Origin: Clostridia bacterium | GTDB taxonomy: Bacteria > Bacillota > Clostridia > Oscillospirales > Acutalibacteraceae | DNA: 50,879 nucleotides | Assembly: GCA_017467405.1 (NCBI GenBank) | Contig: JAFTSH010000006.1 | Span: 1-50,879, forward strand | Direction: 5' to 3' | Part shown: in pieces, positions 1 to 50,879 of the stretch | How the letters are laid out: each line of letters begins with the position of its first letter | How positions within the stretch are numbered: position 1 is the stretch's first letter | Position numbers and translations under genes: made by a program | The notes under the pieces: model-generated | The model's input: only the letters and a program-made list of their open reading frames with translations | The model's database searches: none | Told to the model about the DNA's origin: nothing

Positions 1-218
1 GGAGCTCTTCGGTGACTACATAGTACTCACCCTTATGTGAAAATTGAATCTGATTTTCGTTTTGATATGATATATGTTGTTCCTTTCGAAATGATATATG
101 ACGAGTTCCGCGTGGTGATTGCCTGACCTACAATCGCCGCTGCAGAAAGCGGAACGGCTCGTTTCGAAATGACAAATGACTGTCTTTTCGATATGATATA
201 TGACTATCCTTTCGATAG

Positions 219-263
219 GGCAACAGTTTCTTTAAGACCGCAGGTCATAAAGAAACTGTTGCC
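219..263. repeat. Perfect 16-bp inverted repeat (large hairpin)
   Basis: The arm GGCAACAGTTTCTTTA (219-234) is exactly complementary to 248-263. Inside, after one A-A mismatch, GACC (236-239) pairs with GGTC (243-246) around a GCA triloop, giving an almost uninterrupted 45-nt hairpin. No T-tract follows, so it is not an obvious terminator. It could be a recombination or replication structure; the role is not known. Confidence 0.75.
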
Positions 264-282
264 GGGCGAAGCTAAAAAAGTG

Positions 283-384
283 GCTTACGTCAAGGCACAT
301 TGGACGATTTGCAAAGACCTCAAGTACAAAACAAGACTAAACCAATTGTAGATGTCAATGGGGATACTATGCCTTGACGTAAGC
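283..384. repeat. 15-bp inverted repeat with 72-bp spacer
   Basis: The arm GCTTACGTCAAGGCA at 283-297 is perfectly complementary to 370-384. The spacer shows no gene. Together with the adjacent 219-263 hairpin it forms a compact palindromic element sitting between copies of the TTTCGAAATGA word. It could be the remnant of a small non-autonomous element or a protein binding site. Confidence 0.6.
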
Positions 385-741
385 TCCTTTTGAAATGACA
401 TATAATTTTCTCTCTGAAATGATATAGGGGATATCCCCTATAAAGTCATCGGGGATGTCCCCTAAAATGATAATCTATAATTTCGATATGATACAGAATG
501 ACTGTCACTTCGAAATGAAGTCCTATAGATTAATCATAGATAGGCGTTTTTTCGCCCGCGGCATTCCGGCTGTCCGTCGCTTGATACGAGATCAAGCATC
601 GTACAGTCGGCTATAAAAGATCCATTAAAAATTTGAAAGTAAACTATCCCTTCGAAATGATATATGACTGTCGTTTCGAAATGACCGCGTAAATTTTTCG
701 TCACGAGAATTATTTTGGTTAATAAATAGATTTTGGTCACG

Positions 742-787
742 AGACCGCAGAGATGGAAGATGTAACTTCCGTCCCTGCGGTCTTTTT
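742..787 (+). terminator. Branched or bulged intrinsic terminator-like hairpin
   Basis: AGACCGCAG (742-750) pairs with CTGCGGTCT (775-783), and inside it GGAAG (755-759) pairs with CTTCC (766-770). A T-rich tail follows. No coding gene lies upstream on this strand inside the window, so it may end a non-coding transcript or one entering from the repeat region. Confidence 0.6.
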
Positions 788-812
788 ATTTTCGTCAGCA
801 AACGAAAAAGTA

Positions 813-1006
813 ACTTTTCTTGAAACTCGTACCGAAATTCCGTAAATTGTATATGAGCAGGTCCCGATGTCAAAAGTAAGTTTTCTTGAAGATTATAATT
901 TTTCGACTATGTTATAGACGAGCTGAAAGCCCATATTTTCGTTCTCAGGCAGCCGAAACAAGAAAATTTCAAAAAATTCTCGATTTTGAGCAAGTTTTCT
1001 TGAAAC
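813..1006 (+). repeat. Three direct AGTTTTCTTGAA repeats upstream of the integrase gene
   Basis: Copies of (A)GTTTTCTTGAA occur at about 813-828 (with ACTTTT and a trailing ACTC), 879-890 and 993-1008 (again followed by ACTC). All are in the same orientation and lie within 300 bp upstream of the recombinase gene. Tyrosine recombinases commonly bind short direct repeats (arm-type sites) near their own gene, so these are candidate binding sites. This is inference from position and repetition only. Confidence 0.4.
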
Positions 1007-1099
1007 TCAACCGTAATTTCACCTATTACTTACGTAGAACGGAGCGAAAATATCCGGAGTTTTTGCAAGTTCAATCTATCGGAAAGGAGGTTAATGACG

Positions 1100-2050
1100 A
1101 TGGGAAAAACAATGACAGGTGAAGAAAAGTTGATTCAAGATTTTCGCAGAATGATGAAAGGTATCAATGCCAAGGGTTATAAGACACGAGCTGCCTATAT
1201 GAACCATACGGAGCAATTCCTAAAATTCTACTGGCGAAAATTTCACGGTCAGAAGCTTGCAAATGTGCGCGGCGATCATATCCGAGCTTATGTAAAAGAG
1301 ATGCAGGAGAACAGCTTGGCTCCTTCTACGATCAAATCACGTTTATCCGCAATTCGCTTTGCACACGAAAAAGCCGGTGGCAAGAGACGGCTGCCTGAAA
1401 ATAAGGAATTAGGCTTGGAGAAGCGCAAGGTTGGACGAGAGGACAGAGCATGGACGGTTGATGAAGTCAAGGGCGGTTTGTCCGTAGCGAAGAACATGGG
1501 CCGTATAGATGCCTACAACGCAATCTATATCGGTTATGCTTTTGGTCTGAGAATTGAAGAGGTTTGTCGCATAAGGAAAGAGGATGTTGAAAAAGCATTG
1601 AAGTATGACGGATTGACCATCAAAGGTAAGGGCGGTCAGGTCAGAACGTATCCCGTACAATTTGAGATTCAGAGAAAGGCACTGCAGCATTTCTACGACT
1701 ATGCGAAAAAGAACAACCTGATGCCCCGTGATTATGTAATCAGTCCCCAGGGCAAGGGCGGCGTAGAAAAACAGATCAATTCTCTTGAAAACTGGATGTA
1801 CGCCAATCGCGACAAGTTCGCTATTAAAAATCGCAAGGACGATGTGAGAGATGGAAAGAAGCCGAGAAGTGAAAATATTACTTGGCACGGCTTACGCCAT
1901 GCAAGAGCGCAGATACAGTATGCCAAGTATAAAGACGAAGGGCGCAAAGACCCCAAAAGAATGACCAGCGAAACCTTGGGACATCACAGACCCGATATCA
2001 CCAACGTGTATTTGGCAGAATTGCCGACGAGCAGACAGAAGAAAAAATAA
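1100..2050 (+). CDS. Tyrosine recombinase / site-specific integrase
   Basis: This is a DNA strand-exchange enzyme of the phage integrase family, about 316 residues. An N-terminal SAM-like core-binding domain (roughly residues 10-95) precedes the catalytic domain. Visible catalytic residues are the first Arg in GLRIEE, the HGLRH box (His-x-x-Arg), the GHHRPD His and the nucleophile Tyr in the ITNVYLAEL segment close to the C-terminus. ATG at 1100 lies 9 nt after AAAGGAGG; an in-frame ATG at 1094 is only 3 nt away and less likely. Direct repeats lie upstream and the small ORF at 2071 follows within 20 bp. Its place beside the 3' side of a tRNA-Leu suggests an island or plasmid-derived integrase. 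It is not obviously XerC/D, because the dif-dedicated context is missing. The family call is firm; the element type is inferred. Confidence 0.9.
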   Translation: MGKTMTGEEKLIQDFRRMMKGINAKGYKTRAAYMNHTEQFLKFYWRKFHGQKLANVRGDHIRAYVKEMQENSLAPSTIKSRLSAIRFAHEKAGGKRRLPENKELGLEKRKVGREDRAWTVDEVKGGLSVAKNMGRIDAYNAIYIGYAFGLRIEEVCRIRKEDVEKALKYDGLTIKGKGGQVRTYPVQFEIQRKALQHFYDYAKKNNLMPRDYVISPQGKGGVEKQINSLENWMYANRDKFAIKNRKDDVRDGKKPRSENITWHGLRHARAQIQYAKYKDEGRKDPKRMTSETLGHHRPDITNVYLAELPTSRQKKK

Positions 2051-2070
2051 AAAAGAAAGGATACTCAATC

Positions 2071-2265
2071 ATGCCGAGAAAAAAGAAAATTCCTCGTAAT
2101 GATTTAGGTATCCCCGAATATGAAATGGAATCTTTGGCACGAATACTGCTGCCGATCATGCAGGAGTATCTTGCATCCGAAGAAGGAAAGCGTGACTATG
2201 CAGAATGGCAAGCCCGCAAGAAAAACGGTGCTGACAGCACCACTAACAAGGAAATTACCGAGTGA
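2071..2265 (+). CDS. Small hypothetical protein downstream of integrase
   Basis: A 64-residue hydrophilic, charged protein with a basic N-terminus (PRKKK) and a helix-prone middle. It has no transmembrane segment and no motif I recognise. GAAAGGA lies 9 nt before the ATG, and the gene begins 20 bp after the integrase stop, so the two are probably cotranscribed. Small basic proteins beside integrases are often excisionases or accessory DNA-binding factors, but no helix-turn-helix can be argued from this sequence, so no function is assigned. Confidence 0.6.
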   Translation: MPRKKKIPRNDLGIPEYEMESLARILLPIMQEYLASEEGKRDYAEWQARKKNGADSTTNKEITE

Positions 2266-2304
2266 ACTAAGTTAACGATATAAACTAAGGGATACCCAAA
2301 ATCA

Positions 2305-2337
2305 CAAAGCCGCAGACGAAATTCGCCTGCGGCTTTG
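2305..2337 (+). terminator. Hairpin after the integrase operon; left copy of a flanking direct repeat
   Basis: AAAGCCGCAG (2306-2315) pairs with CTGCGGCTTT (2327-2336), followed by a moderately T-rich run. It ends the integrase operon. A nearly identical hairpin in the same orientation is found at 4419-4452, so the pair brackets the toxin-antitoxin-like block. Confidence 0.7.
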
Positions 2338-2406
2338 GTGTTTATTATATTCTATAACTCTTGCGCTATGGGGTTTTGACAGCTATAAAACAGATTAGTT
2401 TATTCA

Positions 2407-3468
2407 TCACTCTAAAGAGTTATGCTCAGAACAAAAGTACAATTTCGAATCATGAAAATATGATTCATCGTAAGGAAACACATAACTTTCTCCTTCAAAA
2501 ACGAACTCGATATATTTATGTATTTCATCTGTATTTGAATCCTGTTTTTCTATTATCGTGTATTCAGCTTCGTTCAGTACATGTCTTAAATGTGGCTCGG
2601 CACGAACTGTGCGGTATGCAAAAACAGACATATAAATAGTGATTGATAAAATTATAAACAGCAATATTGCCGTAATAACGGTAGGGGATTTTTTTGCTTT
2701 TTCGCCTTTCGGCAATATCGGAGGATAAAAAATCTTCTGATACATAGAAACAAGTAATACTATAGATATTACAGCAATTAATGTCACCATGTTGGGAATA
2801 ACAAACGCAATAATCGCTGAAGCTCCGGATGCATTGTTCAGCCAAGAACTAGATGTTACCAGTACCGATAGAATAATGGTAATCACTGCGGTAAAAACGC
2901 TCATCAACGACAAAACATGCGACACAATTTTTCCTTCGGCACCTTGAACTTCTTCAATTGTTTCTTCTTTTGTATCTTCAATTAATCCGGTTTGTGTTTC
3001 TAAAGTTTGGTTTATGGTTTCCGTAAATGAATGTATTTGTCCTTCTAATTCTTTTTTCTTATCATTATAGTCATCAACTAATTTTTTGTGATCTCTTTGT
3101 AAATCTGCAACTTGAAAACCTAAATTTGAAGACAAATTCCACATTCTATATGTATCACGATAATGCTGTGTTACAACAGAAATATATAATAATTTTGAAA
3201 GCAAGCCCTCCTTTTTGCTTTTCCAATTTCGGGGCAAACTTTCGTTAAATTTATCTTCTGAAATTTTATTTCGAATAAGAGATACTTTAGTATAAACATC
3301 ATCGGTTGTCTCTATTAAGGCAATCATCATATTAGGATCTTCTAATGATATAAAATATTGGCTCAACACCAACTTTTCAATTTCATCGATTGCTTTAATA
3401 ATTTCTGATAATGAGAATTTTGGAATATCTCCATCGTCAAATGACAATGGTCCGATTGTGTTAGACAT
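2407..3468 (-). CDS. Coiled-coil, multi-pass membrane protein; putative toxin partner of DUF4065 antitoxin
   Basis: A 353-residue protein. Residues 1-115 look soluble and helical, about 120-175 are rich in charged heptads and likely coiled coil, and three hydrophobic segments follow at about 183-207, 216-243 and 263-285. A soluble tail of about 65 residues ends the protein. No enzyme motif is seen. It lies 18 bp downstream of the DUF4065/Panacea-domain gene and almost certainly shares its operon. Panacea antitoxins are known to pair with many unrelated toxins, including membrane-acting ones, so the arrangement points to a membrane-damaging or abortive-infection toxin. That role is inferred from neighbourhood and topology. 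The gene is AT-rich compared with the chromosome to the right, which fits acquisition. Confidence 0.65.
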   Translation of the reverse strand: MSNTIGPLSFDDGDIPKFSLSEIIKAIDEIEKLVLSQYFISLEDPNMMIALIETTDDVYTKVSLIRNKISEDKFNESLPRNWKSKKEGLLSKLLYISVVTQHYRDTYRMWNLSSNLGFQVADLQRDHKKLVDDYNDKKKELEGQIHSFTETINQTLETQTGLIEDTKEETIEEVQGAEGKIVSHVLSLMSVFTAVITIILSVLVTSSSWLNNASGASAIIAFVIPNMVTLIAVISIVLLVSMYQKIFYPPILPKGEKAKKSPTVITAILLFIILSITIYMSVFAYRTVRAEPHLRHVLNEAEYTIIEKQDSNTDEIHKYIEFVFEGESYVFPYDESYFHDSKLYFCSEHNSLE

Positions 3469-3486
3469 AGTAAGTTCCTCGAAAAA

Positions 3487-3966
3487 TCACGCAAAAATCA
3501 CATGAGTAGTATAATAAGTGTATATTGCATCTTTGTCAATTATCTGTTTGTGTTGAGGATCGTTTTCATCATATACAGCCTTCCATGGTCCGCCATCAGC
3601 ATGGCTCATATCAACTAAAACCGATGTGCTGATAGTTTTGCTTTTTTGAAAAACGTAATCTAGAACTTCTTCCATTGCTTGGGTTAGAGGCGTATGTGCC
3701 CCTTCTACCGTTGCCATCTTTCCCGTTTGGAATTGAGCAAATCTACTATAAACGGAAGGAATAACAGGACCGCTTGGCCAAGCATAAAAGTCGTCGTCAA
3801 ACATAGAAGCTGCATATCTCTTTTGATACTCCGCTTCACTAAAGTAAAGCAATTTTTGTAACCTCTTGCAAGACATTGCAATTTGGTCGCTATATTGGCA
3901 ACTCTCATTATGACGATTAGTCAATTCTACTAAGTAATTCGCCGCAGCTATACACATATCAGTCAT
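3487..3966 (-). CDS. Panacea/DUF4065 (SocA-like) antitoxin
   Basis: A 159-residue protein of the Panacea (DUF4065, SocA/GepA-like) family. The family hallmarks are visible: the helix with RLQKLLYFSEAEY near residues 35-47, then FDDDFYAWPSGPVIPSVY at about 56-73, where aromatic and Pro residues define the fold. In known systems this domain neutralises a cognate toxin, sometimes with proteolytic adaptors. The ATG at 3966 has AGGAGA about 9 nt upstream; a TTG further upstream at 4002 is in frame but lacks a site. It is the first gene of a two-gene unit with the membrane protein at 2407-3468. The identification rests on motif memory rather than a search. Confidence 0.75.
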   Translation of the reverse strand: MTDMCIAAANYLVELTNRHNESCQYSDQIAMSCKRLQKLLYFSEAEYQKRYAASMFDDDFYAWPSGPVIPSVYSRFAQFQTGKMATVEGAHTPLTQAMEEVLDYVFQKSKTISTSVLVDMSHADGGPWKAVYDENDPQHKQIIDKDAIYTYYTTHVIFA

Positions 3967-4102
3967 TCTTTGCCTTCTCCTAAACAAGTATTTGTAGATC
4001 AATTATATTGATTCTTGACAAATACTAGAACGGTTATTCAGGCAAACTCCTATAAGAATTTGGGTGTTATAAGGAGCCCATCTCCTTCTTGAAAACTAAA
4101 AC

Positions 4103-4130
4103 AAAAAATCCAATCACCAAGGATCGGATT
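4103..4130 (-). terminator. Intrinsic terminator in the leader ahead of the antitoxin gene
   Basis: On the minus strand the arms at 4130-4122 and 4115-4107 form a 9-bp stem (one G-U pair) with a 6-nt loop, followed directly by a run of U. It lies between a strong promoter (4213-4241) and the antitoxin start at 3966, so transcripts would stop before the operon unless they read through. Confidence 0.65.
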
Positions 4131-4206
4131 GAATACATCTAATCTTCCCTCGGTGGGATATTGTGCCAAAGCCCCCACTGTCTACGGTACTTATATAAAG
4201 TTTAGT
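4103..4206 (-). ncRNA. Candidate small RNA or attenuated leader upstream of the antitoxin-toxin pair
   Basis: A consensus minus-strand promoter at 4213-4241 and the terminator at 4103-4130 define a transcript of roughly 100 nt. It carries no ORF with a ribosome binding site. Internal pairing is visible (GTGGG near 4179 with CCCAC near 4155 on the minus strand). It could be an independent small RNA, an RNA partner of the toxin module, or a regulatory leader. I do not recognise the family. Confidence 0.35.
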
Positions 4207-4212
4207 TCATAT

Positions 4213-4241
4213 ATTATACTAGAAAGCGTGGGCTTTGTCAA
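4213..4241 (-). promoter_or_regulatory. Consensus sigma-A promoter (minus strand)
   Basis: TTGACA (4241-4236) and TATAAT (4218-4213) are separated by exactly 17 bp. It reads toward the candidate small RNA and the antitoxin-toxin operon. Confidence 0.8.
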
Positions 4242-4418
4242 GATTATATGAAATTTTAACTAAAGTTTCATATATTTAATTTGCTATTCACCTTGGGTCA
4301 TGTCAAGCCAAAGGTCACCGCTTCCAAAAAAAATTATATCACAAAGACAAAAGCAAGTCAATAAATTGCGAACAAGAAGTACAATTAATTAGAAAAAAGA
4401 TTATATTCTCTTTTACAA

Positions 4419-4452
4419 CAAAGTCGCAGACAAAATTTTGCCTGCGGCTTTG
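4419..4452. repeat. Right copy of the flanking hairpin repeat
   Basis: This near-duplicate of 2305-2337 differs at a few positions and by one inserted base, and has the same orientation. The stem AAAGTCGCAG (4420-4429) pairs with CTGCGGCTTT (4442-4451). The pair encloses 2.1 kb holding the antitoxin-toxin genes and the candidate small RNA. It could mark a module boundary or reflect recombination between terminators. Confidence 0.65.
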
Positions 4453-4548
4453 CTATTCTCATTAACTGTCGAAGTTTTCATACTCTGACATAAAGCAAAA
4501 TAGCCCGAACATCTTACCAACGGTAAAGAGGTTCAAGCTATTAAGACT

Positions 4549-4635
4549 TGGTGCGGGTAACAGGACTTGAACCTGCACAGCCTTGCGACCATTAGAACCT
4601 GAATCTAACGCGTCTGCCAATTCCGCCATACCCGC
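4549..4635 (-). tRNA. tRNA-Leu (CAG anticodon)
   Basis: The minus-strand cloverleaf begins GCGGGTATGGCGGAATTGG. The acceptor GCGGGTA pairs with TACCCGC, the anticodon loop TTCAGGT carries CAG between the TTAGA and TCTAA arms, a variable arm follows as expected for Leu, then the T arm with GGTTCAAGTCC, discriminator A and an encoded CCA. Its 3' end faces the integrase-bearing accessory block, the orientation in which integrases usually target a tRNA gene. No duplicated tRNA 3' segment is visible inside the window. Confidence 0.95.
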
Positions 4636-4639
4636 ATAT

Positions 4640-5039
4640 TTAACTGCGTACCTGTTTTGTTTCAAGGCCGGTACTGTCCTTCGTCGCCGCGTTCGCGTGA
4701 CACTTGCGGTGCCCGAAATTTGTTACGGCTCGATCCGCTCAATGTGCCGACAAATCGACAACAAAGATATTTTACAGTTAAACGTCGGTTTTGTCAATAG
4801 GTATTTGTCTAAAATGTGGCCTTGGAAATGATAAAAAACGGCATTCTCAACGGGTTGAACTGAATAATTTATCGTATTGCAAAGACAAATCGGAAATTTT
4901 ATCAATTTAAAGTGTCAAAAATGTTGATTTGGGTTCGGAGATGTGTTATTATAACATATATTTTTTTATTTCGTAGCCTGGCACTCGGCTTTTGTGAAAG
5001 CCTGTCTGAACGGGATATTGCAAGCAGGAGGTACAAAAC
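4640..5039. other. Intergenic region between tRNA-Leu and putP
   Basis: No gene is supported here. The left part would hold the tRNA-Leu promoter on the minus strand. The right part holds the putP promoter (4924-4952) and a leader of about 80 nt with a short imperfect GGC/GCC hairpin near 4978-5004. Confidence 0.5.
4924..4952 (+). promoter_or_regulatory. putP promoter
   Basis: TTGATT (4924-4929) is followed after 17 bp by TATTAT (4947-4952), about 88 bp before the putP start. Confidence 0.65.
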
Positions 5040-6623
5040 ATGAATAAGGATACCATACAGATCCTTATCGCAATGGTCGTTTACATGGCGGCCGTAATTG
5101 TGATCGGCGTCGTCTATGCAAAGCGCGCCAACAAAAGCTCTGAGGAATATTTTCTCGGCGGACGTTCCCTCGGCCCTTGGGTCACGGCCATGAGCGCTGA
5201 GGCTTCAGATATGAGCGGATGGCTTCTTATGGGTCTGCCCGGCGTTGCCTATTGGTGCGGACTTGCCGACGCGGCCTGGACCGCCATCGGACTTGCCGTC
5301 GGCACGTACTTTAACTGGCTGATCGTTTCAAAGCGTCTGCGCCGTTACAGTGTTCGTGCCAACAACTCTATCACGCTGCCTGAGTTCTTCTCCAACCGTT
5401 TCAGAGAGAATAAGAAGATTATCATGACCGTCTCGGCCGTTTTCATCCTCGTATTCTTCACCGTTTACGCCGCAAGCTGCTTCGTTACCTGCGGTAAGCT
5501 TTTCTCGAGCCTCTTTGGCTTTGATTACAAGCTGATGATGCTCGTCGGTGTGGCGTTCGTTCTGCTCTATACCATCCTCGGCGGATTTTTGGCCGAAAGC
5601 GTTTCGGACTTTATGCAGTCCATCGTCATGATTCTTGCCCTTACCGTCATCGTCGTGATCGGCGTCGTAAAGGCAGGCGGTATCGGTGCTGTTATAGATA
5701 ACGCCAGAGAGATCCCCGGCTTCTTCGAGTTCTTCGGACTTGCTACCCCCGTGGTGGATGAAGCAACCGGTCAGCAGCTCGTCGAGGCAGGAAAGCCCGT
5801 CTTCGGTGCTGTTGCAGACTACGGTATTCTCAGCGTCTGCTCCATGATGGCGTGGGGCCTCGGCTATTTCGGAATGCCTCAGGTTCTCCTCCGCTTCATG
5901 GCTATCCGCAAGGAAGAGGAGCTCACCCGTTCCCGCCGTATCGCGATGATCTGGGTCGTTATCTCCCTCGCCGTTGCCGTGTTTATCGGTATCGTCGGAC
6001 GTCAGCTTTTCCCGACCGAAGCCTCGCTTCTGTCAAAGTCGGGTGCTGAAAATATCTTCATCACCCTTGCAACGAGCTCGTTGCCCGCAATCCTCGCCGG
6101 CTTCGTAATGGCAGGAATTCTCGCGGCGACCATCAGCTCCTCCGACTCCTATCTGCTTATTGCGGCTTCGGCCTTTGCCAAGAACATCTTCCAGGGTGTT
6201 ATCAAGAAAAAGGCTACCGACAAGCAGGTTATGCTGGTTTCACGTATCACCCTTCTGGTGCTTGCCGCCATCGGAATCGTGCTGGCTCTCGACGAGAAGA
6301 GCATCATCTTCAGCATCGTTTCCTTCGCTTGGGCAGGCTTCGGCGCCACCTTCGGACCCCTTATGTTGTTCTCCCTCTTCTGGAAGCGCATCAATAAGGT
6401 CGGCGCAATTGCCGGAATGGTCAGCGGTGCCGCAATGGTATTCTTCTGGAAGCTCGTTCTCAATCCCACCTTCGGTGGCGTATTCGCAATCTACGAGTTG
6501 CTGCCCGCCTTCATCTTCTCGAGCATCTGCATCGTCGTCTTCTCGCTGCTTACCAAAGCCCCCTCAAAGGAGATCGAAGAGGACTTCGAAGCCGTCAAGG
6601 CAGGCAAGGTCGAAGAAGCCTGA
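5040..6623 (+). CDS. putP: Sodium/proline symporter
   Basis: This Na+-coupled proline uptake protein of the solute:sodium symporter family has 527 residues, the usual length. Thirteen or so hydrophobic segments are visible from residue 8 on. The diagnostic ASDMSGWLLMGLPG block (about 55-68) carries the Asp that binds sodium in E. coli PutP, and ISSSDSYLL in the later LeuT-fold helix carries the second sodium-site Ser/Thr residues. AGGAGG precedes the ATG by 8 nt. It is a single-gene unit that ends at a terminator shared with the convergent NSS transporter gene. Proline is the best-supported substrate by similarity, though relatives may take other solutes. Confidence 0.93.
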   Translation: MNKDTIQILIAMVVYMAAVIVIGVVYAKRANKSSEEYFLGGRSLGPWVTAMSAEASDMSGWLLMGLPGVAYWCGLADAAWTAIGLAVGTYFNWLIVSKRLRRYSVRANNSITLPEFFSNRFRENKKIIMTVSAVFILVFFTVYAASCFVTCGKLFSSLFGFDYKLMMLVGVAFVLLYTILGGFLAESVSDFMQSIVMILALTVIVVIGVVKAGGIGAVIDNAREIPGFFEFFGLATPVVDEATGQQLVEAGKPVFGAVADYGILSVCSMMAWGLGYFGMPQVLLRFMAIRKEEELTRSRRIAMIWVVISLAVAVFIGIVGRQLFPTEASLLSKSGAENIFITLATSSLPAILAGFVMAGILAATISSSDSYLLIAASAFAKNIFQGVIKKKATDKQVMLVSRITLLVLAAIGIVLALDEKSIIFSIVSFAWAGFGATFGPLMLFSLFWKRINKVGAIAGMVSGAAMVFFWKLVLNPTFGGVFAIYELLPAFIFSSICIVVFSLLTKAPSKEIEEDFEAVKAGKVEEA

Positions 6624-6635
6624 TTCAGCAAACGT

Positions 6636-6671
6636 AAAAAAGACACGATCCGAAAAGATCGTGTCTTTTTT
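6636..6671. terminator. Bidirectional terminator between putP and the NSS gene
   Basis: The stem AAAAAGACACGATC (6637-6650) pairs with GATCGTGTCTTTTT (6657-6670) across a 6-nt loop, with A and T runs on the two sides, so it can serve both convergent genes. Confidence 0.9.
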
Positions 6672-6680
6672 ATGCTTTTA

Positions 6681-8045
6681 TCAGAACTTGTCGGCAACGC
6701 CGATAACGAAAATAACGAGTATTATGACGGGCAAGACGTAGGTCATGTACGGCTTCATCCATTTTGCTATCTTCATACCCTTGCCGGTGTTGGCCTCGTT
6801 GATAAAGTTGTCCCATCCCCAACCGAGCTTTGTTACGCTGAACAGAAGATATACGAGGGCACCGAGCGGAATGATAACGTTGGATACCGCAAAGTCCTCA
6901 AGATCGAGTATCGTAGAACTGCCGCCGAACGGAGCAACTCCCGAAAGAAGATTGAAGCCGAGGACGCAGGGCATCGAAAGCAGGCTCATAAGCACTGCGT
7001 TAAAAAGCGAGGTACGTTTTCTTGACCAGCCCGTGAGGTCACCGACGCAGGAGTTGATGTTCTCGAAAACCGCGATAACGGTAGAAAGTGCGGCAAAGGC
7101 AAGGAATACGAAGAAAAGGCTTCCCCAGATCCTTCCGCCCGGCATATTTGCAAAAATATTCGGCAGGGTGATAAAGATCAGATTAGGGCCGCTGTCTGCG
7201 CTTACGCCGTAGGCCGAGCAGGCAGGGAAGATGATGAGTCCCGAAACAACGGCAACGAAGGTATCGAGCAGGGCGATACGCACCGACTCACCGCAAAGCG
7301 CACGCTCCTTGCCGATGTAGCTGCCGAATATGGCCATCGAGCCGATACCGAGGCTGAGGGTGAAAAAGGACTGACTCATAGCCGCCACGAGAACGGTGCC
7401 GAGGCCGTGTTCTTTAATGCTGCCGACGTCGGGGACGAGATAGAATTTGAGTCCTTCGGCTCCGCCGTCGAGTGCGATACTGTTAACAGCGAGCAGGACT
7501 ATCAGTGCCAGCAGGGCGATCATCATATATTTAGTGATGCGCTCAACGCCGTTTTTAAGTCCGATAGAGCAGATCACGAAGCCAAGCACGATGACCGCAA
7601 TCGTCCAGCCTGCCATAACGAGGGGATCTCCCGTCATATTACTGAAGGCTGCGTCTACCGACTCGGCTGTAACGTGGGTCAGCTTTCCCGCCGCGGTGAG
7701 ATAAAAATAGTGCAGCATCCAGCCTGCAACGACGGTGTAGAACATCATAAGCAGGTAATTTCCCGCGAGTGCCGTGTAGCCGTGAATGTGCCACTTGTGT
7801 CCCGGTTTTTCAAGTGCTCTGAAGGAGAGCACGGGACTCTTGCGGCTGGCTCTTCCGACCGCAAATTCCACCGTCATAAGGGGTATTCCCATAATCACGA
7901 GAAAAAACAGATAGATCAGTACGAACAGGCCGCCTCCGTACTGTCCCGTGATATACGGAAACTTCCACACGTTTCCGATTCCTATGGCACAGCCTGCGGA
8001 CAGCAGTATAAAACCGAGGCGTGAGCCGAGCTTTTCTCTTTCCAT
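6681..8045 (-). CDS. Neurotransmitter:sodium symporter (NSS/SNF) family transporter
   Basis: A 454-residue multi-pass membrane transporter of the LeuT-type NSS family, which moves amino acids or related amines with sodium. The first helix carries the family signature GCAIGIGNVWKFPY, which holds sodium and substrate ligands. About eleven to twelve helices follow. The ATG at 8045 is chosen because GGAGG lies just upstream; the open frame continues 22 codons further upstream without a better site. It is convergent with putP and divergent from the glycosidase-like gene at 8332. The substrate cannot be read from the sequence. Confidence 0.92.
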   Translation of the reverse strand: MEREKLGSRLGFILLSAGCAIGIGNVWKFPYITGQYGGGLFVLIYLFFLVIMGIPLMTVEFAVGRASRKSPVLSFRALEKPGHKWHIHGYTALAGNYLLMMFYTVVAGWMLHYFYLTAAGKLTHVTAESVDAAFSNMTGDPLVMAGWTIAVIVLGFVICSIGLKNGVERITKYMMIALLALIVLLAVNSIALDGGAEGLKFYLVPDVGSIKEHGLGTVLVAAMSQSFFTLSLGIGSMAIFGSYIGKERALCGESVRIALLDTFVAVVSGLIIFPACSAYGVSADSGPNLIFITLPNIFANMPGGRIWGSLFFVFLAFAALSTVIAVFENINSCVGDLTGWSRKRTSLFNAVLMSLLSMPCVLGFNLLSGVAPFGGSSTILDLEDFAVSNVIIPLGALVYLLFSVTKLGWGWDNFINEANTGKGMKIAKWMKPYMTYVLPVIILVIFVIGVADKF

Positions 8046-8200
8046 AGTTCCTCCGTAGTATCCTTTTGGTAATGACGACATTCTAACACAAATCCTCTGC
8101 AAAATAAACATCTTACGGCAAAAAAGAAATAAAATTCAGTGCCTTTGGCGGTGTTGCCCGCAACGGTAATATAAATTGGTAAAGTGTGTCTGACTTTTTC

Positions 8201-8249
8201 TTGACAAGTTTTTGAGTTTGTGGTATCGTGACGATGTAATCGTTTGCGC
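8201..8249 (+). promoter_or_regulatory. Promoter with cre-like operator for the glycosidase-like gene
   Basis: TTGACA (8201-8206) and TATCGT (8224-8229) are 17 bp apart. Directly downstream, ATGTAATCGTTTGCGC (8234-8249) matches the CcpA cre consensus at 14 of 16 positions, failing at the last two. It might instead be the site of another LacI-type regulator. Either would fit control of a carbohydrate-active enzyme. Confidence 0.5.
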
Positions 8250-8331
8250 ACTTTTTAGCGTCTGCAACGTAACCGAAAACCAACCTATCACAACGGCTTC
8301 CGTTCAAGGAAGCTGCGAAAGGCGGATGACC

Positions 8332-10992
8332 ATGAGATCAAAAATCGTATCAGAAGAACAGTTGAGAGAGCTTGCGGGAAAACCGGTCGATATTGCCGAC
8401 TGGTCCTATATCTGGAGGCGCGACAGACGCGTGCAGGAATACCCCGAGGCCTGCTTTATTCCCCGCAGACTTAAGCGTCAGGACAAGATCTACCGAACCG
8501 CGCTTGACGTTCTCGGCCCCGAGAAGACCGAAAGCCTTTTTTACAAAAAGCAGGACGACGTCCTCAAAAAACAGCTTCCCGAGCCCGCTTTTCCGCTTCT
8601 TACGGGTGCTTTGTGGGTAGGCTGTATGAAGGATTATACCGTCACCCTCACCTGGGAGGAGGGCAGGGTGCCTGACCTCAGCGAGGTCGAGGTGCGTACC
8701 TATCCCACCGCGTGGGGTTGGTTCGGTTGGACGGTCGATCTGCACCTTGAGTCTCCCGAACTGCTCGACGGCGGACGCAGATGGGTCTATCAGTGTCCGA
8801 AGGGACTTACGATGGATCTTGCCTATAACTCAAAAACCCCCTCTGCAACCGAAATGATCGCCGTGTTTGCTCCCGAGTCGGTAGGCGTGCCCGAGATATC
8901 CGTCACGGGCGGAAGCCTCGGAGAGTGGAAGCCGCTTGAGTTTACCGTAAGCTGGGGAATCGGCGGCTGCGACATGGCGTTTGACGGAAAATGGTTCTCG
9001 CACGTAGCACCCGTCGGCTCGGTTGAGGTCGACGCCGAAAACAAAAGAGCGAGGGTGTCCTGCCTTTACAGCATGGAGGGTAGATACGGCTTTGACAGTC
9101 GCTTCACCTTCGTTTCGTCCGATAATAACGACGACGGAGCCACGGTTCTGCTCCGCGAGCTTGCCGAAAAGCCGATATACGTTCCCGAAACGGGACTTTT
9201 CTTCAGCAGCGATCCGAGCGTCACCCCCGAGAAATATCTCTCCGAGCTCGAAAATTCGGGCGCTCAGAACATCCGCACAAGGGTGCGCGCCCACAAGGAG
9301 GCGGAGGATTGGGAGGAGAACTTCCGCAAGGTTCGTCTGTGGCGCTGTGAGCCGGGAACCAAGCTCAACGCACTTCCCATCGGCCCCGAGCCGCAGTTTA
9401 AGGTCAGCGTTCCCGATAAAAATTGGGAGGCTATGTACCGCCACGCAATCGAACAGCTCCGCGGCAGAAATATGTGGGGTACCCTTTCGAGTGAGGTCGG
9501 CCGCGTAACCCTGTCGATGGAATTCAACGGCCTCTATCAGCAGGCCGATAACGTATACGGCTATTTCCTGCGTTCGCCCGGTGTCAAATGCGATGGCGAC
9601 TATCTCGAGGATGCCTCGGGCTCGTTTGAATGGGCCGAGGGAATGCGCCACGATATCTGCTATTCCCACGAGGGCTCACATTGCTCACCCGGAAAGATTC
9701 TTTTCTCAATGGCTCACCGCTGGTATCTCACGGGTGACCGCGAGTGGCTCGATGCCCGTATAGAAAGAATGAAGGCCGCCGCCGATTGGATAATCCGTGA
9801 ACGCCGCAGTTATCTCAAGGAGCTTCCCGAGCGTGAAAAGCTCCACGTCGCAGGTCTTATGCCGCCCCTGATGTTCGGTGACTACGCGCTTCCCTACTGC
9901 GACTGGAGATGGTATTACAGCGACGACGCCTACGCCTATATGGGAGTTGACGCGGTGTCAAAGCTGCTTGAGGATATAGGTGAAAGGGAAGCGGCGGCTT
10001 ACTACCGCTCAGAGGCAGAGGACTTCAAAAAGGATCTTCTTGCCGCCGTCAGACGCGAAGCCCTGCTTGCACCCGTAAGAAGGGGCAGCGACGGCTGCTC
10101 ACGCAGCTTCATTCCCCGTATGGCGTATGCTGGAGGCCTGATGCATTACGGCGAGGAAACCAACATACCGCAGTTTGCAATGGGTATCAACGATCTTTTC
10201 CAGGGCGCGCTTCCCCTTTCGGAAATAGGCGGACCGCTCGATCCGCTCGACAGAAGAATGGTCGGCACGCTCGACGCCATGGAGGAATCGGGTACCGCGA
10301 TCTCGCTCTCAGAGCTTAAGAAGCTCGAGCACCCCACCGCAGGTCCTACCCACGAAAAGCAGGATCTGACGGAGGATACCTCCGTAGCCGAGAGGGAAGA
10401 AGAGGATCCTTCCGAGCATTGGTTCTGGAACAGCTTCTCAAATCTTCCCAAGATCTCGCACAACGCGAATATCTATCTTCGTCAGGACGATATACCCAAT
10501 TTCCTTCGTTATCTGTTCAACCACGCCATTATGATGGTGGGCACAAACGGCAAGTTCTGGGAGCACGCGCATCCCACGGTATATACCGAGTGTATGGATC
10601 CCGACAACGGCACCTCGGGCTGGTTTGCCGAGTGCTTCCGCGATATGCTTGCAACCGAGGACAACGGGGTTCTCTGGCTCGCAAAGGGTACACCGAGAGC
10701 CTGGCTCAGGCAGGGTGAGGAAATATCGGTGGCAGAGCTTCCGACCTTCTACGGAAAGCTTACCTATACCGTTTCGTCCGACGTCGATAACCGAAGGATC
10801 ACGGCCGAGATCGCTTTGCCGCAGCGCAAGGCTCTGAGCGAGCTGCGTCTGCGTCTGCGCCATCCCGAAGGGGCAAGGATCAGCTCTGCCGAGGTCAAGG
10901 GCGGCACCGCGTCGGTTGCTCCCGACGGAGAGACCGTCGTAATCACGGGCTTCGGAAGTGACACGAAACTTAGCGTTACGGCGCTCTACTGA
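8332..10992 (+). CDS. Six-hairpin glycosidase-like protein (unassigned family)
   Basis: A large protein of about 886 residues with no signal peptide, so probably cytoplasmic. The N-terminal third is beta-rich. From about residue 360 on the sequence looks like an (alpha/alpha)6 toroid: repeated helix pairs with W-Y-L-T-G-D-R-E-W near 465 and D-W-R-W-Y-Y-S-D-D-A-Y near 523, features seen in rhamnosidase-like and related glycosidases. A short acidic, low-complexity insert lies near 675-695. ATG at 8332 is 6 nt after GGCGG; ATG at 8326 is also possible. It converges with the GH78-like gene at 11053, which suggests joint action on plant or host glycans. I cannot name a GH family or the catalytic acid. 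Confidence 0.65.
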   Translation: MRSKIVSEEQLRELAGKPVDIADWSYIWRRDRRVQEYPEACFIPRRLKRQDKIYRTALDVLGPEKTESLFYKKQDDVLKKQLPEPAFPLLTGALWVGCMKDYTVTLTWEEGRVPDLSEVEVRTYPTAWGWFGWTVDLHLESPELLDGGRRWVYQCPKGLTMDLAYNSKTPSATEMIAVFAPESVGVPEISVTGGSLGEWKPLEFTVSWGIGGCDMAFDGKWFSHVAPVGSVEVDAENKRARVSCLYSMEGRYGFDSRFTFVSSDNNDDGATVLLRELAEKPIYVPETGLFFSSDPSVTPEKYLSELENSGAQNIRTRVRAHKEAEDWEENFRKVRLWRCEPGTKLNALPIGPEPQFKVSVPDKNWEAMYRHAIEQLRGRNMWGTLSSEVGRVTLSMEFNGLYQQADNVYGYFLRSPGVKCDGDYLEDASGSFEWAEGMRHDICYSHEGSHCSPGKILFSMAHRWYLTGDREWLDARIERMKAAADWIIRERRSYLKELPEREKLHVAGLMPPLMFGDYALPYCDWRWYYSDDAYAYMGVDAVSKLLEDIGEREAAAYYRSEAEDFKKDLLAAVRREALLAPVRRGSDGCSRSFIPRMAYAGGLMHYGEETNIPQFAMGINDLFQGALPLSEIGGPLDPLDRRMVGTLDAMEESGTAISLSELKKLEHPTAGPTHEKQDLTEDTSVAEREEEDPSEHWFWNSFSNLPKISHNANIYLRQDDIPNFLRYLFNHAIMMVGTNGKFWEHAHPTVYTECMDPDNGTSGWFAECFRDMLATEDNGVLWLAKGTPRAWLRQGEEISVAELPTFYGKLTYTVSSDVDNRRITAEIALPQRKALSELRLRLRHPEGARISSAEVKGGTASVAPDGETVVITGFGSDTKLSVTALY

Positions 10993-11014
10993 AATTAAAT
11001 TAAAACGCAAAAAA

Positions 11015-11041
11015 ACAGGACACGGAATTGCCGTGTCCTGT
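11015..11041. terminator. Bidirectional terminator between the two glycosidase-like genes
   Basis: ACAGGACACGG (11015-11025) pairs with CCGTGTCCTGT (11031-11041) around a 5-nt loop. An A run precedes it and T-rich sequence follows. Confidence 0.85.
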
Positions 11042-11052
11042 TAGGTTTAAAT

Positions 11053-13128
11053 TCATATATAACGGATTACGTTTGACATAAAACCGTGCGAGCAGCTGTG
11101 AACGCAGTTGGCGTGCTCCCAGAAGGTTCCGGTGAGCCTCTGCATCGGACCGCACATGGCTTTTACGTCCCTGTGAATTCTTTCGGTATCACCGATCCTC
11201 TTAAGAAGCTCGAGCCTCATCTGGTAGCCCATAAACGGAGCAGAGGGAATGAGTCCCGCCGCCTTTACGTTTTCAACTCCGCAGGGGCCGAAATCATCAA
11301 TAAGCTTTTTGAAAAGCTCGGGATGGCTTTCGGGATGGGCGATTCCGAAATAAAACGCGTAGTACTGTGCGGCTTCGCTTATCTCTCCGGTGTTTACACA
11401 GCCCTCTTCGGTGCGTTTTGCCCGATCGGTAAAGTATTCGCCGTTAAAGGACTTTTCAAGGATCTTTTTCTTGAGTTCCTCCGCTTTTTTTACAAGATTT
11501 CCGTCACCGTAAAGAGCACCTGCGGCTTCAAGCGTTGCGGCGTAGAGCATATTTACGGGGTAGTTGACGTCAAGCACGAGGTCGTTTGCTCCCGACCATT
11601 CAACGAAGATCCAGTTATCAAGTTTTTCGAGCAGACCGTCGGAGTTTTCATACCCCCTGAAGAAATCGAGCAGACGGCCGACCTTGTTTTTGAAGCTGTC
11701 GCGAAGCGAGGTGTCTGCGGTTTCGTCTGTGTACGCCTTGAGCTGAAGCACGAACCACATCGCCCAGGTGGGAAGATACATTCCGTTTCTGCAATCGGCA
11801 GGGTAGACGCCGGGAATCATTCCGTCGGGCAGTGCCTCGTAGCTTTTTTCGTGAAGGAAGTTTTCGAGGAAGTCGTGCTCAACCTCGTTTTTACCCGTCA
11901 GAAAATGCTCGGTGCGTCCCATAAAGAAACCGTCGCAAAGCCAGCCCGCACGCTCTCGCGAGGGACAGTCCATAAATATATCGACAACGTTCTGCCTGAA
12001 GGTCTCGACTGCGGCATCGGCAATCAAACCGAGCTCGGGATCGTTTGAGGACCTTGCGTATTCAACGGGAGGATGCTTGTATTCGATCATACCGACGTCC
12101 TCGATGGTGCAGTTGCCCTTCGCCGCGTGCAGCAGAAGGTACTGCATTACGTAGGGCTCGAGAAAGACGAATTCGTGATGTCCTACGCAAAGGTCAACGC
12201 GCGATGCGTTGCAGGTGTCACCGCAGCGCATAAAATTCACGCGGCGTCCCTCGGACAGGATTTCATCCCAGAGAATATAAAGGGTGACGTCGGTGCGGCA
12301 GAAAAGCTTGACCCTGATAAATCCCGCCGAGTTATTCTTCATCTTGTAGACCTCGTATTCTCCCTCGGAGATGGTACCCGAGATGGGAATATCGTTCGGA
12401 GTATATTCGTAGTGCTGACACTCTCCCGCAGGATTGGACTCAAGCTCGTCAACGGTAAAGCCGGTGAGCAGAGGGCCCATGTCTGTTTTGGCGCGGTCGT
12501 AAAGGATATCAGCGTCTGGTATGTATTTCGCATTGCCTCTGAATATCGGAAGTGCGCCCGAGCGTTCAAATTCAGGGTAAGGAGAGCCCCTTTCGATGAT
12601 CTTCTTGGCGTCGGTAACGCAAAGAGGCTCACCGCGGAAATAGGGATCGAGATAAAACGGATCCTGATTTGCCGTAGTGCGGAAATCGTAGCATTCCAGC
12701 ATCGGACGCTGGAAGCTGTAGCGTGATACCTTGCGGACGTAGTAGGGGTTGACCCTTGCCGTGAAATGATCGCCGCTCCAGCGAATCGGCTTGCCGTTGC
12801 AGGTGATCTCGGTCTGAATAAACGAGGGCTGGCATTGGATCGAAAAGGCGGTGGCGTTGTAGCCGCATACCTCGATTATTACGGTATTGGTGCCGGTTGA
12901 AAGATATCGGTCGAGCCTGACCGTATCAAGTCGGAAATATCCCTTGCCCGCACGCGCAGGGCCGTATGATACAAACCGTCCGTTGACAAGCAGTCTGTAT
13001 ACACCCGAGGTGGCTATCTTCATAAGATATTCGCCCTCTCTGTAGGTGAATATCTCCTTGAGCTCGAGTCTCAGGTGGACCTCGTTCTCCCTGTTCTTAA
13101 GCCATACGGGTTTTGCTTTTTCAAACAT
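11053..13128 (-). CDS. Alpha-L-rhamnosidase-like (GH78-type) glycosidase
   Basis: A protein of about 691 residues with no signal peptide. The N-terminal part is beta-sandwich-like (to about 330) and includes LLVNGRFVSYGPARAGKGY, typical of the N-terminal domain of bacterial rhamnosidases. The (alpha/alpha)6 catalytic part begins with the DCPSRERAGWLCDG block, equivalent to the DCPxRxERxGW box of GH78 that carries a catalytic acid. The expected activity is release of alpha-L-rhamnose or a related sugar from glycans. ATG at 13128 is 8 nt after AGGAG, and a GTG three codons upstream would overlap that site. The short 5' region carries a CCGAT-TAT-ATCGG palindrome (13190-13202), a possible operator. 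The exact substrate is uncertain. Confidence 0.8.
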   Translation of the reverse strand: MFEKAKPVWLKNRENEVHLRLELKEIFTYREGEYLMKIATSGVYRLLVNGRFVSYGPARAGKGYFRLDTVRLDRYLSTGTNTVIIEVCGYNATAFSIQCQPSFIQTEITCNGKPIRWSGDHFTARVNPYYVRKVSRYSFQRPMLECYDFRTTANQDPFYLDPYFRGEPLCVTDAKKIIERGSPYPEFERSGALPIFRGNAKYIPDADILYDRAKTDMGPLLTGFTVDELESNPAGECQHYEYTPNDIPISGTISEGEYEVYKMKNNSAGFIRVKLFCRTDVTLYILWDEILSEGRRVNFMRCGDTCNASRVDLCVGHHEFVFLEPYVMQYLLLHAAKGNCTIEDVGMIEYKHPPVEYARSSNDPELGLIADAAVETFRQNVVDIFMDCPSRERAGWLCDGFFMGRTEHFLTGKNEVEHDFLENFLHEKSYEALPDGMIPGVYPADCRNGMYLPTWAMWFVLQLKAYTDETADTSLRDSFKNKVGRLLDFFRGYENSDGLLEKLDNWIFVEWSGANDLVLDVNYPVNMLYAATLEAAGALYGDGNLVKKAEELKKKILEKSFNGEYFTDRAKRTEEGCVNTGEISEAAQYYAFYFGIAHPESHPELFKKLIDDFGPCGVENVKAAGLIPSAPFMGYQMRLELLKRIGDTERIHRDVKAMCGPMQRLTGTFWEHANCVHSCSHGFMSNVIRYI

Positions 13129-13238
13129 TCGTATCACTCCTATCTCTTTGTTTCATTTTATAATATTACGCTCGGAATATCAAGAGCAACCGATTATATC
13201 GGATTAAATTTTATCTGCGTTGCATTTTCAGGTTTCTG

Positions 13239-13267
13239 TTGAATTTTGTCACAAAAGGGACTATAAT
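13239..13267 (+). promoter_or_regulatory. Promoter of the DUF1295 gene
   Basis: TTGAAT (13239-13244) and TATAAT (13262-13267) have a 17-bp spacer, 29 bp before the start codon. Confidence 0.75.
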
Positions 13268-13296
13268 CGTTTTATACGGATTCAGGAGGAGAGAAG

Positions 13297-14148
13297 ATGA
13301 AGCCCATAAAGAGCCGAACGTTAAGCCTTTTGGCGGTAACGCTCGTTTACGTAATTGCCGTAGCGGGAGGAATAGCCGCTTACCGCGCCCTGCCGTATGA
13401 CTTTTGGCTTTCCCTGCTGATCGCAGACGCCGCCGCTACCGTGATCGTTTTTGTTTTCAGCGTCGTATTCGGTAACGCCTCGGTGTACGACCCCTATTGG
13501 AGCGTCCAGCCGCCCGTAATCCTCGCGGCTTTTGCCCTCGGGAGCAGTATTACCCCCTTCAAGGTGATGCTTCTTGCCGTAGTTTTGCTGTGGGCGGTGC
13601 GTCTTACGGCGAATTGGGTCTACACCTTCCACAGCTTTGAGTATCAGGATTGGCGGTACGTAATGCTGAAGGAAAAGACGGGAATCTTCTATCCGGTGAT
13701 AAATTTTGTCGGTATACATATGGTGCCGACGCTCATCGTCTACGCCTGCACGCTTCCTGCCGTATTCGTGCTTGAAGAGGGAGCGGACCCCGGAGTGACG
13801 GGATTTTTGTTCCTGCTCGTTTCCTTATTAGCGGTCGTTTTGCAGGGGACGGCGGATGTTCAGATGCACCGTTTCAGAAAGAAAAGGACGGGCGGATTTA
13901 TCCGCACCGGCCTGTGGAAATATTCGCGCCATCCAAACTATCTCGCCGAGATACTGATGTGGTGGGGAGTTGCCCTTGCCGCGGTATGCTCGATGCCCGA
14001 CAGATGGTATCTTTGCATCGGAGCGCTTCTGAATACCCTTCTCTTTTTGTTCGTAAGCATCCCGATGGCGGACGGCCGACAGTCAAGAAAGTCGGGCTTT
14101 GAAGAATACCGAAAGCAGACCCGAATGCTTCTCCCGATCAAGAAATGA
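13297..14148 (+). CDS. DUF1295 / steroid 5-alpha-reductase-like membrane protein
   Basis: A 283-residue integral membrane protein with about seven hydrophobic segments. The C-terminal block RTGLWKYSRHPNYLAEILMWWG (around residues 205-226) is the hallmark of the DUF1295 family, related to steroid 5-alpha reductases and isoprenylcysteine methyltransferases. In those families this region binds the nucleotide or methyl-donor cofactor. AGGAGG precedes the ATG. It is a single-gene unit ending at a terminator shared with the convergent copper operon. The reaction in bacteria is unknown. Confidence 0.88.
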   Translation: MKPIKSRTLSLLAVTLVYVIAVAGGIAAYRALPYDFWLSLLIADAAATVIVFVFSVVFGNASVYDPYWSVQPPVILAAFALGSSITPFKVMLLAVVLLWAVRLTANWVYTFHSFEYQDWRYVMLKEKTGIFYPVINFVGIHMVPTLIVYACTLPAVFVLEEGADPGVTGFLFLLVSLLAVVLQGTADVQMHRFRKKRTGGFIRTGLWKYSRHPNYLAEILMWWGVALAAVCSMPDRWYLCIGALLNTLLFLFVSIPMADGRQSRKSGFEEYRKQTRMLLPIKK

Positions 14149-14187
14149 TTCGTTTCATCCGCTTCTTTCGTGATATTACAATAACAT

Positions 14188-14225
14188 AAGATCCGCAGGA
14201 AAGCAACCGCCGTCCTGCGGATCTT
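14188..14225. terminator. Bidirectional terminator (DUF1295 gene and copA)
   Basis: AAGATCCGCAGGA (14188-14200) is complementary to TCCTGCGGATCTT (14213-14225), with a 12-nt loop. Confidence 0.85.
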
Positions 14226-14250
14226 CAATTTAATCAACCTTTGATTGGAC

Positions 14251-14451
14251 TCAGAGAACCTTGTAGCCCGCCTCTTCGACCGTCTTTTTGAGCTGTTCGT
14301 CCGAAATATCCGAGCTGAGCTTTACAACGGCGGTGCCTGCGGTATGGCTGACCTCGGCGGAGGCTACCCCCGCGAGAGCCTCGAGGGCCTTTTTGACGTG
14401 AGCCTCGCAGTGGGGGCACATCATACCTTCAATTCTGATCGTTTTTTCCAT
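14251..14451 (-). CDS. copZ: Possible independent CopZ-like copper chaperone from internal start
   Basis: In the same frame as the C-terminus of copA, an ATG at 14451 is preceded by AAAAGGAG at 9 nt. It would give a 66-residue protein starting MEKTIRIEGMMCPHCEA, the size and form of a complete CopZ/HMA metallochaperone. Either this is a remnant start from a gene that fused to copA by loss of its stop, or both the fusion and a free chaperone are made. It overlaps the copA entry by design. Confidence 0.4.
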   Translation of the reverse strand: MEKTIRIEGMMCPHCEAHVKKALEALAGVASAEVSHTAGTAVVKLSSDISDEQLKKTVEEAGYKVL

Positions 14452-16746
14452 TGTATTCGTCTCCTTTTGGTTTTTGATTATATCTGTCGCATCCGAATTC
14501 TTTTTCGGGTGCATTCTGAACAAGTTAAGCCGCAGAGCGTTGGTGACGACGCAAAAGCTCGAAAGACTCATGGCGGCGGCGCCGAACATCGGGTTAAGCT
14601 CCCAGCCGAGCAGAGAAATAAAGGCTCCTGCCGCAAGGGGAATTCCCGCGGCGTTATAAATAAAGGCCCAGAAAAGATTCTGATAGATGTTCTTTAAGGT
14701 AGCACGGCTCAGACGGATGGCGGCGGGAACGTCGGAAAGACGGCTGTGCATAAGCACCACGTCGGCGGCGTCTACGGCAATGTCTGCACCTGCCCCGATG
14801 GCAATTCCGACGTCCGCGCTTGAGAGTGCGGGTGCATCGTTTATTCCGTCGCCCACCATCGCAACGGCGCCCTTTGACCTGAGGGAGCGAATGACGCTTT
14901 CCTTTCCGTCGGGAAGTACCCCTGCGATGACCTCGTCAACACCTGCCTTGCGGCCTATGGCGTCGGCGGTCCTTTGGTTATCTCCCGTCAGCATAATCAC
15001 CCGTATGCCCATCCTTTTAAGCTCGGCAACGGCGGAGGGACTGTCCTCCTTCAGGGTGTCCGCAACGGCAATAAGCCCTTTGCATTTTCCGTCTTTAACG
15101 AAGAGCAGGGGAGTCTTGCCTTCCTCCGAGAGAATTTGAGCCTTTTTGTGAAGATCCTCGGACAGCTCTGCCTTCTGCGAGATAAACGAAAGACTTCCGC
15201 CGAAGGCCGCGGATCCCTTGACCGAGGCCGTCACACCGTTTCCGAACAACGCTTCGAAATTCTCTATCTCGTCGGGGAGGATATTCAGCTCGTCCGCTTT
15301 TTTGACGATCGCCCTTGCGAGCGGATGCTCACTCTTGGCTTCAAGAGAGCATGCGAGTCTTAACAGCTCGTCTTCACTGTTATCCGACGTCGGGATTATA
15401 TCGGTAACCTCGGGCTCGCCCTTCGTGATGGTACCCGTCTTGTCGAGCACCACCGTCTTGGTCCGTCCGGTATGCTCAAGCGCCTCGGCCGTCTTGAAGA
15501 GAATTCCGTTCCTTGCCCCCTTGCCGCTGCCTACCATAATGGCAACGGGCGTTGCAAGACCGAGGGCACACGGACAGCTTATCACGAGCACCGAAATTCC
15601 GCGTGCGAGCGCAAAACCGACACTGTGTCCGAGGATCAGCCAAACCGCAACGGTTATGACCGCAATAACGATTACCGCAGGGACGAAGATCCCCGAAACC
15701 TTGTCTGCCGCCTTTGCAACGGGTGCTTTGGTGGCGGCGGCGTCACTCATAAGCTTGATTATCTGCGAAAGCGTAGTATCCTCTCCGACCCTTGAAGCCT
15801 CGCATTTTAGGTAACCCGAGGTGTTTATGCTTGCGGCGTATACGCTGTCACTCGGGGACTTGTCCGACGGAATACTCTCACCCGTCAGCGCCGACTCGTT
15901 TACCGCACTGTGTCCCTGGATAACGGTACCGTCGACGGGTATGCTTTCTCCGGGACGCACGGTGAACAGGTCACCCTTTTTTACCTCTCCTACGGGGACG
16001 GTCAGCTCCGTGCCGTCGCGTATCACCCTTGCCGTCTGAGGTGCGAGCCGTATCAGCGATTTCAGCGCATCGGTAGTCTTGCCCTTCGAGCGGGCTTCGA
16101 GCATCTTTCCCACCGTTATGAGGGCAAGGATCATTGCCGCTGACTCAAAGTAGAATTCGTGCGTATATCCTGCGGCTGCGGCGTGGTTTCCGACCGCCTG
16201 CGCACCCGACGCTCTGAAGAGGATTATCACGCTGTAAACGAAGGCCGCCGAGGAGCCGAGGGCAACGAGTGTATCCATATTCGGCGAACGACGTGCGAGT
16301 CCCTTGAAGCCGTTGATGAAGAATTTCTGATTTATCACCATCACCGCGGCCGACAAAATAAGCTGGGTGATGCCAACGGCAACGGGATCGGTGTGAAGAA
16401 AATGCGGCAGCGGCCAGCCCCACATCGAATGTCCCATTGATACGTACATCAGGATCGCAAGCAGTATCAGAGAGGAGATCAGCCTTGCGACGAGCAGGGG
16501 AGTATCCCTGTCAGCGAGGGGCGTGTCACCGTCAGGCTTCCTTTCGGCGCCCTTTACCGACGCGCCGTAGCCTGCCTTGGTTACCGCCGAAATAATATCC
16601 TGCTCGCTTGCGCTGCCCTCAACGCCCATCGAATTCGTCAGCAGACTGACCGAGCAGGAGGTGACCCCCTCAACGGCGTTGACCGCCTTTTCAACACGGG
16701 CACTGCAGGCGGCGCAGCTCATTCCGGTTACGTTAAACTGTTTCAT
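14251..16746 (-). CDS. copA: Copper-exporting P1B-type ATPase with fused C-terminal chaperone domain
   Basis: This 831-residue heavy-metal pump exports Cu(I) using ATP. The N-terminal HMA domain has GMSCAAC (Cys 11 and 14), and eight membrane helices are expected. The transmembrane metal site SCPCALG, the phosphorylated DKTGT, the SEHPLA motif of the nucleotide domain and GDGINDAPAL are all visible. Unusually, after the last helix and a linker of about 25 residues the frame continues into a second HMA domain (766-831) with MCPHC (Cys 777 and 780), resembling a free CopZ chaperone. A ribosome binding site and ATG lie inside the frame at that junction. The gene starts 8 bp after csoR and shares its promoter. 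An in-frame fusion is what the sequence shows; a separate chaperone is inference. Confidence 0.93.
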   Translation of the reverse strand: MKQFNVTGMSCAACSARVEKAVNAVEGVTSCSVSLLTNSMGVEGSASEQDIISAVTKAGYGASVKGAERKPDGDTPLADRDTPLLVARLISSLILLAILMYVSMGHSMWGWPLPHFLHTDPVAVGITQLILSAAVMVINQKFFINGFKGLARRSPNMDTLVALGSSAAFVYSVIILFRASGAQAVGNHAAAAGYTHEFYFESAAMILALITVGKMLEARSKGKTTDALKSLIRLAPQTARVIRDGTELTVPVGEVKKGDLFTVRPGESIPVDGTVIQGHSAVNESALTGESIPSDKSPSDSVYAASINTSGYLKCEASRVGEDTTLSQIIKLMSDAAATKAPVAKAADKVSGIFVPAVIVIAVITVAVWLILGHSVGFALARGISVLVISCPCALGLATPVAIMVGSGKGARNGILFKTAEALEHTGRTKTVVLDKTGTITKGEPEVTDIIPTSDNSEDELLRLACSLEAKSEHPLARAIVKKADELNILPDEIENFEALFGNGVTASVKGSAAFGGSLSFISQKAELSEDLHKKAQILSEEGKTPLLFVKDGKCKGLIAVADTLKEDSPSAVAELKRMGIRVIMLTGDNQRTADAIGRKAGVDEVIAGVLPDGKESVIRSLRSKGAVAMVGDGINDAPALSSADVGIAIGAGADIAVDAADVVLMHSRLSDVPAAIRLSRATLKNIYQNLFWAFIYNAAGIPLAAGAFISLLGWELNPMFGAAAMSLSSFCVVTNALRLNLFRMHPKKNSDATDIIKNQKETNTMEKTIRIEGMMCPHCEAHVKKALEALAGVASAEVSHTAGTAVVKLSSDISDEQLKKTVEEAGYKVL

Positions 16747-16754
16747 TTTTCACC

Positions 16755-17057
16755 CTACTTCATAAGCTTACGGAGAACGGCAACCAGCTCGTCGGCGGCA
16801 CCGTCCTTTCCGTCACGTATATCCTGTGCAACGCAGGTCTCAATATGATTTGAGAGCAACTCGCGGCTGAAGGCGTTGAGCGCGGCGTTTACGGCCGATA
16901 CCTGAACGAGTATGTCGGGACAGTAGGCGTCGTTTTCAACCATACCCTTTATTCCGCGAACCTGACCTTCAATGCGGTTCAGCCTGTTCATAAGCGAGCG
17001 GTATTCCTTTTCGTCACGAACCTTCTTGCGGCAACCGCAGCATTCAGAGCTGTTCAT
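16755..17057 (-). CDS. csoR: CsoR-family copper-sensing repressor
   Basis: A 100-residue all-helical DUF156/CsoR repressor that leaves DNA on binding Cu(I). The ligand set is visible: Cys in DAYCPDILVQ, then His and Cys in SNHIETC. A Cys-rich N-terminus (SSECCGCRKK) is added. The ATG at 17057 lies after GGAGGG; the open frame runs 24 codons further upstream, but that part covers the promoter. It is the first gene of the csoR-copA operon. The palindrome in its promoter is a classic CsoR site, so it should repress itself and copA. Confidence 0.93.
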   Translation of the reverse strand: MNSSECCGCRKKVRDEKEYRSLMNRLNRIEGQVRGIKGMVENDAYCPDILVQVSAVNAALNAFSRELLSNHIETCVAQDIRDGKDGAADELVAVLRKLMK

Positions 17058-17087
17058 ATTATCCCTCCGTTTGGTTATTATATCTGT

Positions 17088-17116
17088 ATTATATACCCCT
17101 CGGGGGTATTTGTCAA
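17088..17116 (-). promoter_or_regulatory. csoR-copA promoter with CsoR operator filling the spacer
   Basis: On the minus strand TTGACA (17116-17111) and TATAAT (17093-17088) have a 17-bp spacer. The palindrome ATACCCCTCGGGGGTAT (17093-17109) occupies the spacer almost exactly. Bound repressor would block RNA polymerase until Cu(I) releases it. Confidence 0.9.
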
Positions 17117-17134
17117 GGCGGTGCCTCATAAAAA

Positions 17135-17158
17135 ACGGACACGGCGAACCGTGTCCGT
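17135..17158 (-). terminator. Terminator hairpin after the feo-associated small gene
   Basis: ACGGACACGG (17135-17144) pairs with CCGTGTCCGT (17149-17158) around CGAA. On the minus strand it is followed by a T run, so it ends the feo operon before the csoR promoter. Confidence 0.8.
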
Positions 17159-17164
17159 AGCTGA

Positions 17165-17338
17165 TTATTTTTTACCGTGACAGGAGTCGCTCATCGGACA
17201 TCCGCCGCAGCCGCAGCTGCAGGAGGACTTGCCCTTTTTCTTGTTGCGTATCATATTGAAAACGATAGCACCGAGAAGGACGGCCACAACGGCAGATATT
17301 ATCACGGTGGCGAGATTAGCCTGAAGCCATTCGAGCAT
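17165..17338 (-). CDS. FeoB-associated Cys-rich membrane protein
   Basis: A 57-residue protein with one N-terminal membrane helix (about residues 8-29), a basic stretch RNKKKGK, and a cysteine-rich tail with CSCGCGGCP and a final CHGKK. This matches the small FeoB-associated family found just downstream of feoB in clostridia, thought to act in place of or with FeoC. AAGGAG lies 9 nt before the ATG. It follows feoB by about 30 bp and is probably the last gene of the operon. The metal-binding role is inferred from the Cys pattern. Confidence 0.85.
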   Translation of the reverse strand: MLEWLQANLATVIISAVVAVLLGAIVFNMIRNKKKGKSSCSCGCGGCPMSDSCHGKK

Positions 17339-17369
17339 GGATCATGACTCCTTTCCTGAGCAGTTTGAT

Positions 17370-19541
17370 TTATTTTACCTTTACCGAAAGAGTATTGTCG
17401 TTATATTTGTTCTTTCTGAAAAGCAGGTATACCATACCGAGAAGAAGAACGAAGGCAACGACCGTCCAGGCCGAGAACACTCCGGTGAAGAGCAGACCGA
17501 TGTGGTAGACCATCAGGGAGATGACGTAGGCGAATACGCACATATATCCGATTGCAAAGGCGGTCCACTTGCCGTTGTTCATTTCGCGTCTGATGGCACC
17601 CATAGCGGCAAAGCAGGGAGCGCAGAGCAGGTTGAAGATCAGGAAGCTGAAGCCTGCAAGCTTGCTGCCGCCGAAGAATTCGCTTCCGATAATCGCAAGA
17701 CCTGCGGAATCAGCCGCGTCAACGAGCTCGAATGCGAGATCGGCATCCGCCATGGAGGAAAGGGAGCCGAACACTCCGACGACCTCTTCCTTGGCAACGA
17801 GTCCGAGTACGGTCGCAACGGCAGCCTGCCAGTTACCGAAGCCGAGGGGCTTGAAGATAACGGCGATAACGGATCCGACGACCTCGAGTATTGAGGCACC
17901 GCCGGCTTCTTCGGTGATGTAGTGGAAGCCGCCCTCAAAGGAGAGGGAGTTGAGCACCCAGATGATCACGCTGGCGGCAACGATAACGGTACCTGCACGC
18001 TTGATGAAGGACCAGCCGCGCTCCCAGGTGGCACGGAGAACGTTACCCGCAACGGGGAGATGATAGGGGGGGAGTTCCATAACGAAGGGAGCGGGATCTC
18101 CTGCGAACATCTTGGTCTTCTTGAGGATGATACCGGTTACCAGAACGGCGGCAACGCCGATGAAGTAAGCGGAGGTGGCGATCCACGCACTGCCGCCGAA
18201 GAGCGCACCGGCGATGAGACCGACGATAGGCATCTTGGCGCCGCAGGGGATAAATCCGGTGGTGATTATGGTCATTTTGCGGTCACGGTCCTGCTCGATG
18301 GTACGGCTGGCCATGATTCCGGGAACGCCGCAACCTGAGGCTACAAGCATCGGGATAAAGCTCTTGCCTGAGAGTCCGAAGCGTCTGAAAATACGGTCCA
18401 TAATAAAGGCGACACGGGCCATGTAACCTACGTTTTCAAGGATGGAAAGCAGCAGGAAGAGAATAAGCATCTGGGGGACGAAGCCGAGAACGGCGCCGAC
18501 ACCGCCGATTATACCGTCAGAGATGAGGCTGTTGAGCCAATCGGCACAGCCGATATTTTCGAGCCATCCCGAAACGCCGGGAAGTATCCACTCTCCGAAG
18601 AGCGTGTCGTTCATAAATCCGACCGTCCAGTCACCGACCGTTCCGATCGAAAGGGTGTATACCAGCCACATGATGGCGGCAAAGATGGGAAGGGCAAGCC
18701 AGCGGTTGGTGATGACGCGGTCGATCTTGTCGGAATAGGTCAGCTTGCCTGCGTCCTTCTTCTTGTACGAGGATTTGAGTATGGAGGCTATGTAGACGTA
18801 TCTCTCGTTGGTGATGATGCTCTCGGCATCGTCATCCATTTCGGCTTCGACGGCAGCGATATCCTCTTCGATGTGAGCGAGGGTAGCTTCGTCGAGTCCG
18901 AGCTGTCCGAGCACCTTTTCGTCGCGCTCGAAGAGCTTGACTGCATACCAGCGCTGCTGTTCGGCGGGCATACCGTGTACGGCGGCTTCCTCAATGTGGG
19001 CAATAGCGTGCTCAACGGTACCCGAGAAGGTATGCTTCGTAACCGCTTTGCCGGCCTTGGCGGCCTCAATGGCAGCCTCGGCAGCCTCGGTGATTCCCGT
19101 TCCCTTGAGTGCCGAGATCTCGACGATCTTACAGCCGAGCTGACGGGAAAGCTCCTCGGTGTTGATCTTGTCGCCGTTCTTTCTGACGACGTCCATCATG
19201 TTGATGGCGGCGACAACGGGGATTCCGAGCTCGGTGAGCTGGGTGGTAAGATAAAGGTTACGCTCAAGGTTCGTGCCGTCGATTATGTTGAGTATAACGT
19301 CGGGGCGCTCGCCTACAAGGTAGTTACGCGCAACGACCTCTTCAAGCGTGTAGGGGGAGAGGGAGTAAATACCCGGAAGGTCGGTGACTATCACGCCGCT
19401 GTGCTTTTTAAGCTTGCCTTCTTTCTTTTCAACCGTTACGCCGGGCCAGTTGCCGACGTATTGGTTAGAGCCCGTAAGGGCGTTGAACAGGGTCGTCTTA
19501 CCGCTGTTCGGGTTGCCTGCAAGGGCAATTCTCAGATCCAT
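17370..19541 (-). CDS. feoB: Ferrous iron transport protein B
   Basis: A 723-residue Fe(II) uptake protein in the cytoplasmic membrane. An N-terminal G domain carries G1 GNPNSGKT (9-16), G3 DLPG (54-57) and G4 NMMD (114-117), followed by a helical GDI-like spacer to about residue 270. Two Gate-type halves of membrane helices follow, with conserved Cys (ASGCGVPG, FIPCGAKMP, LLCAPCFAA). The length is normal. It follows two feoA genes on the same strand after a 109-bp gap containing a third DtxR-like palindrome, so it may have its own control point. No FeoC is seen; the Cys-rich peptide follows instead. Confidence 0.96.
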   Translation of the reverse strand: MDLRIALAGNPNSGKTTLFNALTGSNQYVGNWPGVTVEKKEGKLKKHSGVIVTDLPGIYSLSPYTLEEVVARNYLVGERPDVILNIIDGTNLERNLYLTTQLTELGIPVVAAINMMDVVRKNGDKINTEELSRQLGCKIVEISALKGTGITEAAEAAIEAAKAGKAVTKHTFSGTVEHAIAHIEEAAVHGMPAEQQRWYAVKLFERDEKVLGQLGLDEATLAHIEEDIAAVEAEMDDDAESIITNERYVYIASILKSSYKKKDAGKLTYSDKIDRVITNRWLALPIFAAIMWLVYTLSIGTVGDWTVGFMNDTLFGEWILPGVSGWLENIGCADWLNSLISDGIIGGVGAVLGFVPQMLILFLLLSILENVGYMARVAFIMDRIFRRFGLSGKSFIPMLVASGCGVPGIMASRTIEQDRDRKMTIITTGFIPCGAKMPIVGLIAGALFGGSAWIATSAYFIGVAAVLVTGIILKKTKMFAGDPAPFVMELPPYHLPVAGNVLRATWERGWSFIKRAGTVIVAASVIIWVLNSLSFEGGFHYITEEAGGASILEVVGSVIAVIFKPLGFGNWQAAVATVLGLVAKEEVVGVFGSLSSMADADLAFELVDAADSAGLAIIGSEFFGGSKLAGFSFLIFNLLCAPCFAAMGAIRREMNNGKWTAFAIGYMCVFAYVISLMVYHIGLLFTGVFSAWTVVAFVLLLGMVYLLFRKNKYNDNTLSVKVK

Positions 19542-19563
19542 ATCATTTCCTCACTTTCAGCAA

Positions 19564-19577
19564 TTAGCAGCCGCTAA
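19564..19577 (-). promoter_or_regulatory. DtxR-like palindrome ahead of feoB
   Basis: TTAGC-AGCC-GCTAA matches the two sites upstream of feoA in the pattern TTAGC-N4-GCTAA. It lies 23 bp upstream of the feoB start. The remainder of the feoA-feoB gap holds a small GGGG/CCCC hairpin followed by a T run on the minus strand (about 19590-19620), possibly an attenuator. Confidence 0.6.
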
Positions 19578-19650
19578 CCGACCGCCTTAAAAAAGAGGGG
19601 TCAAGCCCCACACGCCCCGAAGGGCGGTTAAAGTCCGATGTTTTCCGAAA

Positions 19651-19872
19651 TTATTCAATCTCGATCATTTCCGCGTCCGCCTTGCGCAGAGAGAGCTCGT
19701 ATCCGCGAACGGTGACCTCGACGGGATCTCCGAGGGGAGCAACCTTGCGGACGTATACCTCAACGCCCTTGGTGATTCCCATATCCATGATACGGCGCTT
19801 TACGGGTCCTTCACCGTGAAGCTTTACCACCTTGACGGTATCGCCGATTTTAGCCTCTTTGAGAGTGTTCAT
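19651..19872 (-). CDS. feoA: FeoA-like SH3-fold protein (second copy)
   Basis: A 73-residue cytoplasmic protein with the FeoA core: the GDTVKVVKLHGEGPVKRRIMDMG block followed by VAPLGDPVEVTVRGYELSLRK. FeoA proteins assist FeoB. The ATG at 19872 is preceded by AGGAGG at 8 nt; an in-frame extension of 10 codons upstream lacks a better site. It sits between the first feoA and feoB, so the operon encodes two divergent FeoA proteins. Confidence 0.9.
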   Translation of the reverse strand: MNTLKEAKIGDTVKVVKLHGEGPVKRRIMDMGITKGVEVYVRKVAPLGDPVEVTVRGYELSLRKADAEMIEIE

Positions 19873-19905
19873 GCCTTCATCCTCCTTGAATGAGTATATC
19901 AAAGA

Positions 19906-20118
19906 TCAGATCATGATCTTTTGTGCCATTTCCTTGCTGATCGCGATTCTCGCTTCCTTGACGTTTACGATCAGATTGCCGCCGAGAATGCTGATTACCG
20001 TGACCGAGCCGCCCACCACGAAGCCGAGGTTTTCGAGATGTCTTTTAACCTCGGGTGTTCCGCCGATTCTTTTAATAACGTTTTCTTCACCGATATCGGC
20101 AAACGCCAGCGGCATCAT
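19906..20118 (-). CDS. feoA: FeoA-like SH3-fold protein (first copy)
   Basis: A 70-residue FeoA-family protein, first gene of the operon. It contains IKRIGGTPEVKRHLENLGFVVG and GNLIVNVKEARIAISKEMAQKI, the small beta-barrel typical of the family. GAGG lies 9 nt before the ATG. Two DtxR-like palindromes and a minus-strand promoter lie just upstream. Confidence 0.9.
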   Translation of the reverse strand: MMPLAFADIGEENVIKRIGGTPEVKRHLENLGFVVGGSVTVISILGGNLIVNVKEARIAISKEMAQKIMI

Positions 20119-20142
20119 TTTACATTACCTCGCTTTACCCGA

Positions 20143-20190
20143 TTAGCCTGCGCTAACCGGACGGCCTGAAATATAGTTAGCGTCCGCTAA
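20143..20190 (-). promoter_or_regulatory. Two DtxR-like operators upstream of feoA
   Basis: TTAGC-CTGC-GCTAA (20143-20156) and TTAGC-GTCC-GCTAA (20177-20190) are 34 bp apart. With the copy at 19564-19577 they make three sites of one pattern inside one operon. The pattern recalls the DtxR/IdeR core TTAGG-N-CCTAA. The adjacent DtxR-family gene is the natural candidate regulator. Confidence 0.7.
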
Positions 20191-20198
20191 CCATATAT

Positions 20199-20227
20199 AT
20201 GATAATCATTTGTCGAAAAAATGTCAA
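20199..20227 (-). promoter_or_regulatory. feo operon promoter
   Basis: On the minus strand TTGACA (20227-20222) and TATCAT (20204-20199) are 17 bp apart. The nearest operator begins 9 bp downstream of the -10 box, covering the transcription start. A TGATAATCATT stretch overlapping the -10 also resembles half a Fur box. Confidence 0.75.
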
Positions 20228-20297
20228 GAGTTTTTTTGAGTTTTTTATAAAAAATCCGAATATAAGCCTTTGCCGCGTTCCGATGTTGCAAAAGTCC

Positions 20298-20326
20298 TTG
20301 AAAAACAGGGCGGAATGTGTTAAAAT
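20298..20326 (+). promoter_or_regulatory. dtxR-family gene promoter
   Basis: TTGAAA (20298-20303), a 17-bp spacer and TAAAAT (20321-20326) lie 31 bp before the start codon. Confidence 0.7.
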
Positions 20327-20356
20327 ATAAACACACTGTGAAAGGGGGAGAAGCCG

Positions 20357-20734
20357 GTGCATCTTCAGGAATCGGGCGAGATGTATCTTGAAACGATATA
20401 TATTCTCAGCAAAAAGAGCAGCACTGTGCGCTCGCTCGACGTTGCCGAGTATATGGGGTATTCAAAGCCCAGCATCAGCCGTGCCGTAAAGCTCTTGAAG
20501 GACGGCGGTTATATTACGGTGGACGCCGACGGATATATTGCGCTGACCGACGTTGGCGAGGACGTTGCCCTCAAGATCTTCGAGCGCCACACCCTGATTA
20601 CCGATATGCTCGTGCGTCTGGGTGTCGATCCCGAGGTGGCGTCTGAGGACGCCTGCAAGATGGAGCACGTGATAAGCGACGACTCCTTTGAGGCCATCAA
20701 GCGCTACGTTGCGGAAAATATTCAGGATAAGTAG
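20357..20734 (+). CDS. DtxR/MntR-family metal-dependent regulator
   Basis: A 125-residue regulator. A winged helix (about 1-62, with VAEYMGYSKPSISRAVKLLKDGGYI as the recognition region) is followed by the metal-binding/dimerisation domain, where the metal-ligand motif FERHTLITDML and the later EDACKMEHVISD are seen. It lacks the third SH3-like domain, as in MntR-size members. The GTG start has GGGGGAG 7 nt upstream. It is divergent from the feo operon, whose promoter carries repeated palindromes, so it most likely represses feo when Fe(II) (or Mn) is plentiful. Metal specificity cannot be decided from the sequence. Confidence 0.88.
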   Translation: MHLQESGEMYLETIYILSKKSSTVRSLDVAEYMGYSKPSISRAVKLLKDGGYITVDADGYIALTDVGEDVALKIFERHTLITDMLVRLGVDPEVASEDACKMEHVISDDSFEAIKRYVAENIQDK

Positions 20735-20736
20735 CT

Positions 20737-20766
20737 TTAAGGGACGGAACGGTACCGTCCCTTTAA
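20737..20766 (+). terminator. Terminator after the dtxR-family gene
   Basis: AAAGGGACGG pairs with CCGTCCCTTT, with a T-rich tail. Confidence 0.75.
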
Positions 20767-20847
20767 TTTTGTCCTGCGGCCTCTCCGAAATGTTACACAT
20801 TCCCGAAACTGTAATACAATAACGACGGGTGCGTAAGGTTACCGCCC

Positions 20848-20876
20848 TTGAAAAAAAGGCGCGGTTTTAGTAAAAT
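20848..20876 (+). promoter_or_regulatory. Promoter of the oxidoreductase-AcnX operon
   Basis: TTGAAA (20848-20853), a 17-bp spacer and TAAAAT (20871-20876). A second hairpin-like GGGGCGTT repeat lies in the leader (ACGCCCC near 20891 with GGGGCGT near 20911). Confidence 0.65.
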
Positions 20877-20944
20877 ATAATTATGTAAAGAAACGCCCCA
20901 CGTCATCAACGGGGCGTTTATCACAGGAAAGGATGTTTCGAGCT

Positions 20945-23008
20945 ATGCAGAAAACAGACCCGAAGTACGCGCCTCTCTTCACCCCGTGGAAGATCGGCAA
21001 CGTAGAGATCAAAAACCGTATAGTGCTGTGCCCGATGGGCGGTACCTCGCTGTTCGGATGGATGGAGCCCAACCATTTCGATAAGGAGGCGGCAAGGTTC
21101 TTTATCGAAAAGGCCAGGAATAACGTCGGACTCATCATTCCGGGAATAGCACCCATCAAGGATACCATAGGCGGAAGATGGCTGTATAAGAATAAGAAGA
21201 TGTTCAAGGATCTCAAGATCTTTATGGACGAGATACATAAGACGGGAGCCAAGCTCTTCGTGCAGATCACCTCGGGTATGGGACGCTCGTGGGCAATTAC
21301 CGACCACGTTGTATTGCTGCACAACAACCCCGTGCTCCGTACCATCGCAAAGCCGATACTTGACGTCACCTACCAGTCGGCAAGCCCCAGCGAGCTGCCC
21401 TCACGCTGGTCCGACAAGGTCACCTGCCGCGCCATAACCGTCAAGGAGATCGAGGAGATAATCGACGCCTACGCCAAGACGGCTGCCCTTTGTAAGGAGG
21501 CGGGCGTTGACGGAGTCGAGGTGCACGCCGTACACGAGGGCTATCTGCTTGACCAGTTTACGATGGAGTACACCAACAAGCGTACCGACGAATACGGCGG
21601 CTCGTTTGAAAACCGCTACCGTTTCCCCGTTGCCATCGTAAAGGCCATCAAGGAATCCTGCGGCAAGGATTTCCCCGTTTCGCTGAGATATTCGGTCACG
21701 TCAAAGGTAAAGGATTTTTGTGTCGGAGCTTTGCCCGGCGAGGAATATACCGAGATCGGCCGTAACATGGAGGAAAGCGAAAGAGCGGCAAAATATCTTC
21801 AGGATGCAGGCTACGATATGCTCAACGCCGACAACGGAACCTACGACTCGTGGTATTGGGCACATCCGCCTCAGTATATGCCTCAGAACTGCAACCTCGA
21901 GGACGTAGCTCATATCAAGAAGTTTGTCGATATACCCGTCGTATGCGCCGGCCGTATGGAGCCCGACGTAGGAGCAAGAGCGGTCAGTGAGGGACGGATC
22001 GACGCCGTCGGAATCGCCCGACAGTTCCTTGCCGACGGTGAGTGGGTCACCAAGCTTATTGAGGATCGCCTTGAGGACATCCGCCCCTGCATCTGCTGTC
22101 ACAACGCCTGCTTCAATATGACCCACTACAAGGGGGTTGCAAACGATCAGTCGCTGCACGATGCCAGCCATATCGCGCGCTGCGCTCTCAATCCGCAGGT
22201 TATGCAGTCCAAAAAATATAAGCTTCTTCCCGCCAAAAAGGTCAAGGACGTTGCCGTTATCGGCGGCGGAATAGGCGGTATGGAGGCGGCGATAGTCTGT
22301 GCCAAGCGCGGACACAGGGTCACCCTCTACGAAAAAAGCGACCGTCTCGGCGGCGTGTTTATTGCGGCCGCCGCCCCCTCCTACAAGGAAAAGGACCGTA
22401 TGCTCATCTCCTGGTACGAAAGGGAGATCGAAAGATATCCGATCGAGATAAAGCTCAACACCGAGGTCACCGACGTAAAGGCTCTGGGTGCCGACGAGGT
22501 CATCGTGGCAACCGGCTCGGTGGCGAAAAGACTGCCCGTCGCAGGCGCCGAAAAGGCGGTTGAAGCGGTCGAATATCTTCTCGGAGAAAAGAAGGTCGGA
22601 GAAAACGTCGTAATAGTCGGCGGCGGACTCACCGGCTGTGAGATAGCCTACGAGCTTTACCTTCAGGGTAAAAATCCGACGATAGTCGAGATGAAAAACG
22701 ACCTGATCGCCGTCACGGGCGTCTGCCTTGCAAACTCAAGCTACCTGCGCGATTTCTTTGCCGCCAACAAGGTTCCCGTGCATCTTGAAACGAGACTCAG
22801 CGAGGTGCGCGACAACGGCGTTACCGTCACCGATAAGGATGGCAACAGTTTCGACATCGAAGCCGACAGCGTGATCCTGTCGGTCGGATACGATCCCGCT
22901 CCTCTCTGCAAAAGCAAGAGAAACGTCCACGTCGTGGGCGACGCCAAACGCGTCGGCAACCTGCGCACCGTTATCTGGAACGCGTGGGACGTCGCAATGA
23001 AGATATAA
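20945..23008 (+). CDS. Old Yellow Enzyme-type NADH:flavin oxidoreductase with Fe-S and FAD domains
   Basis: A 687-residue protein of the BaiCD/BaiH/enoate reductase/2,4-dienoyl-CoA reductase family, which reduces activated C=C bonds using FMN, a [4Fe-4S] cluster and FAD. The TIM barrel spans about 1-375. The catalytic region reads HAVHEGYL (His194, His197), with the extra Glu seen in BaiCD-like enzymes, followed by the RTDEYGGS box. Cluster cysteines 382, 385, 389 and 413 fit the C-x2-C-x3-C pattern with RCALNP. A Rossmann motif GGGIGG starts near residue 440 and a second dinucleotide motif (VIVGGGLTGCE) lies near 560. ATG at 20945 follows GGAAAGG by 12 nt; ATG at 20933 touches that site. It lies 15 bp before an aconitase-X gene pair, so its substrate is probably an unsaturated acid made or used by that dehydratase. 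Confidence 0.88.
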   Translation: MQKTDPKYAPLFTPWKIGNVEIKNRIVLCPMGGTSLFGWMEPNHFDKEAARFFIEKARNNVGLIIPGIAPIKDTIGGRWLYKNKKMFKDLKIFMDEIHKTGAKLFVQITSGMGRSWAITDHVVLLHNNPVLRTIAKPILDVTYQSASPSELPSRWSDKVTCRAITVKEIEEIIDAYAKTAALCKEAGVDGVEVHAVHEGYLLDQFTMEYTNKRTDEYGGSFENRYRFPVAIVKAIKESCGKDFPVSLRYSVTSKVKDFCVGALPGEEYTEIGRNMEESERAAKYLQDAGYDMLNADNGTYDSWYWAHPPQYMPQNCNLEDVAHIKKFVDIPVVCAGRMEPDVGARAVSEGRIDAVGIARQFLADGEWVTKLIEDRLEDIRPCICCHNACFNMTHYKGVANDQSLHDASHIARCALNPQVMQSKKYKLLPAKKVKDVAVIGGGIGGMEAAIVCAKRGHRVTLYEKSDRLGGVFIAAAAPSYKEKDRMLISWYEREIERYPIEIKLNTEVTDVKALGADEVIVATGSVAKRLPVAGAEKAVEAVEYLLGEKKVGENVVIVGGGLTGCEIAYELYLQGKNPTIVEMKNDLIAVTGVCLANSSYLRDFFAANKVPVHLETRLSEVRDNGVTVTDKDGNSFDIEADSVILSVGYDPAPLCKSKRNVHVVGDAKRVGNLRTVIWNAWDVAMKI

Positions 23009-23023
23009 CGAAAGGGAGATAGT

Positions 23024-24304
23024 ATGCAGCTCACCGAACAACAGCAGGAAATACTTAACGGCTCAAGAGGCGAAACGGTGGCAAAGGCTATGAAGGCGCT
23101 CGTCATGTACGGCGACGTCTTCGGTGCCGACAAAATGGTTCCCGTAACCTCGGAATTCAACCACCTCGTCACCTCCTTCGGCCTCGGAGTAATATCACCC
23201 GTCTACGATCTTATGGATAAGCTGATCGAGGCAGGCGCGGTTTCGGGACAAAAGTTCTCGGCCGACCCTCGTCCCCTCGATCCCAACGTTCCCGCCAATC
23301 TGCTTCAGAAGCTTATCTTCAAAAAATTTATGTATAATAAGCAGGACTTCTACGAGAAGCAGCTTGATACCCTCGGACTTATGGATAAGGACGCTTTCAC
23401 CTGCGCCTGCTATATGGACGAGGTAGGCAATAAGCCGAAAAAGGGCGACGTGCTCAGCTGGTCCGAATCCTCGGCCGTCGTCTATGCAAACTCGGTGCTG
23501 GGTGCCCGTTGTAACCGTAATTCGGGCATCATGGATCTGATGGGCTCGGTCGTCGGTCTTGTTCCCCATTTCGGACTTCTTACCGACGAGGGACGAAAGG
23601 CCGGATGGATAGTCAGGGTCGAAACCGAAACCAAGCCCGAAGCACAGCTTCTCGGCTCGGCCATCGGTATGAAGGTGATGGAGGATGTTCCCTACATCAT
23701 CGGACTTGATAAGTGGCTCGGAGACGAGCTTGACGATTCGGCCTGCACCTACCTCAAGGACTTTGGTGCCGCCACCGCCTCAAACGGAGCCGTCGGACTC
23801 TATCACGTCGAAAATCTCACCCCCGAGGCAAAGGAGCAGGGAAGAGAGCTCATCCTCGACGGTGCACAGGTCTACGTGATCGACGATGCAGAACTCAAGC
23901 GCGTCAAGGACAGCTATCCCGTAGTCTGGAAAAACCCCGATGCAAAACCCAGGCTTTGCTTTATGGGTTGTCCTCATATGAGCCTCAGACAGCTTACCGA
24001 CTGGACCGAAAAGGTTGAAGCAGCCCTCAGGGAGGCAGGAAACAAGAAGGTAGTAATCCCCACCGTGTTTACCGCGGCACCTGCCGTGCTCAGGGAATTT
24101 GAAGCCACGGAGTACGCCGAAAGGCTCAAAAAGACGGGAGTCATAACCTCCTATATCTGCCCGCTTATGTATATGAACAATCCGCTGTGCGCCAAGATGC
24201 CGGTAATCACCTCGTCAAATAAGCTGCGTACCTATACCACCGCAAAATACTATACCGACGAGGAGATACTCGTTCAGATCACCAAAGGAGGGGACGAAGC
24301 ATGA
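23024..24304 (+). CDS. Aconitase X large (catalytic) subunit
   Basis: A 426-residue protein of the AcnX family (formerly DUF521), the large subunit of a small Fe-S hydro-lyase. The family features are visible: the N-terminal LTEQQQEILNG start, the YGDVFGADKMVPVTSEFNH block, the NSVLGARCNRN block, and late Cys-containing FMGCPH. Known members include cis-3-hydroxy-L-proline dehydratase and archaeal mevalonate-5-phosphate dehydratase. The stop overlaps the start of the small subunit by 4 bp. No proline racemase or pyrroline-2-carboxylate reductase is adjacent, unlike the hydroxyproline loci. The family is firm and the substrate unknown. Confidence 0.88.
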   Translation: MQLTEQQQEILNGSRGETVAKAMKALVMYGDVFGADKMVPVTSEFNHLVTSFGLGVISPVYDLMDKLIEAGAVSGQKFSADPRPLDPNVPANLLQKLIFKKFMYNKQDFYEKQLDTLGLMDKDAFTCACYMDEVGNKPKKGDVLSWSESSAVVYANSVLGARCNRNSGIMDLMGSVVGLVPHFGLLTDEGRKAGWIVRVETETKPEAQLLGSAIGMKVMEDVPYIIGLDKWLGDELDDSACTYLKDFGAATASNGAVGLYHVENLTPEAKEQGRELILDGAQVYVIDDAELKRVKDSYPVVWKNPDAKPRLCFMGCPHMSLRQLTDWTEKVEAALREAGNKKVVIPTVFTAAPAVLREFEATEYAERLKKTGVITSYICPLMYMNNPLCAKMPVITSSNKLRTYTTAKYYTDEEILVQITKGGDEA

Positions 24305-24744
24305 AGACCTTCAAAGGACGCGTTGTAGCCCCCGGCAGTGTAAAGGCCGAGGCGGTAGTCACCCACGGCGGCTTCAATACCCTCGCATCTCTGCAGAAAT
24401 CGTTGCAGTTCGGCGACAAGACCGCCAAGTGCGGCGACCAGAACAATCCCGAGCTTTACGGCAAGCCCCTCGCAGGCCGTGCGCTCTGCCTGCCGCAGAC
24501 CATCGGCTCCACCACGGGCGGACTCGTTATCTACTGCGCCTGTGCCATGAAGCGAAATCCTGCCTGCCTGCTTTTCTCCAATAAGATCGACTCCCTCGCC
24601 GCCGCAGGCTCGATACTTGCCGACGTGTGGCTTGACGACGTTTCGATGCCGGTTGTAGACTCACTCGGTGACGAATTCCTCTCGTACGTCAAGGACGGAA
24701 TGACGGTGACGGTACGGGAGGACGGAACCGTAACCGTCGAATAA
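24301..24744 (+). CDS. Aconitase X small (swivel, DUF126) subunit
   Basis: A 147-residue protein of the AcnX small-subunit family. It has the FKGRVVAPGSVKAEAVV start, the QTIGSTTGG segment equivalent to the Ser-rich active-site loop of the swivel domain, and the LADVWLDDVSMPVVD end. It is translationally coupled to the large subunit by an ATGA overlap. Together they would form the dehydratase. Confidence 0.9.
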   Translation: MKTFKGRVVAPGSVKAEAVVTHGGFNTLASLQKSLQFGDKTAKCGDQNNPELYGKPLAGRALCLPQTIGSTTGGLVIYCACAMKRNPACLLFSNKIDSLAAAGSILADVWLDDVSMPVVDSLGDEFLSYVKDGMTVTVREDGTVTVE

Positions 24745-24784
24745 TAAAGAACCTTTTCCCTCAGGCGGAATATACGTAATTCAT

Positions 24785-24810
24785 ACCCGTGCGTTCGTTC
24801 GTACGGGTAT
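24785..24810 (+). terminator. Weak hairpin after the AcnX operon
   Basis: TACCCGT (24785-24791) is complementary to ACGGGTA (24804-24810). The T-tract is poor, so termination is tentative. Confidence 0.4.
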
Positions 24811-24840
24811 TCGTCTGCCCTTCCGAATAGCGGACGAAGA

Positions 24841-24889
24841 CTTCGTTTCGGCTTTGGTACTTGCCAAAACGAAGATTTTGGTATATACT
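24841..24889 (+). promoter_or_regulatory. TetR gene promoter with overlapping inverted repeat
   Basis: TTGCCA (24861-24866), a 17-bp spacer and TATACT (24884-24889) form a promoter. The arms CTTCGTTT (24841-24848) and AAACGAAG (24867-24874) enclose a nested TTTGG/CCAAA pair (24853-24868), so the -35 box lies in a palindrome. It is a likely autoregulatory operator and might also affect the upstream operon. Confidence 0.55.
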
Positions 24890-24921
24890 TAACCTATCAT
24901 TTTGAAGCAGGAGGTGTTCGG

Positions 24922-25497
24922 ATGTCAAAACTGACTAAAAAGGCTATCGTTGCGTCCTTTGTAAGCCTTGTTTCCAAGAAGCCTCTTGACAAGGTCACGG
25001 TAAAGGATATAGTCGAGGACTGCGGCATCACACGAAATACCTTCTACTACTATTTCAGCGATATTTACGATATAGTCGACGAGCTTCTCAGCGGTCTCGG
25101 AGAAGAATACGATATAACCCATACGGGCGGTTGGGAAAAGGGCTTCAGAAAGACTATGCAGTTTGCACTCGACAACCGACGCGCGGTCTATAATATGTAC
25201 AATTCATCACGCAAGAACGAGCTGATGGTCTGTATAAATAACGCCATGACGCGGCTGATAGAACGGCTTATCGACGAAAATCCGGACAGTAAGGGGCTTT
25301 CAAAAAAGGATAAAAAGCTGATCGTGGTGTTTTACAGAGGCGCGGTAGTCGCATACATAGTCGAATGGCTCGATACGGGAATGAAGGATTCGGCCGACGA
25401 GATGATCGACAGAGTGCTCTTCCTGTTTGAGGGAAGCATGGACGAAGCGGTAAAGCGTGCGGCAAACGACCCTCGGTGCATGAACAAACGGACGTAG
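24922..25497 (+). CDS. TetR/AcrR-family transcriptional regulator
   Basis: A 191-residue regulator. An N-terminal helix-turn-helix (about 8-52, with VTVKDIVEDCGITRNTFYYYF) is followed by a helical effector domain of the type with the FYRGAVVAYIVEWLDTG segment (about 130-150), typical of the DhaS/TetR_C_8 group in Firmicutes. AGGAGG precedes the ATG. A palindrome sits over its promoter. Its targets are probably itself and perhaps a neighbour; the ligand is unknown. Confidence 0.88.
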   Translation: MSKLTKKAIVASFVSLVSKKPLDKVTVKDIVEDCGITRNTFYYYFSDIYDIVDELLSGLGEEYDITHTGGWEKGFRKTMQFALDNRRAVYNMYNSSRKNELMVCINNAMTRLIERLIDENPDSKGLSKKDKKLIVVFYRGAVVAYIVEWLDTGMKDSADEMIDRVLFLFEGSMDEAVKRAANDPRCMNKRT

Positions 25498-25602
25498 GTG
25501 TCACGGTTTTGCGCAAATTGCGGTGAGTGTATGTATTCACCCGCACCGTTAAATGATATAATCACATCGAAATGTGCAGTAGTCACGGACTGGAGTTAAA
25601 AT

Positions 25603-26196
25603 ATGAAAACCATCAAGCTTGCAAAGATACTTTATATAATCTGCTCGGTACTGCTCTGCGGTATCGGTCTGCTTCTGATAATCGATCCCGTTGTGTCGTC
25701 CGACCTGATATTTATTCTTATCGGATGTATTCTGATCGTATTCGGCGGCAGTAAGATCGTCGGATATTTCTCCTACGATATGTACCACCTCGCCTTCCAG
25801 TTCGACCTCGCGCTGGGCATCTTCGTCACGGCACTCGGAATTGCCTTTATCATCCGTCCCTCGGTGCTCATAGACGCCGCGGCACTTGCACTCGGACTCT
25901 ACGTCTTTATCGACGGCGCCTTCAAGATCCAGACGGCGGCCGACGCACAGCGCTTCGGTATGAGCCAGTGGTGGATAATCCTTCTCGGAGCGATTTTCTG
26001 CATCAGCCTCGGCGTAACGCTGATCTTCAACCCCTTCGGAATAGGTGCTATGATGCTTCGCTTCGTCGGAATCGGCCTTCTGACCGACGGTGCACAGAAT
26101 CTTTTCAACGCCTTCTATACGGTGCGTACCATCAACCGCCGCAATCAGGAGCTCGATCGGATCCCCGACCGCGACGAGCTTGAAGGAAAGCGCTGA
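25603..26196 (+). CDS. DUF308 (HdeD-like) membrane protein
   Basis: A 197-residue membrane protein with six hydrophobic segments arranged as three pairs, in each of which a helix is followed by a Pro/Gly turn (GLLLIIDPVV, GIAFIIRPSV, GVTLIFNPFG). This triple pseudo-repeat is typical of the HdeD/DUF308 family, linked in enterobacteria with acid resistance but otherwise of unknown function. GGAG lies 8 nt upstream of the ATG. The 105-bp gap to the TetR gene has a GGTGA/TCACC hairpin and a possible TATAAT at 25556. Confidence 0.82.
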   Translation: MKTIKLAKILYIICSVLLCGIGLLLIIDPVVSSDLIFILIGCILIVFGGSKIVGYFSYDMYHLAFQFDLALGIFVTALGIAFIIRPSVLIDAAALALGLYVFIDGAFKIQTAADAQRFGMSQWWIILLGAIFCISLGVTLIFNPFGIGAMMLRFVGIGLLTDGAQNLFNAFYTVRTINRRNQELDRIPDRDELEGKR

Positions 26197-26215
26197 ATCA
26201 AAAAACAAACCCTTG

Positions 26216-26240
26216 CTCCCTCGTCAGAGGGAGTTTTTTT
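26216..26240 (+). terminator. Terminator after the DUF308 gene
   Basis: CTCCCTC (26216-26222) pairs with GAGGGAG (26227-26233), with a GTCA loop and a T7 run. Confidence 0.9.
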
Positions 26241-26265
26241 AATTCGGAAAAATTCAAATACCCTC

Positions 26266-26326
26266 TTGACAAATCAAGAGGAGGTTTTTATAATGTAGGT
26301 GTTGCAACTGATATACAACACCTACA
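26266..26326 (+). promoter_or_regulatory. YtrA-type promoter and 11-bp inverted-repeat operator
   Basis: TTGACA (26266-26271) and TATAAT (26289-26294) are 17 bp apart. Immediately downstream, TGTAGGTGTTG (26294-26304) is perfectly complementary to CAACACCTACA (26316-26326) with an 11-nt spacer, covering the start of transcription. This is a strong candidate for autoregulation by the GntR-family protein. Confidence 0.85.
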
Positions 26327-26343
26327 CCGAAAGGAGGAGCATA

Positions 26344-26730
26344 ATGTTTCAGATCGACAATATGTCAAGGACGCCGGTATACGAGCAGATAGAAACACAG
26401 CTCGAGAAATTCATACTCAACGGAGTCCTTAAGGCGGGTGAGCAGCTGCCGTCTGTCAGAAATATTTCTGTTGAGCACTCGATCAATCCGCGTACAGTGC
26501 TTAAGGCATATTCCGATCTTGACCAGAGAGGTCTGATCACGGCCGTGCCCGGAAGGGGGTACTTTGTCTGCGAGAACGCTCTCGGCGTACTCAATGCCGA
26601 CAATATGGCCAAGCTTGAGCTTCTGAAGGATACTCTTTCGGAAATGGCGATGGCCGGAGTGCCCCGTGAAGAGGTGCTCAAGATAGTGGATCAGGCCTTT
26701 GATCCAAATAACAAAAGGAGGACTGACTGA
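26344..26730 (+). CDS. GntR-family regulator, YtrA subfamily
   Basis: A 128-residue regulator. The winged helix spans about 5-75 (PVYEQIETQLEKFILNGVLKAGEQLPSVR, then SINPRTVLKAYSDLDQRGLI), followed by a short helical tail, the layout of the YtrA group that controls ABC transporters. AAGGAGG precedes the ATG; the frame is open 15 codons upstream, but that part is the operator. Its stop shares one base with the ABC ATPase start, so they are coupled. Confidence 0.93.
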   Translation: MFQIDNMSRTPVYEQIETQLEKFILNGVLKAGEQLPSVRNISVEHSINPRTVLKAYSDLDQRGLITAVPGRGYFVCENALGVLNADNMAKLELLKDTLSEMAMAGVPREEVLKIVDQAFDPNNKRRTD

Positions 26731-27623
26731 TGATTAAGGCTGAAAACCTTACCAAGAAGTTTGAAGATTTTACTGCGCTTGAAAGTATTTCCTGCAGTAT
26801 AGCCGACGGCTGTATCTACGGAATGGTCGGCTCCAACGGAGCGGGAAAGTCCACCTTTCTGCGCATTATAACAGGAGTATATAAAGCCGACGGCGGCTCG
26901 GTCACCATCGACGGAGAAAACGTCTGGGAAAATCCCGCCATCAAAAAGAGGATAGCCTACGTTCCCGACGAACTGTATTTTCTGCCCGGTGCTACCATGA
27001 ACCGTATGGCGGATCTTTACCGCTCGGTCTACCCGAAGTTCGACAGGGATAAGTTCAAAAAGCTCACGGCAAATCTGGGACTTGATCCCAAGAAATCGAT
27101 CGGAACCTTTTCAAAGGGCATGAAAAGACAGGCGGCAACCGTCCTTGCCCTTGCAACCTGCCCCGATTACATCTTTTTTGACGAGACCTTTGACGGGCTT
27201 GACCCCGTAATGAGAAACTACGTCAAAAGTCTTATCTGCCAGGACGTTATCGATCGCAATGCCTCGGCAATAATAACCTCGCACTCATTGCGCGAGCTTG
27301 AGGATACCTGCGACCAGCTTGCGCTTCTCCACAAGGGCGGACTTGTACTTGAGAGCGACGTTCAGAACCTCAAGACCGCACAGTTCAAGGTGCAGATAGC
27401 TTTTCCCTATGATTACGATCAAAGCCTTTTTAAGGATATACAGATGACCCATTTCGTAAAGCATGGCTCTGTTTCCAACATGATCGTCAAGGGTGACCGC
27501 GACGAGACGGTCGAAAGGCTCAGGGCCCTCGCACCCATCATACTCGATGTGCTGCCCCTCTCCCTCGAGGAGGTCTTTACCTACGAGATGGAGACCTTAG
27601 GCTACACCTTTAACATTGATTAA
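26730..27623 (+). CDS. ABC transporter ATP-binding protein
   Basis: A 297-residue ATPase. Walker A is GSNGAGKST (about 34-42), the signature is the variant FSKGMKRQ, and Walker B is YIFFDETFDGLDP with the switch His in ITSHSLREL. It carries a C-terminal extension of about 80 residues. It energises the membrane protein encoded next. With the YtrA-type regulator it forms a typical three-gene export or envelope-stress unit of Firmicutes. Confidence 0.95.
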   Translation: MIKAENLTKKFEDFTALESISCSIADGCIYGMVGSNGAGKSTFLRIITGVYKADGGSVTIDGENVWENPAIKKRIAYVPDELYFLPGATMNRMADLYRSVYPKFDRDKFKKLTANLGLDPKKSIGTFSKGMKRQAATVLALATCPDYIFFDETFDGLDPVMRNYVKSLICQDVIDRNASAIITSHSLRELEDTCDQLALLHKGGLVLESDVQNLKTAQFKVQIAFPYDYDQSLFKDIQMTHFVKHGSVSNMIVKGDRDETVERLRALAPIILDVLPLSLEEVFTYEMETLGYTFNID

Positions 27624-27637
27624 AGGAGGTAAGTAAA

Positions 27638-29863
27638 TTGAAAAACGAAAAGAAACTGTTCAGCGCAGGGCTGTATTTTGACGGGTTAAAGCAGTTAAAG
27701 CTGGTCGGAATACTTTTTACCGCTATAATAGCACTTGCGGCGATATTGATACCCGTCACGCCCGCTGTAATTTCAATGTCTGCTCAGGGCTTTGACATTA
27801 AAGATGTTGTGCCCGAATCTATGAACGGCTTCACCAGCAATACGCTTGCCATCGGTTTGCCGTTGCTCGGAGCACCCGTCATGGTGTTCGTGCTATTCGG
27901 CTTTCTCAACAAGCGCAATACCTCGGATTTTTACCATTCACTCCCTCATACCCGTACCTGTGTGTTTTTAAGCCTTTTTGCATCGGTAATGACCTGGATA
28001 GTGTTCGCGCTGATCCTGACCGGATCGCTTTCGGTAATCTGCATGCTTATTCTCAAGGACTTCTACGCCATCCTGTGGAAAGACTTTTTGCTCTACCATC
28101 TCGGCTGCCTTGTCGCAAGCCTGCTTTCGGCGGCTGTTGCCGCCGCGGCCATGACGGTCACGGGCACAGTCTTCAGCAACCTCGTGATGTTCCTTCTGAT
28201 GATGTTCATGCCCCGTTTTCTCATCACTCTGGTCTCGATGGGTGTTTACGAGGCTCTGCCTATGCTTTCAAGCGGACACATGACGGCTTTTCTGTCCTAT
28301 GACATCAACATAATCAACGGTATGGTATTCGGAATTTTTGCCGAAATGTTCGGCTTGTCCGGTTCTCTCGGCGGTGTTACGGGATGTATCACAAACACCA
28401 CTGCCATAATCTATACCGCCGTATTGGGCGTTATCGTGTCTGTCTGCGCCTGTCTGCTCTTCAACCTCAGAAAGAGCGAAAGTGCCGCCAAATCGGCTCC
28501 CAATCGCTTTTTGCAGGCGACATACCGCATACTTGTCACCATGGTATATTTCAGTGTGGTTATCGCCATTGTCTTCATAGAGATTTTCCAATCGACTGTT
28601 GGTATAGATCTGTTCGTCTATTTCGTGCTCGGTATAATAGGCCTGGTCATCTACTTTGCCTATGAGCTGATCACCACCAAAAAGTTCAAAAATCTGCTCA
28701 AGGCAATACCCGGCCTTGCCGTCGTAGCCGGACTTTGCGTCGTAATGTTCGGTACCATGTATGGTGTCACACGTATTCAGCTCAGCTTCACCCCGGAGCC
28801 GGACGAGATACTCAGTGTGGCGGTGGCCGAGAAAGAAGAATCGAGTGGATATGTATCCTTCAGGGAATACGCGGGGCTTTCATCCTCTGAGATCGATCTG
28901 ACCGATCCGGAGCTCAAAAAGCTGGTTTCCGAAAATCTCAAAGAGAATACCGAGTATTTCAGAGAAAAAGGCTACTATCCCTTTATGGAAAAATACGAGT
29001 GGTCGTACCGTTACGACAGCGTTTCGGCACTCTCCGAGGGTTATGTAGTCAGAACATTTAAGATTACTACCCTTACGGGCGACCATTACAGAAACATCTA
29101 TTTCAGAGAAAGCGAGCTGGACACTGTTTCCAAAGCCGTATCCCGTGACAAGGCCTACAAGGAGCTTTGGCTGACCTTGCCCGAAAATGTTAAGGGCACG
29201 GGTTTCGTCAGTACCAATAACGTCGGCAGGTACGATGTCGATTCCAAAGAGATCGACAAATGGATCGACACAGCCCGTGCCGAACTGAAAAAAGCAGATT
29301 TCGCCGCATGGTATGCCAAGGACAATTTTGGCAACGGTGCTCTGTGTATTATAGAATACATGATAGAGTCCGGACCTCTTGCGGGTGAATATGTTTCCGT
29401 TCCCATAACTCCCGACATCTTCCCCGTGACCTCACAGCTTTTCATGGACTCACTGAATAAGCACCAGCAAAGTGAGAAAGGCTTTGAAGAAGCAAAAGAG
29501 ATACTCGGAGAACTTGACATCGACGGAGATTATGTGACCGCCACCCAAAAGGGCTATTTCGACATCCGCATCTATGTGTATGATGAAGCGCTCGGTGGGT
29601 ACAAGAGCCACATTGCGAAATACGGCTCAGCCGATACCGGAACGGTGGAATTTATTCTCTCTAAAGCAGAGGACCGTGCGGCGGATATCTCCTCGAAGGA
29701 GGCATTCGTGGTGCTTAATGTCTCGGTCGACGATGTAGTTGAGGCCGAGACAGATTTCGGCATCGAATATGAAAGCAGGTATGCAGAGGTCATGCTCGCC
29801 ATGCCCGGTCTTACTGACGACGAGCTGAAGACCTATTTTGACCTCACCAACGTAAGCTACTGA
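27638..29863 (+). CDS. ABC transporter permease with large extracytoplasmic C-terminal region
   Basis: A 741-residue membrane protein starting at TTG (AAAGGAGG 8 nt upstream). About ten hydrophobic segments lie within residues 15-385, with NKRNTSDFYHSLPHTR after the third, a motif of the large ABC-2-like permeases in clostridia. After the last helix near 365-385 a soluble region of about 355 residues, probably outside the cell, completes the protein. It is encoded directly after its ATPase. The substrate is unknown. Confidence 0.88.
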   Translation: MKNEKKLFSAGLYFDGLKQLKLVGILFTAIIALAAILIPVTPAVISMSAQGFDIKDVVPESMNGFTSNTLAIGLPLLGAPVMVFVLFGFLNKRNTSDFYHSLPHTRTCVFLSLFASVMTWIVFALILTGSLSVICMLILKDFYAILWKDFLLYHLGCLVASLLSAAVAAAAMTVTGTVFSNLVMFLLMMFMPRFLITLVSMGVYEALPMLSSGHMTAFLSYDINIINGMVFGIFAEMFGLSGSLGGVTGCITNTTAIIYTAVLGVIVSVCACLLFNLRKSESAAKSAPNRFLQATYRILVTMVYFSVVIAIVFIEIFQSTVGIDLFVYFVLGIIGLVIYFAYELITTKKFKNLLKAIPGLAVVAGLCVVMFGTMYGVTRIQLSFTPEPDEILSVAVAEKEESSGYVSFREYAGLSSSEIDLTDPELKKLVSENLKENTEYFREKGYYPFMEKYEWSYRYDSVSALSEGYVVRTFKITTLTGDHYRNIYFRESELDTVSKAVSRDKAYKELWLTLPENVKGTGFVSTNNVGRYDVDSKEIDKWIDTARAELKKADFAAWYAKDNFGNGALCIIEYMIESGPLAGEYVSVPITPDIFPVTSQLFMDSLNKHQQSEKGFEEAKEILGELDIDGDYVTATQKGYFDIRIYVYDEALGGYKSHIAKYGSADTGTVEFILSKAEDRAADISSKEAFVVLNVSVDDVVEAETDFGIEYESRYAEVMLAMPGLTDDELKTYFDLTNVSY

Positions 29864-29894
29864 TCCGTCCGTAACACTTGCGGATAACACCAAA

Positions 29895-29926
29895 CGGAGC
29901 ATCTCTTCTGATGCTCCGTAATTTTT
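29895..29926 (+). terminator. Terminator of the YtrA-ABC operon
   Basis: CGGAGCATC (29895-29903) pairs with GATGCTCCG (29910-29918), followed by TAATTTTTT. Confidence 0.9.
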
Positions 29927-29959
29927 TGTTAAAAGTGGGACTTATTTACAAAAAAATTC

Positions 29960-29988
29960 TTGTGTCGGGGGCTGTAATATGGTATTCT
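29960..29988 (+). promoter_or_regulatory. Promoter of the zinc-ribbon protein gene
   Basis: TTGTGT (29960-29965), a 17-bp spacer and TATTCT (29983-29988). Confidence 0.5.
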
Positions 29989-30063
29989 TAAATTGTAAAA
30001 AAATACACCCTCTCCGGTATACGGCGTGAGGATGATTGAGTAAAGATGAACGGAGGAATGAAG

Positions 30064-32514
30064 ATGTTTTGCAACAAATGCGGTAATCCTGTCCCCGACG
30101 GAGCAGAGCTTTGTCCGATCTGCGGCGAACCCTGTGCAGCTCCCGTGATTTCGACCCCCGAAGCAGGGTCGGATCTTAACGTTTCGGCCGATCAGCCGAT
30201 AGAACAAGCACCTTCATATATGTCTGTCGACGGTCCGCTGTCGGCAGAAACGCAGCTGCCCCCCGAAGTCGACGCCGATCATCATCTGCTGAAAGAGCCG
30301 CAGGTCGGTGAGACTTCGGTGCAGCCGACGAAAAAGCCGTCAAAGACCTGGATCAAAGCTACGGTCATCTGTGCCGTATCGCTGCTGCTCGTTGCGGCGC
30401 TCACCTTTGGAACGGCGTTCGGCTTTGCGAAGGTTTCGGAGCAATACGAGAGGGATTTCGTACAAGACGTCTACGTGGTCTGCGTTACCGATGACGATAA
30501 GCTCTATCTGATAAACGGCAAAAACGGCTCACGCTATCTGATTTCCGAAAATTTCGAGACCGACGTTTTGTCCGAAACGATCAGCAGCGGCGTCACTCCG
30601 TACCGTATGTCCGATGACGGCAAAAGGTTTTTCTATCTTGAATATGAAGAAGAAAACAGCTTAAAGCTTTGTTATCGCGACCTGACCGAAAAGGGCGTTT
30701 CGGATGCCGTTACCTTAAAGCATCAAGTGGATGAATTTAAGCTCGATAAAAACGGAACGGCGTATTATGTTTCAACCGGTGTGTTGTGTATAAATGATTT
30801 TAAGAACACTGAGAGGCTTGTAAACACCGTTCATGACGGAGAAGTAACCGAGTTCTACGTATCGGAAGACGGTTCCCTGGTACACTACGTTCTGTCGAAT
30901 TTCGATTGGATAGATGATAACGTGCCTTCGGACGCCGTAAAAGATCTTTACCGTGTGACCGACGGCGGTAGCGAACTGATAGATACAAATATCGTGGCGG
31001 TACAGTCCCACTTCCGTTATGACGGAACCTTATATTATACCAAGGACGGCGCCTATAAGTGCGTCAGACCCGACGACACTAAGCCGGTTACGGTTGCCGT
31101 TGAGGGCAGTCTGGTTGCAACTAACGAGGACGGCAGCTTCTATTACTCCGACAGACCGTATATTCCGAGAGGAAGCCTTGACGACGACATCTGCTTTGAA
31201 GCCGCAAGGTCGGAGGATTTCAAAAGAACCAAATACGTGAAATCAACCGTCAAAGACGGCAATACCACGATTGCTGGAAAGGATAACGGGGCGGACAGCT
31301 TCGCAGAGATATACCTCTACCTTTACGAGAATGATCAGGATAAGCTCGCCGATTTTATATGCGATTGGTTTGACGTTGAGGACGCCTATCTGTCGTCCTA
31401 CGGAAACAGTCCGGGATACGGCTACGAGGAAGGCTATATGTCAGGCGTCATGTCGGGTTACCGTTACGGAGCCTTCGGGATCTACGGTTCTACCGAAGAG
31501 AATGAATATAAGTCGGCCTTAGCCAACGATCTGACCGACGGCGAATATGACATCAGCAAATATCTCGAGGATATTCCCTCTGCAAAAGAGGATTGGACGA
31601 TCACCGAACTGATCCGTTACTACAACGTAAACAGTATGAAAACAGAGAGAAGCAGACTTATGAAGGCGCTTTTCGAGATGACCGAAGCTTACGTTGCCTA
31701 TTACTCGGGTATGTTTCTCGGATTTGCCGAGGGCTATGAGCTTGGATATGAGGATTTCTACGTATTTGAGAGCAGTGCCCTCTATTACTGCGACGGAAAC
31801 AAGTCCACGCAGGTGATGACCGATTACTACGAAACGCTCTATGCGGAGGGAATCGGCGGAAAGCTCGCCGTGCGCACGGGAGGTGCAGACGGTGAGTGCA
31901 GGCTTGTGTATAAGGATAAGGCGATTGCCATAAATCCCGACACCGAGGCTCCCGTGCACAGCGTGGTTATACTTCCTGACAGCGATATTATCTATGCCAT
32001 TACAAAACCCGATGCCGAAGAGGAGAAGTACGATTCCTGGCGGTCGGTTACCGACGGCTCCTCCGTTGGTAAATGGTTGAAGGACTATGAGGGATTTTCG
32101 CTTTTCGGCCTCGGCGGAAACGGTTTGCCCTTGTATTTTGACGGTGAGGTCGACGTGGCGGGAAATATAATACGCAGCGGACAGACCGTGTCTCACAACG
32201 CCTTCGGATTTTTACCCTGCCCCTACGGAAACACCGACGGAATGGTTACCTTGGGCGATTACGATCCCGATACGGACAGCTGTAAAATGGCGCTCTACGA
32301 CGGACACCGCTGGTACGATATCGACGAAAAGGTTTCCTACTTTAAGGAGCATGTAGGATACGTTTCCCAGACCTGCGTCTATTTCGTGGCAGATCCCGAC
32401 GGCGATTCGGGATACTACTCCGGAGACCTTAAGTGCTGGTTTGAAGGAAAAATAATCGACGTCAAGATCAAAAACGCGTATTATATTGACGTGCTGACGG
32501 TTCTTGAAGAATAA
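30064..32514 (+). CDS. Zinc-ribbon, single-pass membrane protein of unknown function
   Basis: An 816-residue protein. Residues 1-24 form a zinc ribbon with FCNKCG and LCPICG. A low-complexity linker runs to about 94 and one membrane helix spans about 98-121, so nearly 700 residues should lie outside. That part contains short beta-type repeats with D-G/N-G turns, reminiscent of beta-propeller or DUF5050-like proteins, and a central Tyr/Gly-rich stretch (near residues 450-475). ATG at 30064 is 7 nt after GGAGG; other in-frame ATGs at 30046 and 30058 are too far from or too close to it. It is a single-gene unit. No enzyme motif is visible. Confidence 0.8.
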   Translation: MFCNKCGNPVPDGAELCPICGEPCAAPVISTPEAGSDLNVSADQPIEQAPSYMSVDGPLSAETQLPPEVDADHHLLKEPQVGETSVQPTKKPSKTWIKATVICAVSLLLVAALTFGTAFGFAKVSEQYERDFVQDVYVVCVTDDDKLYLINGKNGSRYLISENFETDVLSETISSGVTPYRMSDDGKRFFYLEYEEENSLKLCYRDLTEKGVSDAVTLKHQVDEFKLDKNGTAYYVSTGVLCINDFKNTERLVNTVHDGEVTEFYVSEDGSLVHYVLSNFDWIDDNVPSDAVKDLYRVTDGGSELIDTNIVAVQSHFRYDGTLYYTKDGAYKCVRPDDTKPVTVAVEGSLVATNEDGSFYYSDRPYIPRGSLDDDICFEAARSEDFKRTKYVKSTVKDGNTTIAGKDNGADSFAEIYLYLYENDQDKLADFICDWFDVEDAYLSSYGNSPGYGYEEGYMSGVMSGYRYGAFGIYGSTEENEYKSALANDLTDGEYDISKYLEDIPSAKEDWTITELIRYYNVNSMKTERSRLMKALFEMTEAYVAYYSGMFLGFAEGYELGYEDFYVFESSALYYCDGNKSTQVMTDYYETLYAEGIGGKLAVRTGGADGECRLVYKDKAIAINPDTEAPVHSVVILPDSDIIYAITKPDAEEEKYDSWRSVTDGSSVGKWLKDYEGFSLFGLGGNGLPLYFDGEVDVAGNIIRSGQTVSHNAFGFLPCPYGNTDGMVTLGDYDPDTDSCKMALYDGHRWYDIDEKVSYFKEHVGYVSQTCVYFVADPDGDSGYYSGDLKCWFEGKIIDVKIKNAYYIDVLTVLEE

Positions 32515-32516
32515 CA

Positions 32517-32560
32517 AAATCAAGAGGATCCGAGGTTTTGGCTTCGGATCCTCTTGATTT
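32517..32560 (+). terminator. Terminator with 17-bp stem
   Basis: The perfect arms 32517-32533 and 32544-32560 surround a 10-nt loop, giving a strong hairpin rich in GC at its top with AAA/TTT ends. Confidence 0.9.
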
Positions 32561-32575
32561 ACGCAAGCTTTTAGG

Positions 32576-32604
32576 TTTACTTTTTGTGACGGATGTATTA
32601 TGAT
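32576..32604 (+). promoter_or_regulatory. Possible promoter of the RNA methyltransferase gene
   Basis: TTTACT (32576-32581), a 17-bp spacer and TATGAT (32599-32604). Confidence 0.4.
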
Positions 32605-32640
32605 ATAGTTACCCTATCGGATATACTGAGGAGACAAGCG

Positions 32641-33990
32641 ATGAATTTACCCCAAAAGTTTGAAATGCGGATGAAGGCGCTGCTCGGTGAGCGGTATCCG
32701 CTTTATGCCGAGGCAATGGAGCGTCCCGCGGTGCGTGCCCTGCGCGCAAACCCCTTTAAGACGGACCGTGAGAGGCTGGCTGCGCTTTTGCCCTTTGAAA
32801 CGGAGAGGCTGGATTTCAGTCCCGACGGATTTTTGTTTTCGTACGACGGAGTGGGCAATCTTCCGTTGCATCACGCGGGTGCGTTTTACGTGCAGGAGCC
32901 TTCGGCGATGTTTCCCGTCGCGGCCGTTCCTCAGGACGTCAGTTTTTCGCTGATCCTCGATCTTTGCGCCGCACCCGGAGGAAAGACCTCGCAGGCCGCC
33001 GCAAGGCTGTCCGACTCGGGTGTAATCGTTTCAAACGAGATCGTTCCCTCAAGGATGAAAATTCTTGCGTCAAATATCGAGCGGATGGGTATTCCGAACG
33101 CCGTCGTCACCTGTGCCGACACGGGGAGGATAGCCTCTCTCTTCGACAGCGTTTTCGATCTTGTGATCGCCGACGTCCCCTGCTCGGGAGAGGGAATGTT
33201 CCGTAAAAACCCCGATGCCGCGGCACAGTGGAGTGAGGAAAACGTCGCGCTTTGCGCCGAAAGGGGAGCCGCAATTCTCGACGATGCGGCCTCGTGTACC
33301 GCCGAGGGCGGTTATCTGCTCTTTTCGACCTGTACCTTCTCACTCGAGGAAAACGAGAAGCAGGTATCTGCCTTCCTTGACCGTCACCCCGAATTTGAGC
33401 TTTGCCCCTTTTCAAAGGAGGCGGTAAGCGCAACCCTGCCGGGCGTTGACGTCGACGGTCGGGATATGTCACTTACGCGCAGATTTTACCCCTTCGTTTC
33501 GGAAGGCGAGGGTCAGTTTGCGGCACTGCTCAGAAAATGCTGCGGCCATACGGGCAGCTTTTGCTATACCGATTGCCTGACCGCTCCTCCTGCCAACGTA
33601 AAATCCGCCGCAGAGAGCTTTCTTTGCGAAAATCTGAACGGCGGACGGTACGAGCTTCGTGCGTACAAGGACTCGGTCGTTATCCCGCCGCCCGCATTTC
33701 CGGTTCCCAAAGGTGCTTTTGCCTGCGGCGTTACGGTCGGAGCGGTGGCAGGAAAGGTTTTGAAACCGCACCACCAGCTTTTTTCCTGCAAGGGAAGGGA
33801 GTTCGTGAGACAGACCGAGCTTGCCTCGTCGGATCCGTCAATGGCCAAATATCTCTCGGGCGAGGGATTTTATACCGATTCACCCGACGGCTGGACGGCG
33901 GTGCTGGCCGACGGATGTCCTCTCGGAGGCGGCAAGGCCGTTTCAGGCTATCTCAAAAATCATTATCCGAAAGGACTGCGAAGCCTGTAA
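32641..33990 (+). CDS. RsmF/NSUN-type RNA (cytosine-5-)-methyltransferase
   Basis: A 449-residue S-adenosylmethionine-dependent m5C RNA methyltransferase. The SAM-binding motif DLCAAPGGKTSQAA (about 114-127) is present. The two catalytic cysteines are seen in ADVPCSGEGMFRKNP and FSTCTFSLEENE. The C-terminal third has the PUA-like RsmF extension found in Gram-positive members, with a KPHHQLF segment. ATG at 32641 follows GAGGAG by 8 nt; upstream extension is open but lacks a site. The most likely target is 16S rRNA, as for RsmF. It is followed after 49 bp by an MGMT-family gene. Confidence 0.93.
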   Translation: MNLPQKFEMRMKALLGERYPLYAEAMERPAVRALRANPFKTDRERLAALLPFETERLDFSPDGFLFSYDGVGNLPLHHAGAFYVQEPSAMFPVAAVPQDVSFSLILDLCAAPGGKTSQAAARLSDSGVIVSNEIVPSRMKILASNIERMGIPNAVVTCADTGRIASLFDSVFDLVIADVPCSGEGMFRKNPDAAAQWSEENVALCAERGAAILDDAASCTAEGGYLLFSTCTFSLEENEKQVSAFLDRHPEFELCPFSKEAVSATLPGVDVDGRDMSLTRRFYPFVSEGEGQFAALLRKCCGHTGSFCYTDCLTAPPANVKSAAESFLCENLNGGRYELRAYKDSVVIPPPAFPVPKGAFACGVTVGAVAGKVLKPHHQLFSCKGREFVRQTELASSDPSMAKYLSGEGFYTDSPDGWTAVLADGCPLGGGKAVSGYLKNHYPKGLRSL

Positions 33991-34039
33991 GCGCTGATAT
34001 TTTGCGGCTCGTCGGTCAAAATATTAACGGAGTGATGCT

Positions 34040-34378
34040 ATGAAAAGAGAAAAGGGCAACGAAAAGGTAAGCACCTTTTCGGCAATATACGACGTCGTTC
34101 GGATGATCCCGGAGGGGAGAGTGGCGTCCTACGGTCAGGTCGCACTCCTTGCGGGAAATCCCCGATGGGCAAGGGTGGTTGGCTATGCGCTTCACGTCAA
34201 TCCCGATCCCTCCTCGATACCCTGTCACCGCGTCGTTATGAAGGACGGCAGCGTTTCCCCGGGCTTCGCCTTCGGAGGTCCCGACGTACAGCGTCAGCTT
34301 CTCGAAAACGAGGGCGTCGGCTTTCTCCCCGACGGAAGGGTGGATATGCAAAGCTACCGCTGGAAGCTCGCCTTTTAA
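34040..34378 (+). CDS. MGMT-family (methylated-DNA-cysteine methyltransferase-like) protein
   Basis: A 112-residue protein consisting of the Ada/MGMT C-terminal domain. It has the DNA-binding segment IPEGRVASYGQVALLAG with its winged helix, and the active-site box IPCHRVV with the acceptor Cys intact. It lacks the N-terminal domain of full-length Ogt, so it fits the short DNA-binding group next to alkyltransferase-like proteins, but those usually replace the Cys, which is kept here. GGAG lies 7 nt before the ATG. The role is repair or recognition of O6-alkylguanine. Confidence 0.9.
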   Translation: MKREKGNEKVSTFSAIYDVVRMIPEGRVASYGQVALLAGNPRWARVVGYALHVNPDPSSIPCHRVVMKDGSVSPGFAFGGPDVQRQLLENEGVGFLPDGRVDMQSYRWKLAF

Positions 34379-34393
34379 TATCATTAACCTGAA

Positions 34394-34446
34394 AAAAGCT
34401 CAGATCAGCGTTATCGTCCGTGAACGTCACGCTGATCTGAGCTTTT
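34394..34446. terminator. Bidirectional terminator with 18-bp stem
   Basis: AAAAGCTCAGATCAGCGT (34394-34411) is complementary to 34429-34446. It serves the MGMT gene and the convergent lipoprotein gene. Confidence 0.9.
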
Positions 34447-34459
34447 GTCGTACCTATCG

Positions 34460-35773
34460 TCAGGCGCCGAGGTCTATCTCGTAGCACCCGAGCGCCGAGG
34501 TCCTTCCGTTCATTGTGTTGATACCGGTAAGTATCAGCTTTTTGTTTGCGTATTCGGCAATATAGAACTGTCCGCCCGAAGTGTCGGTGGCGTTCTTGTA
34601 GTCTCTCGTATATGCGTTGGAGGGGATATGCACCGTGTAGGAATTTGAGCCCGCGAGCTTCTTGACCATGATATCCTTATAGGTCTTCTGCGATTCAAAA
34701 TCAAAATGAGTGTGTCCGCTGAATACTACCATATTGTCGTATTTCTTCATCAGTGCAACGATGCGATCGTCCTCGGTGCAACTTTCCGAAAATCCGTAGT
34801 ACGATCCGGGAATAAGTCCTGCCTCGCCGGGAATAGGATAGTGCATATAGAGGAAAACGGGCATTCCCTTTTTGCCGTATTTTGCGACCTCCTTTTCGAC
34901 CCAATCCATTGCGGTCGCGTGCTCCTTATCGGTCTCAACGTTGTTGTTTACGGTGTCGTCGAGCGAGAGGAATACGTAGCCTACGCCGTTGATCTCCTTT
35001 GAGAAGTTGGGCTTGTTGCCCATATACTTTTCCCACATTGCGGAGTCCATCTTCTTGTCGTGGTTGCCTCTTACGGCGTATACGGGGACCGAACAGTAGT
35101 TGTCGCGCTGCCTTGCGAAAAGAGCGATCTCCTCCTCGGTGGAGTCAAACCCGATATCACCCGTTACGCAGACGTACTCAACACCGCCCGCCTTTTTGAT
35201 GCACTCAAAGGCCTTTTTAAGATCGAAATATCCGTTGTGTCCGGTGGTGTCCTTGTCGTTGATCATGTGAACGTCCGAAAGTATAGCAAAGCGTCCCTTA
35301 GAGGAGCCCGTGCGCAGCTTGCTTTGGGGAAGCTTGACCGACGAATACACCTTGCCTATTCTGCAGAGTGCGATCCTCGTGGCACCTGCGGGGGCAATGC
35401 AAAGATCGTTGAAGGGCTCGATCGAAACCTTGTTTTCCTCTCCTGCCTTCAGCGTCATCGTCGCTATAGAATCAATGGTCTTGATGGCACCGTCCTCGTT
35501 GGCAAAGCTGAGAGCGTAGGTACCCGCCTCTTTTTTGTTCTCGGTCCAGGCCGTGATCTTACAGGCTATACGGTTGGAGTCGGGATCTGCAAATTCGACC
35601 GAAAGGTGCAGCGTGTCGGATTCAACCGAGTCGTCCGCTTTTCCTTCTTCGGATTCGTCGGTCGACGTGATCTCGCTGACTAAGGAAGACTCGTTTTCTC
35701 CGTCGCAGGCAGTGACCGAGAAAAGCATTGTCAAAGATAACAGAATACAAAACAAAAGTTTGAGCTTTTTCAT
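34460..35773 (-). CDS. Metallophosphoesterase lipoprotein
   Basis: A 437-residue secreted lipoprotein. The signal peptide has a hydrophobic core at residues 4-20 and lipobox SVTAC with Cys23. A Ser/Glu/Asp-rich linker and a beta domain (about 55-140) precede a calcineurin-like phosphoesterase domain with the motifs SDVHM, GDIGFDS, GNHD and GHTHFD, which hold the dinuclear metal site. ATG at 35773 is 8 nt after GGGG; the GTG three codons upstream is less likely. A promoter with TTGTCA-N17-TAGTAT lies at 35810-35838. The substrate outside the cell is unknown. Confidence 0.9.
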   Translation of the reverse strand: MKKLKLLFCILLSLTMLFSVTACDGENESSLVSEITSTDESEEGKADDSVESDTLHLSVEFADPDSNRIACKITAWTENKKEAGTYALSFANEDGAIKTIDSIATMTLKAGEENKVSIEPFNDLCIAPAGATRIALCRIGKVYSSVKLPQSKLRTGSSKGRFAILSDVHMINDKDTTGHNGYFDLKKAFECIKKAGGVEYVCVTGDIGFDSTEEEIALFARQRDNYCSVPVYAVRGNHDKKMDSAMWEKYMGNKPNFSKEINGVGYVFLSLDDTVNNNVETDKEHATAMDWVEKEVAKYGKKGMPVFLYMHYPIPGEAGLIPGSYYGFSESCTEDDRIVALMKKYDNMVVFSGHTHFDFESQKTYKDIMVKKLAGSNSYTVHIPSNAYTRDYKNATDTSGGQFYIAEYANKKLILTGINTMNGRTSALGCYEIDLGA

Positions 35774-35809
35774 CCTTTTCACCCCGCGCTTTTACAAGCA
35801 TTTTCAATA

Positions 35810-35838
35810 ATACTAACACAGTTTTATGCGTTTGACAA
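35810..35838 (-). promoter_or_regulatory. Promoter of the phosphoesterase lipoprotein gene
   Basis: On the minus strand TTGTCA (35838-35833), a 17-bp spacer and TAGTAT (35815-35810). Confidence 0.6.
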
Positions 35839-35887
35839 GGGAAATGAATGGGTTAAAAAATAAACAATCTAAAAATCGAAATAGGGA

Positions 35888-35915
35888 TTGACTTTTTCGT
35901 CCGTAGTGCTATAAT
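35888..35915 (+). promoter_or_regulatory. Promoter of the ABC exporter gene
   Basis: TTGACT (35888-35893), a 16-bp spacer and TATAAT (35910-35915). Confidence 0.7.
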
Positions 35916-35946
35916 ACACAAAAATCGTTCAGATGAGGTGATACTC

Positions 35947-37809
35947 ATGCTAAAACGAAAAATAAATCAGAAGCTTAAAGACAAGTACAAACACTTGTTT
36001 ACTCCTCCTCCCAAGCAGGGGGCTTTTGACGAAGAAGATATTCTTAAGCAGGAGCAGAATTTCATAGACTACTATACAGCCTCCGAAAAGAAAGGGTCAC
36101 TCGGCACCCTTTTGAAGTTGTATAAAAACCGTGTCCGTGAGATCGTGCTGGCCTGCTTTTTCTATATCGTAAAGACTTTGCCGCAGTGGGTAATACCCAT
36201 CACCACCGCCAATATAATCGACGCGGCAACGGTGGGCGGCGATGCGGCGCTGAGAAGGATAATAATCAACGTGTCCGTCGTGCTGGTGCTGGTATTCCAA
36301 AACGTTTACACCACCTATCTGCACACCAAGTTTCTTTCGCTTGCCAACCGCAGCGTTGAGGCAGGACTGCGCGGTGCGATCGTCCGAAAGCTTCAGCAGC
36401 TTTCGCTCAGCTTCTCAAAGGAAATGGAGTCGGGACGAATTCAGAGTAAGATAATGCGTGACGTTGAGGCGGTCGAAGGCCTTGCGTCGCAGGTCTTCGT
36501 CTCCCTTATGGCAATAATACTGAATATCGTAATTACCGTGTCGGTCACGATTACCAAGAGCCTGTTGGTATTCGGCTTCTTTGTGGTTTCCACCATCGCA
36601 GCTGTAATTATAATGCGGCTTTTCGGTAAAAAGATAAACAGCAGTAACCACGAATTCCGCGTAGCCGCGGAAAAAGCTTCGGCCGACGTTATGGATATGG
36701 TTGAGCTGATTCCCGTAACCAAGGCTCACGCCGTTGAGGACAGCGAGATCAAAAAGATGACCCACAAAATGAGCCGTATTGCCGAAAAGGGCCATAAGGT
36801 CGATACCGTAAACGGCTTGTTCGGTGCCTCTACGTGGGTGGTTTTCACCGTGTTCCAGACCATTTGTCTGGCGGTAACGGCGTTGCTTGCGTTTTATAAA
36901 AAGATCTCGGTCGGTGACATCGTTCTGTATCAGAGCTATTTTTCGACCATAGTCGGAAGCGTTTCGGGATTGATCGGACTTCTTCCCACCCTTAACCGCG
37001 GACTTGAGTCGGTCAGCTCGATCGGTGAGATACTCGCCGCACATAATATCGAAGAGAACGAGGGTAAAAAGCAGCTCGATTCGGTAAAGGGTGAGTTCGA
37101 GTTCAAGGACGTGCACTTTTCCTACGACGAGGAAACCCACGTTATAAACGGCCTTGACCTTAAGGTAAGGGCAGGCGAGACGATAGCGCTCGTCGGAGGC
37201 TCGGGAGCGGGAAAATCCACCGTTCTCAATATGATAATCGGCTTTATGCTTCCCGACAAGGGCAGCGTCCTTCTCGACGGCACCGATATGAGGGAGATCG
37301 ATCTCAAGAGTTACAGGGCGCATATCGCCGTCGTTCCGCAAACGAGCATACTTTTCTCGGGCACGATAAGGGACAATATTACATACGGACTTAAAAACGT
37401 TACGGACGAACAGATAAGAGAGGCCGTCAGGGCGGCCTGCCTTGAGGAGCTCGTCGCCTCGCTGCCGCAGGGAATAGATACAAGGATTGGCGAGCACGGC
37501 GGAAGGCTTTCGGGCGGACAGCGTCAGAGAATATCGATCGCCCGAGCCATAATCAGAGATCCAGACGTCATAATCCTCGACGAGGCAACGAGCGCACTCG
37601 ATACCGTAACCGAACGTGAGATACAGACGGCAATCGACAACCTTACGAGCACCCGCACGACCTTCATCGTCGCGCACCGCCTGTCAACCATCAGAAACGC
37701 CGACAGAATAGCCGTTCTCGACGGCGGACGTTGCGTTGAAATAGGTACTTACGAGGAGCTTATGAAGAAAAAAGGCGAATTTTACCGCCTTAAAACCCTG
37801 CAATCCTGA
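35947..37809 (+). CDS. ABC exporter, fused membrane and ATPase domains
   Basis: A 620-residue half-transporter of the MsbA/LmrA-like exporter type, with a membrane domain of six helices (about 60-350) and a C-terminal ATPase. Visible are Walker A GGSGAGKST, signature LSGGQRQR, Walker B VIILDEATSALD and the switch His in IVAHRLST. ATG at 35947 is 8 nt after GAGG. A GTG start three codons upstream would use no site. It is a single-gene unit, so it probably works as a homodimer. The substrate cannot be told. Confidence 0.93.
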   Translation: MLKRKINQKLKDKYKHLFTPPPKQGAFDEEDILKQEQNFIDYYTASEKKGSLGTLLKLYKNRVREIVLACFFYIVKTLPQWVIPITTANIIDAATVGGDAALRRIIINVSVVLVLVFQNVYTTYLHTKFLSLANRSVEAGLRGAIVRKLQQLSLSFSKEMESGRIQSKIMRDVEAVEGLASQVFVSLMAIILNIVITVSVTITKSLLVFGFFVVSTIAAVIIMRLFGKKINSSNHEFRVAAEKASADVMDMVELIPVTKAHAVEDSEIKKMTHKMSRIAEKGHKVDTVNGLFGASTWVVFTVFQTICLAVTALLAFYKKISVGDIVLYQSYFSTIVGSVSGLIGLLPTLNRGLESVSSIGEILAAHNIEENEGKKQLDSVKGEFEFKDVHFSYDEETHVINGLDLKVRAGETIALVGGSGAGKSTVLNMIIGFMLPDKGSVLLDGTDMREIDLKSYRAHIAVVPQTSILFSGTIRDNITYGLKNVTDEQIREAVRAACLEELVASLPQGIDTRIGEHGGRLSGGQRQRISIARAIIRDPDVIILDEATSALDTVTEREIQTAIDNLTSTRTTFIVAHRLSTIRNADRIAVLDGGRCVEIGTYEELMKKKGEFYRLKTLQS

Positions 37810-37849
37810 CGCTTTTTATTACAATAAGGCTCTATTGCCCAAAAACCGA

Positions 37850-37893
37850 TTGAAAAAGATCTGCAGATATGTTAGAATACATCCTGCAGATCT
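37850..37893 (+). promoter_or_regulatory. DegV gene promoter overlapped by a palindrome
   Basis: TTGAAA (37850-37855), a 17-bp spacer and TAGAAT (37873-37878). AGATCTGCAG (37857-37866) is perfectly complementary to 37884-37893, so the repeat spans the -10 box. It could be an operator or form an RNA hairpin at the 5' end. Confidence 0.55.
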
Positions 37894-37922
37894 ATATCTT
37901 TTTGTAAAGGATTGAACACATC

Positions 37923-38804
37923 GTGAGCAAAGTAAGGATAACTACCGACAGTCCCTGCGATATGTCCCCCGAACTTGTAAAGAAGTATGATGTTACGGTA
38001 ATGCCCTTCCACGTCACACTCGGTGACACCACATACGAGGATGACGGCGTACAGATCAGTCAGAAGACTCTTTTTGATTACACCGCAAGCACGGGTCAGC
38101 TTGCCAAGACCAGCGCAGTGAGCATCGGCGAATACCTCGACTTTTTCGGCGAGGCTCTTGCCGACGGCAGCGAGGTCGTTCATATCGGATTCAGCTCCGG
38201 CCTTTCGGTTTCGCAGTCAAACTCCCGCCTTGCGGCAGAGGAGCTTGAAGGCGTGCACATCGTCGATTCCAAAAACCTCTCCTCCGGAATGGCTCTTCTC
38301 GTTATGAAGGCCTGCGAGCTGAGAGACGAGGGAAAGACGGCTCAGGAGATCGCCGACGAGATCGGAAGACTTGCCGAATGTGTCGACACTTCGTTTGTAA
38401 TCGACACCCTCGACAATCTCCACAAGGGCGGAAGGTGCTCGGCCGTTGCAAAGCTCGGTGCAAACCTTCTCAAGCTTAAGCCCTGCATCGAGGTTCACGG
38501 CGGTAAGATGGGCGTACACAAGAAGTTCCGCGGTAACATCGCTAACGTAATTCCCGAGTACATACGTTCACGTATCGTCAACGTCGACGACATCGACACT
38601 TCGAGAATCTTCGTCACCCACACCTGCGGTGAAAAGCCCGAGATAGTAGCGAACGCCGTTGAGCTCGTAAAGTCGCTTGCCGATTTCGACGAGGTGCTTG
38701 AAGCCTCCGCCGGTTGCACCATCTCCACCCACTGCGGACCCTACACCCTCGGAGTCCTCTTTATCAGAAAGACTCCCATCGACAAGGATCAGCCCGCAGA
38801 ATAA
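37923..38804 (+). CDS. DegV-family fatty-acid-binding protein
   Basis: A 293-residue DegV/FakB-type protein that binds a fatty acid between two domains and, in FakB proteins, presents it to the kinase FakA. Family features include ITTDSPCDMSPELV at the start, the TSAVSIGEY segment, IGFSSGLSVSQ with the carboxylate-binding Ser, VDSKNLSSG, and the HCGPYTLGV end. It starts with GTG; AAAGGA lies 12 nt upstream, a long spacing. It is a single-gene unit. No fakA is in the window. Confidence 0.92.
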   Translation: MSKVRITTDSPCDMSPELVKKYDVTVMPFHVTLGDTTYEDDGVQISQKTLFDYTASTGQLAKTSAVSIGEYLDFFGEALADGSEVVHIGFSSGLSVSQSNSRLAAEELEGVHIVDSKNLSSGMALLVMKACELRDEGKTAQEIADEIGRLAECVDTSFVIDTLDNLHKGGRCSAVAKLGANLLKLKPCIEVHGGKMGVHKKFRGNIANVIPEYIRSRIVNVDDIDTSRIFVTHTCGEKPEIVANAVELVKSLADFDEVLEASAGCTISTHCGPYTLGVLFIRKTPIDKDQPAE

Positions 38805-38822
38805 TTACGGATATTTTACCTT

Positions 38823-38848
38823 GCGGCACCTTCTTTTGAGGGTGCCGC
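38823..38848 (+). terminator. Terminator hairpin after the DegV gene
   Basis: GCGGCACC (38823-38830) pairs with GGTGCCGC (38841-38848), with a modest T-rich tail. Confidence 0.65.
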
Positions 38849-38898
38849 GGTTTATGTTCGTTTGAGGCAGGGAACGTATGACGACTGCTTTCCGCACA

Positions 38899-38932
38899 AT
38901 AAAAAGCCATCGGTCAAACCGATGGCTTTTAT
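38899..38932. terminator. Bidirectional terminator
   Basis: AAAAGCCATCGGT pairs with ACCGATGGCTTTT around a CAA triloop, with A and T runs on both sides. It serves the transglutaminase operon on the minus strand. Confidence 0.9.
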
Positions 38933-38942
38933 TTTGGCGTTA

Positions 38943-41732
38943 TCAGATAAGGAATCTGAAATATTTTGCAACGAATCTCGTAAAGCCCTTGAGTGAGCCG
39001 ATCAGGTCGTTTACCGCGTCGAAGACGCCGACGGTGATAAGCTCAGCCTCTTCCTTCTCAAGACCTTCGAGCGAGAAGCCGGCCTTAAGTACGCCGTTCG
39101 TAAGCTCGTTGAGTCGGTTGCCGAGCACGGGGAATTTCTCCAGACAACGCTGTGCGTACTCTCCGTAGCCGTCGCAGGGCGACTTGCGCATACCTGCAAA
39201 CTTCAACGCCTTCAAAAGATATTTGTAGGCGTACAGCACCGATTGGTTAGGTCCGCTGAATGCGATCCTTCGCCTTCGTCTCCCGATAACCGCGCTGCGT
39301 ATCAGCAGCAGCAGACCGACGAGAGCTGCAAGACCGACGACGACCGCTCCCGCAATGATGATTCCCGTGAAGTCGAACTTCTCAACGGGAGGTATAACGG
39401 GGGTATCGTCCATGGGAGGCTCCTCGTAAAGATCCTCTTCATAGTCAGGCTCGGGATAATCGTCGGGATCTATCTCGGGACGGGCGGTACCGTAAGACTC
39501 GTTGCCCTCGTTGGGGCCTTCACGGGCACCGCTTGAGCCGAATCCGGGGGTTACCTCAAAGGGTACCCAGCCGTAACCGGGATGATATACCTCTACCCAT
39601 GCGTGTGCGCTGGAGTCGGGCACCTGATAGTATTCGTCCTCGTCTATCTCAAGGTCGGGCGTGTAGAAGATGTATCCCTCGGCGTATCTCGCGGGAATAC
39701 CCATCTCGCGGAGCATAAGTGTGGCGGCCGATGCGAAGTGCATACAGTAGCCCTTCTTGTTCTCCTTGAGGAAGTACTCGAGGGTATCCTTGCCTTCGGG
39801 GGTCGCACCCGGCTTTAGGGTGTAGGTGTAGTTCTCTGCAAGATACTCCCTGACGGCCAGACAGGCGTAGTTGATGTATTCGTCAACGTATGAGCCGAAC
39901 ACGTCGGTTATCGGATCGCTGGTGATGTAGAACTCCTTGAGTACGTCTTCACCGTTGATCTTGGTGTACTGCTCGTGGCCTTCGTCGGAAAGAACGGGGG
40001 GACGTCCGCCGATCTCAACGGCACCGGCCGCAGCCTTGGTTATAAGCGCCTTGAGATCTCCTTCGGGAAGCACCGTGTAGGCGTTCATAACGAAGCTTCT
40101 GTACAGAGCCTCGGTCTCCTTGTATTCGACGGTTGCCTTCGAGGTACGCAGGCCGAGGGTATAGAGATCGGCAAGATACATCGAATTGAAGTCCGGAGCG
40201 GCGTCCTCTTCCTCCTCGGTTGCCTCAACTACGTCGCCGTAGGGCCAGACGTCGTTGGTTACGTTGTACCAGGAGAAATAGGTGTAGTCGAGCTCGTAAT
40301 GACGGGTATCGTCAATATCCTCCGCAGGAAGATTTCCGTCGGTGACACCCTTCGTAAGCTCAAGGTAATCGTTATTGGCGTTTGCGTTATAGGTGGTAAG
40401 GAAGGTGCTCGTATCGGCGGCAACGTTGATAATATCGAGATTTACCCTTTCGACCTTGCTGGTAGCGGTTACCTTTGAGGCGTAGTCTGAGGGGAAGAAA
40501 AATCCGATAAAATCATAGGTGCGGGAAATAACGGTATACCTCGACTTCGAGGTGGAGGAAAGCTCCTTCCAACCGCCGTTTTTGAAGTTTGATCCGGAGA
40601 AGTTTTTAAGATAGACGGCACCCGTTGAGGAGGCGTCGGTCTTGATCTTAAGGACGGTTTTTCCGGTGAAATCAAGATCTCCCGCCTTTGAAAGATCGCC
40701 CTTGGTGAGCTGAACCGGTTCTTCAAAGATGAGCTTGCGCAGATCCTCGATGCCTTCGCTGATGCCGATACCTATCTGGTTGATGGTCTCGTTCTTCTTA
40801 TAGGTAGAAGAGGGGCAGGCGATGCTCAGTATCGCGAAAACGAGCAGCGAGGAAACGAGGATGATACCCGTCTGCTGTCCCTTACCCTTGGTGGCGTAGT
40901 TTCCGCCCGTAAGAGCGTATCTTCTCTTTGCAGGGCTGAAGCTGACCGAGGAATCACGTCTGGCGGCACGCCGTGCGCGTCCCGAAGCGAAGCTTTCGGC
41001 CGATGCGTTTACCGAGAAGAGCACCATGTACGCGGCAATGACCAGAAGGAACATCGCACGCGACGGGGGCAGATCAAAGAGCGCACCGACAAGCACCAGC
41101 GGAAGGGTGACCAGCATGGGCAGAAATACCGAACCGGTTCTTGCAAGGAAATATCCGACGAGTGCCGAGATGACGAAGGAAATCGTGAACAGAGCGACGA
41201 AAAGCGCAAGTCCGTTGTCAAAGCCTGCGGAAGTAACCTTGAATTTACCGAAGCTTCCGAAACCGTTGTCCTTGTAAACGAAGAACACGCGGTTAAGCAG
41301 TATTACGAAGCCCTTGAACTGGGAAAGAGCACTCAGAGCAATTCCGAGAACGCCGACACCGCCCGTGACGGTCCAGGGAATCCACTTCGCAATGCTGCGT
41401 GAGGCAAACATCAGGTAGAAGCCCGCCGACATAACTATGACCGCCAGATAAAGCAGTCCGGCGTAGTCGTCACCGATGTAGGTATCGTAGGTCGTGGCGT
41501 AGGGGTTGAAAGTTGTCAGGAAGCATCCGATCGAGCCAAGCACCGAGAAGACGCTGACAAGACACATCAGCGAACGGGTCAGCAGGGGACTCCTGACGGT
41601 GGTGTTGATCGAAAAACTCTTGTGAAAACCGAAGCGCGCCTTGGGAGCACCGGAATCGTTTTTCTTGGCCTTTTTCTCTTTTTTGTCGGTATTGACTTCG
41701 GAGGGCGTTACTGTATCTTTTTCATTTTTCAT
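38943..41732 (-). CDS. Membrane-anchored transglutaminase-like protein
   Basis: A 929-residue membrane protein, last gene of the MoxR-DUF58 operon. A basic cytoplasmic start is followed by about six helices (55-250), one further helix near 285-305, and a large outside domain. The transglutaminase core lies at about 645-720: Cys in GYCMHFASAA, His in SSAHAWVEVYHPGYGW, and a third position in VPFEVTPG where Glu stands in the usual place of Asp. A last helix (about 793-815) leads to a C-terminal cytoplasmic domain of about 110 residues. AGGAGG is 8 nt before the ATG. It resembles TgpA-like proteins. The substrate is unknown, and crosslinking or hydrolysis of envelope proteins is plausible. Confidence 0.9.
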   Translation of the reverse strand: MKNEKDTVTPSEVNTDKKEKKAKKNDSGAPKARFGFHKSFSINTTVRSPLLTRSLMCLVSVFSVLGSIGCFLTTFNPYATTYDTYIGDDYAGLLYLAVIVMSAGFYLMFASRSIAKWIPWTVTGGVGVLGIALSALSQFKGFVILLNRVFFVYKDNGFGSFGKFKVTSAGFDNGLALFVALFTISFVISALVGYFLARTGSVFLPMLVTLPLVLVGALFDLPPSRAMFLLVIAAYMVLFSVNASAESFASGRARRAARRDSSVSFSPAKRRYALTGGNYATKGKGQQTGIILVSSLLVFAILSIACPSSTYKKNETINQIGIGISEGIEDLRKLIFEEPVQLTKGDLSKAGDLDFTGKTVLKIKTDASSTGAVYLKNFSGSNFKNGGWKELSSTSKSRYTVISRTYDFIGFFFPSDYASKVTATSKVERVNLDIINVAADTSTFLTTYNANANNDYLELTKGVTDGNLPAEDIDDTRHYELDYTYFSWYNVTNDVWPYGDVVEATEEEEDAAPDFNSMYLADLYTLGLRTSKATVEYKETEALYRSFVMNAYTVLPEGDLKALITKAAAGAVEIGGRPPVLSDEGHEQYTKINGEDVLKEFYITSDPITDVFGSYVDEYINYACLAVREYLAENYTYTLKPGATPEGKDTLEYFLKENKKGYCMHFASAATLMLREMGIPARYAEGYIFYTPDLEIDEDEYYQVPDSSAHAWVEVYHPGYGWVPFEVTPGFGSSGAREGPNEGNESYGTARPEIDPDDYPEPDYEEDLYEEPPMDDTPVIPPVEKFDFTGIIIAGAVVVGLAALVGLLLLIRSAVIGRRRRRIAFSGPNQSVLYAYKYLLKALKFAGMRKSPCDGYGEYAQRCLEKFPVLGNRLNELTNGVLKAGFSLEGLEKEEAELITVGVFDAVNDLIGSLKGFTRFVAKYFRFLI

Positions 41733-41747
41733 TCAGTCGTCCTCCTC

Positions 41748-42908
41748 TCAGGCCAGATAGGTGCAGACGTCGCTGACCGTATCGGGAGTAATGTGCGCAA
41801 TACCCGGCATATCGGTCTCCTCATCACCCGTGTAAAGCACCGTCACCTTGTCGGGCTGGGGCGCGTTGATGATGATGCCGATCTCGTTGATGTCAAGCAT
41901 GGGCGTAACGTAGAAGATATGCTCGCTCGGTTCGGGAGTGCGCGTAAGGTTGTATTCGCGTATAGTCCTTGCAAGGCCGACCGACGGACGGCGGCGGAGC
42001 AGGGTGCGTATGAACAGGAACATATCGTAGTCGTCGGTGATCATGCTGTTCGCCAGACGCTCCTCAACGCTGTCATACCACCACAGGGTGAAGGACATAT
42101 TGCTTTCTTTAAGACGGTCGGAGAGGGAGTAGAGGATGTCAAGCATGGTGTCAACGCCCTGCGCATCCTCGTCGTTCTCGTCGATCGAAAATTCCGCAAT
42201 TACCGAAACGGCGGAGCGCACCGGCATGCTGAATTCCTTTACCATCAGCCTGTCGAGCTTGTTCGACAGCTTATGGTGGATCTGTCTGATATTATCGCCG
42301 TCGCGATATTCTCTGATCTGGAAGACCTCGGAGCAGTCATCGCCCGGCTTTTTCTTTGAAAAGATCTCGCTCTCTGCCGAGTAGATCTCCTTGAAATCCA
42401 TCGGGACGTTCAGGGGGACGCACTTGGGCAGAACCGTCGTCTCAACCGCAAGCTCCGCCTTTCTGGTCACCGAGTAAAGTCCGAAATAGTCGGTCACGGT
42501 AAACTTAAAGGTGCGAAGCTCGGCGATGCAGCAGCGCTCGCACTTGACGGCGATCGTGGTCTGTGCAACGTCCGACGCGGGGATCGAAAGCATCAGCTGC
42601 TCGTTTTTCTCGTCCGCCTCGTAAAAGCTGCGGCAGTAGAAATCAACCTTGACGAAGGGCACCGGCAACTTTGAGTAGTTTACGGCCGAGATCAGGAATT
42701 TTACCGTATCACCGCGCTTTGCAAGCAGCTTGTCGGTAGAGATCTTGAGCTGAATCCTTTTTGAGGTGTAAACCGTGATGAATACGGTGATCAGCGGTAC
42801 TGCGGTCGCAACCGAGAGCAGTACGAGCGATATGTAGTCTTCAAAGAAAAAGAAGAATATCAGAACGAACAGATAAAATACTGCGTAAAAAATACGATTC
42901 TTCTTCAT
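41748..42908 (-). CDS. DUF58 domain protein
   Basis: A 386-residue protein. Two short N-terminal membrane helices (about 5-45) precede a beta-rich segment and the DUF58 domain with IREYRDGDNIRQIHHKLSNKLDRLMVKEF (near 198-226), the family signature related to the von Willebrand fold. It lies 16 bp after the MoxR gene and 15 bp before the transglutaminase gene. In such operons it is thought to act with the MoxR ATPase as a chaperone for a membrane protein. Confidence 0.92.
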   Translation of the reverse strand: MKKNRIFYAVFYLFVLIFFFFFEDYISLVLLSVATAVPLITVFITVYTSKRIQLKISTDKLLAKRGDTVKFLISAVNYSKLPVPFVKVDFYCRSFYEADEKNEQLMLSIPASDVAQTTIAVKCERCCIAELRTFKFTVTDYFGLYSVTRKAELAVETTVLPKCVPLNVPMDFKEIYSAESEIFSKKKPGDDCSEVFQIREYRDGDNIRQIHHKLSNKLDRLMVKEFSMPVRSAVSVIAEFSIDENDEDAQGVDTMLDILYSLSDRLKESNMSFTLWWYDSVEERLANSMITDDYDMFLFIRTLLRRRPSVGLARTIREYNLTRTPEPSEHIFYVTPMLDINEIGIIINAPQPDKVTVLYTGDEETDMPGIAHITPDTVSDVCTYLA

Positions 42909-42923
42909 TTTGCGGAGCTCCCG

Positions 42924-43862
42924 TCACTGCTGGGTGACAATCTTCGGCACGGGAACCGAGGCAAGGATCTTCTCAAGCGCCGCATCGGCAGTAACGCCCG
43001 AAAGCTTGGCCTGCGGGCTCATTACCATTCTGTGAGCGCAGACGTCGGTGAAGACGAAGCGCACGTCGTCGGGAGTGACGTAGTTTCTGCCGTTCATGTA
43101 GGCACAGGCGGCCGCCATGTTGGAAAGGGTGATAAGTCCGCGGGGGGAGAGACCGCAGGAGATGAGGGGATTCTCACGGGTGCCGCGGGCAAGACGTGCC
43201 ATATAATCGTAAACGGCGTCGGAACGGTGGATCGCATCGACCTCGTTCTGCATCGCAAGAAGGTCTTCCTTGGAGGCAACCGCAACGATGGTATCCATAG
43301 GATTGGCACCGCGTCTGTCACGCATCATGCGCATCTCGCTGGTGAGGTCGGGATAACCGATCGTAAGTCTGATTGCAAAACGGTCAAGCTGCGACTCGGG
43401 GAGAAGCTGGGTACCGGCCGAACCGACGGGGTTCTGGGTAGCAATGACGATGTGGGGCTTGGGAAGCTCGCGGGTAACACCGTCGACCGTGACCTTGCCT
43501 TCTTCCATGAGCTCGAGAAGTGCAGCCTGAGTCTTGGAGGATGTACGGTTGATCTCGTCGGCAAGCAGGAGGTTGCAGATGGCAGCGCCCGGCTTGTACT
43601 CAAACTCGTTGGTTTTCTTGTTGAGCATCGAGAAACCGACGACGTCAGAGGGCATAACGTCGGGGGTGAACTGAATTCTCTGGTAGTCAAGAGCAACCGC
43701 CTTCGAGAAGGAAAGTGCGAGGGTGGTCTTACCGACACCGGGAATATCGTCTATAAGTATGTGACCTCTGGCGAGTACCGTCATAAGGACCTTTGAGATC
43801 TGTGCGTCCTTACCGACGATAACCTTTTTGATCTCGTTGATTATCTGTTGTGCTTTTTGCAT
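42924..43862 (-). CDS. MoxR-family AAA+ ATPase
   Basis: A 312-residue AAA+ ATPase. Walker A GVGKTTLA (about 40-47), Walker B LLLADEINR, sensor 1 in IATQNPV, and sensor 2/arginine region in GLSPRGLI are visible. MoxR proteins work as chaperones for assembling complexes, together with the VWA/DUF58-type partner encoded next. It is the first gene of the three-gene operon, and GGAG lies 10 nt before the ATG. Confidence 0.95.
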   Translation of the reverse strand: MQKAQQIINEIKKVIVGKDAQISKVLMTVLARGHILIDDIPGVGKTTLALSFSKAVALDYQRIQFTPDVMPSDVVGFSMLNKKTNEFEYKPGAAICNLLLADEINRTSSKTQAALLELMEEGKVTVDGVTRELPKPHIVIATQNPVGSAGTQLLPESQLDRFAIRLTIGYPDLTSEMRMMRDRRGANPMDTIVAVASKEDLLAMQNEVDAIHRSDAVYDYMARLARGTRENPLISCGLSPRGLITLSNMAAACAYMNGRNYVTPDDVRFVFTDVCAHRMVMSPQAKLSGVTADAALEKILASVPVPKIVTQQ

Positions 43863-43909
43863 TTTTTATCCGCTCCGTTCATTTTGATGAGTTGGAAAAA
43901 TATAAAGTA

Positions 43910-43938
43910 ATTATAAAACAATACCGTATCAAATTCAA
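43910..43938 (-). promoter_or_regulatory. Promoter of the MoxR operon
   Basis: On the minus strand TTGAAT (43938-43933), a 17-bp spacer and TATAAT (43915-43910), 48 bp before the start codon. Confidence 0.8.
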
Positions 43939-44013
43939 TAACTCAGAACATCTTTTTTGTAGAAAATAAATAATATTCTGTAGAATGTAACGAACGACCC
44001 CGTGTTGCAAATA

Positions 44014-44051
44014 AAAAAACAAGACCCGTCTTTTGACGGGTCTTGTTTTTT
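44014..44051. terminator. Orphan bidirectional terminator
   Basis: AAAAAACAAGACCCGTC (44014-44030) is complementary to 44035-44051 around TTTT. No annotated gene reads into it from either side. It lies between the MoxR promoter and the hairpin array, so it may insulate the operon or end a transcript of the array. Confidence 0.75.
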
Positions 44052-44116
44052 GTCTATGGGCTACGAAAAAGATATTTTTGCCGTTTTTGCGTATGAATTC
44101 GAACGCTTGTATAAAA

Positions 44117-44281
44117 ATGAAATCCTTGCTGTAGCAAGGATGAAATCAGCTAACGCTGATGAAATCTTCGGCTTTGCCTCAGATGAAATTAAATCCACCC
44201 TTCCGCCGTCGAGGCGGATTTCATCCAGCGATGCTGGATTTCATAACAAAGTGATTTCACCCACCCGCAAGGGTGGATTTA
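44117..44281. repeat. Hairpin array with GATGAAATC spacer word
   Basis: Short palindromes of 12-18 bp are separated by a constant word. GATGAAATC occurs at 44139-44147 and 44158-44166, with close variants at 44117 and 44182, between hairpins such as CTTGCTGTAGCAAG. From about 44215 the word appears in the reverse sense (GATTTCATC) twice and then degrades. The array itself is thus folded head to head. An open frame runs through it but is formed by the repeats. No gene is called. Confidence 0.75.
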
Positions 44282-44284
44282 GTT

Positions 44285-44316
44285 AAAAAAGCACTTGCTT
44301 TCGCAAGTGCTTTTTT
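44285..44316 (-). terminator. Terminator after tRNA-Gln
   Basis: AAAAAAGCACTTGC (44285-44298) pairs with GCAAGTGCTTTTTT (44303-44316), directly downstream of the tRNA on the minus strand. Confidence 0.9.
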
Positions 44317-44317
44317 C

Positions 44318-44391
44318 TGGCTGGGGAACAGGGATTCGAACCCCAACAGGCAGAGTCAGAGTCTGCAGTGCTACCGTTACACCATTCCCCA
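44318..44391 (-). tRNA. tRNA-Gln (CTG anticodon)
   Basis: The minus-strand sequence starts TGGGGAATGGTGTAACGG. The acceptor TGGGGAA pairs with TTCCCCA, the anticodon loop CTCTGAC carries CTG between GCAGA and TCTGC, the T arm contains GGTTCGAATCC, and CCA is encoded. The length is 74 nt. Confidence 0.95.
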
Positions 44392-44523
44392 ACGGCGTTA
44401 TCTATTATATAATATTATTCCGATTTGTCAAGCGAAAATTTCGTTTTTTGCCGAGTTTTTTTCTCCGTTACCCCGTTATTCGCGAAAGATATTAAATTTT
44501 CTCGCTCTTTGCCGTCTTTTGGC

Positions 44524-44552
44524 TTGAATTTTCTGACAAGGGGTATTATAAT
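44524..44552 (+). promoter_or_regulatory. Promoter of the NifU-like/GGGtGRT operon
   Basis: TTGAAT (44524-44529), a 17-bp spacer and TATAAT (44547-44552), about 78 bp before the start codon. Confidence 0.8.
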
Positions 44553-44629
44553 TTATAATGTATGTTTCTGCCATGCCGGCGAAGGCAGTTTCCTAATTAA
44601 AATACTATTGCCGGAGCAAAGGAGTAATT

Positions 44630-45322
44630 ATGAACTATTCACATGAAGTGCAAAAGATGTGCTGCGTCACCAAGGGACCGCATCACGGACCGGCACCCAT
44701 CCCCGAAGAGGGCCAGTGGGTAAAATCCTATCAGATCAGCGATATCTCCGGTCTTTCGCACGGCATCGGCTGGTGCGCTCCTCAGCAGGGCGCCTGCAAA
44801 ATCACCCTTAACGTCAAGAAAGGCATCGTCGAGGAAGCTCTCGTTGAAACGATCGGCTGCTCGGGCATGACCCATTCGGCCGCAATGGCCGCCGAGATCC
44901 TTCCCGGTAAGACCCTTCTCGAGTGCCTCAACACCGACCTCGTCTGCGACGCTATCAACGTTGCAATGAGAGAGATCTTCAAGCAGCTCGCCTACGGCCG
45001 TACCCAGTCCGCCTTCTCGGAGGACGGTCTTCCCATCGGCGGCGGCCTCGAGGACCTCGGCAAGGGACTCCGTTCACAGGTCGGAACGATGTATTCCACC
45101 AACGTCAAGGGCGTAAGATACCTTGAGATGGCCGAGGGCTACGTCACCAGAATGGCTCTCGACGAGAACAACGAGGTAATCGGCTACGAGTTCATCAGAC
45201 TCGGCAAAATGCTTGAGGACATCCGCCACGGAGTCGCTCCCGAAGAGGCCCTCAAGAAGAACACCGGCAACTACGGCAGATTCGATGGTGCTGCGAAGTA
45301 CATCGATCCGCGTGAAGAATAA
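44630..45322 (+). CDS. NifU-like iron-sulfur cluster scaffold protein
   Basis: A 230-residue protein related to the NifU/IscU N-terminal scaffold domain. It contains cysteines in KMCCV, GWCAPQQGACK and TIGCSGM, the last equivalent to the conserved GC(S/A) box of scaffolds. It is longer than IscU and has a C-terminal part of about 100 residues without Cys. AAGGAG precedes the ATG by 7 nt. It is followed after 20 bp by the GGGtGRT gene, a pairing I recall from clostridia. A role in assembling a cluster for that partner is plausible but unproven. Confidence 0.85.
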   Translation: MNYSHEVQKMCCVTKGPHHGPAPIPEEGQWVKSYQISDISGLSHGIGWCAPQQGACKITLNVKKGIVEEALVETIGCSGMTHSAAMAAEILPGKTLLECLNTDLVCDAINVAMREIFKQLAYGRTQSAFSEDGLPIGGGLEDLGKGLRSQVGTMYSTNVKGVRYLEMAEGYVTRMALDENNEVIGYEFIRLGKMLEDIRHGVAPEEALKKNTGNYGRFDGAAKYIDPREE

Positions 45323-45342
45323 GGAAAGGGAGGTAAACTGTA

Positions 45343-46347
45343 ATGGCTATCACGTTTGAAGGTATGGACAGAAGAATGTCCAAGATCGAAAAGTGCCTTG
45401 CCGAGTACGGCATCGCAAATCTCGAAGCCGCAAGAGACCTCTGCCTTTCCAAGGGCGTTGACGTTGAAGCTCTCGTTAAGGGAGTTCAGCCCATCGCTTT
45501 TGAGAACGCTGTCTGGGCCTACACTCTCGGCTGCGCAATCGCTATCAAGAAGGAAGTCAAGACCGCCGCTGACGCTGCTGCCGCCATCGGAATCGGCCTT
45601 CAGGCCTTCTGCATCCCCGGCTCCGTCGCAGAGCAGCGCGAGGTCGGCCTCGGCCACGGTAACCTCGGCGCAATGCTTCTCCGCGAAGAGACCGACTGCT
45701 TCTGCTTCCTCGCAGGACACGAGTCCTTCGCCGCCGCTGAAGGCGCAATCGGAATCGCCAGAAAGGCCAACAAGGTCAGAAAGGCTCCCCTGCGCGTAAT
45801 CCTCAACGGCCTCGGAAAGGACGCCGCCTATATTATCTCGAGAATCAACGGCTTTACCTACGTTGAGACCGAGTACGATTTCTACACCGGCGAGCTCAAG
45901 GTCGTAAGAGAGAAGGCCTTCTCCGACGGCGAAAAGGCTAAGGTACGCTGCTACGGCGCAAACGACGTCCTCGAGGGCGTTGCCGTAATGAAGCTCGAGA
46001 AGGTCGACGTTTCGATCACCGGTAACTCCACCAACCCCACCAGATTCCAGCACCTTGTCGCCGGCACCTACAAGAAGTGGGCGCTCGAGAACGGCAAGAA
46101 ATATTTCTCGGTTGCCTCGGGCGGCGGTACCGGACGTACCCTCCATCCCGACAACATGGCCGCAGGCCCCGCTTCCTACGGTCTGACCGACTCGATGGGA
46201 CGTATGCACGGTGACGCTCAGTTCGCCGGCTCCTCCTCTGTTCCTGCCCACGTTGAGATGATGGGCCTGATCGGAATGGGCAACAACCCCATGGTCGGTG
46301 CCACCGTTGCCTGCGCCGTCGAAGTCGACCTCGCACTCAACAAATAA
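45343..46347 (+). CDS. GGGtGRT-family protein
   Basis: A 334-residue protein of the family named for its GGGtGRT motif, here SGGGTGRTLHPDN (around residues 258-270). It is Cys-poor in the second half, with single cysteines spread through the first, and has no membrane segment. The family is conserved in anaerobes but has no known reaction. AAGGGAGG lies 8 nt before the ATG. Codon use is strongly biased to C-ending codons, as in the preceding gene, suggesting high expression. Its operon with a scaffold-like protein suggests a metal-cluster role. Confidence 0.9.
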   Translation: MAITFEGMDRRMSKIEKCLAEYGIANLEAARDLCLSKGVDVEALVKGVQPIAFENAVWAYTLGCAIAIKKEVKTAADAAAAIGIGLQAFCIPGSVAEQREVGLGHGNLGAMLLREETDCFCFLAGHESFAAAEGAIGIARKANKVRKAPLRVILNGLGKDAAYIISRINGFTYVETEYDFYTGELKVVREKAFSDGEKAKVRCYGANDVLEGVAVMKLEKVDVSITGNSTNPTRFQHLVAGTYKKWALENGKKYFSVASGGGTGRTLHPDNMAAGPASYGLTDSMGRMHGDAQFAGSSSVPAHVEMMGLIGMGNNPMVGATVACAVEVDLALNK

Positions 46348-46394
46348 GCGAAAGTTTAACGTACTGTTGTGTCATGAGTGACACAACGCCACAT

Positions 46395-46431
46395 AACACC
46401 CCCTCGTTTGCTGTGCAAACGAGGGGGTGTT
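46395..46431 (+). terminator. Terminator with 17-bp stem
   Basis: AACACCCCCTCGTTTGC (46395-46411) is perfectly complementary to 46415-46431 with a 3-nt loop. It ends the GGGtGRT operon. Confidence 0.9.
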
Positions 46432-46458
46432 TGTGTTATATTAACCCCATCGTGTTCC

Positions 46459-46485
46459 GTAGGGGCCGACGTCCCCGACGGCCCG
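46459..46485 (+). repeat. REP-like element next to the RAYT gene
   Basis: A 27-bp sequence starting GTAGGGGCCGACGTCC whose GGGCCG and CGGCCC arms can pair. Other copies: 46889-46915 (minus, inside the RAYT gene), 47121-47147, 47202-47216 (partial), 47448-47471, and a diverged partial copy on the minus strand at 50469-50483. Confidence 0.8.
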
Positions 46486-46522
46486 CTACCCGACGTTATT
46501 GCCATCCTTCGCAAATAGGGAA

Positions 46523-47038
46523 TCAACAATATAATTCGTCATCATGCCAACGAAGGGGATTATCTCTTATGTATTGCAGATGATTACAACGATCCTCGTC
46601 ATCTCGGATTATGCGGTCGTGAAAACTGCGTTGCCATACGTTACGACCGTATTCCTTGTTGCAGAACCGTTTGAAGGTCGAAACAAACCGTGATAAGGCC
46701 GAATGCTGTTTTGCCGTAGGGGAAGACCTCCCCGATGACTTGTCTTCCGTTATAAAAACCAATGCGTGTATATGGTTCGGCATGATAACGTATTCCTCAA
46801 CCGCAATGTCTTTGTAAAATTCGGATAATTGTTTGATGTATTTATCTGCGATTTCTCCCATTTGTGTCAGAACAACACGCGGGATCTCCGGGCCGTCGGG
46901 GACGTCGGCCCCTACGGTGGCAATACTCGATAAAATTTTCTGACGGTTATTTATGCATATGGTAATGAAGTATGCACCCGTGGAATTATAATTGTATCCT
47001 TGCAATCGTGTGCTTTTCCTTTTTTCTGATTCTTTCAT
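46523..47038 (-). CDS. REP-associated tyrosine transposase (RAYT, Y1_Tnp)
   Basis: A 171-residue single-strand transposase of the IS200/IS605-related RAYT group. The HUH motif is in MPNHIHALVF (metal-binding His pair), and the catalytic Tyr is probably that of LQYIRDNPLRW near the C-terminus. The start KRKSTRLQGYNYNSTGAYFITI is typical of the family. ATG at 47038 is preferred on homology, although the ribosome binding site is poor; the open frame extends 20 codons further upstream. The coding sequence contains one full copy of the REP-like element (46889-46915), translated as VGADVPDGPEIP, and more copies flank the gene. The enzyme could mobilise these elements. It looks intact. Confidence 0.88.
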   Translation of the reverse strand: MKESEKRKSTRLQGYNYNSTGAYFITICINNRQKILSSIATVGADVPDGPEIPRVVLTQMGEIADKYIKQLSEFYKDIAVEEYVIMPNHIHALVFITEDKSSGRSSPTAKQHSALSRFVSTFKRFCNKEYGRNVWQRSFHDRIIRDDEDRCNHLQYIRDNPLRWHDDELYC

Positions 47039-47120
47039 TTTAATCACCGTAGATATTATATCACAGAACGCCCGCTCTTGCAAATCGTCCTGTCTCACGC
47101 GCGCGTATATTATAATGTAA

Positions 47121-47218
47121 GTAGGGGCCGACGTCCTCGACGGCCCGTTACTCCCCTTGTCAGGGGAGCTGTCATTGAGCCGTGCGAAATGACTAGGGGT
47201 AGTAGGGGCCGACGTCTA
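47121..47218. repeat. REP-like copy followed by a CTCCCCTTGTCAGGGGAG hairpin repeat
   Basis: A REP-like copy (47121-47147) is followed by a second palindromic family (about 47151-47201). That family begins with CTCCCCTTGTCAGGGGAG and continues with a stretch containing GAGCCGTGCGAAATGACT. A partial REP copy follows. The second family recurs at 47395-47447 and, inverted, at about 50579-50633, with diverged relatives at about 50490-50540, 50668-50730 and 50745-50795. There is no gene here. Confidence 0.7.
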
Positions 47219-47345
47219 AAATATCGTTTGCGGAGCAAACATATCGAGCCGAAGGCATATCGGGTTGCCTAAAAGGCAACATATCGAAAATCCCGTCAGG
47301 GATTTATATCGCGCGTTGTGTTCGCAAGAACTCAACGCATAATCA
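47219..47345 (+). repeat. Hairpin array with ATATCG spacer word (left copy)
   Basis: Small palindromes (such as GTTTGCGGAGCAAAC, GGTTGCCTAAAAGGCAAC, AAATCCCGTCAGGGATTT) are separated by the word ATATCG, five times in all, ending in a TGTGTTCGCAAGAACTCA palindrome. The same modules in the same order occur inverted at 50349-50470. No coding capacity is assigned. Confidence 0.8.
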
Positions 47346-47559
47346 GAGGGAGGCTGAGAAATTGCGTTACCATATGGTAGGCAATACTTCTATGGCTCCC
47401 CTTGTCAGGGGAGCTGTCATTGAGCCGTGCGAAATGACTGAGGGGTAGTAGGGGCCGACGTCCCCGACGGCAATTCACCGCCCTGCGGTGCCCTTGCGGC
47501 GGGTGTATAAGGCGGAAGTTTTCAGGATGGACAGGAACTTTCAACACACTCGCTAAAAG
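47346..47559. repeat. Intergenic repeat mosaic upstream of the secreted protein gene
   Basis: Holds a short block at 47362-47400 that recurs inverted at 50627-50667, a copy of the CTCCCC...GGGGAG repeat (47395-47447) and a REP-like copy (47448-47471). No gene is supported. Confidence 0.6.
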
Positions 47560-47597
47560 TTGAGCAGAAATCTATATAAATTGAGCAGAATTCTATA
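47560..47597 (+). promoter_or_regulatory. Tandem 17-bp direct repeats, 21-bp period, upstream of the secreted protein gene
   Basis: TTGAGCAGAAATCTATA (47560-47576) and TTGAGCAGAATTCTATA (47581-47597) differ at one base and are spaced by two helical turns. They lie about 85-120 bp before the start codon. TTTCAACAC also occurs twice (47539 and 47603). This pattern suits an activator dimer on one DNA face. A TAAAAT box near 47620 may be the -10. Confidence 0.5.
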
Positions 47598-47681
47598 CCT
47601 ATTTTCAACACGGATATGTTAAAATAACGATGTGTTTTATTCGGCGTATTGCCGGATTATAATCTGAAAGGAGAAATTCCT

Positions 47682-50087
47682 ATGAAACATTTTGCAAAAA
47701 GCCTTGTTTCACTCGTGATCGCTCTGACAATTCTCGCGACCATGTGTGTTGTGGGCTTCTCGGCAAGCGCTAAGGTCAATGAATTTGTTCTTGTTTCTGC
47801 AACTGCTACCAAGGATAAGACCGACCTTACCGCAACCAAGGACGGTGGCGTTACCGTCGGAACCGTAGAAGTAGTAGAAACCTCTACGCTCGGCACTCCC
47901 CCCACGGGAGCACCCGATACCGCCTATAAGTTCACGATTGCCAACAAATTGGACGGCGTTCATTTCACCGCACCGTCTGATGACGCTTCTGTTCTCGGCG
48001 GAAAGACTACTGAGCTTGTTTTTGACGCTTGGATCTACGTTTCCGATATTGACAAGGCCGGAAACCTCCTGTTCCGTATGTACGGTTCCGCAGGCCCCAC
48101 TCTCAATGCAAGTGGAAACGGATACATTGAGACCTACGTCTGGCAGGGAAGCACCAACGGTAATATGGGAGTCACGACCGGTTGGAATCATATTCAGGTT
48201 CCGATGACCTTCAATAACGGTTGGCAGGCTGCAGACGGAGCGGCGATGACCGCTTACAAGTACGACTGGAAGCTCACCGGAATCAGTCTCCACGATCATT
48301 CTCTTGCTGCGGGCAATTCTTACGACGTTGCCGTTGCAGCTATTAAGCTTACCTACAAGGATATATCCGTAGACGCCAACGAGGTTGGAACTACCCTTGT
48401 TTCCGCAGTTGATGAGAAGAACGTTTACGATGTTAAGCCCATAACCTCGGCTAACATCTCGGTCGTCAATACCGCCGACCTCACGGGCGGCGTTTCCGGA
48501 GTTCCTTCGGCTCAGGCCTACAAGTCCGAGAGCGCTTGGAAAGACGGTATGGTATTCCCCGTGGACATTTCTGATGCGGCCGTAGCCGACATTAAGGCAA
48601 ACGGCGCTTATCTCGACGCTTGGGTACACATTACCGGCGCAACCGCCAGCAACCTCGTATTCCGCTTCTTCAAGGAAGGCGAAAGAAGCGGAATCACCAA
48701 ATATAAAACCCAGCTCAACTCCCACGAGAATGGCATTACTGAGTGGCAGGCCGGTTGGTATCACTTCGTATGGAAGATCAATTCAGGCACCGATTTTACC
48801 GGTATCGTCGAGATGACTGCTCACGACCACGGAAACGTTGACACTGGTGCTACCTCCAGCTCCTTCTCGGTTGCAGCCGTCAGAATCGTTCCTACCGCTG
48901 CAGACGCTCAGGAGCCCTGGGACGGCAGAGAGTACCTTGTCGGTGCTGCCGGCCAGGAGTCAGGTGTTACCACTGGTGTGTGGGAAGCTGCAGATTACGA
49001 GGGCAACTATGGTGCTTTCTCAACAAACGATGTTGTTAAATTCCAAAAAGTGTTGCCCGAATCACACAATCTCAACGGAAAGCTTATTGTAGTTTGGCTG
49101 TATGTTTCGTCGAATGGTGTTAGCGGTAATGCTCAACTTGAGTTCTGTACAGGTAAAGGATGCGATGATGGTGAGTTTACATTCCATTTAGAGAGGTTTG
49201 GTTTACAGGCAGGTAAATGGAATAAGTTGATTTTGGACATTACCCATCAAAACGGTAGCGGCAACCCCGCCGGAACGTTTGGGTATGCGGGCACAAACCC
49301 GGGAAATACTACTCCCAATGCATCTGACATCAATTTCATAAGAGTATATGAAGGCGCAAAAAGTGAAGTAAAGGTCGGTACAATGTACGTAGTCGACTAC
49401 GGCGCAGTTTCAAACGGCACCTTCTACGACACTGCAGAAGAAGCCTTTGATAATGCTGTTGCCAACGATACCGTCACTCTCTACGGTGATGCAACCGTCG
49501 ATTCCGTAATGCTCAACAGGGGCATTGACCTCGAGCTCAACGGAAACACTCTTAACGCTCACTATTTCGTCTCCTTCAAGGACAGCGAAGTTGCCGACAG
49601 CAGTGCAGATAAGGCAGGACGCCTTGTCGTAGCTTCCGAAAACCTCGTCCTCAACGCCGAGAACGCTCAGCTTCCCGTTGCTTCCGAGGATGGAGACGGC
49701 TATGCCTTCTTCTCCGTAAATATGCAGCAGGTTGATCCCGTTGTTGACGAGAACAGCGTTACCCTGACCTTCAGACCTTCGATCGGAACCGACTTCAACG
49801 CCGCGTGGTTCGGTGACGGTGCTGCTGACAACGGTCTCAAGCTCGGCGTCCGCCTCACCTACACCTCGCAGTACGCCTACGAAGACGGAACTGCAACCGG
49901 TACGGTCTCCGACACCTTCGTCTTTGACGACGCACACGTCGCATCGGTTTACACCAACGACAAGACTCTGAAGATCACCATCACCGGTATTGCCGACGTT
50001 TCTGACCTCACCATCGCTTCGGTCGTCGTTACTGATCTCGGCCTTGAGAGCGTTGGCGAAGTCGTCAGCGTTGCTGCGGCAGAATAA
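47682..50087 (+). CDS. Large secreted protein with three related beta domains
   Basis: An 801-residue secreted protein. The signal peptide covers about 1-30 (core SLVSLVIALTILATMCVVGF, then ASA). Three related segments follow, at about 35-235, 240-410 and 420-580. Each has a motif like DAWIYVSD...NLLFRMY (also DAWVHITG...NLVFRFF and VVWLYVSS...AQLEFC) and a later WN/WYH/WNK strand, suggesting tandem carbohydrate-binding-like jelly rolls. A further region of about 220 residues with DTAEEAFDNAVANDTVTLYGD completes it. No sortase motif, transmembrane tail or dockerin is visible. AAAGGAG precedes the ATG by 8 nt. The third domain (about 49020-49340) uses noticeably more AT-rich codons than its neighbours. 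I do not recognise the family. Confidence 0.8.
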   Translation: MKHFAKSLVSLVIALTILATMCVVGFSASAKVNEFVLVSATATKDKTDLTATKDGGVTVGTVEVVETSTLGTPPTGAPDTAYKFTIANKLDGVHFTAPSDDASVLGGKTTELVFDAWIYVSDIDKAGNLLFRMYGSAGPTLNASGNGYIETYVWQGSTNGNMGVTTGWNHIQVPMTFNNGWQAADGAAMTAYKYDWKLTGISLHDHSLAAGNSYDVAVAAIKLTYKDISVDANEVGTTLVSAVDEKNVYDVKPITSANISVVNTADLTGGVSGVPSAQAYKSESAWKDGMVFPVDISDAAVADIKANGAYLDAWVHITGATASNLVFRFFKEGERSGITKYKTQLNSHENGITEWQAGWYHFVWKINSGTDFTGIVEMTAHDHGNVDTGATSSSFSVAAVRIVPTAADAQEPWDGREYLVGAAGQESGVTTGVWEAADYEGNYGAFSTNDVVKFQKVLPESHNLNGKLIVVWLYVSSNGVSGNAQLEFCTGKGCDDGEFTFHLERFGLQAGKWNKLILDITHQNGSGNPAGTFGYAGTNPGNTTPNASDINFIRVYEGAKSEVKVGTMYVVDYGAVSNGTFYDTAEEAFDNAVANDTVTLYGDATVDSVMLNRGIDLELNGNTLNAHYFVSFKDSEVADSSADKAGRLVVASENLVLNAENAQLPVASEDGDGYAFFSVNMQQVDPVVDENSVTLTFRPSIGTDFNAAWFGDGAADNGLKLGVRLTYTSQYAYEDGTATGTVSDTFVFDDAHVASVYTNDKTLKITITGIADVSDLTIASVVVTDLGLESVGEVVSVAAAE

Positions 50088-50102
50088 GATCGGAGGTTAC
50101 AT

Positions 50103-50219
50103 ATGAAAAAAGAGTATGTAAAACCCGAAATTGAGTGTGTAAGCCTTTGTTCGGAAGAGGACGTCGCGCTTCTTGATCCCGAGTTCGGCTCTGATGTACT
50201 TCCCGAGGGTTGGGAATAA
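50103..50219 (+). CDS. 38-residue peptide gene after the secreted protein
   Basis: A short ORF encoding a 38-residue acidic peptide that begins MKKEYVKPEIECVSL and ends DVLPEGWE, with Cys 12 and 16. GGAGG lies 6 nt before the ATG. It starts 15 bp after the preceding stop and is followed by a terminator, so it is probably translated from the same mRNA. The MKK-Y-KPEIE-start is common in short clostridial and Bacteroidetes peptides of unknown role and also recalls leader regions of modified peptides, but no maturation enzyme is nearby. No function is assigned. Confidence 0.6.
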   Translation: MKKEYVKPEIECVSLCSEEDVALLDPEFGSDVLPEGWE

Positions 50220-50230
50220 AATCTGATATA

Positions 50231-50262
50231 AAACAGGCCGGAATTTCCGGCCTGTTTTTTGC
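50231..50262 (+). terminator. Terminator of the secreted protein operon
   Basis: AAACAGGCCGG (50231-50241) pairs with CCGGCCTGTTT (50247-50257), then a T run. Confidence 0.92.
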
Positions 50263-50348
50263 TTGGTGCCTTTAGGTGTGGAAATAAACCCCCGGTTCTA
50301 CCGGGGGAAGGAAAATAGCGGAGTAAGAAAAAAGCCTCCCTTTGATTA

Positions 50349-50470
50349 TGCGTGAGTTCTTGCGAACACAACGCGCGATATAAATCCCTGACGGGATTTG
50401 CGATATGTTGCCGAAACGGCAACGGGGTATCTTCGGCTCGATATGTTTGCTCCGCAAACGATATTTTAGA
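50349..50470 (-). repeat. Hairpin array with ATATCG word (right, inverted copy)
   Basis: Reads as the reverse complement of 47219-47345: the same hairpin modules separated by CGATAT, in the opposite sense. A few modules differ (the GTTGCC and AGCCGAAG hairpins). The two copies enclose the secreted protein and small peptide genes. Confidence 0.8.
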
Positions 50471-50879
50471 CGTCAGCCCCTACGATACTGCGGCTCCCTC
50501 TGACGAGGGAGCTGTCGAGCGTAGCGAGACTGAGGGAGAGAAAATAAAGATTGGCGCAAAGAAAAGGCTGAGCAACGACTACCCCTCAGTCATTTCGCAC
50601 AGCTCAATGACAGCTCCCCTGACAAGGGGAGCCATAGAAGGATTGCCTACCATATGATAACGCAATACCTCGGCCTCCTTTGTGTAAAGGGAGGTGGCAC
50701 GGCAGCGCCGTGACGGAGGGATTGTGATAGTGAATAATAAAAAACAACCCCTCAGTCAGCGTTGCTGACAGCTCCCCTTACACAGGGGAGCCTTATATAA
50801 CTGCCCGTTTACGGGTTGCAGTACGTGTAATGCGATAATACAATTTCAGTAGTCCCTTTCAGGGACGAAGCCTGTATTA
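50471..50879. repeat. Palindromic intergenic repeats to the window end
   Basis: No gene. Holds a diverged REP-like fragment (50469-50483), CTCCCTCTGACGAGGGAG with flanks (about 50490-50540), an inverted copy of the CTCCCC...GGGGAG family (about 50579-50633), the inverted 50627-50667 block, and two more relatives (about 50668-50730, 50745-50795). The stretch continues past the window. Confidence 0.65.

Follow-up and report, generated by a model that had tools for sequence, protein, structure and literature searches.

A conserved gene cassette pairing an Old Yellow Enzyme-type reductase with aconitase X in anaerobic bacteria: a putative dehydratase-reductase module for a free 3-hydroxy acid

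The locus and its transcription signals

The window, by which we mean the entire 50,879-nucleotide stretch of the Clostridia bacterium contig JAFTSH010000006.1 analyzed here, contains a gene for an Old Yellow Enzyme-type (OYE) reductase followed on the same strand by genes for the large and small subunits of an aconitase X (AcnX) (Table 1). The initial annotation had placed the OYE gene 15 bp before two overlapping AcnX genes, and both the open reading frames and the Pfam matches bear out this arrangement, with an overlap of 4 bp between the AcnX genes. The AcnX profiles PF04412 and PF01989 exceed their gathering scores (298.8 versus 31.5 and 42.8 versus 27 bits, respectively). The OYE frame spans 20933-23008 when read from an in-frame ATG at 20933, and encodes 687 residues from the ATG at 20945. 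Comparison with a congener (G002) gives dN/dS values of 0.05-0.09, which are rough since dS is near saturation, and which point to purifying selection on the cassette genes.

Table 1. Features of the OYE-AcnX locus (positions in the window)
Feature	Position	Strand	Remarks
Second promoter-like site upstream of OYE	20792-20820	+	consensus scan, 9/12
Candidate operon promoter TTGAAA-17-TAAAAT	20848..20876	+	consensus scan, 10/12 matches
Hairpin in 5' leader, AAACGCCCC...GGGGCGTTT	20891..20919	+	9-bp stem; sequence reading and folding
OYE with Fe-S cysteine motif and FAD/NAD domain	20945..23008	+	687 aa; Oxidored_FMN 1.8e-59; putative enoate reductase
AcnX large subunit	23024..24304	+	426 aa; PF04412 6.9e-89; putative 3-hydroxy acid dehydratase
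AcnX small (swivel) subunit	24301..24744	+	147 aa; PF01989 (AcnX_swivel) 4.7e-11
Promoter-like site within AcnX small gene	24632-24661		consensus scan, 9/12
Promoter-like site of the TetR-family gene	24861-24889		
TetR-family regulator 3' of operon	24922..25497	+	PF14278/PF00440; putative system member at most

The tabulated promoter-like sites are consensus matches alone, which by themselves are no evidence of function; on the plus strand the scan returned none inside the OYE or AcnX large genes. The leader hairpin has no counterpart in the other cassette leaders that were folded, and Rfam models matched no riboswitch near the three genes, whether in the window, in 7 of the 80 related loci described below or in L166. 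A fluoride riboswitch was observed 4.6 kb before the OYE gene of L023. Among the cassette loci compared, the TetR-family regulator gave a tblastn match in the window's own locus only.

Sequence features of the AcnX and OYE proteins

The window AcnX displays the type II features, namely separate subunits, cysteines matching Cys110, Cys283 and Cys342 of the T. kodakarensis (Tk) enzyme and a conserved glutamate. Residues C127, C316, C379, E148, K400 and Y404 of the large subunit are invariant in a 21-row alignment, C379 being placed via its A. tumefaciens counterpart, with Tk Cys342 lying outside the printed Tk alignment; the small subunit carries S70-T71-T72 within a GSTTG motif. PMC8184944 assigns roles to the type-II Fe-S ligands, the Glu and the Lys/Tyr residues. 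The window protein has lost most of the residues that mark binding of cis-3-hydroxyproline or of mevalonate phosphate. Of Trp35, Thr72 and Asp203 (A. tumefaciens numbering) just Thr72 is kept: Trp35 is replaced by Leu, and the Asp203 site, situated with Ile206 in a loop whose alignment is ambiguous by 1-2 residues, is non-acidic in every alignment tried. The phosphate-contact Asn79 is replaced by Asp81, found in 20 of the 21 rows (all except L146), the position of Val64 is taken by Thr72, and none of the placements considered puts an Asn at the Asn53 site. The function of AcnX types IIc-IIf is stated as unknown in PMC10040528, and PMC8184944 describes these types as devoid of the landmark residues for either known AcnX substrate; most of these landmarks are missing from the window clade as well. 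In a tree of 63 rows, representing part of all loci, the window AcnX falls within a 33-row clade (support 100/100), with L168 and L169 outside it. This clade is separate from the AcnX of hydroxyproline clusters, and hence the tight grouping with hydroxyproline dehydratases that the initial annotation had named as evidence against its own reading is not seen.

The OYE combines PF00724 (Oxidored_FMN), PF07992 (Pyr_redox_2) and a CxxCxxxC...C motif, the signature of the FadH-type OYE superfamily. Its best profile and sequence matches, BaiCD, FadH, BilR and an "NCR" protein, which we take to be 2-naphthoyl-CoA reductase, have the same domain order. The initial assignment to the BaiCD type does not hold up, as the protein scores 357 of the 825 bits set by the curated NCBIfam cut-off, and by the same standard it is not a long bilirubin reductase either (356 of 750 bits). 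It differs further from all four of these enzymes in its coupling to AcnX and in two motifs, HxxHEGY (194-200) and GxYDxWxxxHPP (298-309), whose residues are invariant across 20 paired OYEs. The latter motif is common to AcnX-paired OYEs even at 28% identity. In four loci (L146, L153, L154 and L158) the second cysteine of the Fe-S motif is an Asp.

Gene linkage, co-occurrence and regulation

The initial annotation had asked whether the OYE-AcnX adjacency is unique to this genome, and it is not. In 73 of the 80 closest relatives kept among the matches listed, of at least 569 confirmed, an OYE gene adjoins AcnX on the same strand (69 upstream, 4 downstream), with a gap of at most 100 bp in 60 loci and a maximum of 722 bp. 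The three-gene cassette occurs in many gut and sediment bacteria, including Mediterraneibacter glycyrrhizinilyticus, M. agrestimuris DSM 111629 and Sedimentibacter saalensis DSM 13558. Mechanical clustering of the ORFs in these loci revealed no third conserved cassette gene; 70 same-strand neighboring genes were assessed by eye. None of the 30 AcnX examined from beyond this clade adjoins an OYE that we judged real, the OYE-like matches being of 39 bits at 269 bp (L175), 49 bits at 3 kb (L136) and 498 bits at 2.5 kb (L170). A plasmid search gave 160 records, all below 60% identity (the best from Rhodococcus opacus, 48%), and a phage search gave one record. No paper linking AcnX with an OYE was found among the titles and abstract openings listed, in a library covering few subscription papers and preprints.

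In three relatives of the window's genome in which AcnX is unlinked (G005, G054 and G017), an OYE 74, 77 and 60% identical, respectively, lies elsewhere in the genome. Across 59 relatives, 11 have both genes, 1 AcnX only, 3 OYE only and 44 neither (p = 1.5e-8, a value that ignores phylogeny and rests on table cells assigned by hand). The Sedimentibacter AcnX is 77% identical to that of the window versus 30% for its OYE, which still belongs to the motif-bearing group, and exchange of partners was observed only among motif-bearing OYEs. Each component can also stand alone, since G042 (98% complete) has a motif-bearing OYE and no AcnX match, and Rhodococcus opacus has an AcnX pair with no OYE within the surrounding 31 kb.

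A scan for Rex sites turned up a MarR-type site instead: the palindrome GTTGAN4TCAAC precedes OYE, or a marR gene that precedes OYE, in 18 of the 80 loci. The window does not have it, nor do the cassette promoters of the other 62 loci. Of its 23 occurrences in 1.31 Mb, 20 lie at those cassette or marR promoters, and it is present in 12 of 80 stretches upstream of OYE, whereas mid-gene controls gave 0 and shuffled sequences 0.03. A longer form is also found 5' of genes for a MarR-DegV (fatty-acid-binding-like) pair, an acyl-ACP thioesterase and an AMP-ligase. The putative regulon further includes promoters of XRE regulators and one promoter without a recognised product. The cassette operon is probably inducible in some relatives through a MarR protein predicted to bind this site. 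The layout of BilQ-BilR is presumably likewise a MarR regulator gene beside an OYE gene; a MarR gene, weakly BilQ-like (44 of 125 bits), lies directly before OYE in some relatives. The parallel is one of layout only, and coupling to AcnX distinguishes the cassette OYE from that pair. The distribution of MarR does not follow that of the cassette: a close homologue is present in 1 of 12 AcnX-bearing relatives (G057, 51%) and a distant one in G002 (30%), and a search at E 1e-8 detected none in the window's genome, which is 56% complete. Conversely, a homologue (52%) without AcnX occurs in G012 and G047.

A putative dehydratase-reductase module and its substrate

Adjacency by itself is no proof of sequential action. 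Together with the motif-limited partner exchange, the co-occurrence of unlinked genes and the separation from hydroxyproline-cluster AcnX, the adjacency in 73 of 80 loci supports functional coupling of dehydratase and reductase. The sequence comparisons establish linked and co-occurring genes, a separate AcnX clade, conserved residues and a shared promoter palindrome, whereas catalysis, order and direction of the steps, MarR binding and substrate are inferred. We are inclined to regard the three genes as a stand-alone, CoA-independent module in which a free 3-hydroxycarboxylic acid is dehydrated and then reduced. Water would be removed from this acid by the AcnX heterodimer and its type-II-like Fe-S cluster, with the small-subunit Ser abstracting the C2 proton and the cluster taking the 3-hydroxyl along with Glu148 and Lys400. 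The OYE would then convert the 2-enoate to the saturated acid using electrons passed from NAD(P)H via FAD and Fe-S to FMN, so that a β-hydroxyl is lost and two electrons are consumed.

The nearest solved structure by sequence is that of T. kodakarensis AcnX (7cnr, 1.8e-46), a type IIb enzyme of the modified mevalonate pathway. Like T. kodakarensis (7CNR/7CNS) and A. pernix type IIb AcnX, the window protein is a predicted heterodimer with three homologous Cys ligands, the Glu, Lys, Tyr and catalytic Ser, and an equivalent of small-subunit Leu27 (Leu28); the neighboring OYE gene is a point of difference. Nevertheless, a phosphomevalonate dehydratase, with an OYE unrelated to it or acting on anhydromevalonate, is extremely improbable: HMG-CoA synthase (PF08540) is absent from all 20 cassette genomes searched, 19 of the 20 encode IspG/GcpE of the MEP pathway (PF04551), and Asn79 and Val64 are replaced. 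This reading was set aside on such host pathway evidence. The A. tumefaciens enzyme (7CNP/7CNQ) is related over the large subunit and shares Ser70, Thr72, Glu, Lys and Tyr, and AcnX types I and IIa are C3LHyp dehydratases (PMC8184944, PMC5144071). This would accord with an AcnX forming pyrroline-2-carboxylate from a 3-hydroxyproline or another cyclic hydroxy-imino acid, with the OYE replacing the usual reductase to give proline, as would a convergent proline-racemase-family gene starting about 16 bp past the end of the small-subunit gene in L157 (541 bits, cut-off 556) and three sigma-54 regulators near deeper-branching members, whose best match is PrdR (375-413 bits, cut-off 795). Pursued through L157 and PF05544, this reading was demoted and appears distinctly unlikely, given the loss of Trp35 and the acidic residue at the Asp203 site, a C3LHyp model score of 137 of 700 bits, the separate clade without a hydroxyproline cluster, and the absence of a full-length PF05544 gene from 60 genomes (weak partial matches in 18).

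A cationic substrate, such as L-carnitine converted through crotonobetaine to gamma-butyrobetaine, was our first favorite on account of Asp81 and of the invariant OYE Trp303, which aligns (numbered by hand) with Trp264 of trimethylamine dehydrogenase, presumably part of an aromatic bowl with Tyr60 and Trp355. It was demoted and is now highly unlikely because the bowl is not kept, the Tyr60 and Trp355 positions (one close to an insertion) being non-aromatic, and because the palindrome regulon of relatives points to fatty acids; moreover, the neighboring Arg83 (Arg/Lys across rows) may neutralise Asp81, and no carnitine gene was noticed next to the cassette. No paper on a gene for this carnitine step was seen among the titles listed, and nothing relevant emerged among the listed matches for citrate to tricarballylate, which was also considered. 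MarR control is typical of detoxification, which would fit two parallel enzymes under one regulator, AcnX hydrating an unsaturated acid that the OYE reduces independently. Aconitase-type reactions are reversible, and the hydration direction was assayed in PMC10040528. Co-inheritance and OYE exchange inside one motif group suggest instead a shared intermediate, while leaving direction unfixed, and we consider such reversed or split action unlikely.

The proposal of the initial annotation that the reductase saturates the dehydratase product therefore stands as regards coupling, whereas its imino acid option is weakened by the lost C3LHyp landmarks and the PF05544 result. Since the other MarR targets in relatives handle fatty acids, our leading guess is that the dehydrate-then-reduce module acts on a hydrophobic substrate, for instance a 3-hydroxy fatty acid or another 3-hydroxy acid of this kind. 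Fatty-acid-like acids had not been among the options initially listed, and among the literature matches listed for MarR/DegV and hydroxy fatty acids none corresponds to the cassette system. Tentatively, and with rather modest expectation, we propose that anaerobic Bacillota dehydroxylate 3-hydroxy fatty acids in their free form, needing neither CoA nor ACP, and that the saturated product enters membrane lipid through a fatty-acid-binding (DegV/FakB-like) route, the set being switched on by MarR in part of the hosts. Lipids of Gram-negative bacteria or Bacteroidetes could be one source of such acids.

An AcnX clade is now associated with a redox partner that looks obligate and, for part of the relatives, with a palindrome and a small regulon, which together bound the search for its substrate and make the open function of an AcnX branch testable. 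If correct, a CoA-free route from 3-hydroxy to saturated acids would be of use for understanding gut metabolism and in biocatalysis, and the lipid reading would give this branch of AcnX its first function, in a new pathway of lipid salvage or electron disposal.

Genomic linkage of the OYE and AcnX genes

The Old Yellow Enzyme-type gene (OYE, with Fe-S and FAD parts) ends 15 bp before the large-subunit gene of aconitase X (AcnX), and a consensus scan predicts two candidate promoters 5' of the operon. The genome assembly is fragmentary (1.05 Mb, 55.9% complete) and has one AcnX above the family cut-off. TetR and HdeD/DUF308 genes follow the operon, and a similar pair lies near the unlinked OYE of the relative G017; feoB lies 1.4 kb 5' of the operon, and in the relative G010 apparent FeoA-FeoB genes directly precede the trio.

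Coordinates of the cassette, other features of the window and loci of relatives
Feature	Sequence	Position	Strand	Basis or remark
OYE, 687 aa	window	20945-23008	+	ORF and Pfam
AcnX large subunit	window	23024-24304	+	ORF and Pfam
AcnX small subunit	window	24301-24744	+	ORF and Pfam; 4-bp overlap with large-subunit gene
Better candidate promoter	window	20848-20876		consensus scan
TetR and HdeD/DUF308 genes	window	24922-26196		3' of operon
feoB	window	17370-19541	opposite to operon	
Gut-1 RNA, beside tRNA-Gln	window	44213-44285		Rfam
Ribosomal protein L10 leader	window	4093-4205		Rfam
TetR and HdeD/DUF308 pair	L202 (G017)	10255-11673		similarity by eye
FeoA-FeoB and OYE-AcnX-AcnX	L165 (G010)	2209-8994		Feo genes assigned by eye
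In-clade AcnX pair	L125	14962-16730		48% identity
OYE-AcnX trio	L127	366-4200		MT837347

The initial annotation had held that uniqueness of this adjacency would count against its proposed pathway, and the adjacency extends beyond the window's genome. Among the best 80 of at least 569 AcnX large-subunit relatives (one genome per species scanned), a sample biased towards the closest relatives and drawn from patchy genomes, a same-strand OYE gene adjoins AcnX in 73, before it in 69 and after it, as the last gene, in four (L044, L063, L077 and L083); the gap is at most 100 bp in 60 of the 80. No OYE was found beside AcnX in L020, L055 and L084 despite 8 kb or more of sequence to either side, in L031 (685 bp 5' of AcnX, mostly another ORF, and 3.1 kb 3'), in L092 and L095 (just 224 and 250 bp 5') or in L072 (which stops 67 bp 3' of AcnX). 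Mechanical ORF clusters of the 80 loci contain no third conserved gene, the next commonest being an antisense ORF across the small subunit (13 loci) and an ABC ATPase (10 loci). Gene order and surroundings both vary, so the trio moves as one block.

The closest 80 loci include 48 MAG records from the ruminant tract (RGIG titles); each is named for cecum, colon or rectum and none for rumen, a skew which could be lineage bias. The full trio is also present in a GenBank "Bacteriophage sp." record (MT837347, UNVERIFIED, human faeces), which we suspect to be bacterial DNA within a virus preparation.

Phylogeny, conserved residues and co-occurrence

The grouping with hydroxyproline dehydratases considered in the initial annotation is not recovered: in a midpoint-rooted tree of 63 large subunits the window's AcnX falls within a 33-row clade (support 100/100, stem 1.21), and the AcnX from the hydroxyproline clusters of Paracoccus and Sinorhizobium lie outside it. 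Of 17 additional clade members retrieved together with their context, 13 have OYE, and it is absent from the fetched stretches of L125, L152 (from G054), L161 (from G017) and L164 (a 4.5-kb contig). For 30 loci with AcnX outside the clade no OYE neighbour was judged real, the matches being in L175 (39 bits, 269 bp), L136 (49 bits, 3 kb) and L170 (498 bits, 2.5 kb). L125 is the Rhodococcus opacus PD630 plasmid pRoPD630_1, whose AcnX pair, with no adjoining OYE, lies by a LysR gene, with an MHS-like MFS transporter (424 of 443 bits) and an SDR nearby, in surroundings that include genes annotated for aromatic degradation.

An OYE tree that left out FadH, BaiCD and similar enzymes places the paired OYEs, together with L186 and L194, in one group of 22 rows (100/100), from which seven further OYEs of relatives are separate. 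The two trees conflict in places, and Sedimentibacter is 77% identical to the window in AcnX and just 30% in OYE; thus OYE was exchanged in these rows for a member of the same group. Across 20 paired OYEs, whose identity to that of the window is 28-82%, H194, H197, E198, G199 and Y200 are invariant, as is G298-x-Y300-D301-x-W303-x3-H307-P-P. This GxYDxWxxxHPP motif is absent from all seven other full-length OYEs examined (L188-L193 and L195) and present in L186 and L194; its W303 aligns, by positions counted by hand, opposite W264 of trimethylamine dehydrogenase.

G005 (of which L055 is apparently a contig), G054 and G017 have AcnX without an OYE neighbour and an OYE elsewhere, sharing 74, 77 and 60% identity, respectively, with that of the window. 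Across 59 relatives (own genome excluded, cells hand-filled from search results, OYE counted if motif-bearing or a fragment more than 70% identical), both occur in 11, AcnX only in one (G050, where it is a fragment at the end of a contig), OYE alone in three (G042, and as fragments G028 and G056) and neither in 44 (Fisher p = 1.5e-8, phylogeny uncorrected).

A palindromic promoter element and candidate regulon

In some loci a palindrome, GTTGAN4TCAAC, several times as AGATGTTGACNNNTCAACATCT and often enclosing a -35-like TTGACA, lies 5' of OYE; it is found in 12 of 80 OYE upstream stretches, where mid-gene controls give 0 and shuffles 0.03. Over the full length of all 80 loci there are 23 sites, where 1-3 in total are expected by chance (five Markov runs): 15 at OYE promoters, five before or at the start of marR in MarR-OYE or MarR-DegV-OYE operons (L062, L073 and L076), and three elsewhere. 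The 18 loci with the palindrome before OYE, or before a MarR gene 5' of it, are L017, L018, L023, L028, L033, L038, L042, L053, L056, L058, L062, L066, L067, L073, L076, L082, L086 and L087. The window has no site, and 62 of the 80 loci have none at an OYE or marR promoter, among them L050 and L052, in which a MarR gene precedes OYE. Close MarR homologues (51-52%) occur in three of 60 genomes, directly before OYE in G057 and without AcnX in G012 and G047; across the 60, MarR does not track the cassette.

Twenty genomes picked for having the palindrome or MarR contain 23 occurrences of the longer TTGTTGAN4TCAACAA, in 16 genomes and not in the other four. Grouped by hand, these represent 21 promoters: eight of the cassette, seven of MarR and/or DegV genes (accompanied in one case by an acyl-ACP thioesterase and in another by an aldehyde dehydrogenase), two of AMP-binding ligases, one of an alcohol/aldehyde dehydrogenase pair, two of XRE regulators and one without a clear product. 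For one of the ligases, one of the XRE genes and some of the DegV genes the assignment was by eye or BLAST alone. The eight cassette promoters are expected from the choice of genomes; the other 13 are new information. A limited literature search found no description of this small candidate regulon in gut Bacillota.

Reaction and substrate class

Type-II AcnX enzymes are known to remove water from a free 3-hydroxy acid, and activated C=C bonds are the target of reduction by OYE/Fe-S/FAD enzymes. The simplest account of the cassette, as read from sequence, would be a CoA-free 2-enoate common to a dehydratase and a reductase; the direction of the reaction and the sequential action of both enzymes are what we infer. 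The main evidence on substrate class is the promoter set, which comes from relatives and not from the window. DegV proteins are a fatty-acid-binding family, and that of L238 scores 141 of 350 bits against the FakB1 model. A fatty-acid-like 3-hydroxy acid is put forward as the leading candidate, tentatively and at a rather low probability.

The AcnX residues C127, C316, C379, E148, K400 and Y404 are invariant in a 21-row alignment, and small-subunit S70-T71-T72 occupies the site of T. kodakarensis Ser62-Thr63-Val64 and A. tumefaciens Ser70-Cys71-Thr72 (landmarks from PMC8184944). Unlike the A. tumefaciens type with Trp35, the window's AcnX has Leu28, as T. kodakarensis has Leu27; the Asp203/Ala47 site is non-acidic, its partner residue being uncertain by 1-2 residues because profile alignments to two structures disagree; and Asp81 takes the Asn79/Asn233 site in 20 of the 21 rows, L146 having Asn. 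Therefore neither known AcnX substrate fits well. Types IIc-IIf are described as without a landmark residue for either substrate (PMC8184944), and in PMC10040528 their functions are said to remain unknown.

Hydroxyproline as the substrate appears improbable: full-length proline racemase family genes are found in none of 60 genomes, with weak partial matches in 18, four of them above the cut-off over about 95-116 of 325 positions. A carnitine-like compound is somewhat less probable still. Phosphomevalonate is very unlikely, since none of the 20 cassette genomes searched, of which 16 are at least 90% complete, yields an HMG-CoA synthase, and 19 of the 20 have IspG (the miss being G002, 69% complete).

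The predicted reductase also occurs by itself: G042 (98% complete) has a full-motif OYE (L186 / L196), whose neighbour reads as a glycosidase gene, and no AcnX match. This genome provides a test case for the role of OYE on its own.
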